Positions 1 to 64,000 of a stretch of 64,000 nt of DNA are shown here, piece after piece. The stretch lies in the IMG/VR virus record IMGVR_UViG_3300049043_000067, positions 1-64,000 of that record; one strand, given 5' to 3'. This stretch comes from a virus. A model generated the notes under the pieces. That model made no database searches, had not been told where the DNA came from, and saw only the letters and a list, made by a program, of their open reading frames with translations. Position 1 is the stretch's first letter, and every line of letters begins with the position of its first letter. Made by a program: the position numbers and the translations under genes.

Positions 1-445
1 TCGGATAAATGCCGGGGAACAAACGCTTACCGCACGTTCGTTGAGAGGTGCGGAGGTAGGGATGGGTTCAACAAGGTAAACCGGGAGAAGCAGCGCGAAT
101 ACAGGACGCGAGACGGCGTTCAGGAAAAGGCTCGTGTCTATAAAAGGCGCTGGGTATCAGGAGCACACGAACTACAGGCTGTGGCAAAATGCAAAGGCGA
201 GGGCGCGCAAATACGGAGTCCCGTTCACCATATCGCCGGATGATGTTGTCGTTCCCAGCCACTGCCCTCTTCTCGGCGTCGAAATCAAAGTATCTCCCGG
301 CCGGTTTTCTCCGTCATCACCCTCGTTAGACAGGATCGTCCCGGATAAGGGCTATGTCCCGGGTAATGTGATGGTTATAAGTTTCAGGGCCAACACGATA
401 AAGAGCGATGCGGAACCCGATGAAGTTGTTTCTCATAGCGAATAA
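1..445 (+). CDS. HNH endonuclease-like protein, 5'-truncated and frameshifted
   Basis: The C-terminal part reads CPLLGVEIKV, then SLDRIVPDKGYVPGNV, then a Ser/Asn-rich end, which is the usual shape of small phage HNH nucleases (SLDRIDxxKGYxxGNV). The upstream part, rich in Arg and Lys (REKQREYRTRDGVQEKAR), lies in frame 1 and the conserved part in frame 2, so the frame breaks near 130-150. The gene runs off the left edge. Probably a free-standing homing-type endonuclease; activity is inferred from family resemblance only. Confidence 0.65.
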
Positions 446-469
446 CCTGCGGCGTATTTTGGGTGACAA

Positions 470-955
470 ATGACACGTAAACCAACAGGCGAACCCATCG
501 ACACCGGCACCGCCGAGTTCAACCGTCGCCGTAAGGTGGTCCCTATCAAGATGCGGGCGAGCGTGCTGGTCAGGGTGGTGGACAGCACCGCCATCGACCG
601 GGCGCTGATGAACGCGCATGTCGATCCCGAACAGCACTCGGTACTGGTCGCATTCTCAAACGACTGTTTCATCGCGAGCATGCTCGGGCCCCGGGCGCAG
701 GACTACGGCAAGCCAATGGGGACCGGCGCGCGTCACGACATCGGCGAGCGCGAGGCAGCGGCGCGTCAACGTATCGGCCGGGCAATTGATCACGTGGACG
801 CGACCAGCGGCAGGCCGGTGAGGGAGAGCCTCTTGCGGATGGTACTCGAAGACAGGGACATGCTGGCCGCCGACGTCCTGTCAGTGGCGCTGTCTCTTGT
901 TGAATTTTACAGAGGTCTCAGGCCGACCCCGCAACGGGCATCACAAGCAGGTTGA
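470..955 (+). CDS. hypothetical protein
   Basis: 161 residues, family not recognised. It has a basic N-terminus (NRRRKVVPIKMRASVLVRV) and a mixed helical C-terminal half. Its 3' end overlaps the convergent minus-strand gene at 918-1376 by 38 bases. The Shine-Dalgarno before ATG 470 is weak (GGGTGACAA), so the start is uncertain. Confidence 0.5.
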   Translation: MTRKPTGEPIDTGTAEFNRRRKVVPIKMRASVLVRVVDSTAIDRALMNAHVDPEQHSVLVAFSNDCFIASMLGPRAQDYGKPMGTGARHDIGEREAAARQRIGRAIDHVDATSGRPVRESLLRMVLEDRDMLAADVLSVALSLVEFYRGLRPTPQRASQAG

Positions 956-1376
956 ACAGGTCTTTGCTGGCCTCGACCTCGTTCGGGTCGGCACCGATCT
1001 CATCCAGCTTGATCAGCGCGCCGTCATAGATCAGGCCGGGCACGTCGAGTTCCCCGGATCCACCCCGCAGCGCCGCGTCCCAGAACATGCGTGTCTGGAG
1101 AACCACGGACCCGATGCTCCCGATCTCCAGTGACTTGTCACAGAGTTCTGTGGTGGCGCAGTCGTTGACGGTCTTGACGCACGCGTCGTGTTCGGGCGTG
1201 CCGGGAACACGACAGCGGTGGTCCTTGCTTTCGAGCGTGTTGCGTGTGTGTAAAGTTATTCCGACAATCCATTTGGCCAGAAACGTGCAGGCCTCGATGT
1301 AGATATACCCGGGCTGGCCGGGAACCGCGCGCTTGATGGCCCGGCGTAGCTTTGTGATTGTGATTTTCTTCGGCAT
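918..1376 (-). CDS. hypothetical protein
   Basis: 152 residues on the minus strand, the last gene of the leftward block. It starts with basic MPKKITITKLRRAIKRAV and holds several Cys residues in the middle, with no metal-site spacing I can name. Composition and the compact downstream end support a real gene. Function unknown. Confidence 0.6.
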   Translation of the reverse strand: MPKKITITKLRRAIKRAVPGQPGYIYIEACTFLAKWIVGITLHTRNTLESKDHRCRVPGTPEHDACVKTVNDCATTELCDKSLEIGSIGSVVLQTRMFWDAALRGGSGELDVPGLIYDGALIKLDEIGADPNEVEASKDLFNLLVMPVAGSA

Positions 1377-1418
1377 GCGCGTGACCCGGGCCGGTGGATC
1401 CGACCCGGGCCATTATGA

Positions 1419-1757
1419 TTAGTTCGTGCGCCGTTTCAAGGCGGCGACTTCGTGCATGTAGTGGGTGACGTGCTCCGGGCTGAGCCAGCCCAGAACGTCG
1501 TCAACCTGAACGGCATGCCCGTCGGGGTGCTTCAGCGTCTGGTCGTAGCACAGGCTGTAGTCCAGCCCGACGCTGCGCAGGATTGCCAGCTCGTAGAACC
1601 CATCGGGTCCGCCGTATGAGTTCGGCCCACGGATGACGCTGACGGCATAGCCGTTGTCGAACTTATGGATCGCCCGCTCGCCGCTAGGGTCGGCGGGGTG
1701 CCTGCTGAATGTAAGTGTCTGAAAGCTCGGCCTCGAAGTCTGCTTCACGTCGGTCAT
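1419..1757 (-). CDS. conserved small phage protein
   Basis: 112 residues from ATG 1757, chosen because GGAGGAG lies 5 bases upstream; an in-frame ATG at 1778 lacks this. The core FDNGYAVSVIRGPNSYGG followed by FYELAIL resembles a recurrent small phage protein that I recognise by pattern but cannot name. It overlaps the end of the membrane gene at 1684-1914, which suggests translational coupling. Confidence 0.65.
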   Translation of the reverse strand: MTDVKQTSRPSFQTLTFSRHPADPSGERAIHKFDNGYAVSVIRGPNSYGGPDGFYELAILRSVGLDYSLCYDQTLKHPDGHAVQVDDVLGWLSPEHVTHYMHEVAALKRRTN

Positions 1758-1914
1758 TGTACTCCTCCACTGTCTCAAGATTTTCGTAGTAATAAATCAC
1801 GTCATCGACTGCCTTGATGGTCGAGCCGACCATCGAGATAAACACGGCAGCGATGAAGCAGATCAGCACGCACCAGAGCATGCCGCCCGCCACCGAATCC
1901 CAGAAGCGATCCAT
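1684..1914 (-). CDS. small membrane protein
   Basis: 76 residues from ATG 1914, with GGAGG 8 bases upstream. Residues about 9-31 (AGGMLWCVLICFIAAVFISMV) form one strong membrane helix, followed by an acidic tail (YNDRREADFEAELSD). It overlaps the next gene by 74 bases in another frame. Role unknown; location and size fit an early host-interaction protein. Confidence 0.6.
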   Translation of the reverse strand: MDRFWDSVAGGMLWCVLICFIAAVFISMVGSTIKAVDDVIYYYENLETVEEYNDRREADFEAELSDTYIQQAPRRP

Positions 1915-1961
1915 CAGGGACCGCCTCCCCCAGCCACCGCGGGGACGCTTGATGGCCCGGC

Positions 1962-2069
1962 TCACTGCGTGCCTGCCACAACGAACAGGATGAACAGCGC
2001 GACGATCATGTCGAAGATGAACGCGATAACCCCGAAGGTGATCCAGTAAATCTGTTTGATCTTTCTCAT
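1962..2069 (-). CDS. very small single-helix membrane protein
   Basis: 35 residues: MRKIKQIYWITFG, then a hydrophobic stretch (VIAFIFDMIVALFILFVVAG), stop. The Shine-Dalgarno GGAG lies 9 bases before ATG 2069. It precedes the membrane protein at 1684-1914, so two small membrane proteins are encoded in tandem. No function assigned. Confidence 0.6.
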   Translation of the reverse strand: MRKIKQIYWITFGVIAFIFDMIVALFILFVVAGTQ

Positions 2070-2135
2070 TCTTTCTCTCCTCTGCGCCGCTTGATCGCGG
2101 CTTTGTGTTTGTACCGTACATAAATTAACAACAGG

Positions 2136-2318
2136 CTAACGGGCCGGGACCACCCGGCAAGTAAATGGCAGGCGCAGGGTGGCTGCGACCCGCCCGGCTA
2201 GGTCTTCGCTGGCGAAGGCGTTGACTGTTGCCCGTTTCGCGAGCGCCTCCCGGATCAGTGTGGCCTGCGCGGCCTGCCGCTCGGGCGGGATGCCCGCCTC
2301 TGGTTGTAGTGTGAACAT
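2136..2318 (-). CDS. hypothetical protein
   Basis: 60 residues from ATG 2318. GGGAGG sits just upstream (GGGAGGGTTAATG) and fixes the start over an earlier ATG at 2330. Ala/Arg-rich, with no recognised domain. The ribosome-binding site lies directly after the hairpin terminator at 2329-2354. Confidence 0.55.
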   Translation of the reverse strand: MFTLQPEAGIPPERQAAQATLIREALAKRATVNAFASEDLAGRVAATLRLPFTCRVVPAR

Positions 2319-2328
2319 TAACCCTCCC

Positions 2329-2354
2329 AAAAAAGAGGGGGCGCTAGCCCCCTC
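2329..2354 (-). terminator. intrinsic terminator
   Basis: On the minus strand GAGGGGG, loop CTAGCG, CCCCCTC form a 7-bp perfect stem followed at once by six T. It ends the transcript of the gene at 2362-2589, and the next gene's ribosome-binding site follows directly. Confidence 0.8.
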
Positions 2355-2361
2355 GTCGCTG

Positions 2362-2589
2362 TCAGAAGTAGAGCGGGGTGCACCGCTGTGTCGTCGCCTC
2401 GAAGGGCAACTTCATTGCCCTGATCGCCGCCTTCGCTGCGGCCTCCGTCTTGTATTGGTTGCGCCGCCCCTTTGCTTTGTGCCGGGCACCGATCTCGGCC
2501 TGTTGCTCGGCACGTTCCGCCTTCCGGCTGTATTCCTGAAAAGAAATCGGGCTCTCGATCCTGAAGAAGTCGCGTCCTGCATTGATCAT
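2362..2589 (-). CDS. hypothetical small basic protein
   Basis: 75 residues from ATG 2589 (GGAGGACCACATG). Rich in Lys, Arg, Ala and Gln (SFQEYSRKAERAEQQAEIG), predicted helical, with a short TPLYF C-terminus. No family recognised. Its leader carries a perfect hairpin at 2603-2619 just before the ribosome-binding site. Confidence 0.55.
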   Translation of the reverse strand: MINAGRDFFRIESPISFQEYSRKAERAEQQAEIGARHKAKGRRNQYKTEAAAKAAIRAMKLPFEATTQRCTPLYF

Positions 2590-2753
2590 GTGGTCCTCCG
2601 TTGGTCTCGTCACGAGACCCCTGAAATGTAAACAACTAATTGCCAAAAGTAAACAGGACAAATTGTCGCAGGTAGATCATGTTTGAGTGAAACGTGACAG
2701 GGATTTCCGTCACGTCTCGTTAGTATTAATACTTTCGAGAGCCGCCGCCGGTG
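2590..2753. promoter_or_regulatory. intergenic region with three palindromes
   Basis: AT-richer than its surroundings. It holds GGTCTCG-TCA-CGAGACC (2603-2619), next to the ribosome-binding site of the gene ending at 2362; an inverted repeat ACGTGAC / GTCACGT (2692-2698 and 2709-2715); and the perfect palindrome AGTATTAATACT (2722-2733). These could be operators or leader structures. No clear -35/-10 pair was found. Confidence 0.45.
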
Positions 2754-3437
2754 TTACCGGGTCAGCTTTCTCGTGCCGTGGATCACGACCTGCCGCGCGG
2801 TCCAGCTCAGCGCGGTCTCTGGCTTCGCGCCGAAGCCCCGGATATTCGTGCCCCGGTACCGGCCGACGTACCCGGTCTGCGGCGTGTGCTTGTTGGCCCC
2901 GCTCTCGTGGTAAATAATTTCGAAAAGGTCGTACTCCCCGATCTGGTCAACGAGCTTAGCGCGCGCGATGAACCGGCGACCGATGACCCCGCCGCCCACG
3001 GCTTCGGCGTGCTGCTTCCAGAGCACGCTGATGTTGCACACGGATCCGGGTCTGGTTGATGGCAGGATGCCGGAGTGCTTGCCTAGCGCGACGTCAACCA
3101 TCACATCGGCCGCATGCCGCGCGTCGAGGATCCTGTCGGCGACGGGGTTGTACACGGCGCGCTCGCGCAGGATCGCGCGCGACCGCCGGATGGTTTCGCG
3201 GCAGCCCCAGATCAACTTCAGGCACCCCTTAAACCACGACTGATCGTGATCAGGCAGCGGCGGCCAGTAATCGAGGTCAGTGAACTCATACCCACTCGAT
3301 GACGCCGTAATGTTCTTCTTGAACGCATCCCGGAACCGGCGGACATCCTCGCTGGGTAGTTGCTGGGTGATGACATTGAGCTGGGTCCGGATCTTGTTTT
3401 TCAGTGACCGGATGGCATTCACGTTGTTGAGGCTCAT
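2754..3437 (-). CDS. hypothetical protein
   Basis: 227 residues from ATG 3437, with Shine-Dalgarno CAGGAGACACCAATG. The N-terminal third is helical and basic; the C-terminal part contains HESGANKHTPQTGYVGRYRG and ends in a basic tail. No family recognised. It is one of few long genes here without a frame break. Confidence 0.65.
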   Translation of the reverse strand: MSLNNVNAIRSLKNKIRTQLNVITQQLPSEDVRRFRDAFKKNITASSSGYEFTDLDYWPPLPDHDQSWFKGCLKLIWGCRETIRRSRAILRERAVYNPVADRILDARHAADVMVDVALGKHSGILPSTRPGSVCNISVLWKQHAEAVGGGVIGRRFIARAKLVDQIGEYDLFEIIYHESGANKHTPQTGYVGRYRGTNIRGFGAKPETALSWTARQVVIHGTRKLTR

Positions 3438-3476
3438 TGGTGTCTCCTGTTTTTGTTAGATGTTACGATCATTTTT

Positions 3477-3531
3477 TAGCGTGCTGCGAGCGCAGCGGAT
3501 GGGGCAGGGAGTTACCCTGCCCACACCGCTA
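3477..3531 (-). other. intergenic multi-hairpin element (copy 1)
   Basis: An outer stem TAGCG (3477-3481) / CGCTA (3527-3531) encloses GCTGCG-AG-CGCAGC (3483-3496) and an 8-bp stem GGGCAGGG / CCCTGCCC (3502-3509, 3515-3522). It lies between two minus-strand genes. Similar layouts recur at 4962-5017 and 7130-7188. It could be a terminator/attenuator or an RNA processing element. Confidence 0.5.
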
Positions 3532-3534
3532 GGC

Positions 3535-4947
3535 TCAGATGTCGGCCGTGTTGATAGTGATCACGGTGCCGTAGGAGGGCTGTTGCGCACAACCCGTGCG
3601 GGCATCGACGGCGACCCAGATCAGGTCACGGTCGAAGTCAGGTGCGGGCGGGATGCCTGCTTCGAGATCCGTGAACACCAGCACCCGGTCACCCGGCAGC
3701 CAGTGCTCTGCGGCGAAGCTAAGCGCCGCGTGGAACGAGGTGCCACCGCCAGCCTCGTAGCGGTACTCGATCAGCTCGCCGGGCCCGAAGACCTCGGGCT
3801 CGTGTACGTTGTGATCGAATGGCGCGACGATGACGCTATCGGGAGAACGTCTCGCCGATGATGGCGTTCAGCTCAGCGACGTAGGCGTGCGTCACTGCCT
3901 CGCTGATTGATCCTGACTTGTCGATCAGGACGATCAGCTTGCCAACCCCATCGCGTACCGGGGCAGGCATGCGCCACGTGCTCAGGCGGCGCGGCAGCCG
4001 GGCGTAGGTGTATTCCCGGATGTTCGCGCCCTTGCTCAGCGTGTTGCGCAGCACCGCGCGCCAGTCCACCCGGCTCGTGGACAGGTTGGAGACAGCCTTG
4101 CGCAGGCTGTCGCTGGCGGTCCCTGCCATCGTCGCCTCGTGCAGGGCGCGCTGCGTCAGCTCGGCGGCCTCGGCGATCACGCGGTCAGCCTCCTCATCGG
4201 AGACGTCGGCGGGCTCGACCTGACCCCAGCCCTGAGCGAGACCAGCCAGAGGATCCTGTGGTTTGTCACCGGAACCTTCGGGCTGCTTGTCGTCCGGCGC
4301 AGAACCCTCACCTTTGCCGCCGGGCTGTTCGCCGTCGGGCTCCGGCGCAGAACCCTCGCCTTTGCCGCCGGGCTGTTCGCCCTCGGGCTTGTCCTCGGGC
4401 TTGTCCTCGGGCTTGCTCTCGGGCTTGCTCGGCGGCGCGTCTTCCTGCATCGCGTTGTAGATTTCTTCCCACGACGCGTGCCGCAGGGCCTCGATGCGTG
4501 CGGCGGGCCACTTCAGCTCGGCCCCGACCTTGTCGATGGTGACGCAGTCAGCCGGTGGCCGACCGACACCGTCGTCGATCAGGATCTGGTTGATTGCGCA
4601 GTCCATCGCGATGTTGCACCGTGTCCTGTCGCGGTTACCGAACCTCACGTGATGCGCGAGCAGCGGGTGGAAGGCCTCGTGGGCCAGTACGAATTTACGC
4701 TCTTGCGGCGTCAGTGTTTCGAACCACGCCTCGCAGACGTACAGGTTCGCCTTCTCGTCTACGCCCGCCGTCCCCTCGGGCAGCGTGATGATCTCGCGCT
4801 GCATCAGGGCGGATGCGTAGAACCCGTGATCCCGCATGAGCTGGACCAGCGTGGCTCTCGACCGGCGCGAGGTTGCGCTGGCCGATCACGGTGCTGGTAA
4901 TTTTTCGGCGGAACTGTATCAGCCGCCGCTGGATTGTAGCTTGTCAT
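3535..4947 (-). CDS. VWA-domain/putative metallopeptidase protein (frameshifted)
   Basis: About 470 residues. The start at 4947 has a strong AAAGGAGG. The main frame (4837-3836) contains FVLAHEAFHPLLAHH with an HExxH motif; an acidic Pro/Gly/Lys repeat region (GEQPGGKGEGSAP twice); and the VWA metal site LIDKSGSIS (DxSxS). The VWA domain continues in another frame from about 3840 to the stop at 3535 (VLVFTDLEAGIPPAP). There are frame breaks near 3840 and at least two near 4850 and 4915. The order metallopeptidase-like domain plus VWA-like domain matches the DUF2201-type proteins that pair with MoxR ATPases. The ATPase gene lies directly upstream, so they probably act as one chaperone-like complex. 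Confidence 0.8.
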
Positions 4948-4961
4948 TGTAGCCTCCTTTA

Positions 4962-5017
4962 GCTGCTAGTGCAGCGGGGAAGGCCCGCCTCGCGGCGGGC
5001 CCTCTGGCGCTAAACTA
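4962..5017 (-). other. intergenic multi-hairpin element (copy 2)
   Basis: On the minus strand TTTAGC pairs with GCTAAA around two hairpins: GGCCCGCC-GCGA-GGCGGGCC, then a GCTG/CAGC hairpin. It sits after the stop of the AAA+ ATPase and before the ribosome-binding site of the VWA gene. No T-tract follows the GC-rich stem. It is closely similar in sequence to 7130-7188. Confidence 0.55.
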
Positions 5018-6055
5018 GGCGGACGTTTCCGGCGTTGAGCCAGTCACGGTAGGCCTGATGCTGAACGTAGTGCTGCTTCTCAGCGTCAGGTGCGGCGGCG
5101 TCGCGGTTCACGAGACTTTTTACGAAAAATATCTCGATCTCCTTGCTGGGCAGCCGCGACACGAACTTCAGTGCGTTGCCGAAGGTCCGGCGGTCAACGA
5201 GCTGGCTCAGCAACAGCGCAGTCACGTACTGAAGCTCGCGGCGCTCAGGCACGGCCACCGCGTCGGGCGTGGTCAGGATCTCCCGGACGTTGCCGATCTG
5301 GCTCCTGAGCTTACGGAAGCCGTTGAACGCGGCCGCCTGTTCGACACCGACCTGCCCGGCGATTGCCTCTGCCTCGATCTCATACGGCAGGCCGAGACCC
5401 ACCGTCTGGGACACCGCGTCCCAGCTCCGCGGCGTGGGGTTAACATCGCGCTGCGGGTCGTAATTGTGCAGGGCCTTCTCGCCCGCATAGTCTATGTAAA
5501 ACGTCACCGCTGGGTCGATCCCGGCCCCGGCAGCGTGCTCGACCCAGTCATCCTTGCCCACCTGCAGGCCCACAACCGTCAGGCGGTTGAGGTACTGGCC
5601 GGGCAGACGCGTCGAACCAGCGCGCGATTTCGCCGGGTTCCACGCCGAGACGATGGTCGTGAACCGTCCGATTTCGTGGTCACCTGCACGGCGGTCGAGG
5701 TGCAGGTTGGCGCAGGCGTTCTGCATCGACAGATGGGCCTGCCCGATTTCGTCGAGAAGCAGGACCCGCTTGTCGTCGCCTTCCGGCAGGAAGCGCGGGC
5801 GAAGCCACCCGGCATACTGACCGTCTGCGAACATGCCACCCGACAGGTCCGTCGGGTCGCGCATGCTGGCGAGGAAGGTCTGGGTGTATACCCGGACTTG
5901 CGGGCGGCCTGAGCCACCAGCGACGACTTGCCGATGCCCGGCTCACCCTCGACGCCGACGCGGATGTAATCCAGCGCCGGGCCATTGCGCAGGGCGACCT
6001 GCTCGTTGTGCCGGATGACGCTGGTGAGGAACGCAGTGAAAGCCTTAGGACGCAT
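5010..6055 (-). CDS. MoxR-type AAA+ ATPase (frameshifted)
   Basis: About 348 residues from ATG 6055 (GGAGACTAAGCAATG). Walker A is GEPGIGKSS, about residue 37; Walker B is VLLLDEIGQAH. Later STRLPGQYLNRLTVVGL fits the AAA+ sensor/arginine-finger region. The frame breaks near 5880-5900, between the Walker A part and MRDPTDLSGGMFADG. Neighbours are the VWA/metallopeptidase gene (3535-4947) and a third gene (6214-7113). MoxR ATPases with VWA partners are known to act as chaperone or maturation systems; the target here is unknown. A hammerhead-like RNA lies in the leader at 6088-6142. Confidence 0.85.
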
Positions 6056-6087
6056 TGCTTAGTCTCCTTTTTGTTTCTGTGATGTTC

Positions 6088-6142
6088 GGCCATCATCAGG
6101 CTGCACGTTATGCAGCGACCGGATTAACATCCGGTTTCGGCC
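6088..6142 (-). ncRNA. hammerhead ribozyme-like element A (type II)
   Basis: Read on the minus strand: GGCC (open stem II), GAAA, hairpin CCGGAT-GTTA-ATCCGG (stem III), TC (cleavage site GUC), hairpin GCTGCA-TAACG-TGCAGC (stem I), CTGATGA, T, GGCC (stem II return). All conserved core residues are present. The only blemish is one extra T between CTGATGA and the returning stem II, which may be a sequencing indel. It lies 33 bases upstream of the AAA+ ATPase start. Confidence 0.8.
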
Positions 6143-6170
6143 TTGTAAATTAGTGACTTCCGTCTGTCAA

Positions 6171-6222
6171 CTCAGGCGGGGATAAGGTGGAGAGGTCACC
6201 CTCCCCACCGCGATTACCTGAG
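6171..6222 (-). other. stem-loop at gene end
   Basis: Outer stem CTCAGG / CCTGAG (6171-6176, 6217-6222) encloses a 10-bp hairpin with one mismatch (6186-6195 / 6200-6209). It overlaps the last codons of the gene at 6214-7113 and lies just upstream of hammerhead element A. It is probably a 3'-end structure; no T-tract follows. Confidence 0.45.
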
Positions 6223-7113
6223 GAGCGCCGACATCAGTCCCGACGCTTTGGTAAGTGCATCTGTCCGGATAGTATCGGACAGTTTCAGGTGCTCGGCGTC
6301 TACCGCGCCCAGCGCTTCCATCTCGGCGCAGACCTTGTCAAACTCCGCGTCACCCAGAAAATTGAGCGACCGGCATATCCCAGCAATCTCACGGACATTG
6401 CTGACCGTAGACTGCCAGAACGCGCCCTCGGTCCGGATCCCGGACGGCGCGGTCGGATCCGCCACCTGCTTGTACCGGCCGACCGCCTCGACAAAGCGCT
6501 GCAGGACCGCAATGGCGCGGTCCCGGGCGTCTTGCTGGCTTTCCCTGAAGGTTGCCCTCGATCTCAGCCTGCAGGTCCAGCCGCATCGCGGCAGCCTCAT
6601 CGGCAGCCAGCGCAAGGCGGAAGTCTTCGTCAACGTCGGCGACGGGCATGAACCCGACGCGGCAGTCGAACAGGCTGCGCACCTGATCTTCGTCCGGCCA
6701 TTGGTGTCCGACGTAGGACTGCAGCCCGTTCAGCCGTGCGATGGCCTCGGCGCGGATCGTCGCATACTGGCCGACGAAGCGGTCAACCGTGGCCCTCCCA
6801 TTCGCCGACGGCAGCGGCCAGTTCCGCCTCCACCTGCTTCACCGCGGGCATAGGGCAGGATCCTCACACCGGCGGCTGCCCACGGCGCGCTGTAGTGTTC
6901 AACGACGCGGCGCACACGCTGGGCGTGCTTCGCGAGGGGCTTGAGGTAGTCCTCAGGTACCAGCCGCACGACCGCGTTGACGGTGCGGTCGGAGGCTCCC
7001 TTGTCCCGCCTCGACCTCGGCGGACAGGCCGCGCGATGTCTTTTTGAAGGACGGGGTTCTCGATGCGCGACGTACACAAGGCACGCGCGCGACTGCAGGT
7101 CCATCTTTGTCAT
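6214..7113 (-). CDS. third member of MoxR/VWA module (DUF3150-like?, frameshifted)
   Basis: About 300 residues, broken at several points (near 7030, 6850, 6780 and 6540). Recognisable pieces in order: MTKMDLQSRACL; RTVNAVVRLVPEDYLKPLAKHAQRV region; FDCRVGFMPVADVDEDFRL; and the C-terminal part ending TKASGLMSALLR. Mostly helical. Its position next to a MoxR ATPase and a VWA protein, with a helical N-terminal region, recalls DUF3150 proteins found in similar phage and ICE clusters; I infer this and cannot confirm it. The Shine-Dalgarno is weak (AGAGACTAAGAC). Confidence 0.6.
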
Positions 7114-7129
7114 GTCTTAGTCTCTCATT

Positions 7130-7188
7130 GGCTGCGCTAGTGCAGCGGGGAAGGCCCGCCCTAAGGCAGGCCCTCTGACGCTAGACTA
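7130..7188 (-). other. intergenic multi-hairpin element (copy 3)
   Basis: On the minus strand a GC-rich hairpin GGCCTGCC-TTAG-GGCGGGCC (one G-U pair) is followed by TTCCCC and GCTGC-ACTAGC-GCAGC. It matches the element at 4962-5017 over most of its length, but stem changes are partly compensated. It lies between the gene at 7186-7504 and the start at 7113. Confidence 0.55.
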
Positions 7189-7504
7189 GCTCACGAGATC
7201 GACCCACGAGGTATCGACCGCGTTGCGTTGCTTTTCGATTTCGATATGCGCGGCGCGCAGGTCGATGAAGCGTGCGGCGTCTGCCAGCACGTCACGGCGG
7301 GATGTCCCCGGGTCCAGTACTGAGATGAAATGACCGGCCTTGTCGTGCACCCGGCCGCGCCAGCACGGCGCGCGTGTGTTGGATCCACCGGCCCCGGCTG
7401 ACACCTGTGAAGGTGTCAACGCCTCGCCAGACGGTCACGACGCAGTCGCCGATGATGGCCTTGTAGGTGTCGGTTGCCACCTTCGTCACTGGTATTTTCG
7501 TCAT
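7186..7504 (-). CDS. hypothetical protein (frameshifted)
   Basis: About 105 residues from ATG 7504 (AAGGAGACAAACATG). The N-terminal part MTKIPVTKVATDTYKAIIGD to GRWIQHTRA continues after a frame break near 7370 as CWRGRVHDKAGHFISVLDPG to the stop at 7186. No family recognised. Its leader contains hammerhead element B. Confidence 0.6.
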
Positions 7505-7523
7505 GTTTGTCTCCTTGTTTGTT

Positions 7524-7577
7524 GGTCTCATCAGGCAGCGCCTTACGCTGCGACCGGGTTAAGCCCCGGTTTCGACC
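7524..7577 (-). ncRNA. hammerhead ribozyme B (type II, complete core)
   Basis: Minus-strand order: GGTC, GAAA, CCGGG-GCTTAA-CCCGG, TC, GCAGCG-TAAGG-CGCTGC, CTGATGA, GACC. Stem II (GGTC/GACC, open), stem III (5 bp) and stem I (6 bp) are perfect. CUGAUGA, GAAA and the GUC cleavage site are intact, and A15.1-U16.1 can pair. The 5' half overlaps the last codons and stop of the upstream gene (7559-7816); the 3' end lies 19 bases before the next ATG (7504). Self-cleavage would separate the two messages. Confidence 0.9.
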
Positions 7578-7816
7578 TTGTATGCAGCCACCTGCAGGAC
7601 GGCGGCCTTTCTTTCGCCTCTGGCAAGATACTGAGCCTCCTCAGGCTCCTCAGTCAGGAATGCCTCCCGGATGTCGGTCGTGAACACGTTGTAGTTGGTC
7701 AGGTAGTGCGGCACGCCGCCGATCTTTTTCGTGATCGCGTATTGCCACCGTACCCCGGCGGCACAGGCTGCTTCGATCAGTGCGACGGCCAGAAAAATTG
7801 TTCCGTTGTTTTGCAT
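7559..7816 (-). CDS. hypothetical protein
   Basis: 85 residues from ATG 7816 (GGAGACGAAAATG). The N-terminus is hydrophobic (IFLAVALIEAACAAGV), then WQYAITKKIGGVPHYLTNYNVF. No family recognised. Its C-terminal codons (KVETGA-stop) form stem II and stem III of hammerhead B, so RNA structure and protein sequence constrain each other here. Confidence 0.65.
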   Translation of the reverse strand: MQNNGTIFLAVALIEAACAAGVRWQYAITKKIGGVPHYLTNYNVFTTDIREAFLTEEPEEAQYLARGERKAAVLQVAAYKVETGA

Positions 7817-7826
7817 TTTCGTCTCC

Positions 7827-7881
7827 GTTGGTTTCGACCTGCCTCGGTCTCATCAGGCACGCGGCATCAGCGTGCTACCAG
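7827..7881 (-). ncRNA. hammerhead ribozyme-like element C (type III topology)
   Basis: Minus-strand order: CTGG, TA (cleavage triplet GUA), hairpin GCACGC-TGATGCC-GCGTGC (stem I), CTGATGA, hairpin GACC-GAGGCA-GGTC (stem II), GAAA, CCAAC. Stem III is open and short (UGGU/ACCA, 4 bp including A15.1-U16.1). The core is complete, but stem III is weak and its 5' strand can also pair upstream, so confidence is lower than for B. It lies 10 bases before the ATG at 7816. Confidence 0.65.
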
Positions 7882-8352
7882 CCCAGCCGCCTTTGGAGCG
7901 GCTGGTACCCCTGCGGCGAGCCGGGCATTGCACGACGTCTGTGCAATCTCCCCGGCGACTTATGCCCCTCGTTTCCGTGGGCTGCGCGCAACACCGGAGA
8001 ACCGGTGGCAGGTGGCTTTCCGCAGGTGACTCTCGCGTGCCTCTCGGCAGGCTTTCCCCCTGGTGGGTGCAGGCTCGCGTGGGATCCACGGTCTCGGCCA
8101 ACCCTAGCTGCAACCCGGTCCCTGTAATCCCGCCTGTCGGCTAAACAGTCCGTCGCTGCAACGAGATCAGAACTTAGGGCAGGTCTTGCCAAAACTCAAC
8201 AGGGTATAGATGCGGCAGGGTGTCGCACCCCTGTGCAGGTCTGGAATGTCAGTGAAATCAGACAGATACCAATGGAACGACCGCGCGGGGCGGGGTATGC
8301 TGCGCAGGTAAACGCTGGCCGGGACAGGCAGCGCAGGCAGATGAGGTGCAGG
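7882..8352. other. 470-base structured region without a gene
   Basis: It separates the leftward and rightward blocks. Hairpins visible: 7920-7956 (GCCGGG/CCCGGC around TTGCAC/GTGCAA), 7992-8007 (CACCGG-AGAA-CCGGTG), 8078-8090 (CGTGG-GAT-CCACG) and 7882-7907 (CCAGCC... type). No coding frame with plausible protein and ribosome-binding site on either strand. It is a candidate structured RNA on the minus strand, directly upstream of hammerhead C, and must also hold promoters for one or both blocks. Confidence 0.4.
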
Positions 8353-8959
8353 ATGACAGCGCGGAAACGCAGGCAGGACGCGGCAGACAGGCTGCAGGGG
8401 ATCGTGGATGATGCTAGCAACAAGTTACTAGTACTGAAGGGGCCAAAGCGACGGCTCACTGGAGCCGGAGCGCGAGACATTGAGGGGCAACCCGTCAACC
8501 TAGGCAACCTCACGGCAAGGCAGGAAGTGATGGCTGAGGCAGTAGCCAGCGGCCGGACAGGCATCGACGCCTACCGCGATCGCGTTTGATTGCCCGACAG
8601 CCAGCGACAAGACGGTGGGCAGGAAGGTGAGCAGCCTAATGGGTAAGCCAGCCTTCAGGCAGGCTGTGGAGCGGCACAGGCAGCGGATAGCAGAAGAGTA
8701 TCAGCGGGTGTTCCATCGGACCGCGCGCGACATCACGGCGGCGTTGTGGCGGGAAGCGGAGAGCGGGGAAAATGGCGGAGCGGTGCGGGTGCGAGCGCTT
8801 GAACTACTGGGGAAGGATCGGGGCATGTTCTCCGAAAAGGCGCAGAAATCCGAGGGTAAAACGCTTTCGAGTGAGGAAGTGGAGCAGCAGATTCGGGGAA
8901 TGTTGGAGACGTATCTCGGAGGAAATGCCTTGATTATCAACGACTTAGAGAAGAAGTGA
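8353..8959 (+). CDS. terS: terminase small subunit (frameshifted)
   Basis: About 200 residues from ATG 8353 (GAGG, 6-base spacing). LTARQEVMAEAVASG RTGIDAYR is the helix-turn-helix start usual in small terminases; after a frame break near 8578 it continues as FDCPTASDKTVGRKVSSLM to a helical C-terminal part ending NALIINDLEKK. It recognises phage DNA for packaging with TerL (10883-12412). Several small genes lie between the two subunits. Confidence 0.8.
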
Positions 8960-9306
8960 ATGGTTAGAGACACTAACCAATCCCAGAGAAAAATGGCGGA
9001 AATCAGCCATTCCTCCTCCTTTTGACCCCACCCTCCCCCGACCCCCCCTTTTTTCAGTCGGGTCCCCCGCGATTCTCCTACATGCGACCAACCACAAACA
9101 AAACAATATTTCAAATCCACGCAATAAAATGCATCCCCATCACCTACCCCCACCCCCTCGATTTTCTGCCGTTTCCAGCGGGTCCCATCCGCGCAATTTC
9201 TGCCCCATACCCCATACAAATTTTGAGAAGCCCCTATTGACACTCCATAAACAGCTTGTTAAGCATCGGTTCTCGCAGCGTGTGCTGCGTGCTGATGGAG
9301 ACTGAT
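8960..9306. other. non-coding stretch with hairpins and G-quadruplex motif
   Basis: It holds hairpins GGTTAG-AGACA-CTAACC (8963-8979) and ATGGC...GCCAT (about 8995-9010). A C-tract, CCCCACCCTCCCCCGACCCCCCC without its spacing (9026-9048), gives four G-runs on the minus strand. No gene seen. The position after terS makes a packaging or replication signal conceivable; nothing proves it. Confidence 0.4.
9237..9265 (+). promoter_or_regulatory. possible promoter
   Basis: A perfect -35 TTGACA (9237-9242) is followed after 17 bases by the poor -10 TAAGCA. It lies 42 bases upstream of the start at 9307. Only the -35 box supports this. Confidence 0.3.
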
Positions 9307-9621
9307 ATGGAAACGAACAACCGCAGGACGGCGCAGGACGTCATCCGCGTCAATGAACTTCTCCGTGGGGCGCTGGTGCAGCGTCAGGACGGCCTCTACT
9401 CCTACATAAACGGCCTGAACGATATCATGATCGCCGAGTCCGCCGGGGTGCCCGCCTCGACCGTCCGCGGGATCCGCAAGAGCGTCTACGGTCGTGTGCG
9501 TGGCTGGGAACGCCGCAAGCGCACCACCACGGTCCCGCCCGTGACGGACTTCGGCAAGCGTCTCGACGAGATCGAGGCGAAGCTGGACGCGGCACTGTCC
9601 ATCCTGAAAACACTGGTGTAG
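9307..9621 (+). CDS. putative HTH DNA-binding protein
   Basis: 104 residues from ATG 9307 (GGAG, 6-base spacing; an earlier in-frame ATG lacks this). NDIMIAESAGVPASTVRGIR reads as a helix-turn-helix, followed by a basic stretch (GWERRKRTTT) and a C-terminal amphipathic helix (LDEIEAKLDAALSILKTLV) that could dimerise. A small regulator by inference. Confidence 0.6.
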   Translation: METNNRRTAQDVIRVNELLRGALVQRQDGLYSYINGLNDIMIAESAGVPASTVRGIRKSVYGRVRGWERRKRTTTVPPVTDFGKRLDEIEAKLDAALSILKTLV

Positions 9622-9623
9622 CT

Positions 9624-9836
9624 GTGAATTGCTGCAAGTGCACCCGTCCGGCCTCACTACGGCTGGACGGGTCAGTGTACTGCGGTGATCATTACCCCCT
9701 GTACGAGGACAGCAATGCTAACAACGGAACAGGCCGCGGAGGCGTGGTCAACCCTCAGGCGAATGTACGTGCAGGCGGACAACACGTCCGCCAGCAGCTA
9801 CCGGCTGGTAGCGGAAAAGTACGGCGTTACACCTGA
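9624..9836 (+). CDS. small zinc-binding protein, probably mis-framed at its end
   Basis: GTG start. CCKCTRPASLRLDGSVYCGDH shows a CxxC...CxxH zinc knuckle within the first 25 residues. The remainder overlaps the next gene (9715) for 121 bases in another frame and looks unlike protein, so the true end is probably near 9720 and a base is missing or added. Confidence 0.45.
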   Translation: MNCCKCTRPASLRLDGSVYCGDHYPLYEDSNANNGTGRGGVVNPQANVRAGGQHVRQQLPAGSGKVRRYT

Positions 9837-9936
9837 AGAATTACATGAAGCGATTGTGAAATACAAAAAAGAGAAGCACCGGGTGTACATGCGCGGATAC
9901 ATGCGCAGGCGTCGCGGTAGTCAGAAAGTGGGTTAG
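9715..9936 (+). CDS. hypothetical protein
   Basis: 73 residues from ATG 9715 (GAGGACAGCAATG). YRLVAEKYGVTPEELHEAIV looks like a small helical, possibly DNA-contacting, unit; the C-terminus is strongly basic (YMRGYMRRRRGSQKVG). No named family. Confidence 0.55.
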   Translation: MLTTEQAAEAWSTLRRMYVQADNTSASSYRLVAEKYGVTPEELHEAIVKYKKEKHRVYMRGYMRRRRGSQKVG

Positions 9937-9974
9937 CAATGATGCGGTGGGGTCAGATGATAGGAGCTAGCATT

Positions 9975-10214
9975 ATGAGTTGTGATCTCGTTGAAATCCG
10001 TCTGAACAACGGTCTGGTGATCAGCCTGCACGACGACGGGCACGCGGGGTGGTTCCGCGACCGTAAGGTGACGGAGCGCGAAATGTGGGAGCGTATGGCC
10101 CACCTGATCCAGAACACGGACTTCGAGGCCGTAAAGAGCCTCTACGGTTCAGTGTCTTCTGAGCCGCCGGTCACGCTGCGTCGGCTGGAGCCGCGCAAGA
10201 TCGAGAGCAAGTAA
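9975..10214 (+). CDS. hypothetical protein
   Basis: 79 residues from ATG 9975 (GGAG, 9-base spacing). A mostly beta N-terminus (VEIRLNNGLVISLHDDG) is followed by helices. Its stop overlaps the ATG of the GcrA-like gene (TAATG), which implies coupled translation. Confidence 0.55.
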   Translation: MSCDLVEIRLNNGLVISLHDDGHAGWFRDRKVTEREMWERMAHLIQNTDFEAVKSLYGSVSSEPPVTLRRLEPRKIESK

Positions 10215-10684
10215 TGGGGAAGCCGAAGCCCCCGGGGGTTAAGTGGACTTCGGCACGCGACGGGTTTCTGATGAAGCTCGTCGCGGCGGGCCTGAACCGG
10301 GAAGTGATAGCTGCGAAGCTGTCCGCCCGGTTCGGGCAGCGTTTTACCAAAAACGCAGTCATCGGCAGGTCCAACCGGATCAAGGCGGCGGCGGAGAAGA
10401 AGCCCGGAGTTTATTACAGGATATCGGACGCGAAGCCTCGCGTCGCCGCGGTACCTAAACCAGACAGCGTCGGCAACCCCGGCGGCTGTCAGTATATGGC
10501 GGGAGAGCCAAATGAGAGACAGTTCTGTGGCAAGCAAACGGTCGCCGCGCTTCGTGGTGGGCCCAGCGCGTGGTGCGAGACGCACTACCGCGCTGTCTAC
10601 CAGAAGATTGACGCCAAAAAAGCAGCGGCTGCTGGACATTATGACGGCATACGTCCGTTCAAAAGGCTACCCGCCAACGTATAA
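10214..10684 (+). CDS. GcrA-family cell-cycle regulator homologue
   Basis: 156 residues. The N-terminal part VKWTSARDGFLMKLVAAG to FTKNAVIGRSNRIKA matches the GcrA DNA-binding domain pattern (W-T... N-A-V-I-G-+...R). The C-terminal part GGCQYMAGEPNERQFCGKQ to WCETHYRAVYQ matches the GcrA C-terminal signature (C...FCG...YCxxH..AYQ) that binds sigma factor region 2 in Caulobacter. In Alphaproteobacteria GcrA acts with CcrM methylation to control cell-cycle transcription; a phage copy could redirect host transcription. Confidence 0.8.
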   Translation: MGKPKPPGVKWTSARDGFLMKLVAAGLNREVIAAKLSARFGQRFTKNAVIGRSNRIKAAAEKKPGVYYRISDAKPRVAAVPKPDSVGNPGGCQYMAGEPNERQFCGKQTVAALRGGPSAWCETHYRAVYQKIDAKKAAAAGHYDGIRPFKRLPANV

Positions 10685-10805
10685 CGAGCTGTCCGAGATG
10701 ACCGGGTACCCCGTGTCCACGGTGCACCGGTACTGCTCGTACATGACGCACATCGGCGTTCTCCGCACGGAGGACACCGCTGGCCGTAAGTACTGGCCTG
10801 TCTGA
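10608..10805 (+). CDS. LexA-like winged-helix DNA-binding protein
   Basis: LTPKKQRLLDIMTAYVRSKG followed by PPTYNELSEMTGYPVSTVHR is the LexA N-terminal DNA-binding fold; there is no catalytic Ser/Lys protease domain. TTG 10608 starts directly at the domain, while an ATG at 10512 would give a longer protein fully overlapping the GcrA-like gene. The overlap with that gene may mean a missing base. Possible phage regulator. Confidence 0.6.
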   Translation: MTPKKQRLLDIMTAYVRSKGYPPTYNELSEMTGYPVSTVHRYCSYMTHIGVLRTEDTAGRKYWPV

Positions 10806-10882
10806 CCACTATGATTAACGGGGTGGAAAAAATATCAATACGTGTTATCCTTCAGGATGGGTAATTTGTCGTCAGGATTTCA

Positions 10883-12412
10883 GTGGTCAGCAACCCGATC
10901 AGCCCTCACCGCCTGACCACCGCTATGCTATCGGCCCTGCCGATAGCCGAGCGGGAGCGGCTGCTTGACCTGCTGAAACAGCTCGAAGACGCAAAGAACA
11001 GGGAGAAGGCGAGGACAGACTTCATCGCCTTCACCAAAACGATGTGGCCGGGGTTTATCGCCGGTAAGCACCACCGGATAATGGCTGACGCCTTCGAGAA
11101 GGTCGCCACCGGCAAGAGCAAGCGCATCATCATCAATATGGCTCCCCGACACACGAAGTCGGAGTTCGCCAGCTTCTTGCTGCCCGCGTGGTATCTGGGA
11201 ATGTACCCGGACAGGAAGATCATTCAGGCCTCGCACACCGCCGAGCTTTCTGTGAATTTTGGCAGAAAGGTCAGGAACCTAAGTGGGATCTGATCAGTAC
11301 CAGACCGTCTTCCCGAACACGCGCCTTCAGCCTGACAGTCAGGCCGCCGGGCGATGGGCGACAGATATGGGCGGCGAGTACTTCGCCGTTGGTGTCGGCG
11401 GCGCGCTGGCCGGTAAGGGTGCGAACCTGCTGATCATCGACGACCCGCACACCGAGCAGGACGCCATCTCCGGGATGACGTCGTCTGATGTATACAACAA
11501 GGCCTACGAGTGGTTTACCACCGGCCCCCGACAGCGTTTGCAGCCCGGTGCCGCCGTCATCATCGTGATGACGCGCTGGTCGAAGCTGGATCTGACTGGT
11601 CGATTGCTCGAAAAAGCATGAAAGACTCAGGCACGTCTGAGTGGGAAGTCATTGAATTACCTGCGATATTGCCGTCTGGCGACCCGCTTTGGCCTGAGTT
11701 CTGGACGAAAGGCGAGCTTGAGGCGGTCAAGGCCGACATCCCGGTCAATCGCTGGAATGCCCAGTACATGCAGCAGCCGACCTCCGAGGAAGGCGCGATC
11801 ATCAAGCGTGAGTGGTGGAAGCTCTGGGACAAGCCCCGCCCGCCGAAGTGCGACAGCGTGATTGTGTCGTGGGACACGGCATTCGAGACCAAATCCCGCT
11901 CAGACTACTCAGCCTGCACGACGTGGGGCGTGTTTCAGGTCGAGGGCAAGAACGGGAAGATGCACCAGAACCTGATCCTGCTGGACGCCTTCCGGGAGAA
12001 GATGGAGTTCCCGGAGCTGAAAAAGGTGGCCAAAAGGCACTACGACTTCTGGAACCCCGACGCCCTGATTGTCGAAGCGTCCGCCGCCGGTATCCCCCTC
12101 ATACAGGAGATGCGTGCCTACGGCATCCCGGTCGAGGATCACCGCGTGAGCTGGGCGCGTGACAAGAAGGCCCGCGTCAACGCCATCAGCGACATGTTCC
12201 AGTCCGGCTTCGTCTGGTATCCGGACCAGCGCTGGGCGCATGAAGTGATTGAGGAGTGCGCCGAGTTTCCCAACGGCCAGCACGATGACTACGTCGATAC
12301 GGTATCTCAGGCCCTGCTGCGCGCGCGCAAGGGCGGGCTGCTGCTGGCGTCCGACTATGAATTTGGTGACGTGCCACTCGATGACATGTCCATCCCGTTA
12401 AACCCATATTGA
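10883..12412 (+). CDS. terL: terminase large subunit (frameshifted)
   Basis: About 508 residues. Packaging motor ATPase plus nuclease. Walker A-like INMAPRHTKSE near residue 90; Walker B LLIIDDPHTEQ; coupling motif VMTRW; nuclease acidic residues in SWDTAFETKSRSDYSA, IVEASAAG and QHDDYVDTVSQAL. The frame breaks near 11290 and near 11617, with no missing sequence at either point. GTG 10883 is preceded by AGGA at 6 bases. It acts with TerS (8353) and the portal immediately downstream. Confidence 0.93.
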
Positions 12413-12419
12413 GGCCATC

Positions 12420-14830
12420 ATGCCCATAACAAAGATCATGACCCCGTCCGGCTCGACGCCGATCAACCCCACCGAACAGGACGTCGAGATCCCCGATCTT
12501 CCGCCTGAACTCTCGGAAATGACCGAGATGGAAGACGGCTCATACATGTTCTCGGAGCCTGAGGACGAGTCGGCTGTTCCTGAAAGTTTTGACCAGAACC
12601 TTGCTGATGTCGTGGAAATCGACGAGCTGATGGCACTCGGGTCAGACCTGATCCAGAAGTTTGAGTCCGACAAGCGCTCGCGCGACCCGTGGGAGAAGAC
12701 CTACAAGGACGGCCTTGATCTACTGGGGCTGAAGGTCGAGGCCAGAACGTCGCCGTGGGCCGGTGCGTCCGGCGTATTTCACCCCGTGCTGGCGGAGGCC
12801 GCCATCAGGTTTGAGGCTCAGGCGATGCTTGAGCTTTGCCCGGCGTCCGGACCGGCTGACGTCTCCACCTACGGCCGGGAAGACGGCGAGCGCGTCAAGC
12901 GCGCCCTGCGCGTGAAGCAGGAGCTGAACTACCAGACGATGAACAAGATGCACGAGTTCCGCGCGGAGCACGAGCAGATGCTGTTCAACCTCGGACCGGC
13001 CGGTTCTGCCTTCAAGAAGGTGTACCGGGACCCGATCACCGGTCGTCCCTGCAGCATTTTCGTTCCGGCCGAGGACTTTGTCATTGCCTACGGCGCGTCT
13101 GACCTCATGACCGCGCCGCGCTACTGTCACGTCATTCGCCAACATGCCAATGAAATCAAGAAGTTACAGGCTGTCGGCTTCTACCGTAAGTGCAACCTGC
13201 CAACGCCGACCCCGAGTACAGCGAAATCGGGAACAAGCGTGACAAATTGCAGGGCGTCCAATCGCAGGTGGAGTACGACGACCGGCACACCATCCTTGAG
13301 TTTCACGTTGACTGCGACATCCCCGGCTTCGAGATGGAGTTTGCGGTACCGTACGTGATCACGGTCGAGAAGCAGTCCGGCGAGGTGCTATCAATCCGCA
13401 GGAACTGGCTCGAAGGCGACCCGCTGATGGAAAAGCGGATGCACTTCGTGCACTACCTGTACTTGCCGGGATTGGGTTTCTACGGCACCGGGCAGATCCA
13501 CATTCTCGGCGGCCTCGCGCGCGCGTCAACCTCGATTTTGCGCCAACTTATCGACGCCGGAACCCTGTCGGTGTTGCCTATGGGATACAAGGCCCGGGGC
13601 TTCCGCGTGAAGCAAAACGACCAGCCGCTGCGCCCGGGCGAGTTCCGCGACTCAGACGCCCGCGGGCGTGCTGCGGGACAATATCTTCGTGATGCCTGCA
13701 AAGGATCCGTCGCCAGTGATGGCCCAGATCCTCCAGAACCTCGTCGAGGAGGCCCGCAAGGTGGGCTCCATCGCCGAGATGGATGTCTCCGGCATGTCGC
13801 AGCAGGCCCCGGTTGGCACGACGCTGGCGCTTCTGGAGAGAAATCTCAAGGTTATGTCCGGGGTTCAGGCCAGACTTCACGCGTCGATGCAGAAGGAACT
13901 CAGGCTGATCGCCGACATCATCGGCAGCACCGAAGGAAACTACGAATACGACGAGCAGCCCTACAACCGGTCCGAGGATTTCGCCGCCGTAGGCAAGGAC
14001 ATCATCCCGGTATCTGATCCGAACGCGTCGATGATGGCGCAGCGCGTGGTCCAGTATCAGGCGGGTATGGAACTCGCCTACAAGTCGCCGGACCTGTACA
14101 ACATGCCTCTCTTCCACCAGCAGATGCTGGGGTGCTGGGCATCAAGGAAGCCGACAAGATCGTCAAGCTGCCGGAAGACGCCCAGCCGATGGATCCTGTT
14201 TCGGAAAATATGGCTATTCTCAATGGCTTACCTGCCAAAGCATTCATCCATCAGGACCATCAGGCTCACCTGCAGGTCCATATGGCGATGGTTCAGGACC
14301 CGTCCATCCTAGAGAAGGTTGGCCAGTCTCCGGCCGCAGGCAAGATACAGGGTGCGATGTCGGCTCATATTGCCGAGCATCTGGCCTTTGCCTACCGGTC
14401 GCAGATCGAGCAGAAGCTCGGCATCCAGTTGCCGCCTCCGGGCGAGCCGCTGCCGCCTGAGGTCGAGGGCCAGCTTGCGAAGCTGGTGGCCGAGGCCGCG
14501 CAGATGGTATTGGCTGAAAATCAGGGCGCAGCCGCCCAGAAGAAGGCCGAGGAGACTGTCAAGGACCCGATCTTCCAGCTCCAGAAGGAGAAGAACGAGA
14601 ACCAGCGGCTGGAGGTCATGCGCAAGATGCAGAAGGACAAGGCCGAGCAGGTTATGGGCCTCGTGAAAATTATCGCAGATAATGATCAGGAGGTTGCCCG
14701 TCTGGCCGTCGAGATGTACAAGGCTAATCAGGGTGTTGACGTCAAACAGGCGACCAACGCCGCCAACGCAGGCATGAAGCTGGTCGATATTATCGCCCGC
14801 TCTCAGACGAAACCGGGTGAACCGCAATGA
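12420..14830 (+). CDS. portal protein (frameshifted)
   Basis: About 803 residues, long as in podoviral/P22-type portals. The acidic N-terminus is followed by DPWEKTYKDGLDLLGLKVE, then WAGASGVFHPVLAEAAIRFEAQ. The middle (YVITVEKQSGEVLSIRRNW; HILGGLARASTSILRQLIDAG) lies in a second frame from about 13200; the third part (DNIFVMPAKDPSPVMAQILQ, SGMSQQAPVGTTLALLE) from about 13660; the Gln/Glu/Lys-rich helical C-terminus from about 14130. It forms the dodecameric DNA entry ring. It starts 7 bases after terL and its stop overlaps the next start. Confidence 0.9.
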
Positions 14831-15039
14831 TGATGACGCCGTTTGAGGCTATACGGTCGAAACTCCGCGACGAGTTGAACCGCATAACCGACTCGACAAT
14901 CAACGGATCCTGCGCCGATTTTGCCGCCTACCGGTTTGACTGCGGCACCGCCTACGGTCTGGTGATGGCCGAGGCAATCGTGAAAGAAATCGAAGCCGCC
15001 CTCTTCCGCGATGACCGCGAGGAGGATAGGATTGACTGA
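14827..15039 (+). CDS. small hypothetical protein downstream of portal
   Basis: 70 residues. The start overlaps the portal stop (ATGATGATG). It contains FRDELNR-like helices and CADFAAYRFDCGTAYGLV with two Cys; the acidic C-terminus is DDREEDRID. Position suggests a head-related accessory role. Family not recognised. Confidence 0.6.
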   Translation: MMMTPFEAIRSKLRDELNRITDSTINGSCADFAAYRFDCGTAYGLVMAEAIVKEIEAALFRDDREEDRID

Positions 15040-15044
15040 TCTAA

Positions 15045-15134
15045 GGGCGCTCGCGCTTCGCGCACGCACTCTCCCCTCCTCCTCCGCGAGCCCCTAACTC
15101 GCGAGTGTGGCCCGGGCAAACCCGGGGAGCGCCC
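15045..15134. ncRNA. predicted cloverleaf-like structured RNA
   Basis: GGGCGCTC (15045-15052) pairs with GAGCGCCC (15127-15134) and encloses three helices: GCGC-TTC-GCGC (15053-15063), CGCACTC/GAGTGTG (15065-15071, 15103-15109, one G-U pair) and CCCGGG-CAAA-CCCGGG (15111-15126). The 3' flank reads GCCA. It is not a normal tRNA: no anticodon-loop pattern, no TTC in the last loop. It could be a tRNA-like remnant, a terminator cluster or a new ncRNA. The strand of expression is unknown; plus is likelier from the neighbours. Confidence 0.45.
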
Positions 15135-15160
15135 GCCAAACTCTGTTAGATCTTTCTCCT

Positions 15161-15190
15161 ATTGACCATAGTCAATGGTTAGTGCATAGT
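15161..15190 (+). promoter_or_regulatory. promoter with overlapping palindrome
   Basis: -35 TTGACC (15162-15167), 17 bases, -10 CATAGT (15185-15190). The -35 lies inside a perfect inverted repeat ATTGAC-CATA-GTCAAT (15161-15176), which could be an operator. It lies upstream of the co-chaperonin and head genes. Confidence 0.4.
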
Positions 15191-15299
15191 AACATCGCGG
15201 TACTGTCGCCGCTCAAATGACAGCTTCCTGCAACCTCCGCGCCGCTCGGCCGGGGGATTTTTTGTGCTCAATCCACCACTCACAAGGTGCCAAAAATAA

Positions 15300-15704
15300 A
15301 TGAACGTCACGAATCTGGCTGATGCCAGCGTCGAGGCGAAGGCGTCTGCACAGACCCTTCCCCTGCCTACGGGTTATCACATCCTGATCGCCCTTCTAGA
15401 AGCCAAAGAAAAGACTGCCGGTGGCATTCTGCTTCCAGAGGAACACGTCTACCGGGAACAGACAGCCTCCATCGTGGGGTATGTGGTTCGCGTCGGTCCT
15501 GATGCCTACGTCGATCCGCGGAAATTCCCGAACGGCCCGTGGTGCAAGCAGGGCGATTTCATCCTGTTCAACCCGTACTCGGGAAGCCGGGTAAAGGTTC
15601 ACGGAAAAGAGTTCCGCCTGATCAACGACGACACGGTACTGGCCGTGATTGAAGATCCGCGGGGGTCGAGCGCGCATGAGCACGTTCAAGAACCCCGAAA
15701 ATGA
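15300..15704 (+). CDS. GroES-like co-chaperonin
   Basis: 134 residues. PLPTGYHILIALLEAKEKTAGGILLPE is the Cpn10 start with the mobile loop region; VGYVVRVGPDAYVDPRKFP, WCKQGDFILFNPYSGSRV and INDDTVLAVIEDP follow the GroES beta-barrel order. A phage version, like T4 gp31, would replace host GroES to fold the capsid protein through host GroEL. It directly precedes the scaffold and capsid genes. No GroEL gene is seen. Confidence 0.88.
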   Translation: MNVTNLADASVEAKASAQTLPLPTGYHILIALLEAKEKTAGGILLPEEHVYREQTASIVGYVVRVGPDAYVDPRKFPNGPWCKQGDFILFNPYSGSRVKVHGKEFRLINDDTVLAVIEDPRGSSAHEHVQEPRK

Positions 15705-16638
15705 GGCCATCGAGGCCGAGGTCAACACCGACAGCGATGCCCTAGCGGGCAACAATATCGTCGTTGATATCGTCGATGACACGCCTGACAGTGACAAGAA
15801 TAGAGCCCGCCGACCGGACAATGTCGATCCTGACATCCCGGAAGACGACGAAATTCAACAGTACAGCAAGGACGTCCAGAAGCGCCTGAACAAGCTCAAG
15901 TGGGAGTTCCACGAGGAGCGCAGGCGCAAGGAAGAGGCTCTCCGACAGACCGAGGAGGCCGCGCGCTTTGCCAAAGCTATGTACGACCAGAACCAGCGCC
16001 TTCAAAGCACGGTTCGCGGTGGCGAGCGGGTTCTAATTGATCAAGCCAAAGGTCGCGTTGATGCCGAGCTTGCTCAGGCAAAGGCGGACTACAAGGCGGC
16101 CTATGAAGCCGGAGACACCGAGTCCCTGATCCGGGCGCAGGAGAAGATCTCCGAGCTTAAAATTCAAGCCGACCGCGTTGCCAATTACCAGCCTACTCAG
16201 TTTGAGGAGCCTCCTGCCATCAGGATGCAGGCTCCCCAGCAGCCGACGCCGCAGCCTGATCCTCTATTCTCGGACTGGCGAACGCGCAACGACCGCTGGT
16301 TTGGCAAGGACGATGAGATGACGTCGTTCGCGCTCGGCGTTCACAAAAAGCTCGTCGAGAGCGGGACTGATCCGCGCTCGAAGGAGTATTACAACAAGAT
16401 TGACTCTCGCATGCGCGAGGTGTTTCCAAACTTCTTCTCGGCAGAAAGGGCGAGTGGCAGCCCCGCACGACCGAGGGGAGCGGGTAACGTGGTAGCCCCC
16501 GCCGTGAGGACCAGTGGTTCGTCCGGCGGAAATTCACCGCGCTCAGTGCAAATAACCGCCTCACAAGCTCAGCTTGCTCGCAGACTCGGCCTCACTCCGG
16601 AACAGTACGCGGCTCAAGTCTTTAAGGAGAACCAGTAA
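15676..16638 (+). CDS. capsid scaffolding protein
   Basis: 320 residues from ATG 15676, overlapping the co-chaperonin end by 29 bases. The N-terminus is acidic and disordered; residues about 60-165 form a long charged coiled coil (KRLNKLKWEFHEERRRKEEA...); the region after it is Pro/Gln-rich; the C-terminus is short (LARRLGLTPEQYAAQVFKENQ). Composition, position before the capsid gene and intact frame fit a scaffold that directs procapsid assembly. Confidence 0.75.
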   Translation: MSTFKNPENEAIEAEVNTDSDALAGNNIVVDIVDDTPDSDKNRARRPDNVDPDIPEDDEIQQYSKDVQKRLNKLKWEFHEERRRKEEALRQTEEAARFAKAMYDQNQRLQSTVRGGERVLIDQAKGRVDAELAQAKADYKAAYEAGDTESLIRAQEKISELKIQADRVANYQPTQFEEPPAIRMQAPQQPTPQPDPLFSDWRTRNDRWFGKDDEMTSFALGVHKKLVESGTDPRSKEYYNKIDSRMREVFPNFFSAERASGSPARPRGAGNVVAPAVRTSGSSGGNSPRSVQITASQAQLARRLGLTPEQYAAQVFKENQ

Positions 16639-17144
16639 TGACCGGACGTGAACACGATAACCACGACATCGACGATAACGGCGATGATCGCACCCCACGT
16701 CAAGGCGAGACCCGCCAGTTTGACGAACGGCAGATGGACTGGCAACAGCCGGGACTTTTGCCGGTACCTGACAAGCAGCCCGGATGGGTGTTCAGGTGGA
16801 TCCGTATCTCGACGCAAGGCGAGGGCGACCCGACGAATGCCTCACTCAGGCTACGCGAAGGATGGGTTCCGGTAAGGGCGAAAGAACACCCCGAGCTACA
16901 GTACCTCTCCACATCGGACCAGAAGTCCCGGTGGAAGGACAACGTAGAGATCGGTGGTCTTGTCCTGTGCAAGATGCCTGAGCGCATGAGCAAGCAGCGT
17001 GCTGCCGCTATGCGCGATATGGCGAACCAGCAGATGTCAGCCGTAGATAACACCCTGATGAAAGAGAACGACCCGCGCATGCCTCTTCTCGCGCCCGTGA
17101 AGAAGACAAGCACGTCGTTCGGCAACGGGCGAAAGCCCTCATAA
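16638..17144 (+). CDS. conserved head-module protein
   Basis: 168 residues. The acidic His/Asp-rich start is followed by PGWVFRWIRISTQGEGDPTN and LRLREGWVPVRAKEHPEL, a pattern recurrent in phages upstream of the capsid gene. Function unknown. The start overlaps the scaffold stop (TAATG). Confidence 0.65.
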   Translation: MTGREHDNHDIDDNGDDRTPRQGETRQFDERQMDWQQPGLLPVPDKQPGWVFRWIRISTQGEGDPTNASLRLREGWVPVRAKEHPELQYLSTSDQKSRWKDNVEIGGLVLCKMPERMSKQRAAAMRDMANQQMSAVDNTLMKENDPRMPLLAPVKKTSTSFGNGRKPS

Positions 17145-17160
17145 ACAAAGGAGTTAGCCA

Positions 17161-17731
17161 ATGGCTGCTGTAGCTGCGCCGTACGGGTTCCGTCCCGTCG
17201 GTACGGTAAGCGGGGCTTACGCTGGTAAGGTCCGCCTCTTCAAAATGACGAACTCGTACTCCGCGACACTTTTCTACGGTGATCCCTGCACGCTGACTGC
17301 GTCAGGCACCGTTGAGCGTCTTGCGGCGACAAACGCTGGCCCCGTGCTCGGCGTCTTTCTGGGTTGCACGTACACTGACCCGAAACTCGGGCCAGAAGAC
17401 GTGGAACAAGGTTTGGCGCGCGTCGATCACCGCAACCGACAACTACGCTTACGTGTGCGATGACCCTGACCAGATCTTTGCCGTTCAGTCCGCCGTGACT
17501 GTGGCTCAGGCGGATCAGGGCCTGAACGCAGGCCTTAGCGCTGTCTCTTCGGGCAGCACGGTAACGGGCATGTCGAATGTTGCCATTACCGGCACCGGCA
17601 CGACGACGACCCTTCCGTTCCGCATTGTCGGTTTCCAGTCCAACATCGGGCAGGCCATCGGCGACGCGAAGACGGACGTTCTCGTCATGATCAACGCACA
17701 CCTCTACCGCGCTGCGGTTGTCGGCGTCTAA
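17161..17731 (+). CDS. putative head decoration/virion structural protein (frameshifted)
   Basis: About 190 residues from ATG 17161 (AAAGGAGTTAGCCAATG). Starts AAVAAPYGFRPVGTVSG and is beta-rich with many Thr, Ser and Gly; after a frame break near 17390 it continues as TATDNYAYVCDDPDQIFAVQ to ending LYRAAVVGV. It lies just before the capsid gene, where decoration or cement proteins are usual. Role inferred. Confidence 0.7.
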
Positions 17732-17745
17732 GGGAGATCTAACCA

Positions 17746-18664
17746 ATGGTAACGACGACAAGAGCACAACTCCTGAAGGAGTTGGTCCCGGGCCTGAACG
17801 CACTGTTCGGTCTGGAAATGAAGCGGTATCCCGACGAGCATGCCGAGATCTACGACGTCGAAACGTCCGAACGGGCGTTCGAGGAAGAGGTCAAGCTGGC
17901 TGGCTTTGGCGCTGCCCCGACGAAGGACGAAGGGGACATGATCTCCTGACGACACCGGTCAGGAAGCGTGGACGGCCCGCTATACGCACGAGACCATCGC
18001 GCTGGGCTTTTCGATCACCGAAGAGGCAATCGAAGACCAGCTCTACGACAGTCTCGCGGCCCGCTACACGAAGGCCCTCGCTCGCGCGCTGGCCTACACG
18101 AAGCAGGTCAAGGCTGCGTTCCCGCTGAACAACGGCTTCACCGGCGGCACCTTTATTGGTGGCGACGGCGTGACGCTGTTCAACAACGCGCACCCACTGA
18201 TCTCGGGCGGCACGAACTCGAACGTCCCTCCCACGGCGGTCGATCTGAATGAAACGTCGCTCGAAGCGGCTATCATCCAGATGTCGCTCTGGACGGACGA
18301 GCGCGGCCTGCTCATCGCGGCAAAGCCGGTCAAGCTGATCATCCCGCCCGCCCTCATGTTTGTGGCGAAGCGCCTGCTCGGTTCTGACCTGCGCGTCGGC
18401 ACCTCTGACAACGACCTCAACGCCATCAAGACGCTGGGTGCCGTTCCTCAGGGTTACACCGTGAACCACTGGCTCACGGACCCGAACGCGTGGTTCTGCA
18501 AGACCGACGTGCCGAATGGCATGAAGATGTTCCAGCGCGCCGCGCTGAAGACGTCGATGGACGGCGACTTCAACACCGGCAACGTGCGGTACAAGGCTCG
18601 CGAGCGTTACTCGTTCGGCGTGTCTGACCCGCTCGGCATGTGGGGCTCTTCGGGCTCAAGCTAA
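17746..18664 (+). CDS. major capsid protein, Mu gpT-like (frameshifted)
   Basis: About 306 residues from ATG 17746 (GGGAGATCTAACCAATG). LLKELVPGLNALFGLEMKRY and SERAFEEEVKLAGFGAAP are followed, after a frame break near 17943, by EAWTARYTHETIALGFSITE, KALARALAYTKQVKAAF and PLISGGTNSNVPPTAVDLNE. This order matches gpT-type HK97-fold capsid proteins of podoviruses. It forms the head lattice. A homing endonuclease gene follows at once. Confidence 0.88.
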
Positions 18665-18667
18665 AGT

Positions 18668-19336
18668 ATGGGGCGGCGGATTAAACCCCGCCGCCCCTGC
18701 TCCGTTGATGGGTGTGAAAAACCACGCATCAAGAATGGTTACTGCAACGCGCACAACATCAGGTTCAAGCGGTATGGGAGCCCAACCGCCCCCAGACTCA
18801 GAGCCGAGAATTGCAGCACTAAAGAGGAAAGCATCGCTCGCAAAAAAGATGCGAAGCGACGGCACTACCTCAAAAACAAGCAGCGCTATCTGGAAAGATG
18901 CAGGAACTGGCGTCAGGCCAACCCTGAAATTGTCAAGGCCCAGAGAAAGTCGCACGCCAGCCGCGAAGAGTCTGTCCTGCGCGCACGCGAAGCACGCCGA
19001 GCGTGGCGCGAAAGAAATCTAGAGCGCGAGCGCGAGCGGAACGCCGCATACAAGCGGGCGAACAAAGACAAGTCGAGAGCCAACCGGGCCAACTACAGGG
19101 CGTCCGTCCTGCAGGCCAGCCCGCCGTGGCTCACCAAAGAACACAAGCGCGAGATTGCGCAGGTCTACAAGGAGTCAGTCAGGCTGTCATCCGAGACCGG
19201 CGAGCAGTATCACGTCGATCACATCGTACCGCTGCGCGGAAAGACCGTGTGCGGCCTGCACGTGCCGTGGAACCTGCGGGCAATAACTGCCTCAGAAAAC
19301 CAACGCAGACCCCGCGTGTGGCGGGATGAGGAATAG
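18668..19336 (+). CDS. HNH homing endonuclease with zinc-finger N-terminus
   Basis: 222 residues. N-terminal [20 protein letters not shown] is a zinc finger common in phage HNH enzymes. A long Arg/Lys/Glu-rich helical middle is followed by [23 protein letters not shown], the HNH core, with N-ending [13 protein letters not shown]. It starts 4 bases after the capsid gene, typical for free-standing homing enzymes in conserved phage genes. Confidence 0.85.
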
Positions 19337-19339
19337 GGT

Positions 19340-19594
19340 ATGGCAAAGACACCAGCGTGGACCCGTAAAGAGGGTAAGGCCGAGTCGGGTGGCCTGAACG
19401 CAAAGGGCAGGGCCTCTTACAACAGGGCCAACCCGGACAAGCCCGGCCTCAAGGCTCCGCAGCCAGAAGGCGGGGCAAGGAGAGACAGCTTCTGTGCCAG
19501 AATGACCGGTATGAAAAAGAAGCTGACATCGGAAAAAACCGCCAACGACCCGAACAGCCGGATCAATAAATCGCTCCGCGCGTGGAAATGCTAG
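19340..19594 (+). CDS. DUF6321-like small basic protein
   Basis: 84 residues: TPAWTRKEGKAESGGLNAKG RASYNRAN, then GGARRDSFCARMTGMKKKL and a C-terminal LRAWKC. This is a recurrent phage family of unknown role, matching my memory of DUF6321. Very basic; DNA- or capsid-associated by inference. Confidence 0.7.
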   Translation: MAKTPAWTRKEGKAESGGLNAKGRASYNRANPDKPGLKAPQPEGGARRDSFCARMTGMKKKLTSEKTANDPNSRINKSLRAWKC

Positions 19595-19609
19595 CAACAG
19601 GAGTATGTC

Positions 19610-19855
19610 ATGAATTACGTAAAGATCGGCCTTGATCTACTGATCAGCGCCCTGAACTATTTCCCCGGCTGGAAGACGAAGGCCGGTGCGGCACTGCAGC
19701 TTCTCGGCACGCTGCTGATTTTCTTCAACTCGTATCTCGCTGGCGTTTCCGGGTTTGAGATCCCGCATGACATCGTGATTGCGATCAACGCGGCAGCGGC
19801 CACGCTGGTTGCTGTTGGTGCGGCTAACCAGCCGTCGAACGTAAGCAAGCCGTAG
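19610..19855 (+). CDS. putative holin
   Basis: 81 residues from ATG 19610 (AGGAGTATGTC). Two hydrophobic segments (about 23-45 and 52-72) and a short tail. It sits directly before the spanin pair, with the stop overlapping the spanin GTG (TAGTG). The position supports a holin that would open the inner membrane for the endolysin at 53419. No family signature. Confidence 0.55.
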   Translation: MNYVKIGLDLLISALNYFPGWKTKAGAALQLLGTLLIFFNSYLAGVSGFEIPHDIVIAINAAAATLVAVGAANQPSNVSKP

Positions 19856-20247
19856 TGTTTTACTCCCTCGGTGGGGTCAGGGCTGTCGGGCTCCTGATCC
19901 TCATCCTTGCTCTGGGGGCATCCGCGTGGTGGGTGAAGAGCAGGATCGACCGCTCGTATGACGCTGATCGTCTGCAGCGCGATCTTCTGGTAGCGAAGTC
20001 CGACATGATGAGGCTGAGTGTCAGCCTGAAAATCGCCGAGAGGCAAAAGCTGGAGATTGCCAGCGCCCTTGTCGATGCGCAGGAAAAACTCGACCAGAGG
20101 ATCGGGAAGGCCGTCGAGCGTGTCAAAGTCGTTGTCAGGGATAACCCTGCTTGCAGGCTTAGCCGTGATGCTATCAGCTTGCTCAACGACGCCAGAGCCC
20201 CGGCTGAGTTGCCTCCCGCCTCCGTCAACTCTTCTCCTTCCCCCTAG
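19855..20247 (+). CDS. inner-membrane spanin (Rz-like)
   Basis: 130 residues from GTG 19855. One N-terminal membrane helix (AVGLLILILALGASAWW), then a long coiled coil (residues about 35-95) and a short C-terminus with Pro and Ser. The nested lipoprotein gene at 20120 identifies the pair. It would bridge the periplasm and fuse the membranes at lysis. Confidence 0.8.
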   Translation: MFYSLGGVRAVGLLILILALGASAWWVKSRIDRSYDADRLQRDLLVAKSDMMRLSVSLKIAERQKLEIASALVDAQEKLDQRIGKAVERVKVVVRDNPACRLSRDAISLLNDARAPAELPPASVNSSPSP

Positions 20248-20452
20248 ACAACTCAAACCTATCCAGAAGCCAGAGCTTCAGCAGTCAGAAGCAATCGAGC
20301 AATGGATGGAAGACGTAAAAATTTTCCAGTACAATGCGCTGGATCACTCAGCCTTGCAGCGATGGGGTGCCATCAACTGCGGCTGGCCATTACCGGGTGA
20401 ACCGCCCTCTTCGACAGTCCCGGCTGACAATGCAGAGACGAAGAAGGCATAA
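20120..20452 (+). CDS. outer-membrane spanin lipoprotein (Rz1-like)
   Basis: Starts inside the i-spanin gene in the +1 frame. GTG 20120 is chosen because GGAAGG lies 9 bases upstream and it gives a clean lipoprotein signal: MSKSLSGITLLAGLAVMLSAC with lipobox LSAC. The mature part is Pro-rich (TTPEPRLSCLPPPSTLLLPP) and extends past the i-spanin end. The nested arrangement is classical for Rz/Rz1; the mature part of about 90 residues is longer than lambda Rz1. Confidence 0.8.
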   Translation: MSKSLSGITLLAGLAVMLSACSTTPEPRLSCLPPPSTLLLPPRQLKPIQKPELQQSEAIEQWMEDVKIFQYNALDHSALQRWGAINCGWPLPGEPPSSTVPADNAETKKA

Positions 20453-20469
20453 TCTGCAAGGAGCAAACA

Positions 20470-20916
20470 ATGTCATTTTCTACCTTTTCAGGCCCGCTTC
20501 GAGTTGGCACCGTCAAGGACGGCGCGGCAAAGAACTGCGGTCTCGTCACGCTGAGTCAGGTCAAGCTCGTTAATTTCAACGATGCCGATAACTCGGTAGC
20601 GTGTATTGTCCCCGCCGGTGCGCTGATCATGCGCGCGACCTTCGTCACGACGACGACGTTTACGGCCGCCACCACCGTCACACTGAGCATCGGTGGAACA
20701 GCAGTCAGCTCGGCGGTTACGATCACGACTGGTGGCAGCTACGCAATTGCGACAACTCAGTCGCAGGCGGTTGGTCAGTTGCAGAATGTCGGAACGGCTG
20801 ATGCTTCTGTTACCTACACGGTGGCCGAAGGTGCCTCAACCGCCGGTCAGGGTTATCTGGTTATTGAGTACATCCAGCGCGCTGATGATCGCTCTGTAAA
20901 CCCCGCCAATTCCTAA
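20470..20916 (+). CDS. virion structural protein
   Basis: 148 residues from ATG 20470 (AAGGAGCAAACAATG), intact frame. Rich in Thr, Ala, Val and Ser with alternating beta pattern (TFTAATTVTLSIGGTAVS). Ends VIEYIQRADDRSVNPANS. Probably a head or tail surface protein; family not named. Confidence 0.6.
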   Translation: MSFSTFSGPLRVGTVKDGAAKNCGLVTLSQVKLVNFNDADNSVACIVPAGALIMRATFVTTTTFTAATTVTLSIGGTAVSSAVTITTGGSYAIATTQSQAVGQLQNVGTADASVTYTVAEGASTAGQGYLVIEYIQRADDRSVNPANS

Positions 20917-20932
20917 GTTTTAGGAGAGCAGC

Positions 20933-23614
20933 ATGAGCAGCTTTGCGCCACTCACTGACACGACTACTGGTCGCGTCTCGCACTGGAATGCGACAGGCGC
21001 GGCTGCGCATGTTGTTTCTGCGAACGTCACGACAAAGTTCCGGGAAGCGTTTGAGACATACACTCCCGGGGCAAACTGGACCGAATCGAAGGCTAGCGGC
21101 GATCTCGTATTTGTTGACGGGAACGCCGCAGCAGCCTCTTATCTGGTCATTTCTCTGAGCCCGACTCGCATCCGGGACAGAGACATCTGTAACCAGCCTC
21201 AATACATTCGACCTGCCAATTGAAATGGCATTTGGAGCTTCTATGTCCCAGCGCACGCTGGGGCAGGAGTTTTCCGTTGAGCTTATTGATACCGGGGCGG
21301 CACTGGCAGACATCCCGGATCTGGCGAGATATCGTCCATCACCCAGACCACCACCACCCTGACAATCGACACCGTGCTTCCTCACGGGCTGAGTGTGGTA
21401 AGAGCTTCGGCGTGTTTGGGTGCTCCAACACGCTCGTAAACTACCCGTCTCTGGTCGTGGCGTCTGTTCCCGGCCCGAACCAGATTACCGCAACTGCAGG
21501 CCCGGGCGGCACCATCCCATCCCAGACCGTAACAAACCCGGCAGGCGCAAAGGGGTCTATCTATTTTCGAGAGAGGTTTGGTCGCGCCCGCAATGGTGTC
21601 AGCCAGATCTTTGAGAGCGCGACCGTTACCAACTCAAGCCTATATGTCCGGTCTGAGTCTGGAAGACGCACTTCCCAGTGGCACAGTAGCTGGCAACCAC
21701 GCAGTATCTGTAGGCACGACGGCACCAATCCAGCTCGTCAACGCGCCATACCAGTATGCGTTCTCACCAACCACAGAGTTCAGAATCACGGCGCAGTCTG
21801 ACCGCGTCCAGTGGTTTGAGCTCCGCTGTTGACGTTATCACCGCCACGACAAACAGGCTCCTGCGAACACAGGTTTGCCCCGATCCTTCGGAGAAAGTAC
21901 AAGCTCCGCATCAGGGCAAACAACAACAAGGGCCTTACTGTCCCGGCTGCCCAGATCGTGTCGGCAGTAAAGACCGGCACCACCACCGGCAACAATCACC
22001 ACAGATCGTCCCCACGGCCTCGCGGCTGCTGATCTGGTTGTGATCTACGGCATCAGGGATCAGGCTGCAGCCTCATTCCCAAACCTTACCAACAGCTGCA
22101 GCCGTGGCTTCTGTTGTCGATGCAACCACATTCACGATTGTCATCGGAACGGCAAGCACGGTCACCAGCTACGGTGGGTATGTTGCGAGGGTCAACGGCG
22201 GCAACCTGATGTCGGCTCTGGGAGCCGTCACGATGGCCGCTCAGACGGTGTCTCTGCAGACCCTAGCGGACGGCACCAGACAGCTTATGGTTGTTGGGGT
22301 CAGCATCGTGGGCTGGTCTGTCGGTTGGCGATCTTGTCGAGGTTGTCGGTCTTCGGGACAACACATCAGGCGCAACCCTCAATCTGGATGGCGCGTGGAA
22401 GGTTGCTGCGGCATCTGCCCGCAAACCTGACGCTTGTTCTGCCATTCTCTGGCCAGCGCACGCTCACGCCGTCAAATACCACCCAGACATCTATTGATGC
22501 GGCTAGCAACGGCCTTGCGCTCCCTCAGGGCACAATCACCGTCCTGAGCACCACTGGGTATCCGGCATCCGGAACATTCTGGGTGCAGACTACAAACGGC
22601 CCTCAGCTCATTACCTACACCGGAACAACTGGAACCACCTTCACTGGATGTACTGGTGGCACCGGAACTCTTCTGACTGGTCAGTCCGTGATATGGCGTT
22701 ATTGCCTGTGGTGGCGGCGTAATTAAGCGCACCGACTTCAGGCTCAGCTTTGTCCGGGTCTTTGACTTTGAGCGTGAGCGGGTCGAGTTAGCCCGAGGCC
22801 AACCGGCGATATCGCCGGATGCGTTCCCGGTCAGCGTCAATAACTCTCCAACCGTCGGTATCGCTGCAGGCCAGACCTTAGGCACGGTGACAACTGTGTC
22901 GACTGTGACAACTGTTGGCTCTGTAACAGCATCGAACGGTGGTCTTCCGGTTATCGTTGCCGGACGTTGCGTCAGCAGCCCTCAACGACGACCACGACCG
23001 CCGCGTTTACCCCGACATCCGGGCCTGCATACTCGGTCAACATTGTTGTGGGTGCCGTGACTGGTACCACGCCGACGCTGGATGTCAGCATCGAAGAGTC
23101 TGATGACTCCGGCACGAACTGGTACAAGGTCTATGACTTTCCCCGCATCACGTCTGGCACTCAGGTGGTCAGGAGCCCGGTAATCGCCCTGACTGGTAAC
23201 CGCGTCAGATATGTTCAGACTGTCAGCGGAACGACCCCCAGCTTCACGCGAGCCATTAACCGCCTGCAGTCATCGTTTAACGGCGATCCTATCAGGCAGC
23301 TCGTGGATAGGTCGATTGCCGTCAACACGCTCAACTCTACCACACCAAACCTTCAGTGCGGCGCGGTCGGAAACAGGCACCAGCTTGTTGTGTCTATGGG
23401 CGCAATCACCACAACCGCACCAGTCATCCAGCTTGAAGGCTCTGATGATCTGGGTGTGTCGTGGTACTCGATTGGCGCAGCCCTCACGGCTGTCGCAAGC
23501 TCGACTGTGCAACTGACGAACGCCAATATCAATGCGGCGCTCATCAGGGCCAGAGTTTCCACGGCGGGTTCAGGAGCCACGCTGAACTACATCGCAATCA
23601 AGTCACACGATTAG
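20933..23614 (+). CDS. large virion protein (many frameshifts)
   Basis: About 890 residues from ATG 20933 (AGGAGAGCAGCATG). Pieces in order: LTDTTTGRVSHWNATGAAAH, EFSVELIDTGAALAD, LVNYPSLVVASVPGPNQITA, VNAPYQYAFSPTTEFRI, LRIRANNNKGLTVPAAQIV, YGGYVARVNGGNLMSALGAV, KRTDFRLSFVRVFDFERERV, then a C-terminal part from about 22967 with SIEESDDSGTNWYKVYDFPR. Ten or more frame breaks. Beta-rich throughout. The order agrees with large structural proteins I have seen next to head genes of related phages; exact role unknown. Confidence 0.7.
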
Positions 23615-23622
23615 GTCAAAAA

Positions 23623-23784
23623 ATGACAATAGAAGAATTGATCCTGATCCTCAGGAACCGCTTGTCAACAAACTCCCAGCAGCGAGCAATTGCGGTTGAG
23701 CGCGGAGATCTGTCGGCAATCGAGTTACTTGATGCAGACACGGCATCAACGACGGTAACGTTAACCGCACTGCTAGACATCTAA
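23623..23784 (+). CDS. small hypothetical protein
   Basis: 53 residues: MTIEELILILRNRLSTNSQQ, RAIAVERGDLSAIELLDADT and a short hydrophobic end. Helical. Possibly a chaperone or assembly protein for the preceding virion protein. No family recognised. Confidence 0.5.
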   Translation: MTIEELILILRNRLSTNSQQRAIAVERGDLSAIELLDADTASTTVTLTALLDI

Positions 23785-23855
23785 CGACAGCCCGGCCAGA
23801 TTGCGACGGCCTGTTCTGCATGCTACAAGGCAGCTCCCACATCAGGAGGTGCCTT

Positions 23856-24598
23856 GTGTCTGAAGAACTTTGCCCACTTCGCGGGCAGCATATTGTCGTG
23901 GCAGTCCCGAGCTACGACGGGAAGATCCCGATTGAGGTGGTTAACTCCCTGTTCGGGCTCCAGCAGCTCATCCACCTCAATCAGGGGCGGATGTCCTTCA
24001 TCTACCAGCGGGGGATGGCACTGGTTCAGTCGGCGCGCAATGCCCTTCTGGCCGAGATCATGAAGTACCCGGACGTGACCGGGGTGCTGCATCTGGACGC
24101 TGACATCGAGTTCGACCCGATGGACGCGCTCAGTCTGATCGCCTATGCCGACGATAAGTACGACGTGATGGCCGGGCTCTACCGGGCGAAGACCGACAAG
24201 AGCTTCTGGTATTACGTTACCTACGAGGGTCCGAATGACCCCGTTCTGGACGGTGAGGTGCTGCCCTGCAAGCGGGTGCCGCTGGGATTTGCCTATGTAA
24301 AGCGCAAGGTTCTGGACGCCCGTGGGAAAATGCGGCGGATAAGCCGTTCGTTATCGGCACGAATGATGCCCGCCTCGTGTTTGACACGCCCTACAAGGAC
24401 GGCGACTTCGTCGGCGAAGACTATGATTTCTGCGACAAGGTCCGCGCGGCAGGGTTCAGGATCGGCGCACTGCCTAGGATCGAACTCGGCCACATCGGGC
24501 ACAAATCCTATCGCGGGTCCTTCTGGAAGGCCATCGAGGCGTCCCGCAAGGGCGAGCTTGAGGTCATCGACGGGAGAACAGAGGGTCTCACGCTATGA
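23856..24598 (+). CDS. glycosyltransferase, GT-A type (frameshifted)
   Basis: About 247 residues from GTG 23856 (GGAGGTGCCTT). IVVAVPSYDGKIPIEVVNSL, MALVQSARNALLAEIMKY and VLHLDADIEFDPMDAL with a DxD metal motif give a GT2-like fold; after a frame break near 24335 the acceptor half has DGDFVGEDYDFCDKVRAAGF. It transfers a sugar from a nucleotide donor; the target could be phage DNA, virion or host envelope. The next gene, a methyltransferase, overlaps by 4 bases (ATGA). Confidence 0.75.
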
Positions 24599-25137
24599 GC
24601 CTTGAAGTTCTTGTTATTGGTTCGCGGAAACAAGAAGACCTCCGGCTGCTCCCGAAGGGGACCGAGAACGTGCCCCGCAATCAGTTCAGGCTGGACGTGA
24701 GATCCGGCCTGCAAGCCTGACCTGCTGGCAGACCTTAACGACGGCCTGCCGCCGGATTGGGGTGGACAAATTTGACGAGATCCACGCTTACGAAGTTCTG
24801 GAGCACGTAGGGCGTCAGGGCGACTGGCGTGGGTTCTTCGAGGAGTTTGAGGGGTACTGGCGAGCACTCAAGCCAAACGGCTTCCTGATCGCCTCTGTGC
24901 CCCGCTACGACAGCATCTGGGCGTGGTCGGATCCGGGACACACCCGGGTCATCTCGCCCGGACATCGTTAGTCCTGAGCCAGTCCGTTTACGAGCGGGAC
25001 ATAGGCAAGAGCTACGATGACCGATTACCGCTCGGTGTACCGGGGTGATTTTCGAGGTCTTCCATCTGCAGGCCGAGGGTGACTCATTTCTGTTCGCTCT
25101 CAGGGCCATAAAGGATAAATTCAATGCCGGTGTCTAA
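24595..25137 (+). CDS. class I SAM-dependent methyltransferase (frameshifted)
   Basis: About 180 residues. FDEIHAYEVLEHVGRQGDW carries the acidic-loop/LEH motif of class I methyltransferases, then YWRALKPNGFLIASVPRYDS. The N-terminal glycine loop is degenerate. Frame breaks near 24710, 24765 and 24960; the C-terminal part reads FEVFHLQAEGDSFLFALRAI. Coupled with the glycosyltransferase, so both probably modify the same glycan or base. Confidence 0.75.
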
Positions 25138-25429
25138 GGGGCCCAAAGGGGTCGCGCAGGAGATGCGCAAGTTCAAGGAAGGCAAGTTCGCACAGCGGGC
25201 TCGAAGAAGGGCCCGGTTGTAACTGACAAGAAGCAGGCGATTGCTATCGCCCTCAATCAAGCGGGAATGAGCGACATGAAGAAGAAAGCCCCTGAGAAGA
25301 AGATGGCCAAAGGCGGGATGGTCAAGATCCGCGTGCGGCGCGAAGGCCTACGCCAAAGGCGGTATGGTCAAGGGCACCTGCAAGGGGATGGGCGCGGCCA
25401 CCCGCGGCGGCAAGTTCAAGGCCTGCTAA
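25124..25429 (+). CDS. small basic phage protein, DUF6496-like (frameshifted)
   Basis: About 100 residues: VSKGPKGVAQEMRKFKEGK, then SKKGPVVTDKKQAIAIALNQ AGMSD, KKKAPEKKMAKGGMVK and a C-terminal GTCKGMGAATRGGKFKAC. The KQAIAIAL... and GAATRGGKF patterns recur in phage structural clusters. The start overlaps the methyltransferase end. Frame breaks near 25190 and 25340. Role unknown. Confidence 0.6.
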
Positions 25430-26123
25430 GTGGCGACCTCCGGCACCACGGCATTCAATCCCAGCCTGAACGAGATCATTGAGGAGGCGTTTGAACGCGC
25501 CGGTACTCAGATCCGTTCGGGCAACGACTTGCCGGTCTGCGCGGCGCTCACTCAATATCCTCGTGTCCGAGTGGGCAAACCACGGGCTCAACCTTCTGGA
25601 CCTTGCAGGAAGCCAGTTTAACTGCTGAGGGTCCAGCCTCTTATTCTGCCGGGCGATTGCCGCTTTGATATCGTCGATCACTCGATCCGCATTGGCTCTG
25701 GCCCACAGCCGGACGGACTCCGCCAGTCAGCGGATCGGTGTTGGGCGCGTGGGCGAACCTGTCGGCCAGAGGCCAGACGGGCAGGCCGCTGCAGATCTTT
25801 GTCGAGCGCAAGGTCCCGGCGAATATCAGGGTATGGCCGACGCCTGACGTCAGCTACACGCTGATCTACTGAGTATCTGCGACGCATTCAGGACGCAGGA
25901 GCCTCCGGCACGCTGACGATGGACATCCCGGCACCGGTTCGTCCCGTGGTCGCCGGTAACTGGCGTACCAGATCGCGATGAAGAAGTCGGCGACAACAGC
26001 CTGAGCTTATGAGCCGGGTCGCGTTCCTGAAGAGTTATTACGAAGAGCAGTTCCGACTTGCCCGCAGGCGAGCGAGCCGACCGGTCCAGCCTCGTTGCGG
26101 TAGCCCCGTATCAGGAGGGCTGA
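25430..26123 (+). CDS. head-tail connector-like protein (many frameshifts)
   Basis: About 231 residues from GTG 25430. MATSGTTAFNPSLNEIIEEA FERAG is the start of a recurrent podoviral structural family; pieces after it include LAQG/RP-type IFVERKV and a C-terminal RADRSSLVAVAPYQEG. At least five frame breaks. It lies between head proteins and the adaptor at 26454, so a connector role is inferred. Confidence 0.6.
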
Positions 26124-26124
26124 C

Positions 26125-26457
26125 ATGTCGGCATCCGGCAAGCGTGCGTTAGGGATATGCGACCGGTGCGGACGGTCTTACGGATTGCACGAACTGAAGC
26201 GTGAAACCCAGAATCCCGCGACCATCAATAACCGTGTTTGCCCGGATTGTTCTGATCCGGACCAGCCGCAGTACCGGGTGTCTAAGCTCTGGTTCTGGGA
26301 CGAGATCAGCGTGCCCGACGCAGCTTCCGGCCTCAAGACGGCCTCGATCAGGGCTTCAACTGGCGCGATCTGTGTTGGTAACATGACCGGGGTCCCGAGC
26401 GGCGTCCTGGGTGACCGGGGCAGGCTCGTCTCGACCGTAACCGTGGTGATTTCATGA
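26125..26457 (+). CDS. zinc-ribbon phage protein (frameshifted)
   Basis: About 110 residues. MSASGKRALGICDRCGRSYG and NNRVCPDCSDPDQPQYRVSK give a CxxC...CxxC zinc ribbon. The later part shifts frame near 26320, where QDGLDQGFNWRDLCW appears. A recurrent small protein of podovirus tail clusters; function unknown. The stop overlaps the next ATG. Confidence 0.65.
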   Translation: MSASGKRALGICDRCGRSYGLHELKRETQNPATINNRVCPDCSDPDQPQYRVSKLWFWDEISVPDAASGLKTASIRASTGAICVGNMTGVPSGVLGDRGRLVSTVTVVIS

Positions 26458-27101
26458 ATTTCCGCAACACTCGTCGATCAGATCCAGAACTATCTGGTTG
26501 GAGAACTCGCGAGGCGACGTTTGGCGCTGCCGTCCGGATATGTGTGCCAGAACGCCGAGTGGCGGATCCCCCATCACGACCTGCAGCTTCCTGCTTCCCG
26601 CCGGAAGCAAGACAACGACCACAACGACAAACAACCGCTATCTGGGTGCGCCGCCTGATTACATCTCGGCCTTCGAGGCCAGCGTAATCTCTGGGGCACG
26701 ACCTACAACCCGCTGGTGTTTGTGGATGCCAGCTATATCCGCGAGGCCTATCCCGGACGCGTCAGCCACCGGCATCCCGCAGCATTACGCGGTGTGAAAA
26801 CGACGACGTTCTTGCTGGGCCCGACGCCGGATGCAAACTACTCCGTCGAGCATTCACTACTTCAGCCTGCCCCGAGAGTATCGTGACGGCCAGCACGACG
26901 TGGATCGGCAACAACGCCGCGCGCGCTGCTGTATGCCTGCCTTGTCGAAGGCTACGTGTCAACAAGGGCGAAGCCGACATGCTCAAGGTCTACGAGACCC
27001 GCTATCAGGAAAACATCGAACTCCTGAAGGTGACGTCTGCTGGTCGCTCGCGCGGTGACGCATACCGCGACGGTCAGTTCAAAGTACCGGTGCAGAAATA
27101 A
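26454..27101 (+). CDS. tail adaptor, SU10-adaptor-like (frameshifted)
   Basis: About 215 residues. FATLVDQIQNYL then NNRYLGAPPDYISAFEASVI, SYIREAYPDASATGIPQHYA and TASTTWIGNNAARALLYA match the widespread podovirus adaptor family (SU10 adaptor) that binds the portal and tail nozzle. Frame breaks near 26500, 26690, 26790, 26860 and 26930; the C-terminus (KVYETRYQENIELLKVTS) is clean. Both ends overlap neighbours (ATGA, TAATG). Confidence 0.78.
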
Positions 27102-27386
27102 TGGACGTCGCTGGCATCATCGGCGTCGGTAACGTAAGTGTTACCATAACGAATTACCGCGGGCGTGTCGCCGGAGGAACTCGCAGACGCCGCGATGAAG
27201 GACATCCTCGACGTGCGCGGCAACCGCGCCAGAGATTATCCGGCAACAGCTTGTCGCCTTTCAGCACAGGCTGCACGAGGTTCTGGTGGGATATTTCCGA
27301 GCTCAGGCGGAAGAGCGAAACAATATTACGGCGCGCTGGTCAAGCACGGGGCGGCTGACATCGCCAAAGTCATAAAGGAAATGTGA
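27101..27386 (+). CDS. small tail-module protein (frameshifted)
   Basis: About 95 residues: MDVAGIIGVGNVSVTITNYRG, SPEELADAAMKDILDV, a helical middle (QQLVAFQHRLHEVLVGYFRA in a second frame) and LVKHGAADIAKVIKEM. Frame breaks near 27165, 27220 and 27330. Helical C-terminus. Family unnamed. Confidence 0.6.
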
Positions 27387-27840
27387 TGGCCACTCAGGCA
27401 ATGTGCACGAGCTACAAGGCTGAGCTGATGCAGGCCTTGCATAACCACACGCAGACGTCCGGGCACGTGTTCAAGTGCGCGATGTATACGTCGTCATCGA
27501 CGATGAGCAAGGCGACCACCGTCTACTCAAACACCAACGAAATCACGAACACCGCGGTCAGCGCCGCTGGCGGGTTGCGTGGACGGCGGCGCAAAACATC
27601 ACGCCGATTGCCGGAACAGGACGCGTCGTATACAAGCTGGTCTGTTAACCCGTCGTGGTCGTCGGCAACATTCACCGCAAATTCCTGCCTGATCTACAAC
27701 TCGTCGTCGGGCAATAGGGCCGTGTGCGTCCTGACGTTTGGCGGCAACCAGCAGGTCACCGCCGGTACGTTCACGATCCAGTTGCCAACCAATGGCGAGG
27801 GCTGCGTCGATCCTGCGCATTACCGCCTCAGGAGGCTGCC
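27386..27840 (+). CDS. virion protein, paralogue 1 of a tandem pair
   Basis: About 150 residues from ATG 27386 (AAGGAAATGTG). CTSYKAELMQALHNHTQTSG, FKCAMYTSSSTMSKATTVYS, AVCVLTFGGNQQVTAGTFTI. Frame break near 27575. No stop codon is found in any frame before the next gene, so a base is probably wrong near 27825. Clearly homologous to the next gene. Beta-rich; tail-associated by context. Confidence 0.65.
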
Positions 27841-28260
27841 GTGGCGATTACGCAAGCGGTCTGCAACAGCTTCCGGGTGGAGCTGATGCAGGGGTTCCAC
27901 CTATTCAACTCCGGCGGCAGCGCATTCAAGATGGCGCTGTGTCGTCATCGGCGAATATCGGGTCAGCGACAACCACCTACACATCTGCGGGTGAGGTGTC
28001 TGGCCCGGGGTACAACGCTGGAGGAAACGTGCTGCCAGGACAGAACACGTTCCTGTCAGGCGGCACGGCCTACGTTGACTTCAACGACATATTCTGGTCA
28101 TCGCCGTCACGGCGCGCGGGGCTTGATTCTACAACAGCACAAACGGAAACCGTGCGGTGTGTGTCTGGACTTTGGCGCAGACCGCGTCACGTCGAACAGT
28201 ACATTCACCGTCAGGTTCCCGACGCCGTCAGTAACGGAAGCCATCATCAGAATTACCTAG
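27841..28260 (+). CDS. virion protein, paralogue 2 of a tandem pair
   Basis: About 139 residues from GTG 27841 (TCAGGAGGCTGCC). VCNSFRVELMQGFHLFNSGG, FKMALCSSSANIGSATTTYT, SGPGYNAGGNVLPGQNTF, GGTAYVDFNDIFWSSPS, NGNRAVCVLDFG, ending TEAIIRIT. Same fold and order as paralogue 1, showing a duplication. Frame breaks near 27945 and 28110. Confidence 0.65.
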   Translation: MAITQAVCNSFRVELMQGFHLFNSGGSAFKMALCRHRRISGQRQPPTHLRVRCLARGTTLEETCCQDRTRSCQAARPTLTSTTYSGHRRHGARGLILQQHKRKPCGVCLDFGADRVTSNSTFTVRFPTPSVTEAIIRIT

Positions 28261-28271
28261 CGGATCGGTAA

Positions 28272-31200
28272 ATGCCCAGATTCTTGATCGCATCAAGGAC
28301 ACGTGGACCGCCGGATCGCCAACGACGCTGTCTGCGCTCCGCCACATTCGCAGTGAGCGGCACCGCGCCAACCGGTTACCAGACATTCAGCGCCCGGTAT
28401 GTATCGACGCCGACGCCTGACGCAAACATCCCGTTCCATCATCAGCCAGACCACCGGCAACTGGCGGATCTGCTGGTGTACCTACACGTCCGCCAACACC
28501 CTGCGCGTAACACGATCATCTTCTCCAGCAACGGAGACGCTGCCGTTACGTTCCCGGCTGGCACCAGCGATGTTGTGACCGCGTCCTCTAGGCATACCGG
28601 GCATCCGGAAGCCAACACCTTCACTGCGAACAACACGTTCCCAAATACCGGCCTCCGCATACTCGATACAAATGCATCCCACGCCCTGACCATCACGACA
28701 AACTCGAATATCACGGCAGACCGGACGCTCACCGTGACGACTGGTGACGCATCGAGAACGCTGGATATATCTGCCAGCAAACGTCACCGTCTCGTCGTTT
28801 CGGTACTCTTGTTGACGACGCCGACGCCAGCACCGCGCGCAGCACGCTGGGCTTAGGCGCCGCATCAACAGTAAACACTGGCACCAGTGAGACTACAATC
28901 CGCTTCTGAATGGGACCAATACGTGGTCGGCAAATAACGCGTTCTCTGGCACGGTTGGGATTCGAAGCAGCAGCGGCTACCGCATCCATTACCGTCAAGG
29001 GAACAGCCAGCAACCTTAATGCTGTAGATGTTCTGGCTCAGGACAGTGGCCCTCCGGCGATATTTGCCGATGGGGCTGACAATGGGTGGTTAAGGCTTTG
29101 GACCGGTGCCGGTGTGGAGGATATACGGCTCCGCGTCGGCGGTGACTCCTATATCACCAGCAATCTCGGAGTTGGTGATGCGGCTCCGCAGGCAAGGCTT
29201 CACGTCAGGTCCGATGTCCGCCGAGTCCGGCATCTTCGTCCAAAATAATAAGCGCAAGCGGGTACACATCCGTCCGCATCGGCAACAGTGGCCGAGGCAC
29301 CAACAGCAACCACCTGATCTACGGATCAGGATTGCTGGCATCAGGTCGAAAACAACCGCGCCCATCGCATTTGAGCCAGCCGGTACGGAAGCGATGCGCA
29401 TCCTGACCAGCGGCAACGTCGGGATTGGGGTATCAAACCCCTCTGTCACTCTCCACGTTCAGCACAATCAGGCTGTTCATTTTGGGTCTCGCGTAAAGAA
29501 CCTTTCGACTACCCAGTTTGCGGGGTCTGGTGTTGACTGCTCTGGCACGGGCGGCGGCGCTGCATTTTATTATTACAACACAAATGTCGGCGGCACTCTG
29601 GACGCTGCAGCGATAGCTGAGCTTACTCGTCAGGCGTTTATCAAAGGACGCTCTGCGGATTACGACTTCAACAGCCAGTACCATCGGTTCGCGACATCCA
29701 ATGTCGAGCGGATGCGTATTGATAGTACCGGCAACGTCGGCATCGGACTGTCGGCACCCTCAGGGACACTGCACACGCTCGGATCGACAGCGTTATTTAT
29801 GGATCGCGCGGGATCAGCGCACCTACTTGCTGCGAAGCTCAAACGGCACAACGGCATCGCCGACCGCTCTGGTCAGCGCGAACGTAATTGGTCGCGTGAG
29901 TTTTCAGGGTTATGACGGCACGCAGTGGGCAAGCGGCACGCTTACTGGAATTACGGCGACGGCCACGGAAAACTGGACATCAACAGCGCGCGGTGGGCAG
30001 CTTCAGATCCTCACAACGCCAAACACAACGACTGCCGCCGTCGAGCGCATGACGATTAACGCTGGCAACGTCGGCATCGGCATCTCTAACCCTGACACAC
30101 GCCTGACAATATCTGCCGCGACCATTGGTGGGTCCGCAGGAAACACCTCAAGGGCCAGTCGCATCAGCACGCTTGATGGGATAAATACGCAGCTTTTTGA
30201 CGGGACGTTTAGGCGGCACACCGCAGGTCGGACTGGGATGAAACCGTATCGCATCCAGCGGACCATCAGACGTCACCAGCTCAAGGGTTTATAGACTTTG
30301 GTATAGACGGACTGTCTCTTAACTCTGGCCTCGGCTTTAGGGTCTGGCTCGACCACATATGGCCCTCACGTCTGCAGGGCTTCTCGGAATCGGCACCACA
30401 GCGCCGTCATTTAACATCGACGTGCTGGGAACCAACACGGTTATCAGGTCAAAGGCATCATCGGGGTACGCCTCATTCTACGCAGATGCGCGGCGGAGAA
30501 CCGTCATATTACTTCTTCGGAACCAATAGCGTCGAAACCGCGAGGATTGCCAGCAACTCTACCCGGGTATTATTTCATTTCACACTGGGTCTGCAGCCAC
30601 TGAGCGCGCGCGATCGGATAAACCGGCGGCTTCGTGTAAGCGCAACCGCAGACGGCAGCAGGGGACACTCAGAATTGGCCGACAAAATGCGTCTGGAGTG
30701 AGGGTGGCCAGCTTGAGTTTTGCCGCTCGTCAGACAATGCCCTTAATATGACTATCGACCTTGTAACAGTATCAGTGTTAATTCATTGCGATTTATCGAC
30801 GTGCCGGGCGGCGTTACGATTGCAGCTTACGCGCTCTGGAGACCTGTACTTCCAGAACCACCAGGCCCGACACAGACCACATCCATCGGGTATATGGGTA
30901 CTCCGAAACAATGACCGGACTGGTACGACGACCTACACTCTGGCTCTGACTGATGCTGGCAAGACGATATTCAAGAACGACGACAGCGCCCAGACGATAA
31001 CCATTCCGCCAAACTCGTCGGTCGCCTTCCAATCGGGACAGCAATCATCATTGATAATACAAACGCTGGTGGCACATCATTCAATACCGCGACTGTTGTC
31101 ACGATTGCTCAGGGAGCTGGTGTCTCTCTGTACCGAGGAGACGCATCGGCCTCGTGGGCAACGCCGCAGAACAGAACGATAGCGCGCGGTCATATTTGCA

Positions 31201-31872
31201 CCATACGCAAAGTGCGCACCGACACGTGGGTTGTAACTGGAACGGGGCTGTCAGCATAATGCCCGGGATATTGGCGACCCTCTCCATCTACGATGATTTT
31301 GTTTTGTTCGCTCCGGGAACAACAACAATAACAACAATTCCGTCAAACGCTACGGCTGGGTCATTTTCTTGCAGGCCGCTGGAGGATCCAGCAAGGGGCG
31401 AGCGTCCCCAGTCGATGGATCCGCTGGTGGGGGCGGTGGGTTTTCTGCGATCACGCGCACCATCTTGAGTGGGGAGCGCGGCACAAACCTCACCGTCAGC
31501 GTCGGCGTCGGCGTTGCCGGTAGTGACGGCGGAAACACAACGCTGTCTGGAACGCTCAACGGATCCTCTGTATCAGTCACTGCCAATGGTGGGAAAAAGG
31601 GTACGTCTCTGGCGGATGGTGCCGGGGGCACAGCCTTCCGGCGGTGACATCAACCTGTCCGGCGAGGCAGGGTATGGGTACGTAGCCAGCCCGCCGGGAG
31701 AGAGGCTCCGGGTTATCCGGGGCTCGCTGGTGGCGTCTACAATGCGGGCGCGGGGTATCCTGCCGAGGGCGCACTGGATTATACATTCTTCGGCCCCGGC
31801 GGTGGCGGCATTGCTTCCGTCTCAGACGAGCCGGGATTTGATGGGTATATCAGGGTAAGGTGGACGTATTAA
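28272..31872 (+). CDS. long tail fibre/spike protein (many frameshifts)
   Basis: About 1,200 residues. Four copies of a fibre repeat (NLGVGDAAPQARLHV, GNVGIGVSNPSVTLHV, GNVGIGLSAPSGTLHT, GNVGIGISNPDTRLTI) between 29160 and 30110 mark a trimeric beta fibre. The C-terminal part (31365-31860) is Gly-rich (GGSSKGRASPVDGSAGGGGG...) and ends GYIRVRWTY, as in Gly-rich adhesin tips. More than fifteen frame breaks. It would bind the host surface. The stop overlaps the next ATG. Confidence 0.8.
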
Positions 31873-32196
31873 TGGCAATTACATATTCGTGGAATTTTAC
31901 TACCTTCGAGAAGGCCCTGCTCGCAGACGGCCTGCTGGATGTGGTCAAGGTTATTCACTGGTCCATCGGGGCCACTGACGGGACCTACTCGTCTTCCGTG
32001 TACGGCACCGCATCGCTTGCCGCCCCGGACCCCGATAACTACGTCGCCTACGAGGACATCACGAAGCAGTGGGCCATTGACGTGGTGTCTCAGGTTGGTA
32101 GACGTTCCGGCTATGGAGGCGTTGTTGGCTCGGGAAATCGACCATCAAAAGAACCCACCTACCGTGAGTTCTCCGCCGCCGTTCTCTAACAACTGA
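31872..32196 (+). CDS. DUF7936-like tail protein (frameshifted)
   Basis: About 107 residues. ITYSWNFTTFEKALLADGLL, VVKVIHWSIGATDGTYSSSV YG, NYVAYEDITKQW, then after a frame break near 32098 VPAMEALLAREIDHQKNPPT. This is a recurrent small tail-fibre-associated family. Possibly an assembly chaperone or fibre accessory. Confidence 0.65.
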
Positions 32197-32203
32197 GGTT
32201 ACA

Positions 32204-32381
32204 GTGAAGTATCTGGTTATCCCAATCGGAGCAGGCTCAGAAGTTTGCGGAGTCTATTGCGTCTTTGCCGCTCCCCTACGTCCAGTCCCGCCCGCTGATG
32301 CTCGTCCTTGAGCAGGCGAAGGTCAGGGATCTTGAGGACGAGAGAGCCCCGTCAAGACTGAGGGCTAGCGGTGTTTGGTGA
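32204..32381 (+). CDS. small hypothetical protein (frameshifted)
   Basis: About 58 residues from GTG 32204 (GAGGTTACAGTG). MKYLVIP, then after a frame break near 32225 QAQKFAESIASLPLPYVQSR PLMLVLEQAKVRDLEDERAP. The stop overlaps the next GTG. Unknown function. Confidence 0.55.
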
Positions 32382-32604
32382 GACCCCGTTCGCCGACCTG
32401 CCATTCAGCTCCCTACCGAGCAACGTGGTGGTGGCTGTCGATGTCGTCGGGGTCTCCCTCACCGTCCTGATAGGCTGTTACCAGTATTACTCGTGGGCCG
32501 AGATCCCTGACGGATCCGCTACGTGGACCCAGATCAACACGGCAGGGGCCAGTTGGTCTAACATTCCAACACCGACAAATGTGTGGGGCGAACCGACGTG
32601 CTAG
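32371..32604 (+). CDS. small virion-associated protein
   Basis: 77 residues from GTG 32371. MFGETPFADLPFSSLPSN, a hydrophobic stretch (VVVAVDVVGVSLTVLIGCYQ), then Trp-rich SWAEIPDGSATWTQINTAGA SW ending NVWGEPTC. The Trp/Thr/Pro pattern recurs in small fibre-cluster proteins. Intact frame. Confidence 0.55.
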   Translation: MFGETPFADLPFSSLPSNVVVAVDVVGVSLTVLIGCYQYYSWAEIPDGSATWTQINTAGASWSNIPTPTNVWGEPTC

Positions 32605-32621
32605 CCCCGGAGAGGTGATCT

Positions 32622-34367
32622 ATGCCTACCTATTCAAGCAGCTACCGCTTTGAGCTTCCCGCCGCGACGGCGAACGCGCTGGCACGTGGGGCCAGATGAT
32701 GAACACGTTTATGGGCACGCTGCTCGAAGACGCGCTGTCCGGTGGCTCGACGATCACCATCCCGACAAACGCCAATTACACGCTGATCACGGCGTCTGGC
32801 GCCGGCAGACGAGACTAGGCGTCTGGTCCTGAATGTTTGTCAGCTCCGTTGCGCTCACGGCAACGCGCGACATCATCATCCCTAGTGCGCGCAAGGTTTA
32901 CTCTGTCCTGAACAGCACGACTGGCTCTCAGGCGATCAGGGTCGTGACCAGCGCGAGCACGGTTTCGGTTACCGTGCCAAACGGATCCCGCCGGTTCATT
33001 TTCTGCGATGGCACAAATACCTACGACATGCTGACAGACCTGCCCACCGGCGTGTCTGCTCAGGGCGTCCCCATCGTCACGACGACAGCCAGTCAGACCC
33101 TGACGAACAAGACGATTGATGCGGCGGTCATCACGTCTCCAACGCTGACGGTCAGGGATAACGTGTTTACGGTTCAGGACGAGCTGGACAACACAAAGCA
33201 GGCCCGCCTTCAGTTGTCAGGCATCACGACAGCAAACACTCGCACGCTGACAGTCCCAGACGCCGATGGCACGTTATTGCTGAACGGCGCGACCCAGACC
33301 GTCTCGAACAAGACGCTCGACAACACGAACATCATCACGGTCCGAGACGACCGCCTGACCATTCAGGACAACGCCGACACGACGAAGCAGGCGACACTTG
33401 AGCTGTCTGGTATAACCACGGCGACAACCCGCATCATGTCGGTTGCCGACGGCAGTTTCACGCTGGGTGGCCGACCCATTCTGGGAACAAGCTCGGCGAC
33501 GTACAACGTTACCGCGGCCGACCGGAATGGCATCATAACCTGTTACACCGGATGCACGGCGGTCGCGTTCCCAAACCCAGCGTCCGCTGGCGTTACCAAT
33601 AACTTCCACTGCACGATCTACAACAACACGGGTGTCAGCATCACCCTGTCCACTGCATCTGGATCGTTTATCATTGCGGGCACCGGGTCAGCGGCAACGC
33701 ATGTCCTGCCCCACCTGATGTACGCCACGGTCATCTCGGATGGCACGAACTGGTGGATCGAAACCGCCATCCCGTCGGACAACTGTCGATCACGACAGCT
33801 AAGCTGGCCGACGCCTGCCGTCACGCCTGCAAAGCTGTCGCAGCGGTTTACGCAAATGACGCCGCGGTACGATGAGCGGCACCGCTTCAGGACTTGGACT
33901 GGCATCCCGTCGTGGGTCAAACAGGGTCACGATAAATTTTGGCGACGTTAGCTTAGTGCGGCAGGCGCTGAACGCAAACACATACCACGATGCTCCAGCT
34001 CGGAAGCATGCAGCTGTTGACCGAAACAAACACTGGGTATACCGCCTGGTACCACGAATCTGTAGCAGGTTGGCTACGAGCGGGAGCGGCTACGGGTGAG
34101 ATCTCACAGGCGCTGGATGACAACACTGGGTTCTACACGGGCATTGTGACCACTGCATCCATACGGGGTAAGCAGAACATCTGTGGTGCCTTCAACGTGA
34201 CCGGATCAAACCCAACACTGGGCACACGGAACTCTGTCGAGGCAGGAAGTCTGGTTTCGACGCTAAGTGGCGCGCTCGATAGCGTTCAGGTTGCGTCATA
34301 CAACGCGTCTGGCGGGCAGGGGACAGCAACTTTCGATGCCGGAACGGTAACTGTTTATTACGAGTAA
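32622..34367 (+). CDS. tail fibre protein with repeats (frameshifted)
   Basis: About 580 residues from ATG 32622 (GGAGAGGTGATCTATG). Start YSSSYRFELPAATANA then GTWGQMMNTFMG is usual in phage fibre proteins. Two repeats of about 60 residues begin TVRDNVFTVQDELDNTKQAR and TVRDDRLTIQDNADTTKQAT. The C-terminal part (to GTVTVYYE) follows breaks near 33780 and 33960. Host-binding role by family shape. Confidence 0.75.
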
Positions 34368-34373
34368 CACGCA

Positions 34374-36280
34374 ATGGCCCTTGATGAAACTCAACTTCAA
34401 GCCGGGATTCTACAGGGATGTGACGCGATACTCTGCGACCGGCGGCTGGTGGGACGGAGACAACATCCGTTTTCATTTTGGCCAGCCTCAGTCAATCGGC
34501 GGCTGGGTCAAGGCACCGGGAGGACCGTTTCTCGGCAGTTGCCGGTTCATGCACGAGTGGGGCGCGCTAACCGGCGACACGATTGTTGGGGTTGGAACCC
34601 ACCTGAAGTTTTACCTGTATTACGGCGGCGCATTCTACGACGTGACGCCGATCCGCAAGACCGTGAACCCGCTGTCATCGACACCCAGTCAGCCGTTTTC
34701 GGTGACGAACCTTAGCAACAAGCTGACGGTAAGAGACAACAGCCACGGCGCAACCGTCAACGACTTTGTGACGTTCAGCGGTGCGGTGGCGATTGCCAAT
34801 ATTACTGCGGCGCAGCTCAATACCGAGTTCCAGATCACCGAGATCGTGGACGGAAACAACTACCGCGTAACCCTGCCTGTAAGCGCAAACGCAACCGTGA
34901 CGGCGGGCGGCGGCACCGCCATTGTCGCGACCTATCAGGTGAATACCGGTCTGGACACCGGAACCAGCGGCGGCTCCGGGTGGGGCGCTGGGCCGTGGGG
35001 TGGCAACTATCTGGGAGGCGGAACCAATACCGGCTGGGGTATCCCAGCAAACACGTCGGTATCTGTCAGTCAGCAGATCGGTATGTGGAGCGGCTCAAAC
35101 TACGGCGAGGACCTCGTATACAACCAGCGCAACGGGTCGATCTACTACTGGGACAAGACGGCAGGATACAGCGCGCGCCGGTGTGGCGCTATCAACCCTG
35201 ACCGGCGCGACGTCGGTGCCTCAGATCGCGACTGAGACCACGGTGTCGGCGGAGCGTCACGTGATCGCGTTCGGCACTGGATCCGTTTGACGCGCCCGGG
35301 GTGCCAGGACAAGGCGCTCATCAGTTCAGCTCTCAGGAAACGGCAGTTGACTGGTTACCGATCCCGACCAACACCGCCGGTGACCTTCGCCTGATCCTAG
35401 GATCGACGTTTGTCACGCACATGCAGACCACTCAGGAAATTCTGGTGTGGTCAAACACAGCCCTGCACTCGATGCGGTACGTCGGTGCGCCATTCGTGTA
35501 CGGCATTTCGGTGCTGTCATCGAAGGCGACCATCATCGGGCCTAAGGCGAAGACCGTGCTTGATGACACGGTCTACTGGATGAGCAAGGGTGCCTTCTTC
35601 CGGTACTCCGGACGGGCTGGAGATGCTGCCCTGCCCGATCTTGATTACGTGTTCAAGGACCTGAACTACGACCAGAGCGACAAGGTGTACGCATCGACGA
35701 ACTCCCTGTTCGGGGAGGTCATGTGGTTCATCCCGACGGTTGGGTCTCAGGAGGTCAACCGCTGCATTATCTTCAATTCGATCCAGAACATCTGGTACTA
35801 CACCTCAATGTCCCGCACGGCGTGGATGGACCGGGTGTCCAGCCCGTACCCGCAAGCGACCATCGGCGGGTACATTTACCAGCATGAAAATGGCCAGATG
35901 GACGGGTCAACTTCCCGGCCAGCGCCATTGTCAGCTACATCGAGAGTGCCCCAGTCGAGATTGGCAACGGCGAGAAGATCTTCTTTGCCAGCCAGATCAT
36001 CCCGGACATCACGTTTAACAACTCCACCGCCGTTGCCCCGCAGGTCGCCCTGTCGATCAAGCCTCAGGACTCCCCGGGCGGACCGATCACGGCCACCTCA
36101 ACATCAGGCGGCAATGTTCAGAGAATAACCTCCGCAACTGTAGAACAATTTACAGACAAGGTGTATGTTCGCCTAAGGGGTCGAGGCTTGTCCCTGCGGG
36201 TTGACTGCAACACCGCCGGTACGTCGTGGCAACTGGGTACCCCGCTAATTGACGGAAGACCGGACGGGAGTCGCATATGA
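34374..36280 (+). CDS. tail nozzle / P22 gp10-like stabilisation protein (frameshifted)
   Basis: About 635 residues. ATGGCCCTT at 34374 is followed by an extra base, then MKLNFKPGFYRDVTRYSATG, RFHFGQPQSIGGWVKAPGG and GTHLKFYLYYGGAFYDVTPI. The central part WSNTALHSMRYVGAPFVYGI and C-terminal VYVRLRGRGLSLRVDCNTAG follow. Frame breaks near 34383, 35205, 35285 and 35915. The start pattern belongs to podoviral tail hub/nozzle proteins that plug packaged DNA. The stop overlaps the next ATG. Confidence 0.75.
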
Positions 36281-36615
36281 CCACCAGACGCAGCGGCGGA
36301 AATCTACAGCGGGTTCTGCCGCGCGCTGGAATACCTCGGGCGCTCAGGACGGCGAAGTTACCGTCGAGTACCTGACCCGGCTTGTTGCTGCGCTGCAGCA
36401 AATCGTTAACGACCTGTCGAGTCCTGCAACCCTGCGTTGCGGAAACCTCATCATCACCGACTGCCGTCAATCACAGCAGCGATCTGGGGCTCGGCGATGT
36501 TTACGTAGACGGTGCCGGGTATCTCCGGCTTCGCGTCGCGGGATACCCCCTTGTTGATCCAGTAACTGGCCGTGGTCAGGTGCCAGCAACCAACATCACT
36601 GTCAGCATAACCTAA
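36277..36615 (+). CDS. small virion protein (frameshifted)
   Basis: About 112 residues: MTTRRSGGNLQRVL, DGEVTVEYLTRLVAALQQIV NDL, CGNLIITD, then GYLRLRVAGYPLVDPVTGRG ending NITVSIT. Frame breaks near 36330, 36465 and 36500. Probably a minor tail protein; unnamed. Confidence 0.55.
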
Positions 36616-36626
36616 GGATTACAAAA

Positions 36627-38770
36627 ATGTCTCAGGCAAAATATCTCGCCGATCATCTGAGCGGCTACGGCCGGTATGGCGACACGATGCTGATGCACGT
36701 GAACCCCGAGGAAGTCCGGGCCCTCGACATGATGGCTGGCATTGCCGGTCGCCACCTTACGACAAATCCGGACACTGGCCTGCCTGAGGCCTTCAGCCTG
36801 TTCGACATTCTACCCTTTGCCATCGACATCATCGCGCCCGGTATGGGAACGGCGGGCTGAGATTCCGATCGGTGCCGCCTCTGGTGCGGCGTCTCAGGCG
36901 GTGCAGGGCGGCGACCCGCTGACTGGTGCGCTGACCGGCGGCGTCATGAGCGGCGTGAGCAACAGCCTGTTCGGAGGCAGCGGTGCGGCTGGAGAAGCAG
37001 CTAAAGCTCCGCTGGCGGAAGGCGCTCTGCCTCCGGCACACCTGAATCCTGCGGGCGCAACGACAATGACGTCTGGCCCGGGCATGACCCCGCCACCGCC
37101 TCCAATGTCCTTAAATCCGGCTGGCGCAACTTATGTGCCTCCCACCCCTACCCCGGATCAGGGTTATTGGAAAGACATCCTCGGAGAGGGGTCGGACGAA
37201 AAGATCGGCAAGCTGTTCGGGCTCGAAGGAATCACGGCCCTGTCTACGGCGGCCAGCATGTTCCCCGGCGGCGAGGGCAAGCCTGAAGAGGAAGAGTATG
37301 GTCCTCGCGGCGAGTGGCGTCCGGGTCAGGGATACGTGCCCTTCCAGCAGGCCGGTGTCCGGTCATTCAGCCCAGCCGCAGCAAGCCCGTCCGGGATGGA
37401 GCAGAGCTGGATCAATTACAGCCCGTCCGCGGATCCCAGCACCTACCGCCGCTTTGCAGACGGCGGACCGGTCTACACGGACAACTACGGTACCGCCATT
37501 CAGGGCATCAGGTCCCGCTCGGGCGCGCGCCGGATGACCGACAATCAAGGCAGTGAGATGACACCCATCGGCCGGGCGCTTACTGGCCCTCCCGGGAGTT
37601 GGGTATAATAGGCGCGGATCAAGGCAGCCCGGCAAGGCAGGCAAGGGCGCGAGACGTCAGGAGCCGACTCCGCAGCCGCAGGTATCGCCTGTGGTGCAGG
37701 GCCGCGATCCGAACTCGTACATTCAGGGCGGGCAGACCTCCGGGTCTGACTTCTTCGCCGCGGCAATGCCAGCCGGTATCAACGCGGCACCACAGAAGGC
37801 TCCAATGGGAATGCCCTCGACGGTACCGATGGCTCCCAACGGGGATATGGGCTTTGCTGACGGCGGGTACGTGACATCCCCAGCAACGGCAAGGCCGGTA
37901 TGCCGTCGTCCCAGCCTGAACCTCAGATGGCGTCTGGCAAGGGTGGCCTGCAGGGATCAGCCCCAGTCTATATGGGCGCTGGTCAATATGAGGGCATGCC
38001 GAATACAGAGCAGAACATTGCGGCTTACAGGCAGTCTCTGGTGGCCCAGCAGCCTGCCCCGCAGCCTGCGTCCGGCAAGGGCGGCATGCAGCCGTCAGCG
38101 CCGCCAAAGGGCGCGGAGATGCCGCAGATAATGCCCCAGCAGACACAGCCTGCCGCGGCGCAGCCAGCCTCAGGCAAGGGCGGCATGCAGCCACAGCAGG
38201 CGCAGCAGGCGGCGGCGATGATGGGCGGCGGTATGGTGCCTCGCCGTGGTCGCTTCCGCGGCGCACGCTTTCGCGGATGGCGGGCCTGTTATGGGTGGAA
38301 TTGCGCAGGGAATGGAAGTGCCGCCGGAGCCTCAGGGCATGCCGGGCGGACAGGGTGGTGGGTCCGAGATGGACGATCAGCGCCTGATCCAACTGGCAGC
38401 CGCCGCGCTGTCTGGTCAGATCCCGAATGGTGAACCGATCATTCAGTTGTTTGTTGCCAAATTTGGCGAAGGCGCGCTGCAGAAGCTGATGTCTATGGTC
38501 AACCCTCAGGTGCCTGAAAATATGGGCAGGTTGTTGCAGGGACCCGGCGACGGGCGGTCAGACAGCATCCCGGCGTCCATCGACGGTCGCGCCCCAGCGA
38601 AGCTGAGCACCGGCGAGTTCGTTGTGCCTGCAAAGGCGGTGTCGAAGCTCGGTCGGGGATCGACGGAAGCTGGCGCGAAAAAGCTGCAGGGTATGGTAAA
38701 TAAAGTGAACCGCACGTCCTACGACCGGGCTGGCGGCATCATTGATGACGAAGAGGCGATGACCACTTGA
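36627..38770 (+). CDS. internal virion/tail-associated protein with FADGG motifs (frameshifted)
   Basis: About 713 residues from ATG 36627 (AAGGATTACAAAAATG). A helical, Gly-rich N-terminus (LPFAIDIIAPGMGTAG, PIGAASGAASQAVQGG) is followed by long Pro/Gln/Gly-rich disorder with FADGGPV/FADGGYV motifs and repeated ASGKGGMQP units. The C-terminal part ends GRSDSIPASIDGRAPAKLST GEFVVPAKAVS, a pattern frequent in podoviral internal proteins. Frame breaks near 36855, 37608, 37890 and 38245. Function unknown. Confidence 0.65.
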
Positions 38771-39186
38771 CCCCGACACTCGTCCCGCCCGAAGCGGTAA
38801 ACAAGGTTTGGCTGCAGGTCCTTCCATACGTTCGTAACCTGATTGAAAAAATATCAGGCGGCCGCATGACGGAGATGTCCATCTACGAGGACGTCATCGA
38901 CGGCACAAGCCAGCTTTGGGTGGTGTTTGACGAGGACGACGGGAACAAGATGGTCGCGTTCGTTGTCACCCGCATGATCGAGTACGAGAAGATCAAGATG
39001 CTCTGCATAGATCATCTTGCCGGTGAACGTCTCGATGAGTGGATGCAGCCGATGTACGAGCTGATCGAGCGCTGGGCGCGCGACGTCGGCGGCGCTGATG
39101 GCGTCGAAGTGATGGGCCGTCCGGGCTGGGAGCGGGCATTCGGAGAAGATCGGGTACCCGTTCAAGAAAAGATTTACGTTGATTGA
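38767..39186 (+). CDS. GNAT-fold-like virion protein
   Basis: 139 residues from TTG 38767, overlapping the previous stop. IYEDVIDGTSQLWVVFDEDD, KMVAFVVTRMIEYEKIKML and ARDVGGADGVEVMGRPGWER match the small acyltransferase-fold proteins of podovirus ejection clusters. Acetyltransferase activity is unproven; no clear acetyl-CoA loop is visible. Confidence 0.65.
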   Translation: MTPTLVPPEAVNKVWLQVLPYVRNLIEKISGGRMTEMSIYEDVIDGTSQLWVVFDEDDGNKMVAFVVTRMIEYEKIKMLCIDHLAGERLDEWMQPMYELIERWARDVGGADGVEVMGRPGWERAFGEDRVPVQEKIYVD

Positions 39187-39198
39187 AAGGTTATTCTG

Positions 39199-40192
39199 AT
39201 GGGCAGCAAGGGACCGAAGGGCCTCAGGTTTCGAAGCCCTATAACTCCAGCATCCCCGAGTTTGCGCGGCCGTACTACGAAAACATTATGGCGCGCGCGG
39301 AGACCGAGAGTAACCAGCCGTATATCCAGTACGGATCTCCTCGCATCTCCGGCTTCACGGGCGAGCAGGAGAGTGCGTTCAGGGGTGTATCCGATCTGGC
39401 TAGGGCCGGGCACCCACGGTCGATACCGCCGCGCGTATGGCCTATGAATCCGGGCAGAGCGCGATGGGTGCAACCGGCTTCAGTCCAATGATGACCGGCA
39501 CTCAGGGCTGGAACGAGGCTGCAGCGCAAAAGTACATGAACCCGTATATCGGCAACGTGCTGAAGGCGGCGCAGCGTCAGGCGACTGAAAGGTATCAGGA
39601 GCAACAGGGAACGCGATCCGCCGCCGCGAGGCAGGCCGGTGCATACGGCGGGTCACGTCAAGCCATTCAAGACTACCTGTCAGAGCGTGACATGAATGAG
39701 CAGCTCAACCGGATGAATGCCGAGCAGCTTGCTCAGGCATACGGTCAGGGCGCTCAGATGTTCACGCAGGATCAGGCGCGCGAATTGCAGGCTCAAATGG
39801 CAAACCAGCAGGCGCTTGAACGGGCGATGGGCATCAGGCTTCAGGGCGCGCAGCAGGGTCTGGCCGCGGCTCAGGGTCTCGGGCAGCTCGGCACGATGCA
39901 GCAGGGCCTGACGATGGATCGTCTGGCGGCGCTGGAAAAGGTCGGCGCAACGCGTCAGGCAATGTCTCAGGCCGCGATGGAGCAGGCCTACAAGGACTTC
40001 ATCAACCAACGCGACTATGAACGACAGAACATCAACTGGCTCACCGGCATCATGTCCGGCGTGCCGGTCGGCGCTCAACAGGAAGTGCTGCAGTACGAGG
40101 GTGCGCCAAACCCGTACAGCACCGCACTGGGCCTCGGGCTCGCGGGCGGCGACTTGTCGAAGATGATGGCCGGTTCTTCTACGAAGGGTTAG
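39199..40192 (+). CDS. internal virion protein (frameshifted)
   Basis: About 330 residues. GSKGPKGLRF, then after a frame break near 39230 SKPYNSSIPEFARPYYENIM, and from about 39415 a Gln/Ala-rich helical body (QRQATERYQEQQGTRSAAAR QAGAYGGSRQ). Coiled-coil character and position among ejection-type proteins suggest an internal head protein injected with DNA. Confidence 0.65.
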
Positions 40193-40196
40193 GGCA

Positions 40197-43169
40197 ATGC
40201 CTATTACCAGTGATTTCGAGCTGGCAGCCAGCGCGCCAGATGATGCCCTCGCGCAGGCCGTGCGCGACCCGATGTCGTCACCTATCTCTCAGATCGCAGC
40301 GCTGTCGGAATTGCGTAGCAGGCAACAGCTTCGTCAGGAAGCGGCGGCAGCTCAAGGCGCGCAGACCGGTACGGTGGCTGACAAGATCCTTGCGCCCGTC
40401 GGGTATGCAGACGGCGGTATGGTCGAGCAGCCTCAGGAGAAATCGAACTTCTTCGACGGCCTGACGTCCGGCATGCCTCTCGGCATAATGCCGTGGGCAC
40501 TGAACAAGATCTCCGACGGCGACGGCTGGAAGCTCGGGGCCATCGGTCTCGCAAACGAGCTGTTTGGAAAAAACAAGAAGCGTCCGCCGGTCGGCGCTCC
40601 GATGCCTGTCGGCCCGGAGATTGCTGGCCCTATGCCGGTTGGCCCGCAGCCTGTCGGACCGCAGCCAGTCGGCCTGCGCAATGGCGGAATTGTCCAGCAC
40701 TTCCGGGATGGTACTGGCGACAAGCCCGTAACCGCCATCCCTGAGTCGTACATCAAGCGGATTGCGTCCTACGAGGGACAGAACAACCCCAACGCAAGAA
40801 ACCCGTTCGGAACTGCGTCTGGCCTGTTCCAGATGATCGACTCGACGCGCGCGTATCTGGACAAAGAAGTATGGCCTTGACCCGAAGGACAGGTCGCCAA
40901 AAACAGAACGCAAGCGGATGGATTTCTACACTCGCGAAACCATAGATCAGCTTGAGAGGAACAACATCCCCGTTACTGGTGGCACGATGTACGGCGGCCA
41001 CCTGATGGGGCAGCGCGGCGTGACTGACTTCTACAAGGCCTATCAGGCCAACCCGGACATGCGCGTCGAAGACTTCTTTCGCCTGAGGTGATTCGCGTCA
41101 ATCCTGACATCTTCAATCCAAAGGGCGGCAAGAAGCGCGAGACGCTCGCGCAGGTTATGACGAAACTTGATCAGGTTGGTGGCGGCACGTCGAAGACACC
41201 GCGCTCGGCGGAGGACATGAACCTCGGTGCAGCGATGCAGGTTGCCCGGCGCGCTGACCGTGGCGACGTGGGCCCGGGATACGAAGACGCAAACATGAGC
41301 GCGGCAATGGGGCTTGCTCGCATGTTCGAGAGGCCAAATACGCAGCAAGCACCGCAGCCAAAGTCGCAGCCTCAGTACGCCGAGGATCCGACCCTCGAAA
41401 GCCTGTACGCCGCAATCGGTGCGAGATCTCGCCAGAACCAGACCGCAGACACCGGCGAGGATGAGCAGACGATTGAGGAGATTAACAATCAGGTTCGTCG
41501 CAGACTGGCTCAGTTCAGGGCGAGCGCGGCGGGCGAAGGCGCAGGGTTCCGCAACGGCGGGATTGTGCAGCATTTCAAGGATGGCAGCCGTGGCGGCGTG
41601 AGCATGCCTGATGGCAGCTATGTCCTGCCGCTGCGCGGGCCGTATGACAGGCCGGGTCCGGGCTACGACCCGATGGCATACACCGGGACGGTGTTAGGTC
41701 AGCCTGATATGCCTCCCGCAGACGAGCCTATGACAGGAGCCCAACTCCTGTCGGCGCTGCTCAGCCGGATCCAGACTGGGAGCATTCCGAGCGAAAACCC
41801 TATTGGCATTCTCCCGCCAACGAGTGTGATGACCAACCTGCCATTCGGCAGAAACCCGCTCTCCTCGACTAAGGGCGAACCATCGGGTCTGAACTTCGAG
41901 AACCCGTTCTCACTCACTGGTGAGCCAGCACGGGATTGCTAAAGAACAAGCTGCGGCTGCCGAGCGTGAGAGATATTACACGGAGGTGTTGCCTGCGCGC
42001 GAAAGAGAGAAGCTGAATGCGCAGCGCAGAGCGGCAAGGGGCGAACCTGAGCCCGGCGATAAGTCGGTTATGATTGACTACATTCCCGACCCGTACGCGC
42101 CGGGAAGGTCTATGCCGCAAAAAGCAACCGCCCCAAATGAAGGTTTCTCTCTGGGCAGAGATATTGCGAAATGGTCCGAGGAAAACCTTGTGCGCCCGGA
42201 GCCGAAAGCATTTATGCGCCGCTCGGCGATTTTGCCACCGTACGAGGAGACACCTATGGGCGTCGGCGTTCCGTACAATATGTACGGGATTGGACGCGAA
42301 CTTCTGGGAGAGGGGGCCGGAGCGGTCCAGTTCGGTCTGGGTTTAGCTGGAACCGGAACTGGTGCGTTACTCGACCTTCTGGCTGGCTCCGGCCCAGAAG
42401 CCAGAAAGTGGCTGACCGACCAGCGAAAGGATCAACCCGTCGCCGAGAAAAAGAAACCACCTGTCGCGGCAAAGCCGCCCGCTGGTGCCGGCGCCAGCCA
42501 GCCAGAAACCCCCCGCCGCCACCGTATCCCCTGTCAGGGACACAGGCGTCGCTGGAGGATCGAGATCAGGCACCGGGGATCAGGTTGCGCCACCCGCCGA
42601 AGCGCCAGCCTACGGCCCCACAGAGCAGTTTGTGCGCGACCTGTACAAGGACGACGCCGCTCGTCTTGAACGTGCTGCGCGCCGCGAGGAAGAACTCAAG
42701 GCGATGGCTCGCATTCAGGCTGGTCTCGCAATCGCCTCGGGTGACTCGCAATACTTTGCGAAGAACCTCGCGCGGGCCATCCCGGTGATGGCTGACTACC
42801 AGAGGCTCGTGCCGGTCGACACCGAGGCCGATCAGTTTGAGCAGCAGTTCCGCGAAGGCTTGCCGGTGCGCGCGGCATCGACATACAGCAGGGTGAGCTG
42901 ATGAAGCGGGCTCAGGCCCAGAACGCGGCAGAGATCCGCAAGGCGGAAATCGAGGCGCTCGGCAAGATCGAGGAGGAGCAGATGAGAGGTCGGCTGACCG
43001 ATCAGCGCGCCATCGAGATCGTGAAGGAAGTATATACGAGTGGCGCAGCTCAGGTGCCGGACGAGTACAAAGATGACCCCTTCCGTATTACGCTCAGGTG
43101 GCGGCGAAGCTGAAACGATCAATGACGCCGATTGTCCTGAAGCGAGCAAAAACCGCACTCGGAGGCTGA
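40197..43169 (+). CDS. internal virion protein with transglycosylase-like domain (frameshifted)
   Basis: About 990 residues. PADGG-type motif (YADGGMVEQPQ), GLRNGGIVQHFRDGT, then about residue 180 IASYEGQNNPNARNPFGTAS GLFQMIDSTRAYL, a lysozyme/SLT-like core with the catalytic-type Glu in ASYEG. It continues to GGTMYGGHLMGQRGVTDFYK, a second NGGIVQHFKDG and helical C-terminal parts ending KRAKTALGG. Frame breaks near 40875, 41090, 41935, 42500 and 43090. It would locally open peptidoglycan for DNA ejection. Confidence 0.72.
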
Positions 43170-43172
43170 TGA

Positions 43173-46100
43173 ATGCCTGAGATCAGGGTCCCAACCGCCG
43201 ACGGCTGGTTTCTCACGCTTTGACATTGACGGAGACAAGCCGTCTCCGGAGCAGCAAGCCCAGATCAGCGATTATGTAAATCTTTACAATCAACAGTACC
43301 CGGCAAGTCAGGCCTCGTCTGCGCCGCAAAACGAGATCGGTCCGTGGAGTGCCGGGTGGAAAAACCTGTACGCAGATACCACGACTGCCGCGTCGGGCAT
43401 CGCGCAGTTCTTCAATGCGCCTGAGGCCGCTAAGCGTCTGGAAGATGAAGCCAACGCCGTGCGGGCGGATGTGGCCAAACGCTACAACCCCATCGACCTA
43501 GACCAGCTCAGCATCGCGAACACCCCGCAGTTCCTGTACGAGAACCTCGTCTCGTCTGTGCCGTACATGATCCCCGGCCTACTGACTGGTGGCGTGGGCG
43601 GTCTGGCGGCGCGAGGCATCGGGCTCGGCGCACGCGGCATCGCGGCGGCTGGTCAGGCAGGCTACGTCGCGGGAACCGTCCCGACCTTCACCGGGTCGAT
43701 GGCCAGCCGTCAGGCGGAAGAGCAGAACATCCCGCTGGCTCAGGTTGACTGGGGCAAGGCGCTGGCTGCGGGCACCGCCGCCACCGCGCTCGATCTCGTG
43801 ACACCGAACGTCCTCGGCCTGTTCGGCCGCCTCGCGTCTCGCGTGAAGGCTGGCGACAAGGTGGCAACAGAGATGCGCTGACCGAGTGGTGGAAGAACCT
43901 GCCGAAGAGTGCCAGTCAACGCGATGGCCTCGGAAAGGCATCACCGAAGGCGCACAGCAGGCCATCGAAATCTTTCAGGCAAATCCTGAGAAGTTCTACG
44001 AGTTCGACAAGGACACGCAGAAGGAGATCGTCACCGCCCTTATCGCTGGCGGGTTGCTCGGTCCCGTCTTCGAAATCCCCGCGGGCGGCTCTGGCCTTCA
44101 CGCAGTCCCGCGAGGAGCAGGCACGGCAGAAGCGCTTCGAGGCGCAGCGCAACATCGACAGCGCCATCGTCAGTGGCGACAGCAGGAAGGCGCCGCCGCC
44201 ACACAGAAACTGGCAGACGAGTACTCGCGCGCCATCGCGACAGAGGCCCAGTACGCGCAGGACGATATCGCGGACGCCTGCCAGTTCGGCCCGGACACGC
44301 CGCGCTACAAGCCGTCCGAGGACATGGCTCGCTTCAGGGCCGAGGTCATTGTCTCTGCCACGCCGGTACCCCGGCGTCAGTTCCGGTGGCTGGTCGCGAC
44401 GGGGCGAGACCAATCTCCGAGCATCCGTCGCCTCGACTCGGCACGCAATTCCGCCCAGACCCTGAATGATAGCGCGCCGCATTCAGCCTCAATCCTTGAG
44501 AGCTTCCCCGTCATCCCCGTCGAGCCTGTCTGCGACCACGCGTGAGGCGCTGGTCCGCAAGCGGTACGAGATGGGTCAGGCAGAATCTGGACGCCAACAC
44601 GTCTCTGACCGAAATCAGGAACCTGCTCGGCGATGCCTTCGCAACAGCCGAGAGCCGTCTGGCGGACCCAAATGATGCCGGGCGACCCATACCGCCCACG
44701 TCCATCTTCTCGCCTGTACGGTCCGCTAAATCGGATGTCGAGGCCGAGTCAAAGCCACTCAAGACGCCGACATTGACCGGGCTGTGGCTGACCTCGCCGC
44801 CGCCGAGAAGGCCCCGACTGAAACCGCAGTCAAGAAGCCAACGCCGGTCAACCCGACCACTGGCACGCCTATCAATAAACCACAGACAGGTCCTGTAGAA
44901 CCCGGCGCGTATGACGCCGCCGAGATGGCTCAGGCCGCCGACGCCCTGAACGAGCCAGTCGATGAGGAGTTCCCCGGGTTCGAGCCCGGCGAGCTGGGTG
45001 GCGCAGATTACGCACGCAGGCGCGCGCGTGGTGCCGCGCGGGCTGAGCCTCAGGCCGCACCCGCCGCCGCTCCGTCGCCTGAGGGACCGCGGTTCTCGGT
45101 ATCTGAAGTGGACGCCGTCACGGCGGAGACTGTCGGCAACGAGGTGAATGAATACGAGATCTTCAAGGGCGGCAAGCGCGTAGCCACCGTCAAGGGTCTG
45201 GCCCCGGCGCAAGAGCGCGCCAACAAGATGATGCAGGCTGAGCCGACGTCTGACGTCAGGGTCAGGCCGAAGCGCCGCGGGTTCGCTGTAAATGAATACA
45301 GAGGATCCAAAGACGGCGATGTGTTTCTCAGCACCGTCAAGACCTTCAACACCCGGGCCGAGGCTCAGGCAGACGCGGACGCCCGCAATCAGGCGCGCAC
45401 GGCCCGCGCAGAAGAGCGCACGGCAAACCGCGAAACCATCAAGCGGATACGAGAACCTGATCGAGAAGCGTCAGGCGGTTGTCGGTCGGCTGATGGCGAG
45501 GTCTCCGCTCGCTGGGTGCGCCGGATATGGCGCTCAAGCTGCGCTCGCTCCTGTCGGCCCCTGACAGGGCGAACGACCCGGCATCGAGGGATACTACAGC
45601 CACACCGCGAAGCTGATCGCGCTGGCGATGGACATCTACGATCCGAACATGACCGAGGACCAGATGTTCGCCCGGATGGTGGGCGTGCTGGATCACGAGT
45701 TCGTGCATCACCTGCAGCGTTCAGGCGCGTTCTCGCAGGCAGAGTGGAAGCAGATCGTCAAGTACCTGCAGAACAATCAGGCCTATGGCCGCGACGGCAG
45801 CGTGATCAAGGGCCAGACGTGGTGGGAGCGTGCGCGCGACCAGAACCCGCGCGAGGATGGCGAGAGCGACGCCGAGTACGCGTCGAAGATCGCGCGCGCG
45901 AGGCAATGTCCGAAGCGTTCAGGTCGTGGGCGCAAAACAAGAAAACAGTTACAGCGAAACCGGCCAGCATTTTCCGGCGCATCGTCGAGATCATCAAGAC
46001 GCTCAGCCGGTTCGGCAAGTCTGATCCCCGCGTCGAGCAGATCTTCCGGGAGATCGACGAAGGCAAGCGCACCGGTGTCGTGAAGATGAGAACGCCGGAT

Positions 46101-49100
46101 ATGGGCGGCGTTGACTTTTCGGCACGTGATGTTAATGTGCCTTTCTCAGGAGGAATAGATGTCCAGCAAGAACGCGAAGGATTGGGACCCGAACGGGCCG
46201 GAGACGGAAGAGGACGCAATCGAGGCAGAGGCTATGCGCCGCTTGCAGGTGTTGCGACTGTCAAGGGTGCGACCGGGCCAGACCCGGGGCTCGTGGACGT
46301 CGCGGAGTCTTATGCACTTGCCGCAGGCATCCCGCATCGTCGGCAAGCTGAATACGTCGAAGTAGACCCCGAGCGCGCCGCGCGCATCGCGGACGCTTAC
46401 GCGGAGATGAAGCACGACCCTCAGAACCCTGAGGTGAAGGAAGCGTATGCGGATCTGATCCGCCAGACAAAAGACCAGTATCAGGCGCTGGTTGACGCTG
46501 GATACAAGTTTACATTCTTTGATAGTGCTACGGACCCGTACGAGGGGAATCCGTATGGCGCGATGCGCGACCTGCGGTCAAAAAAGCAGATGGCCGTTTA
46601 TGGAACGTACGACGGCTATGGAACCGAAGGAATTACCGGCGCGGCAATCGAAGACAATCCGATGCTTGAGCCAACAGGTCTTCGGTGGCCAGATCAAAAA
46701 GGGTTCATGCGCCCAGTCACAGCGAACGACCTGTTCCGTGCGGTTCACGACGCGTTTGGACACGGGCTTGAGGGGGCAGGGTTCAGGGCGCGCGGCGAGG
46801 AGAACGCGTGGCAGGCGCATGTCAGGTTGTTCACCGGCCCCGCAGTCAAGGCCATCACATCGGAGACGCGTGGTCAGAACTCGTGGCTGAACTTCGGTCC
46901 GTACGGAGAGAAGAACCGGACGGCAAAGCTGGAAGACACGGTATTTGCTGAGCAGAAGACCGGCATCATGCCGGAGTGGACGTGGACAGAGGGTCTCGCC
47001 CCGGATGAGGTGATGGAGTCTAAGTCCGTTGGATATAACGATCCGGATCCCGGCGAAGCCACCGCTGTAGAGCGCGGGATTCAGGGAAAGTCTTTTGACA
47101 ACGCGCTTCGGTGGGTCGCTGAGAATGCGCCAACGGAAGATTACAAGGAGATCGCTCGCGGCGTAGAGCGGACAATGCTGGCCCTCAAGGGGAAGGGTTA
47201 CAAGTTCTCGATAAAGGTTGCTCACATTGGCGACTCGGTTCCTTCGACGCTTATAGGCAGTCGCGGCATTGCAAAGGTAAACGTTAACACCGGAAATACA
47301 GAGGTCTGGCTTAATGGCGCTGATGTCACCGGGTCAGTCGGCGTAAGCTACGAGACCGCGCTGCATGAGATGATCCACGCCGTTACTATGGCGTCGCTGT
47401 GGGCTGGGAATCTCAAGTCAATGGACGGCACGAAGGTCCAGAAATTCACCACCGATCTGTACGCCGTATCAAACGCGGTAAGGGCTGAGTTCAATAAGCG
47501 GGTCCGCGAGGTTGGCGTTGACGGCCTGTCTGATTTCGAGGCGAAGGTTTATAATCGCCTGAACAATGCAATCAACACCGTCGATGAGATCCTCGCGTGG
47601 GGTCTTACCAACCGCGAGATGCAGCGATGGCTTGATACAATACCGTACAATAACAAGACGCTGTGGGCGTCCCTTGTTGACGCAATCCGTCGGCTGCTCG
47701 GGATAAGCAGCGACAGGCAGACTGCGCTGTCTGAGATAATCAGCATTGGAGACAACCTGCTGAGCCCGGACATTGTGTCGGATCTTCCTCAGATTCCGGC
47801 ACCGGCGTCGCCACAGCGCGGCGGCGCTGCCGCAGCAACAAGCGCCCGAATTGACATCCCCGCAGAGTTCCAGAATGGCCGTGGCGGTATCGACTTCTCT
47901 CGCCGCAACCTAGAACTCCACACGATGTTCACGGACAACGTCCTGCCTGAGGACGTCAGTGGCAGGCCGTTCCCGGACAAAAGCGGGACTTACGTCGAGT
48001 ACCAGATCAGACCTAAGGGCAAGGTCAAGGAGCTGGGTCAGCTATATGGCAGTGTGCCGGAGAGTGACCCGACTACATTCTACGTCGAGTGGGCGAGCTT
48101 TGACCCAGACGACATGACGATGGCCGAGACAATCGGTCTGATCAACTTGCTGGGAAAAGATTTCCCAAACATCAGGACCATCACCGGCAAGCGGATCTCT
48201 GGCGCGAGATACGAGAACCGATCAGAGCGTGCGAAGGCTGCACTGAAAAGGATGTCGGCTGCCGAGAAGGCGTTATCTATTGAGCTGATGGCGCGCACAG
48301 ACGCGTCAACCGACGCCGCCGAGAAGGCATTCCGCAAGCGGTTTTTGGTGCTGCACCTCGCTCACCCCGAGCTGGTAATCAACGCGGCACGTCGTGACTT
48401 GCCTGACCTATTCAATGAAGACACACAAGCCAGCCGCGAGTATTACCTCGCTAAGGCTCTGGCCGAACAGGTGTCGAAGCTGAGCACGGAGCAGACCATC
48501 AACGTCGGGCGCATGCGCGACCGCGGCATGCTGGATTTCTCCCGTCGCCAGAAGTCAGTGATTGCCACCGTCGAAAAGACGAAGGCTGAAAAGAAGTCTA
48601 TGGCTCAGCGGATCGCTGACCTGAACAGTGAAATTCAGAGCAAGCCTCACTTGTTTGAGGCGATCATAAATGTGTACGGCGATCAGGTCATGATCCCGCG
48701 TGAGATCACGCGGGGCGCACCAGAGATCAGGCGCATCCTGCCATACCTGAGCACGGAAGAGATCGGCACGACCAATGCTGTCGGTGCACGCGGCCTGATC
48801 CAGATGTTCAATAGCGTTCCCAGCAAGGAAGAGATGGCGGCTGTAGCCATCAGCGGCAGGGCGAAGCGCGGGTGGTATGAGAACTCGGCACGGGCACTGA
48901 TCAGCGTGTTCGGTAGGGAAGACGCTCCTAGGTTCTCGGCACTACTGGCGGCGCTGTCTCCGCAGACGTCCGTTCAGGACAACGCGATCAACGCCTTGAA
49001 TGTCTGGGTGAACTGGGACAAAGCCGGTCGCCCGACGGACAGGGCGACAATCATGCGCATTATGGGCCAGAGTGTTCAGGGCACGAAGGGCGAAGGCTCG

Positions 49101-52100
49101 GTGCTCGGCGCGTGGAAGAGTAACTCGGTCACCGCATTGCAGGCGCTCGACCCGCACTCGATCATTATCAGCGGGAACAAGGTCAACTCGTTCATGAAGA
49201 ACCTGAACGATGTCGTGAACGCGGTGACAAACGACGCGTGGATGGCGAACTACGCGGACGTCGATCAGGACAGGTTCAAGGGCGCGTCCTATCACGGATA
49301 CAGCGCGAAGGTCCGGCAGGCGGCGGAGGTTGCAACCGAGCTGACAGGCTACGTGTGGACGCCGCGCGAGATACAGGAGACTGTCTGGTCGTGGGCAAAG
49401 ACAACGTATGAGCTGCGCAAGAAGTTCAGGGAAATGCAGGTGGAGGTGCGTCCGTTGGAGATCTGCTGCGCGCTGGCAGGGTAACCAACGCGATGATCGC
49501 CAACACGCCTGATTTCGCCACACTGTTTACAGACGGCGTCTACAGGAACATACTTGAGCGCGGCGGTTACGGACAACAGATCGACAGGATCATCAATGAC
49601 AACCGAATTACAAAAGGCTCTGGATCGCTTGATGCAGCATTTGGCCAGCGGTCCGTCTATGACGCCGAAGGAACAGGCATTGCTGAAACTACTTACCGAG
49701 GATACCTCGACACAGCCGCCGGACGTCTTGAGCAGCGATACCAGCGACGCAAGGCAGAGGCCGCCGCAAAAAAGCAGCAAGGTCTAGAACTCGACGAAGG
49801 CGAAGACGCCGACGCAGACTACTCGCGCAGGCTGGTGGACAGCACCGAGTTCATCGAATGGTTTGGTGACAGCAAGGTTGTCGGATCCGACGGCAAGCCG
49901 CTCGTGGTGTTCCACCGGGACATCGCAGGCTGACATATTTGAGCTTGTCAGATCCGCCTTCGGAATACACGTCGCGCGCGCATTGATCAGGCGGAAGACA
50001 GGTTCACCGGCCTCGGGCGGGCGCAGGCGTCGTTTACCCGCTGTACGCGCAGGACAACGAACCCGCTGCAGGCTGGTCATGAATTGCGAAACGCAGCTGG
50101 GCATGATCCGGTTTACAATCGACAGCCAGCGGGCGTGCTGGCGGTATCCTGTCTGATCGAAAACCCGTACATATTCGAGCGCTCCGGCAGAAGACCGGCG
50201 CAAGATGAAAGAGCATCCAATCGGACGAGCGGTCAGGCTGACGCGGAAGGTGGCCGTACCCCATCAATGCGTGGATCAGGGCAAGAACTTAAGGCTTCGG
50301 GGCATGCTGGCATCGCGCAATGCGGTCACGACGGCGGGGCCTCGCTGGGCGACGCGCATGCGATGGGCTCGTTCATTGCGTTTGACCCGGAGCCAGATCA
50401 AGTCAGCCATCGGCAACCGCGGCACGTTCGGCCTGAACGAGAAGCGCATCGACTACTCGCGCCGCCCGAACCCGCTGACGCCGCAGGAAGTGTCTGAGGT
50501 AACTGACCGCCTGAGATACGGACTGATCCGCGACCAGATCGCGAACGCCCTGTCGCGCACGAAGAAGTACACCGGCATCGACGAAGAGATCGCCAAAAAG
50601 AAGAGCAGCAAATTCTACGAGAACTTCATCGACCACGCGCTCCCGCTGGGCGATATGGTCGATATGGTCCGCGAGAAGAAGGGCTCCATCCCTGACATGT
50701 TCGACGCCTACCTTGCCCAGCAACTCTGGTCATCGAAGGCAACGGACCACCTGAAGCGTCTGGAGCGCAGCCTCTACAGCCCGATCTACCGCGCGATCCG
50801 CGGGCTGCAGGTATCTGACGCCGACGTCGCTGATTTCAAGAAACGCTTCCCGTCTCCTGGCCAAAGTCATAGACGCGTCCGGGGACAACCGGAACGGCAC
50901 GCTGTCGGCCCTGCTCTACGCCCGTCACGCGCCAGAGCGAAACCTCGTAATCAATTCTATGAACGAGGGCCTGATGCCAAACGGATCCGGCGTGCCCACC
51001 GCGGAGGCCAACGCCGCCGTGAAATGGTTCGAGAACCGGATGGACTCGGGACAAGTATCGCGAGGCCGAGATGCTCGTCCGCAAGGTTGTCGATGAGACG
51101 AACAACATCCGCGTGAAGTACGGCCTGACGCCTGACTTCAGGAAGATGCAGGCCAACCCGCATTTCCAGAAGGCGGGACTGCCGAACGGATACAAGTACT
51201 ACGTCCCCCTGCGCGGCATCATCGAAGAAGACATGCTGCCCAACGATCTAGAGCTTCAGCGCCTGCGGACTGGTGTCGGGTTCAAGCTGAACTCGAAGGA
51301 AGACCTCACCGCGATGGGCCGTGACAAGCTGGCCAACGCAGTGGTCGAGCATGTCATCCTGCAGAACGAGGTGTCGGTTGTCCGGGCGCACAAGAATCAG
51401 GTCGGCAACTCGCTGTACAATCTGGTCAACGCGAACCGCGACATGTTCAAGGGCATCCTTGAGATCGTTGAGAAGGCTCCGACGATTCGCCGGGTCGGGA
51501 AGGAAGACGGCATCGTCAGGCTGATGCCGGATGCAAACTACATGAACTCCGACGAGTACTTCGTCACGAAGATCGGCGGCGAGAACAAGGTGATCAAGAT
51601 CATTGATCCGCGTCTGGCTCGCATCCTGAACGGCAACACCGGGTACGGTGACGAGGGCCTGCAGAAGGTGGTGAACTTCATCGGCGGATACACCCGTCTG
51701 ATGAGCCGACTGGCTACCGGCCTGAACCCTGAGTTCTGGATGAAGAACACGCCGCGCGACGTGATGCTGGCGTCGATCAACATCAATCAGTACGGCATAC
51801 CCGGACTGTCGGATGCGCTGGTAAAGAACTGGATCCCGGCGTGGCGGGCAGCCAAACGGGCCAACGCGTCGGACTGGAACTACGTCAAGACAGGCGAGGA
51901 GAAGTACGTCCCGCCCGTCACCGAAGACGACAAGATGTACGCCGAGTTTCTGGAAGATGGCGGCTTCACCGGGTACCTCGGGCTTCATGATCTTGAGACG
52001 CGCATCGCGGACATCAACAAGCAGATCACGAAGGGCGAGGGCAGCAAGCTCGCCGAGGGCATCGAGGTCGTGAAGCGCTTCGGGGACTTTGTCGAATCTT

Positions 52101-53422
52101 ACAACAACGTGCTGGAGAACGCGACGCGCTTCGCCGTGTACAAGACGCTGCGTGAGGCGGGCATGCCCCGTGATCGTGCGGCTCAGGCAGGCAAGACGGT
52201 GACGACCAACTTCAATGCCGGTGGTTGGTACAAGAACATGATCAACCCGTTCTACATGTTCTACAACGCCAGCATTCAGGGGTCGATTGGCATTCTCACG
52301 GCGGGCGTCAGATCGAAGGCGGTGCGCAAGATTATGGGCGGCATCATTGTCGCTGGCACCTGCAGGACTCGTCGATGGCGGCACTGAGCGACGAGGACGA
52401 GACCGGCGCGCTCAAGTACGACAACATCAAGGAGCACGTGCACCGCACGCACATGATCTTCCTCGACCTGACCGGCATGACGAACGACGGCTTCATCAAG
52501 GTGCCGATGCCGTACACGTTCAACGCAATATTTAACTTCGGCCGGGCGATGGCGAAGTACGCACGCCATCAGGCAACGGGCGGTGACTTCGATCTGGCGA
52601 AAGCGGCGGAACAGCTCGCTCGGCACGCTGATTGATGCGACCAATCCGCTGGGCGGGGACGAACTGCCGATGAACTTTGTCGCGCCGACGTTCCTGAGAT
52701 CCGGTCGTCGACCTGACAATTAACAAGGACTTCGCGGATCGCATGATCGTGAAGCGCCCGATGGGTACAGGCGTGGACCTGCCGTCGAGCCAGCTCTACC
52801 TGAACAGCACGTCGCCGATGTTTGTCAGCATTGCCGAGTTCATTAACAGCTACACCGGCGGCACGGACGTCATACCGGGCTACGTCGATATGTCTCCCGA
52901 CGCGATGCAGTACCTGTTCGAGTACTACCTCGGCGGCGCGGGTGCCTTCGTGCGACGCGTCGCGGACTTCGGCAGCGTGGGCGTGCCGTCGGCGCTGCAG
53001 GGTGAGTTCGATGACATCGAGGTCGGTCAGGTGCCGTTCGTCCGGGCGTGGGTCGGTCAGGCCCCGTCCGGTGCGCCAGATGGAACGCTACCTCGAAGTA
53101 CGCGACGAGATCCTGATGATCGGCAAGGAGCTGGAGACAGCGGCCAAAGCCTCCGACATAGAGCGGGTCAGGAGTGTCCCGTGAGAATTACCAGAAGCAA
53201 TTACAAGTTTACGGTGTAGTTAAGGGGGCCGACCGCCAGCGCGCGTCGATCACCAAAAAGATTGCGCAGATCAAGAGCAACGACCGGCTCTCGGCGGACG
53301 TGAAGAAGGACCTCATCAAGCGCCTCCGCGAGCAGGAGGAGCAGGCGATGAACCGGGCAGTCACCGCCTACAACCGTGTCGTCGAAGGCATGAGCATCCC
53401 AACCGCAGGAGAACTCCAGTGA
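43173..53422 (+). CDS. giant polyvalent virion protein (frameshifted, about 3,400 residues)
   Basis: One reading line of 10.2 kb, the largest gene here. Domains in order: N-terminal part with a Gly/Ala-rich hydrophobic region (about 43560-43820); Ala/Lys/Glu helices; metallopeptidase 1 with HEFVHHL (about 45694); a domain with TANDLFRAVHDAFGHG and RGEENAWQAH (about 46715-46820); metallopeptidase 2 with HEMIHA (about 47367); a helical region with SALLAALSPQTSVQDNAINA (about 48940); an ADP-ribosyltransferase-like start EFIEWFGDSKVVGSDGKPLV (about 49850); and a large C-terminal region (50400-53422) resembling polyvalent-associated LPD38. D(F/Y)S(A/R)R linkers sit between domains. About fifteen frame breaks. 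In polyvalent proteins such domains are injected with phage DNA and act on the host. Whether it is one chain or cleaved is unknown. Confidence 0.75.
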
Positions 53423-53801
53423 CCACCTTCGCCGAGCGCACCAAACGCAGCCTGAAGGGGTGCACCCCGATCTGGTTAAGGTCATCGAGCTGGCACTCAA
53501 GACCTCCTCCGTGCCCTTTCTGGTGACCGAGGGCCTGAGGACCATCGCCCGGCAGCGGGAGCTGGTGGCGGCCGGGGCCTCGACCACGATGAACAGCAGG
53601 CACATCACGGGTCACGCCGTCGATATCGTGCCCATCGTGGGTGGTAGTATCTGTTGGAAGACACCGGCATTCAAACAACCGTTGGACGCCATCCGGCAGG
53701 CAGCCAAAAAACTCAAGGTTAATGTCGAATTTGGCGCTGACTGGCGGTCCTTCAAGGATTATCCTCACGTCCAGTTAAGTCGCAAATCACACCCGGTGTA
53801 G
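53419..53801 (+). CDS. endolysin, M15 peptidase family (frameshifted)
   Basis: About 127 residues from GTG 53419, overlapping the previous stop. TEGLRTIARQRELVAAGAST, SRHITGHAVDIVPIV (zinc ligands His and Asp) and the C-terminal DWRSFKDYPHVQL (third His) give the M15 L-Ala-D-Glu/D-Ala carboxypeptidase pattern. One frame break near 53458. It cleaves peptidoglycan peptides at lysis; partners are the spanins and a holin candidate. Confidence 0.88.
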
Positions 53802-53805
53802 CCTC

Positions 53806-53922
53806 ATGACATACGCAGACGCGATCATTGCCGCCTTTACCGCGGCCACAGTCCTGACCAGCGCCAGTCTCGTTGCGTACACGCGACACCGAGCGACAGC
53901 GACAAATCCTACCAATCGGTAG
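53806..53922 (+). CDS. very small membrane protein
   Basis: 38 residues: MTYADAIIAAFTAATVLTSA SLVAY, then a basic tail (TRHRATATNPTNR). One membrane helix, starting 4 bases after the endolysin stop. A holin-like or lysis accessory protein by position. Confidence 0.5.
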   Translation: MTYADAIIAAFTAATVLTSASLVAYTRHRATATNPTNR

Positions 53923-53925
53923 ATA

Positions 53926-54085
53926 GTGCTGGAAAATCGATAAACTTGATCAGATCGAGCGGCGTCTGGATGAGGCGATCAAGCGCCAAAAAGAAATCAT
54001 CATCAAGATCGAAAAGATTAACGCCGTGAAGGACGCGAAGAAGTCTCAACAGACTGAGTCGGGACAAGACGGGAATGAAGATTGA
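53926..54085 (+). CDS. small coiled-coil protein (start frameshifted)
   Basis: About 52 residues ending in DKLDQIERRLDEAIKRQKEI IIKIEKINAVKDAKKSQQ and an acidic tail. GTG 53926 runs into a stop unless a base is corrected near 53937. The strong heptad pattern supports a real gene. Function unknown. Confidence 0.4.
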
Positions 54086-54329
54086 CCTTCACGCAACCAG
54101 CACAGTCGTTGCGATCCTCGGGCTGCTGATCACAATCATGCTGGGCTCGATGTGGATGGGCGAGCTATCCAACTCAGTGACGTACCTGAAACAAACCACA
54201 GTGAATGGCGAGCGCATCGCGCGGATTGAGGCGAGGCTCGAAGCGCTGGTGGACGGCCAGTCAAGGCTGTCCCTTGCCATCGACAGCCTCGCCACTCGCA
54301 TCGACCAGACCGAAAACAGACCGCGATAA
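54075..54329 (+). CDS. small membrane/coiled-coil protein, possible holin
   Basis: 84 residues from ATG 54075. Membrane helix VVAILGLLITIMLGSMWMG, then a coiled coil (RIARIEARLEALVDGQSRLS). It overlaps the previous gene by 11 bases and the convergent gene at 54261 by 69 bases. Lysis-cluster context makes a holin or anti-holin possible. Confidence 0.55.
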   Translation: MKIDLHATSTVVAILGLLITIMLGSMWMGELSNSVTYLKQTTVNGERIARIEARLEALVDGQSRLSLAIDSLATRIDQTENRPR

Positions 54330-54479
54330 CGCGACCTCTTCGAGGGCGATGCTGAGCAGACTGGTCGCAAAGCGCACAGCCTGCTCAGGCGTCATCGTGT
54401 GCAGGACGCAGTCGTGGTTCTCGGCAATCACGATCTCCGCCCGCCCCTGACCAGTGGCCCGGGGATACACAATCAGCAT
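54261..54479 (-). CDS. small hypothetical protein
   Basis: 72 residues from ATG 54479, with a very strong GAAGGAGGATAAGTAATG. EIVIAENHDCVLHTMTPEQA VRFATSLLSIALEEVA. Last gene of the minus block; its end overlaps a convergent gene. Unknown function. Confidence 0.6.
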   Translation of the reverse strand: MLIVYPRATGQGRAEIVIAENHDCVLHTMTPEQAVRFATSLLSIALEEVALSRSVFGLVDASGEAVDGKGQP

Positions 54480-54643
54480 TACTTATCCTCCTTCGTACCT
54501 CGCAGCGGGATCATGTGGTAGATCTCCGCCCACTGGTACGCCTTGCACGCGACCTTCACCGGCGGGCGGGGTGCCGCGCCGAAGATGTATCCGGTCACGA
54601 ACACGCGCGAAATAACAACGATCTTGAATGCAGTGTCGTTCAT
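54479..54643 (-). CDS. small hypothetical protein
   Basis: 54 residues from ATG 54643 (AGGAGAGACCAAAAATG). FKIVVISRVFVTGYIFGAAP, then VKVACKAYQWAEIYHMIPLR. The stop overlaps the next ATG. Unknown function. Confidence 0.55.
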   Translation of the reverse strand: MNDTAFKIVVISRVFVTGYIFGAAPRPPVKVACKAYQWAEIYHMIPLRGTKEDK

Positions 54644-54941
54644 TTTTGGTCTCTCCTGTCTGATGAGGTCCGTGCTCTCCGCCGACCTGTTTCTTCTTCC
54701 TAGGCGCTGAACTAAGCGGGTAGTCCGTACCCTGCGGGTCACCTTCCTCGTACACGGCATTGTGCCTGATCCCTTCGATCATGCTCATCGCTGCGCGGCG
54801 TGCCGCCGAGCGGAAGCTGTACTCGATTGATGACCGGGCCAGTATAGACCCGACCGGGTTAATAAATTCCCAAAGCCATCCGTCATCACCGCGGCGATAA
54901 ACGAGCCTGAACATCTTTTTGTTCGTGCGGGTCTTTCTCAC
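54483..54941 (-). CDS. small basic protein, probably ends early
   Basis: GTG 54941 overlaps the integrase stop (GTGA). The believable part is MFRLVYRRGDDGWLWEFINP to NAVYEEGDPQGTDYPLS, about 75 residues. The rest of the frame overlaps the gene at 54479-54643 entirely and looks unlike protein, so a missing base near 54710 is likely. Conserved function not recognised. Confidence 0.5.
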   Translation of the reverse strand: MRKTRTNKKMFRLVYRRGDDGWLWEFINPVGSILARSSIEYSFRSAARRAAMSMIEGIRHNAVYEEGDPQGTDYPLSSAPRKKKQVGGEHGPHQTGETKNERHCIQDRCYFARVRDRIHLRRGTPPAGEGRVQGVPVGGDLPHDPAARYEGG

Positions 54942-55786
54942 AGTTTCTCAAGCCTCTCGATTGCGTTGGTTGTCAGCTTCGATTTGTTGGCTGACTTGAT
55001 GTACTTCATCGTCGTCGTCGTTGACTGGTGCCCGGTGACCGACATGATCTCCGGCATCGAGCAGCCTGCCTCGGCGAGGCGTGTGGCGCAGAACTTCCTG
55101 AGGCCGTGGAACGGCTTGCTCACCCCGATCTTCCGGCAATACCTCATGTAAACCCGGTAGAAGGAATGCTTCGTCACCTTGCCGAAAAGCGGCTTGCTCG
55201 ACAGCGCGCGCTTCACGAGGTCGAGGTTCGCCGTCGAGGCGGTGAGCGGCATGTCAATCACCGCGCCCGTTTTGGACTGCGTGTACGCGAGATGTACACG
55301 GTCATTCTGCTTGTAGAAATTCAGGTGGTTCAGCGAGAGGATGTCGCCGCGACGCATGCCGGTGCCTGCCGCAAACAGGACGATGTCACGCATCACCCCG
55401 AACTCAGGGCCAGAGATCGCCTTGTCAACGTCCTGTGGCGTCCACGGTTCCCACTCGCCGACAATCTTCACGGCGCAGCGCGACCACGGCACGCCGCCGG
55501 TGATCTTGCCGCGCTTGCGAGCGTAGTTGATTGCCGCAGACGCGAGGTTCATGACCTGAGACTTGACGCCAACAGGCAAGGTCATGTTACCGATGTCGTC
55601 AGGCGACAGCGCCGCCGCGCTGCGGTCTCCGTAAGAACTTATCAACGTCGTCGCCGCGCGTGCGTAGATGCGGCGCGTCTCAGGTGCGAGTTCAAACCAC
55701 CTCACGGCAAGGTAGTGCCTCGTTATCGCGCTGACAGATCCGGCCTTGTCGGTGTCTGTAATTTGTAGCTCATCAGGTATGGTCAT
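54938..55786 (-). CDS. int: tyrosine recombinase / integrase
   Basis: 282 residues from ATG 55786 (AGGAGGGAACTATG), intact frame. N-terminal SAM-like core-binding part, then catalytic residues: Arg in GTGMRRGDILSL, Lys in TQSKTGAV, His-x-x-Arg in FHGLRKFCATRLAEAG, His in VTGHQST and nucleophile Tyr in MKYIKSANK. All are present, so it is likely active. It would integrate the genome or resolve dimers. The next genes are translationally coupled. No repressor or clear att site is seen beside it. Confidence 0.92.
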   Translation of the reverse strand: MTIPDELQITDTDKAGSVSAITRHYLAVRWFELAPETRRIYARAATTLISSYGDRSAAALSPDDIGNMTLPVGVKSQVMNLASAAINYARKRGKITGGVPWSRCAVKIVGEWEPWTPQDVDKAISGPEFGVMRDIVLFAAGTGMRRGDILSLNHLNFYKQNDRVHLAYTQSKTGAVIDMPLTASTANLDLVKRALSSKPLFGKVTKHSFYRVYMRYCRKIGVSKPFHGLRKFCATRLAEAGCSMPEIMSVTGHQSTTTTMKYIKSANKSKLTTNAIERLEKL

Positions 55787-55798
55787 AGTTCCCTCCTC

Positions 55799-56302
55799 CT
55801 AGCAGTGTATGTTACCGAACCCGCCGTGCTCGAACGCCGAGACGGGTATGGTCATCATGATCCCCTTGTCCTGAGGATCGTTGCGGTCAACGCGACCGCC
55901 AAAGAAAAACCCCGGCTTGAAGCCAGCCTCGCTCTTGTAAGGCGAACCCGGGTAAAAGATTTTGGGCAGGTCAAGCCACCTGACCTCGCCGTGGCAATCG
56001 CGAACGACAAGCCACACCTGCAGCCCCATCATTACGTGAATGGCCAGCACGCAGAACTTGTCGCAATCAATGAGCGCGCCACCGTATCGGCTCATCTTCT
56101 CCCACGACCAGTCATCCGCCCGGCACTTGACCTCGATCACGCCGATCACGCGCCGCGATCCGCGCTGGATCATCACGTGATCAATGGCCGAGAACTTCTT
56201 CGGCACCTTCTCGTAGTCGTATCCCTTCTCGTCGGCGAACAGCCGGGCAACCTCGGCCTCGCGATCAATATCAGCCTGCGTCTCGTATCCGTCCGACCTC
56301 AT
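55799..56302 (-). CDS. PD-(D/E)XK nuclease-like protein
   Basis: 167 residues. KFSAIDHVMIQRGSRRVIGV IEVKCRADD carries the D...ExK active-site pattern. The rest includes YGGALIDCDKFCVLAIHVMM and a C-terminal part ending GNIHC. Likely a resolvase- or VRR-NUC-type nuclease. ATG 56302 overlaps the stop of the preceding gene. Confidence 0.65.
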   Translation of the reverse strand: MRSDGYETQADIDREAEVARLFADEKGYDYEKVPKKFSAIDHVMIQRGSRRVIGVIEVKCRADDWSWEKMSRYGGALIDCDKFCVLAIHVMMGLQVWLVVRDCHGEVRWLDLPKIFYPGSPYKSEAGFKPGFFFGGRVDRNDPQDKGIMMTIPVSAFEHGGFGNIHC

Positions 56303-56733
56303 TAGCGCAGCTCCGTTTCGAACTGGTTAACCAGTTTCATGAATTTGTCCCGCGCAGACTGATTAACCTTAAGATCAGCCCGGCTGGTTATGTTCAGGTA
56401 TCGGCGCAAGGCGGCGGCTGCGTGGTCTTCGCTCACGTCATCGGCCAGACCGTTGTTCAACAGCCAGACCTGAAACTCCTGACGCGCGCACAGCATCGCC
56501 GCCATCGTCACCACCTTGCGGGCCTTGTCGGCTTCCGGGTTAGGAATTACAGACCCGTCATCGCCAGTGCGCACCATTGCCACAACGTACCGTGCGCCAA
56601 CCCAGTCACGGAGCAGGCTTTCAGGCACGTCGTTGGGATGGATGCTCAGCTTGAGGACGTACCCGTTTTTGTCTTGCGTGATGCTGAGCTTGACGGCTTC
56701 GAAATTGACGGCGTCATCGCTGGGGTTTGGCAC
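56302..56733 (-). CDS. conserved phage protein
   Basis: 143 residues from GTG 56733 (GAGATACAGGAGTG). KLSITQDKNGYVLKLSIHPN DVPESLLRDWVGARY is a pattern shared by many phage replication clusters; the function is not known to me. Helical C-terminus. It lies among recombination and nuclease genes. Confidence 0.65.
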   Translation of the reverse strand: MPNPSDDAVNFEAVKLSITQDKNGYVLKLSIHPNDVPESLLRDWVGARYVVAMVRTGDDGSVIPNPEADKARKVVTMAAMLCARQEFQVWLLNNGLADDVSEDHAAAALRRYLNITSRADLKVNQSARDKFMKLVNQFETELR

Positions 56734-56906
56734 TCCTGTATCTCCTTCTCAATGAGCGCGGCTGTGCGCTTCAGTATGTTGTTGGCCCTGTTTGCAATCT
56801 CTGCGTCGAGTGGTGCGAGCTTGTCGCGACGATCACCAACCAGCCACATGACAGTCTTCAGGTGCTCTTTGACTTCTTCCAGTCTCTGTAAGTTGTCTCT
56901 GCCCAT
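56646..56906 (-). CDS. small helical protein
   Basis: From ATG 56906: MGRDNLQRLEEVKEHLKTVM, DKLAPLDAEIANRANNILKR TAALIEKEIQECQ. Charged helices. The last 30 residues overlap the following gene and are Ser/Lys-rich, so the true end may be earlier. Unknown function. Confidence 0.5.
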   Translation of the reverse strand: MGRDNLQRLEEVKEHLKTVMWLVGDRRDKLAPLDAEIANRANNILKRTAALIEKEIQECQTPAMTPSISKPSSSASRKTKTGTSSS

Positions 56907-57178
56907 TTGATTGCGTCTATCCCCCTGAGCGACCACCACAGCATCTCATCTATGCCACCCTGATGCAGGTCCATATGGCAGCGGTGGCACAGTGGCACCG
57001 CCCACTTGTCGCTGCTCTTCAGTCCCATACCCTTCTCACCCACCCGCTGAATGTGATGCGCTGATGGGTAAGGGCTCCGACACGCGAGGCACGGAGAACT
57101 CCTCACGTGCCGGAGATACGCAGGCTCAGATCGCTCCGAGCCCGCCTTGTTAGAACGGGATCTCGTCAGACGAGCCAC
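56858..57178 (-). CDS. HNH-type nuclease, YbcO/DUF968-like
   Basis: 106 residues from GTG 57178, chosen for GGGAGCTGGCGGTG. PCLACRSPYPSAHHIQRVGE KGMG, WAVPLCHRCHMDLHQ shows CxxC, HH and CxxCH zinc/nuclease residues in the order of YbcO-type recombination nucleases. It overlaps the SSB-like gene end by 29 bases. Probably processes recombination or replication intermediates. Confidence 0.72.
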   Translation of the reverse strand: MARLTRSRSNKAGSERSEPAYLRHVRSSPCLACRSPYPSAHHIQRVGEKGMGLKSSDKWAVPLCHRCHMDLHQGGIDEMLWWSLRGIDAIKWAETTYRDWKKSKST

Positions 57179-57425
57179 CGCCAGCTCCCTGTCTCGGGGT
57201 GTCAGCCTCAACCTTCAGGCTCAGGAACTTATTGCCGTTGTTTGAGGTCTTGCTCCACGCGACGACACGCACCTTTGCGGGCTGCTTGCCGTTGACCAGA
57301 CCGGCCAGATGCCGGACCAGTTCAGGCGACAGGACGATGTCACCGCGCAAGTCTGGGGCCTTGTCGCTGGTCTTCTTGTTGTTGGTAAACAGTGCGCCCG
57401 AGTCGGGCCTCGTTTCGAAAGCCAT
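57150..57425 (-). CDS. single-stranded DNA-binding-like protein
   Basis: 91 residues from ATG 57425 (GGAGGAGAGACTATG). Beta-rich core (GDIVLSPELVRHLAGLVNGK, KVRVVAWSKTSNNGNKFLSL KVE) and a flexible end finishing SSDEIPF, the acidic aromatic tip of SSB proteins that binds partners. Shorter than bacterial SSB. Protects ssDNA in replication and recombination; role inferred. Confidence 0.7.
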   Translation of the reverse strand: MAFETRPDSGALFTNNKKTSDKAPDLRGDIVLSPELVRHLAGLVNGKQPAKVRVVAWSKTSNNGNKFLSLKVEADTPRQGAGGGSSDEIPF

Positions 57426-58126
57426 AGTCTCTCCTCCTTCAGTTCTGCCTCGCGGCGGGTAAACAGTTCCTTGATTTCGTTGAACGATTTCTCGTTCGAC
57501 TTCTTCAGGTCGGCGAACGCTGCGCTGTTCGCTGTCCAGAATTTCATAAGGTCATCGACCGTGCTGCACTCAGGCAGGAAGGTCTTGACCACCTCGACAA
57601 ACAACGGCTCGCTGCCGCTCTTGCCGGGCACCTCAACGACAGCGTCGCCAGCCTGCGTGGGGATGGCAACCTCGACGGTCTCCTTCACGGGCTCCTTAGG
57701 CACGACCTTCAGGTGCTCGCGCTTCGCCTCGGCGATGTCGATCTCGTTGGCCGATGCGTATTCACCGCCGTGCAGACCGAGTGCCGCCAGCGCGCGACCG
57801 ATTGCCGATGTCTCGGCGTTCTCGATGGCGCTGGTCTGGTTCACGTAAGACTTGCTCCGCCATTCCTCGGCGTGACCTGTCGCGACAATGCTGCCTTCGC
57901 CGTTGCGGATGACAGCCTTGACCAGCACAGGCTCGTCGGCACTGTTCGGGTTATAATTCACCAGCTCGGTGGTGATCCGGTAGTAGTCGCCAGACACACG
58001 ACGCAGCGCCTCGATGCGGTCGGCCACCACCGTGTAGAGCTTGCCGCCCTTCTGCTTGATGCCGCGCTTTTCCTTCAGGCTCTGGATCATGTCCAGCATC
58101 TGGTTGATGTTTTCCGTGTTACTCAT
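57221..58126 (-). CDS. ssDNA-annealing-like recombination protein
   Basis: From ATG 58126. YYRITTELVNYNPNSADEPV and NQTSAIENAETSAIGRALAALG match the core of phage Rad52-fold annealing proteins (ERF/DUF1071-like); the family assignment is inference. The believable part ends near 57430 (TRREAELKEE); the rest overlaps the SSB-like gene and is probably out of frame. It would anneal strands together with SSB and RusA. Confidence 0.6.
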   Translation of the reverse strand: MSNTENINQMLDMIQSLKEKRGIKQKGGKLYTVVADRIEALRRVSGDYYRITTELVNYNPNSADEPVLVKAVIRNGEGSIVATGHAEEWRSKSYVNQTSAIENAETSAIGRALAALGLHGGEYASANEIDIAEAKREHLKVVPKEPVKETVEVAIPTQAGDAVVEVPGKSGSEPLFVEVVKTFLPECSTVDDLMKFWTANSAAFADLKKSNEKSFNEIKELFTRREAELKEERLWLSKRGPTRAHCLPTTRRPATRPQTCAVTSSCRLNWSGIWPVWSTASSPQRCVSSRGARPQTTAISS

Positions 58127-58332
58127 GCTCGGTCTCCTTTTAGGGCAAGGTTTGCAATCTCAACGCACGTGCCCGCCGTGTGTTTGCCGCTAGCGATGTT
58201 AGTCAGCGCCGCGCGCAGGCGCTCGATCTCGTGCGCAGCTTCCAAAATTGCGTTAGCGAGACCGTCGCGACCCTCTTGACGCTGTTGCCACGCTAGAATT
58301 TTTGTCCGCTCAGCGATTTCGCTGAAGAGCAC
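58123..58332 (-). CDS. small hypothetical protein
   Basis: 69 residues from GTG 58332. Helical: AERTKILAWQQRQEGRDGLA NAILEAAHEIERLRAALTNI. The stop overlaps the ATG of the annealing-protein gene (ATGA). Unknown function. Confidence 0.55.
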   Translation of the reverse strand: MLFSEIAERTKILAWQQRQEGRDGLANAILEAAHEIERLRAALTNIASGKHTAGTCVEIANLALKGDRA

Positions 58333-58346
58333 CGACTTGATCCACC

Positions 58347-58727
58347 CTATAATTCCTCTTCGCCGGAGCCGTTGCCGTAGCCGTAGCCGTCGCCGTAGCC
58401 GGAGCCGTTGCCGTCGCCGTAGCCGTTGCCGCTGCCGTCGCCGTCGCCGTAGCCGTAGCCGTCGCCGTAGCCGGAGCCGGAGCCGTTGCCGTCGCCGTCG
58501 CCGTCGCCGTTGCCGTCGCGCCGTAGCCGGAGCCGGAGCCGTAGCCGGAGCCGGAGCCGTTGCCGTCGCCGTAGCCGGAGCCGAAGCCGGAGCCGTAGCC
58601 GGAGCCGAAGCCGAGAGCCGTAGCCGGAGCCGAAGCCGGAGCCGGAGCCGGAGCCGAAGCCGTTGCCGTCGCCGTCGCCGTAGCCGGAGCCGAAGCCGGA
58701 GCCGGAGCCGTCGCTTAGTGTGCCCAT
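58347..58727 (-). CDS. Gly-X dipeptide-repeat protein
   Basis: About 126 residues from ATG 58727: MGTLSDGSGS, then an almost unbroken (Gly-Ser/Tyr/Asp/Asn/Phe)n run, ending GNGSGEEEL. Every second codon is GGC, so the DNA is a degenerate hexamer repeat. A frame break near 58615 turns the middle into Leu-Arg, and a second near 58515 restores it. The start overlaps the previous stop (13 bases). Similar Gly-X proteins occur in other phages; function unknown. Confidence 0.65.
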   Translation of the reverse strand: MGTLSDGSGSGFGSGYGDGDGNGFGSGSGSGFGSGYGSRLRLRLRLRLRLRLRRRQRLRLRLRLRLRLRRDGNGDGDGDGNGSGSGYGDGYGYGDGDGSGNGYGDGNGSGYGDGYGYGNGSGEEEL

Positions 58728-58997
58728 TTCGCGGCCTCGATAGAGGCGACTGCCTCAGGGGTGCAGTCGATAATTTCGATTGCTTCCGTCAGAGTGATTG
58801 AGACGGGCACCGCGACGCGGGACTTTTTATCGTCAAAACCGCTCGTTGCGATCTCGCTGAGGGTGTTGGCTCCCGACCACGACCAGATCCGCCGCGAGCG
58901 GACAAGATCGACCTCGCGCCCTTCGCGGCGGACGCAGGTATCCGAAATGGACACCAGCGGAATACGTTCTGACGATTACTGCTTTGTGGTCAGTCAT
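58715..58997 (-). CDS. DUF6948-like protein (frameshifted)
   Basis: About 93 residues from ATG 58997 (CAGGAGACTGAACCAATG). KAVIVRTYSAGVHFGYL, then after a frame break near 58930 REGREVDLVRSRRIWSWSGA NTLSE and LTEAIEIIDCTPEAVASIEA. This order is typical of DUF6948 phage proteins of unknown role. It precedes the Gly-X gene. Confidence 0.72.
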
Positions 58998-59001
58998 TGG
59001 T

Positions 59002-59341
59002 TCAGTCTCCTGTGAAAGTTGGTCTGCTGTTTTCAGTTACCGAGGATTCCTCGGCAGCTGGGGCTTGACAGTCATGCTGCGTCCAATCCTTTAAAAGTTG
59101 GTCACGGGTTTTTCTCCCGCTTTCTCTCTCAGCCTGCATCCCGTTTTCCAGCCCGGTCAGATAAACGGACAGGATAGCTTCGTGGAACGCACAGCCTGTG
59201 TTGCTTGCCCTCGTAAACACATCGAAGGCAAGGTTTCCCAAATGCTCCTTCATGCCGTCTGGCATGGCCACGCGGTCGAAGCCGTCAGGGCTTCATGCCC
59301 CGGCGCATGAGTTGCCAATCAACTATGTGTTTGTGGGCCAT
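59002..59341 (-). CDS. small protein, possible ribbon-helix-helix (frameshifted)
   Basis: About 112 residues from ATG 59341, with a very strong GGAGGAGGGGGAGG. MAHKHIVDWQLMRRGMKP runs into a stop; deleting one T near 59294 joins it to DGFDRVAMPDGMKEHLGNLA FDVF and LTGLENGMQAERESGRKTRD. The joined N-terminus resembles small DNA-binding proteins. Function inferred only weakly. Confidence 0.5.
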
Positions 59342-59394
59342 ACCTCCCCCTCCTCCTCGCCGCTGGCCGCTGCCGTCGCCAATCTTATTGACCA

Positions 59395-59544
59395 TTAGTT
59401 GAGATCGCCACATCCGGCGGGATCAACGGCAAGAACATAGCCCTCCCACGCTCGGGCATCACCCTCGGCCCTTTTGAATGACCGATAGACGCCGACCGCC
59501 ATATCATGTCCATTCCTGTCTTTGCAGATCACGACAAATCGCAT
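59395..59544 (-). CDS. very small hypothetical protein
   Basis: 49 residues: MRFVVICKDRNGHDMAVGVY RSFKRAEGDARAWEGYVLAV DPAGCGDLN. Strong purine-rich leader (GGAGGAGGGAGG) before ATG 59544. Compact alpha/beta look. Unknown function. Confidence 0.5.
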   Translation of the reverse strand: MRFVVICKDRNGHDMAVGVYRSFKRAEGDARAWEGYVLAVDPAGCGDLN

Positions 59545-59665
59545 AACTGATGCCTCCCTCCTCCGCTGCCGTCACTAACGACCGTTATCTCGGTCACTGT
59601 TGTCGTTACTGCCTAAACCAATGGCCCGCCGGACTATTGCCAGCGTGTTGCGCTCGCTGCGCCGG

Positions 59666-59809
59666 TCACTCGGGGACCGGCTCAGTGTCAGCACCATCGA
59701 CCGACCCGTCGCCGGATCACGTCACCCTGACCACCGCGTGCTTGTTTTCCCTTAGAACTTCGACGCTTAGGTTTAGGTCCGTCAGGAACCTCAGTCGCTT
59801 CTTTTCCAT
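59666..59809 (-). CDS. very small protein with in-frame TGA
   Basis: From ATG 59809 (AAGGAGGAGCAGGATG): MEKKRLRFLTDLNLSVEVLR ENKHAVVRVT, then TGA at 59717-59719, and in the same frame SGDGSVDGADTEPVPE to a second stop. The continuation looks natural, so the TGA may be an error. Function unknown. Confidence 0.45.
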
Positions 59810-59820
59810 CCTGCTCCTCC

Positions 59821-59929
59821 TTAAAGCGCGCCCACTGCGCGCAGGTAATCCTGCACGTCGCAGTAGTTCCTGCAACGGATCGGGTCCCCATCCCTGAGCC
59901 AGCGATCCTCATCGCTGCACTCAGGTCAT
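59821..59929 (-). CDS. very small Cys-containing protein (frameshifted)
   Basis: About 35 residues: MT, one extra base, then ECSDEDRWLRDGDPIRCRNY CDVQDYLRAVGAL. ATG 59929 overlaps the stop of the nuclease gene. Three Cys could bind metal. Unknown function. Confidence 0.4.
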
Positions 59930-60564
59930 TCTTCGTCCATATGAAGGGCGGACGACGCCTGCATCAGGCCCATCACCCGCTCCTCGACCCAGCGCGTCTG
60001 GTCCTCGTAGGACCACACAGGGATCTCGGCCATCACCACCGGTGCCGGTGGGTAGACCTTGCGACGCGTCACGTCAGTGAGCCGCCAGTCCCTCAGGATG
60101 GCGCAGACATGCAGGCTCTCGACCTCCAGCCCCTTCTCCTTGCGGAGCAGGTCGGCGTAGGCATTGAGCTGCTGTTCCCACTCCGGCTTCGGTCGGCTGA
60201 CCGAATAGACCGACGTGAACTTGTAGTCGATGATCCCGACCTTGCCGTTCTGGTGACGTTGCAGGTCGATCTGACCTGAGATGCGCATGCCGTGGACCTC
60301 GGTGTGGATCCGCTCCTCGACGACGTGATCCTCGGCGGTCGCGCCTTCGAGGATCTTGTGAATGTTCGAGCCCATCAGGGCCCAGAACCTGTCGCTCAGG
60401 TCCTCCTTCGCCGCGATGGCCTCGGCATGCTCAGACCGCAGCACCGCGATTTTCGCGGGGCTAACGAGTTGTGTTACACTCCAGTGGCTCGCGCCTTTGG
60501 AGTATTGCTGACGCCCAAACAGGGCGACGAAGGGTGCCGGGAGATTGTGTCTGTTGCTGATCAT
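59926..60564 (-). CDS. PD-(D/E)XK exonuclease, RecB/Cas4-like
   Basis: 212 residues, intact frame. MGSNIHKILEGATAEDHVVE, MRISGQIDLQRHQNGKVGII DYKFTSVYS gives the H...GxxDL...DxK core; WEQQLNAYADLLRKEKGLEV is the following helix. Part of the replication and recombination block; likely trims DNA ends for the annealing protein. It is divergent from the RusA gene, so 60565-60592 must hold promoter elements. Confidence 0.75.
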   Translation of the reverse strand: MISNRHNLPAPFVALFGRQQYSKGASHWSVTQLVSPAKIAVLRSEHAEAIAAKEDLSDRFWALMGSNIHKILEGATAEDHVVEERIHTEVHGMRISGQIDLQRHQNGKVGIIDYKFTSVYSVSRPKPEWEQQLNAYADLLRKEKGLEVESLHVCAILRDWRLTDVTRRKVYPPAPVVMAEIPVWSYEDQTRWVEERVMGLMQASSALHMDEE

Positions 60565-60592
60565 GCGGACAGGTTATTGAAGGACATTCCGA

Positions 60593-61052
60593 ATGTCAAC
60601 TGAGTCGGGCAGAATTATTTCAGGCCGCACAAGGCGCCGGTGGTGTCAGGCTGGTGATATTTGGGGAGCCAGCCAGCAAGGCGAACAGCCGGATCGTGCG
60701 GGTCATTCGCGGGCGGGTGCTGAATATCAAGAGCCAGAAGGCTCAGGGATACAAGGCCCAGTTCCTGAAGCAGTGCCCGGTTATTGATCCGATGTTAACC
60801 GGTGACCTGTCGGTAACTATCAGCATATACTACGCATCACGCAGGCCTGATTTGGACCCGAGCCTGATACTGGATCTTATGCAGGAGAGGATTTACCTGA
60901 ATGACCGGCAAGTCAAAGAGCAGCACCTCTACTGGGGCCTCGACCCGGAGAACCCGCGCGCCGAAATTCTTGTCGAACAAAGAGCTGAAGCAGCACTACC
61001 GAAAGAAATACGCGGAGCGAAAGGTCGAGGAAAAGCGCGCGCTACTGGCTAG
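60593..61052 (+). CDS. rusA: RusA-family Holliday junction resolvase
   Basis: About 150 residues. RLVIFGEPASKANSRIVRV, KSQKAQGYKAQF, GDLSVTISIYYASRRPDLDP SLILD and YLNDRQVKEQHLYWGLDPEN follow the RusA fold with its acidic residues (DLD, ND). ATG 60593 is in another frame from GTG 60654, so a base is probably wrong near 60630. The useful part ends near 60985 (AEILVE); the rest overlaps the next gene. Confidence 0.82.
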
Positions 61053-61281
61053 CGTGCTTATTCAGGCGATCAAGGACGCGGGATGGGGCGGTGTCCGGGA
61101 ACGCAACGACGTCATCAGGTGGCTGTCGAAGATAGACGACTTCCGCCGCATCGTTGAGCCGCTCGGCCTCAATGCCGAGGATGTCCGCATGCAAATAGCT
61201 AATTTGTTCAGGGTCTCACCGGCGCTGTCGGTGCATTACGCACAGCAACTGATCGCTCGGATAAAGAAAAATATCGGGTAG
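60901..61281 (+). CDS. hypothetical protein
   Basis: 126 residues from ATG 60901, overlapping RusA by 152 bases. PKFLSNKELKQHYRKKYAER KVEEK, ERNDVIRWLSKIDDFRRIVE, LNAEDVRMQIANLFRVSPAL. Helical with a basic start. A later start is possible. Function unknown. Confidence 0.5.
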   Translation: MTGKSKSSTSTGASTRRTRAPKFLSNKELKQHYRKKYAERKVEEKRALLASVLIQAIKDAGWGGVRERNDVIRWLSKIDDFRRIVEPLGLNAEDVRMQIANLFRVSPALSVHYAQQLIARIKKNIG

Positions 61282-61379
61282 GCATGCCACCGTCAAACAG
61301 CACACCCACCCGATAAGTTGCCGTTACCACAACGGACGGAGGAGACTACACATGATCACGGTTGGTTAGGCCGTGGTAT

Positions 61380-61634
61380 TTACATACCATCGAGCCGGTA
61401 GTACCGCAACAGGGCAAGCAGCTCGTTAACTGACTCTTTCTTGAATTTGTTTTTTGTTAAGCATGATCCAGTCCCGGCTCGGAATGCCGTTGGATCTTTC
61501 CACGCTTACCGTCGCTGATCCCGAGCTGATCGTCGTAGAACATCACAGCTTCTACAGGGCCGTAGATTTCAGATCTTTCTGACGTATGGTTTACACGCTG
61601 GTACAAGGCCCGACGAGTTAGGCTTCAGCATCTC
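61380..61634 (-). pseudogene. possible small minus-strand gene, broken
   Basis: Pieces TRRALYQRVNHTSERSEIYG PVEAVMFYDDQLGISDGKRG and, in another frame, FKKESVNELLALLRYYRLDG M-stop look protein-like. Joining them needs two or three base corrections, and ATG 61634 has no good ribosome-binding site. Reported only as a candidate. Confidence 0.25.
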
Positions 61635-61679
61635 AAGACAATCCTGTTCCCGACGCTGTTCTCAGCGCTGTGCTCAGCA

Positions 61680-61736
61680 GATGCTTCGCTTGTGGCGAAG
61701 CATCGACAGCCAACCGACAGCCAAACCGACAGCCAA
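61680..61736. repeat. hairpin followed by three short direct repeats
   Basis: GATGCTTCGC-TTGTG-GCGAAGCATC (61680-61704) has a perfect 10-bp stem. It is followed by three copies of CGACAGCCAA at 61704, 61715 and 61727. It lies in the long gene-poor stretch and could be a protein-binding or replication signal. Confidence 0.5.
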
Positions 61737-61769
61737 AAAAAGAGCGCAGCCCCGAAGCTGCGTTTCTTC
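61734..61769 (+). terminator. bidirectional-looking intrinsic terminator
   Basis: A-tract, CGCAGC-CCCGAA-GCTGCG (61745-61762), then TTTCTT. It would end the rusA transcript on the plus strand; the A-tract allows use from the other strand too. Confidence 0.65.
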
Positions 61770-62045
61770 AGACCAGAGGTCTTCGGAAAACTTGCCTTCT
61801 CTGTACGCATTTCACAGAACAGCCAGTGTAATCTGCAGATAGATCCGAGGGACAGAGCAGACACACTCCCCCTTCCGGAGAAGCGTGTCAGCGTGACCTG
61901 CAGATGAGTCGTCGGTCCGTCGCTTTAACACAATCACACAAGGATTTAAGGGGCGGTCACCCTGCCCCGCAGTACGGTCTCCGGCTTTTCCTGCTCACGT
62001 CTGACGGTGCACCCGGGTACCGTGTGATTAGCATCCCAGATGGCT

Positions 62046-62070
62046 ACCCGGGCTGTACGGGTTCTTTTTT
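62046..62070 (+). terminator. intrinsic terminator candidate
   Basis: ACCCG-GGCTGTA-CGGGT followed by TCTTTTTT. The stem is short (5 bp) but the T-tract is good. It isolates the primase-helicase transcript from upstream reading. Confidence 0.5.
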
Positions 62071-62213
62071 CAGGCGTTGCCGTCCGGAAGTCCGAGCCCT
62101 CAGGCCCTCGACCGGCCGGGTTTCCCGGGGGTTGTCGGCTATGACGTGTCGCAGCAAGACCCTGCCGCGCCACCACAGTCCGTCCCGTTTCTCACAGATC
62201 CGGCGGCCAGTCA

Positions 62214-62241
62214 ACTGTTTCAGATGAAACAGTTTCAGTTG
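62214..62241. promoter_or_regulatory. inverted repeat upstream of primase-helicase
   Basis: ACTGTTTCA-GA-TGAAACAGT (62214-62233) is a perfect 9-bp inverted repeat; an outer CAACTG/CAGTTG partly overlaps it. It lies 150 bases before the primase-helicase start in an AT-rich stretch and is a good operator or iteron candidate. No convincing -10/-35 pair accompanies it. Confidence 0.5.
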
Positions 62242-62382
62242 TAACTAAATTTCACAAGCATTTATGTGGTAACGGGATGTTAGCTGGTCCTCGTTACTCT
62301 GTTGACATCCGGTAGCCGCACGGCAAGATTGCCCTTGCCTGTTGCCGCTGTTCGCCCCAGTATCAGGACCCCGCAGGAACAC

Positions 62383-64000
62383 GTGATCCCGTCAGAAATC
62401 TCCCGTCTTGTCCCCCATTCCGTCGGCCAGTGGCGTGCCGCCGTGTGCCCGTGGTGTGCCAAGACCCGGAGCCCGAGGCACCGCCGGGTCCCGACCCTGA
62501 GCGTGGTCAGGAACCCGGACGAATCGGTGGGGTGGCATTGCAATCACTGCGGCGAGAAGGAAGAGGCGAGATGTTTCAGGAAGAGGTTACGGTTAAGCCT
62601 GTGCCCCGCAGCCAGCGTCAGGAACGAACGGATCAGGCGCTATCGTTTCTGGGGCAGCGCGGTATCTCCGAGCCCGTCGCAAAGAAGTACGGATGCTATC
62701 AGGTCAGCCGGTATTTCACAGGATCCGGACGTGAAGAACCGGCGGTGGCGTTCCCCGTCCTGTACAAGGGGGCCGAGGCCAGCGTTAAGTACCGGGCGGT
62801 ATCGGGTAAGCACTTCGCCGCGTCTGGTTCGCCGCCCGTTCTGTTTCGGCCTGAACCTGCATGACCCCAGCAACAAGACCGTGATCATCTCTGAAGGTGA
62901 GATCGACGCGCTGTCGTGGGCCGAGGCAGGTGTCAGCAACAGCTTCTCGGTACCGACAGGGGCATCCGTGTCCGAGCAGGAGAAGGGCTGGCTGTGGCTG
63001 AGCCGCGAGGTCTTCGACCAGTCGGAGCGCATCATCCTCGCCCTCGACAACGACGAACCCGGGCAGGCCGCCGCCGAGGAGATCGCCCGGCGCATCGGCA
63101 AACACCGGGGTCTGGCGTGCGAATACCCGGACGGGTGCAAGGACGCGAACGACGTGCTCACCCGGCACGGCAAGGACAGGCTGGTTAAAGTTTACGAGAG
63201 CGCCCAGCCGTGGCCCGTGACCGGGCTCTACGACACGAACCACTACACCCAACAGGTCTACGACCTGATCGAGAAGGGCGACGACGCCGGGCTCAGCACC
63301 GGCCTGACCGGCATAGATGAGATCTATCGGGTAGGCACGGGACAGCTAGTTATGGTTACCGGCATCCCCGGCTCAGGCAAGAGTCGAGTTCATCGACCAG
63401 TTGCTGGTCAACCTCGCCGAGCAGAACGGATGGAAGGCCGCGCTTTGCTCGTTCGAGAACAGTCCGCCGGAGCACATCAGGAAGCTGGTCGAGAAGCGAG
63501 CGCGCGCCACCGCCCCGGCCGCGGCCGAGCTGGACAAGGTTATTGATTGGGTCGCTAAGCATTTCTTTTTCATCCGTTTCGATGACGGATCACCCGCAAC
63601 CATCGAGGCAATCCTTGAGCGTGCCCGGGTGGCGGTGCTGCGGTATGGGATCCGGTCGCTGGTCATCGACCCGTACAACTACATCACCCGCAATCAGGAT
63701 GTCAGTGAGACTTTGTACGTATCTGATGCCCTGACCCTGTGTCGCCAGTTTGCGGCCGCCACCGAGTGCAACGTGTACTTTGTGGCTCACCCGCAGAAGA
63801 TGGCAAGATCTAACGGATTATCCTATCCGACACCGACAGGTTATGATATATCAGGATCGGCTGCGTGGTTTGCAAAAGCTGACAGTGGGTTGACTGTCGG
63901 CCGGTCCGATGTGCCCGGGTTCTCTGTGGTTACTAGCTGGAAGTCTAGGCACAAGCGTCTCGGCAAGCTCGGCATTGCAAACGTCGCCTACGACGTCAAG
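62383..64000 (+). CDS. primase-helicase, T7 gp4-like (frameshifted, 3' truncated)
   Basis: From GTG 62383 (AGGAACACGTG). Zinc domain CPWC...WHCNHCGEKE; after frame breaks near 62430-62570 LSFLGQRGISEPVAKKYGCY; then TOPRIM VIISEGEIDALSWAEAG and ILALDNDEPGQ from about 62850; then RecA-like helicase with Walker A VTGIPGSGKSR (break near 63383), Walker B-like LVIDPYNYI and FVAHPQKM. It unwinds and primes phage DNA. Cut by the right edge of the window. Confidence 0.9.

Follow-up and report, generated by a model that had tools for sequence, protein, structure and literature searches.

Clustered hammerhead ribozymes in prophages were described in 2011 by Perreault et al., who suggested that they serve to process transcripts into operon- or gene-length mRNAs (PMC3088659). 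Three of the prophage tandems cleave in vitro and one of them, the Agrobacterium triple, also cleaves in E. coli; the same authors pointed out that not all of the hammerheads need be active and that RNA circles or spliced products, though undetected, were possible (PMC3088659). Publications from 2011 to 2023 describe what hammerheads do in bacteria and phages as unproven or open (PMC3088659, PMC6155905, PMC10085705). The locus considered here lies in a stretch of 64,000 nucleotides (the window) from a viral record of 64,268 bp that bears integrase, terminase and portal genes. It is alike to the prophage clusters of Agrobacterium, Azorhizobium and Clostridium scindens in that several hammerheads flank single genes on one RNA, the prophage elements having been tested to cleave (PMC3088659). 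It differs from them in the composition of the group, in which a type III hammerhead is followed by two of type II, and the viral arrays related to it are denser (up to 28 elements) and stand in register with stop codons.

The minus strand of the window from 7577 to 7524 forms a complete type II hammerhead, with all core residues and a GUC site, that reads GGUC-GAAA-CCGGGGCUUAACCCGGU-C^GCAGCG-UAAGG-CGCUGC-CUGAUGA-GACC. Stem II (GGUC/GACC, 4 bp, 7577-7574/7527-7524) is open, and stem III (ACCGGG/CCCGGU, 6 bp, 7570-7565/7558-7553) and stem I (GCAGCG/CGCUGC, 6 bp, 7551-7546/7540-7535) are closed by loops, as the type II topology requires. The residues C3 U4 G5 A6 N7 G8 A9, G12 A13 A14, the A15.1-U16.1 pair and the NUH triplet are all present, with G12-A14 at 7573-7571, CUGAUGA at 7534-7528, the pentaloop UAAGG of stem I at 7545-7541 and C17 at 7552, which places the predicted scissile bond between 7552 and 7551. 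The minimum-energy structure computed by ViennaRNA is exactly the hammerhead fold (-25.6 kcal/mol, z -3.1). A strict descriptor applied in all three permutations to both strands found two hammerheads in the window, and 784 dinucleotide shuffles of it yielded no hit. A third appeared when one inserted base was allowed after A9. For the covariance models, hammerheads were gathered from public viral contigs by pattern and descriptor; the type II model (R1), built from 39 viral relatives with the window sequence left out, scores the 7524 element at 74.6 bits (E 8.7e-19). When the window was searched with R1 with the filters off, nothing apart from this element and the one at 6088 described below reached 12 bits. 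The identity of the element as a real type II hammerhead, which is predicted to self-cleave, is thus confirmed by descriptor, model and fold together, in agreement with the earlier note on this DNA, which had reported the same core and three stems with correct coordinates and the correct cleavage site. The remark in that note that cleavage would leave the next start 26 bases nearer merely restates the cleavage position and means little.

Rfam model RF02276 reaches only 26.1 bits on this ribozyme, with an E-value of 0.015 for a 2-kb search, and its gathering score is 37, so that Rfam misses an element which our own model recognises clearly. With the type II hammerheads of RF02276 (PMC3088659) the 7524 ribozyme shares the permutation, the core, the GUC site, the setting at a phage gene junction and the proposed processing role. 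In contrast to the common RF02276 form, in which loop I and the 3' tail pair as a pseudoknot, its loop I is a U-N-A-N-N pentaloop and its stem II has 4 bp and is directly preceded by an A; the pseudoknot, a trait common though not universal in type II, is absent, as UAAGG has no complement of at least 4 nt in the tail. Many of the type II relatives fall into one of these two forms, the remainder being variants or unclassified. In the pseudoknot form, loop I is complementary to the tail after stem II, which mostly has 3 bp. In the UNANN form, to which the 7524 ribozyme belongs, there is no pseudoknot, stem II has 4 bp and the loop is usually closed by G-C and has G as its fifth position. The A immediately 5' of stem II is found in 62 of 63 members of this form, and in 39 of 39 once those in which it belongs to an adjacent stop codon are set aside, which suggests that it makes a tertiary contact. 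At its threshold RF02276 found 7 of 13 ribozymes of the pseudoknot form and none of 27 of the UNANN form at the same 13 loci; the current Rfam thresholds therefore hide a large share of these ribozymes.

The earlier note listed one of the three hammerheads of the window and missed those at 7880-7829 and 6142-6088. In the order of transcription on the minus strand, a type III element (7880-7829) is followed by the type II elements at 7577-7524 and 6142-6088; all three share the coding strand of a single gene block, a Shine-Dalgarno sequence with ATG follows shortly after each of them, and the window thus holds an array in the sense of several hammerheads at gene junctions of one coding strand. 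The second type II hammerhead (6088-6142, minus strand; R1 56.2 bits, E 1.5e-13; z -4.45) has one extra U between A9 and stem II and its predicted scissile bond between 6117 and 6116, and it occupies the space between the end of the third gene (6214) and the start of an ATPase gene (6055). The type III hammerhead (7829-7880, minus strand) has the full core, closed stems I and II and an open stem III, and it is found by the descriptor as well as by a type III covariance model (R2) built with the window left out (54.8 bits, E 1.2e-13, match spanning 7884-7825). Its site is GUA, with the predicted scissile bond between 7876 and 7875, and a 4-bp pseudoknot is possible between UGCC of loop I and GGCA of loop II. 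It shares its permutation with the sTRSV-like type III ribozymes and differs from them by this possible pseudoknot and by its location in a phage mRNA leader instead of a satellite RNA.

The first gene of the block, an ORF of 85 amino acids of no known family (7559-7816, minus strand; ATG at 7816, preceded by GGAG), begins 12 nt after the 3' end of the type III element, which thus lies in its leader. It ends AAG GUC GAA ACC GGG GCU UAA (K-V-E-T-G-A-stop), and these last codons traverse stem II, GAAA and stem III of the 7524 ribozyme, with the UAA (7561-7559) in loop III; 19 nt of coding sequence lie inside the ribozyme and the last six codons lie in or at it. The overlap of the 5' half with the end of the upstream protein had been reported correctly. 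The next gene (7186-7502, minus strand; ATG at 7502, SD GGAG) is read in two frames and is followed on the same strand by the third gene (6214-7113), the ATPase gene (5010-6055; phrog_1297, with the frame broken near 5885) and a large gene for a putative DUF2201_N metallopeptidase (3836-4837). The mid-gene frame changes, which affect 5010-6055, 6214-7113 and 7186-7502, are probably sequencing or assembly indels, and the ribozymes themselves are intact. The earlier note placed the 7524 element between two early genes; it does lie between two genes, though to call them early goes beyond the evidence, the block merely running opposite to the terminase and portal genes. No relatives of the ATPase or of the 85-aa protein were found in the viral contigs, and a 3-kb region compared with known phages gave no match.

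In the relatives, too, the ribozymes stand in register with stop and start codons. Of the type II hammerheads, 143 had flanks long enough for this comparison; in 114 of them (80%) a same-strand ORF of at least 50 codons has its stop within -8 to +3 nt of the ribozyme 5' end, as against 4% for random positions from the same loci and 16% for type III in the same analysis. Compared by permutation, with Fisher tests, the register is found in 119/149 of type II, 66/139 of type I and 4/31 of type III; these collections were selected by pattern, with intact cores required, and the counts by type are not population frequencies because the scan patterns favoured GGTCGC and GCCTGATGA. Covariation among the relatives is not used as evidence, the selection itself having required those pairs. 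A start codon with a Shine-Dalgarno sequence follows mostly 15-31 nt past the 3' end of the type II relatives. The codon overlap at 7524 is unusual by this measure, as the stop mostly abuts the ribozyme and only a minority of ribozymes have it deep inside (+16 to +51), where it lies in the window.

The densest array, in one viral record of 64.8 kb (L266, the record of L117), packs 28 type II elements into about 19 kb (42.6-61.2 kb), and 19 of its 27 inter-ribozyme segments hold a single ORF that terminates at the next ribozyme. Over 41,500-61,400 of this record a ribozyme stands at most gene junctions and is followed by AGGAG and ATG at a near-constant spacing. Several other viral contigs have arrays of 8-12 type II elements, and contigs of named bacteria also carry type II hammerheads; Sphingomonas sp. 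NFR15, for instance, has three. Type III is the 5'-most element in each of the five arrays where it occurs together with type II (the window, L075, L134, L231 and L238). Three other viral contigs (L280, L306, L341) have 6-8 type I hammerheads each in gene-junction arrays, and in a further one (L136) the match of a type III hammerhead adjoins that of a type II, with a few bases of overlap.

The best explanation of this arrangement, which we consider probable, is that the hammerheads cut a polycistronic phage transcript into monocistronic mRNAs. The leftward block of this temperate phage would be transcribed as one RNA with at least three self-cleaving hammerheads, of which the type III element would trim the leader of the first message and the type II elements would cut at gene junctions to give shorter messages. 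After a type II cut the upstream message would end near its stop codon in the stem III hairpin with a 2',3'-cyclic phosphate, and the downstream message would begin with a 5'-OH in the stem I hairpin, its Shine-Dalgarno sequence lying further along. At the 7524 element, half of the ribozyme would be unwound by ribosomes that complete the 85-aa ORF, and the cutting may for this reason depend on translation. Segmentation of the block would be incomplete because the junction 7186-7113 has no hammerhead. The role in mRNA separation proposed in the earlier note is thus the best-supported reading, by virtue of the junction register in many viral contigs; it remains a matter of inference, and the processing idea itself dates from 2011. 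By geometry, cutting leaves hairpins at both ends in type II, at the upstream 3' end only in type I and at the downstream 5' end only in type III, and the hairpins may protect the message ends. The prediction from end protection that type I is restricted to transcript ends was rejected, since type I forms junction arrays too, and this part of the model failed; the weaker relation that survives, a link of closed stem III with gene junctions in pattern-selected collections, may be taken as a lead.

In one alternative, a regulated switch, translation of the upstream ORF sets the cutting: a ribosome at or near the stop blocks folding, and heavy translation yields uncut polycistronic RNA, lighter translation cut RNA. 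The stop codons that abut or overlap the ribozymes, and the 19 coding nucleotides inside the 7524 element, speak for such a switch, which we nevertheless regard as unlikely, because the register alone is equally expected from compact genomes in which the ribozyme is the whole intergenic spacer and because neither a ligand domain nor a conserved upstream ORF was found. The similarity of sequences within an array could also reflect passive or selfish spread, in which cassettes multiply between phage genes, confer no benefit and are merely tolerated; this seems quite improbable in view of the precise placement relative to stops and starts and of the preservation of cores and pairings while stems and loops differ, though the scan took intact cores only.

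Paired hammerheads might instead excise gene-sized RNAs whose ends, sharing stem II strands, are ligated into circles. The stem II sequence is often identical along an array, which would allow an excised segment to pair its two ends, and hammerhead circRNAs are known in retrozymes (PMC4918200). Within the window, however, stem II differs (GGUC and GGCC), and Perreault et al. detected no circular or spliced products (PMC3088659), which makes religation a distinctly improbable account. The Rfam score below the gathering cut-off could be taken as a sign that the 7524 element resembles a hammerhead by chance or is an inactive remnant within GC-rich DNA. Chance resemblance is ruled out by the empty shuffles (0/784) and the E-value of R1, a model independent of the window (about 9e-19), and with three complete elements on one strand we give this possibility practically no credence.

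The segmentation of phage transcripts by hammerheads may be considered on a broader scale. We tentatively suggest, with slightly less than even confidence, a general protein-free mechanism of mRNA segmentation in many phages, in which cassettes between stop codon and Shine-Dalgarno sequence at most junctions of a gene block yield hairpin-protected single-gene messages, the permutation follows position (leaders for type III, junctions for types I and II) and the UNANN subclass missed by Rfam makes up a large share. The stop and start register and the arrays of up to 28 per phage sharpen the processing idea, as they predict that each GUC gives rise to a 5'-OH end and that each gene has a message of its own. 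Less familiar than processing itself are the stop-codon register, the array density and the UNANN subclass; no report of the register or of equally dense arrays was found in the literature searched, which covered few subscription journals and is therefore weak evidence. In synthetic insulators of the RiboJ type, a hammerhead upstream of the start codon gives a defined 5'-OH leader with a hairpin. The phage elements differ in being natural, located at gene-gene junctions and mostly of type II or I, and if the segmentation is confirmed they would be a natural counterpart of these insulators.

Two further features of the window deserve mention. The junction 7186-7113, the only one from the first gene to the ATPase gene that lacks a hammerhead, was matched by neither the type II model nor Rfam, and a very stable structured element is located there (7108-7205, minus strand; -46.9 kcal/mol, z -4.1). 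It is similar in size to a hammerhead, matches neither the hammerhead models nor an Rfam family, and is possibly a terminator, an attenuator or another class of RNA. At 44784-49484 there is an ORF of 1566 amino acids that weakly matches the virion RNA polymerase family (phrog_2206) as well as some families whose function is unknown.
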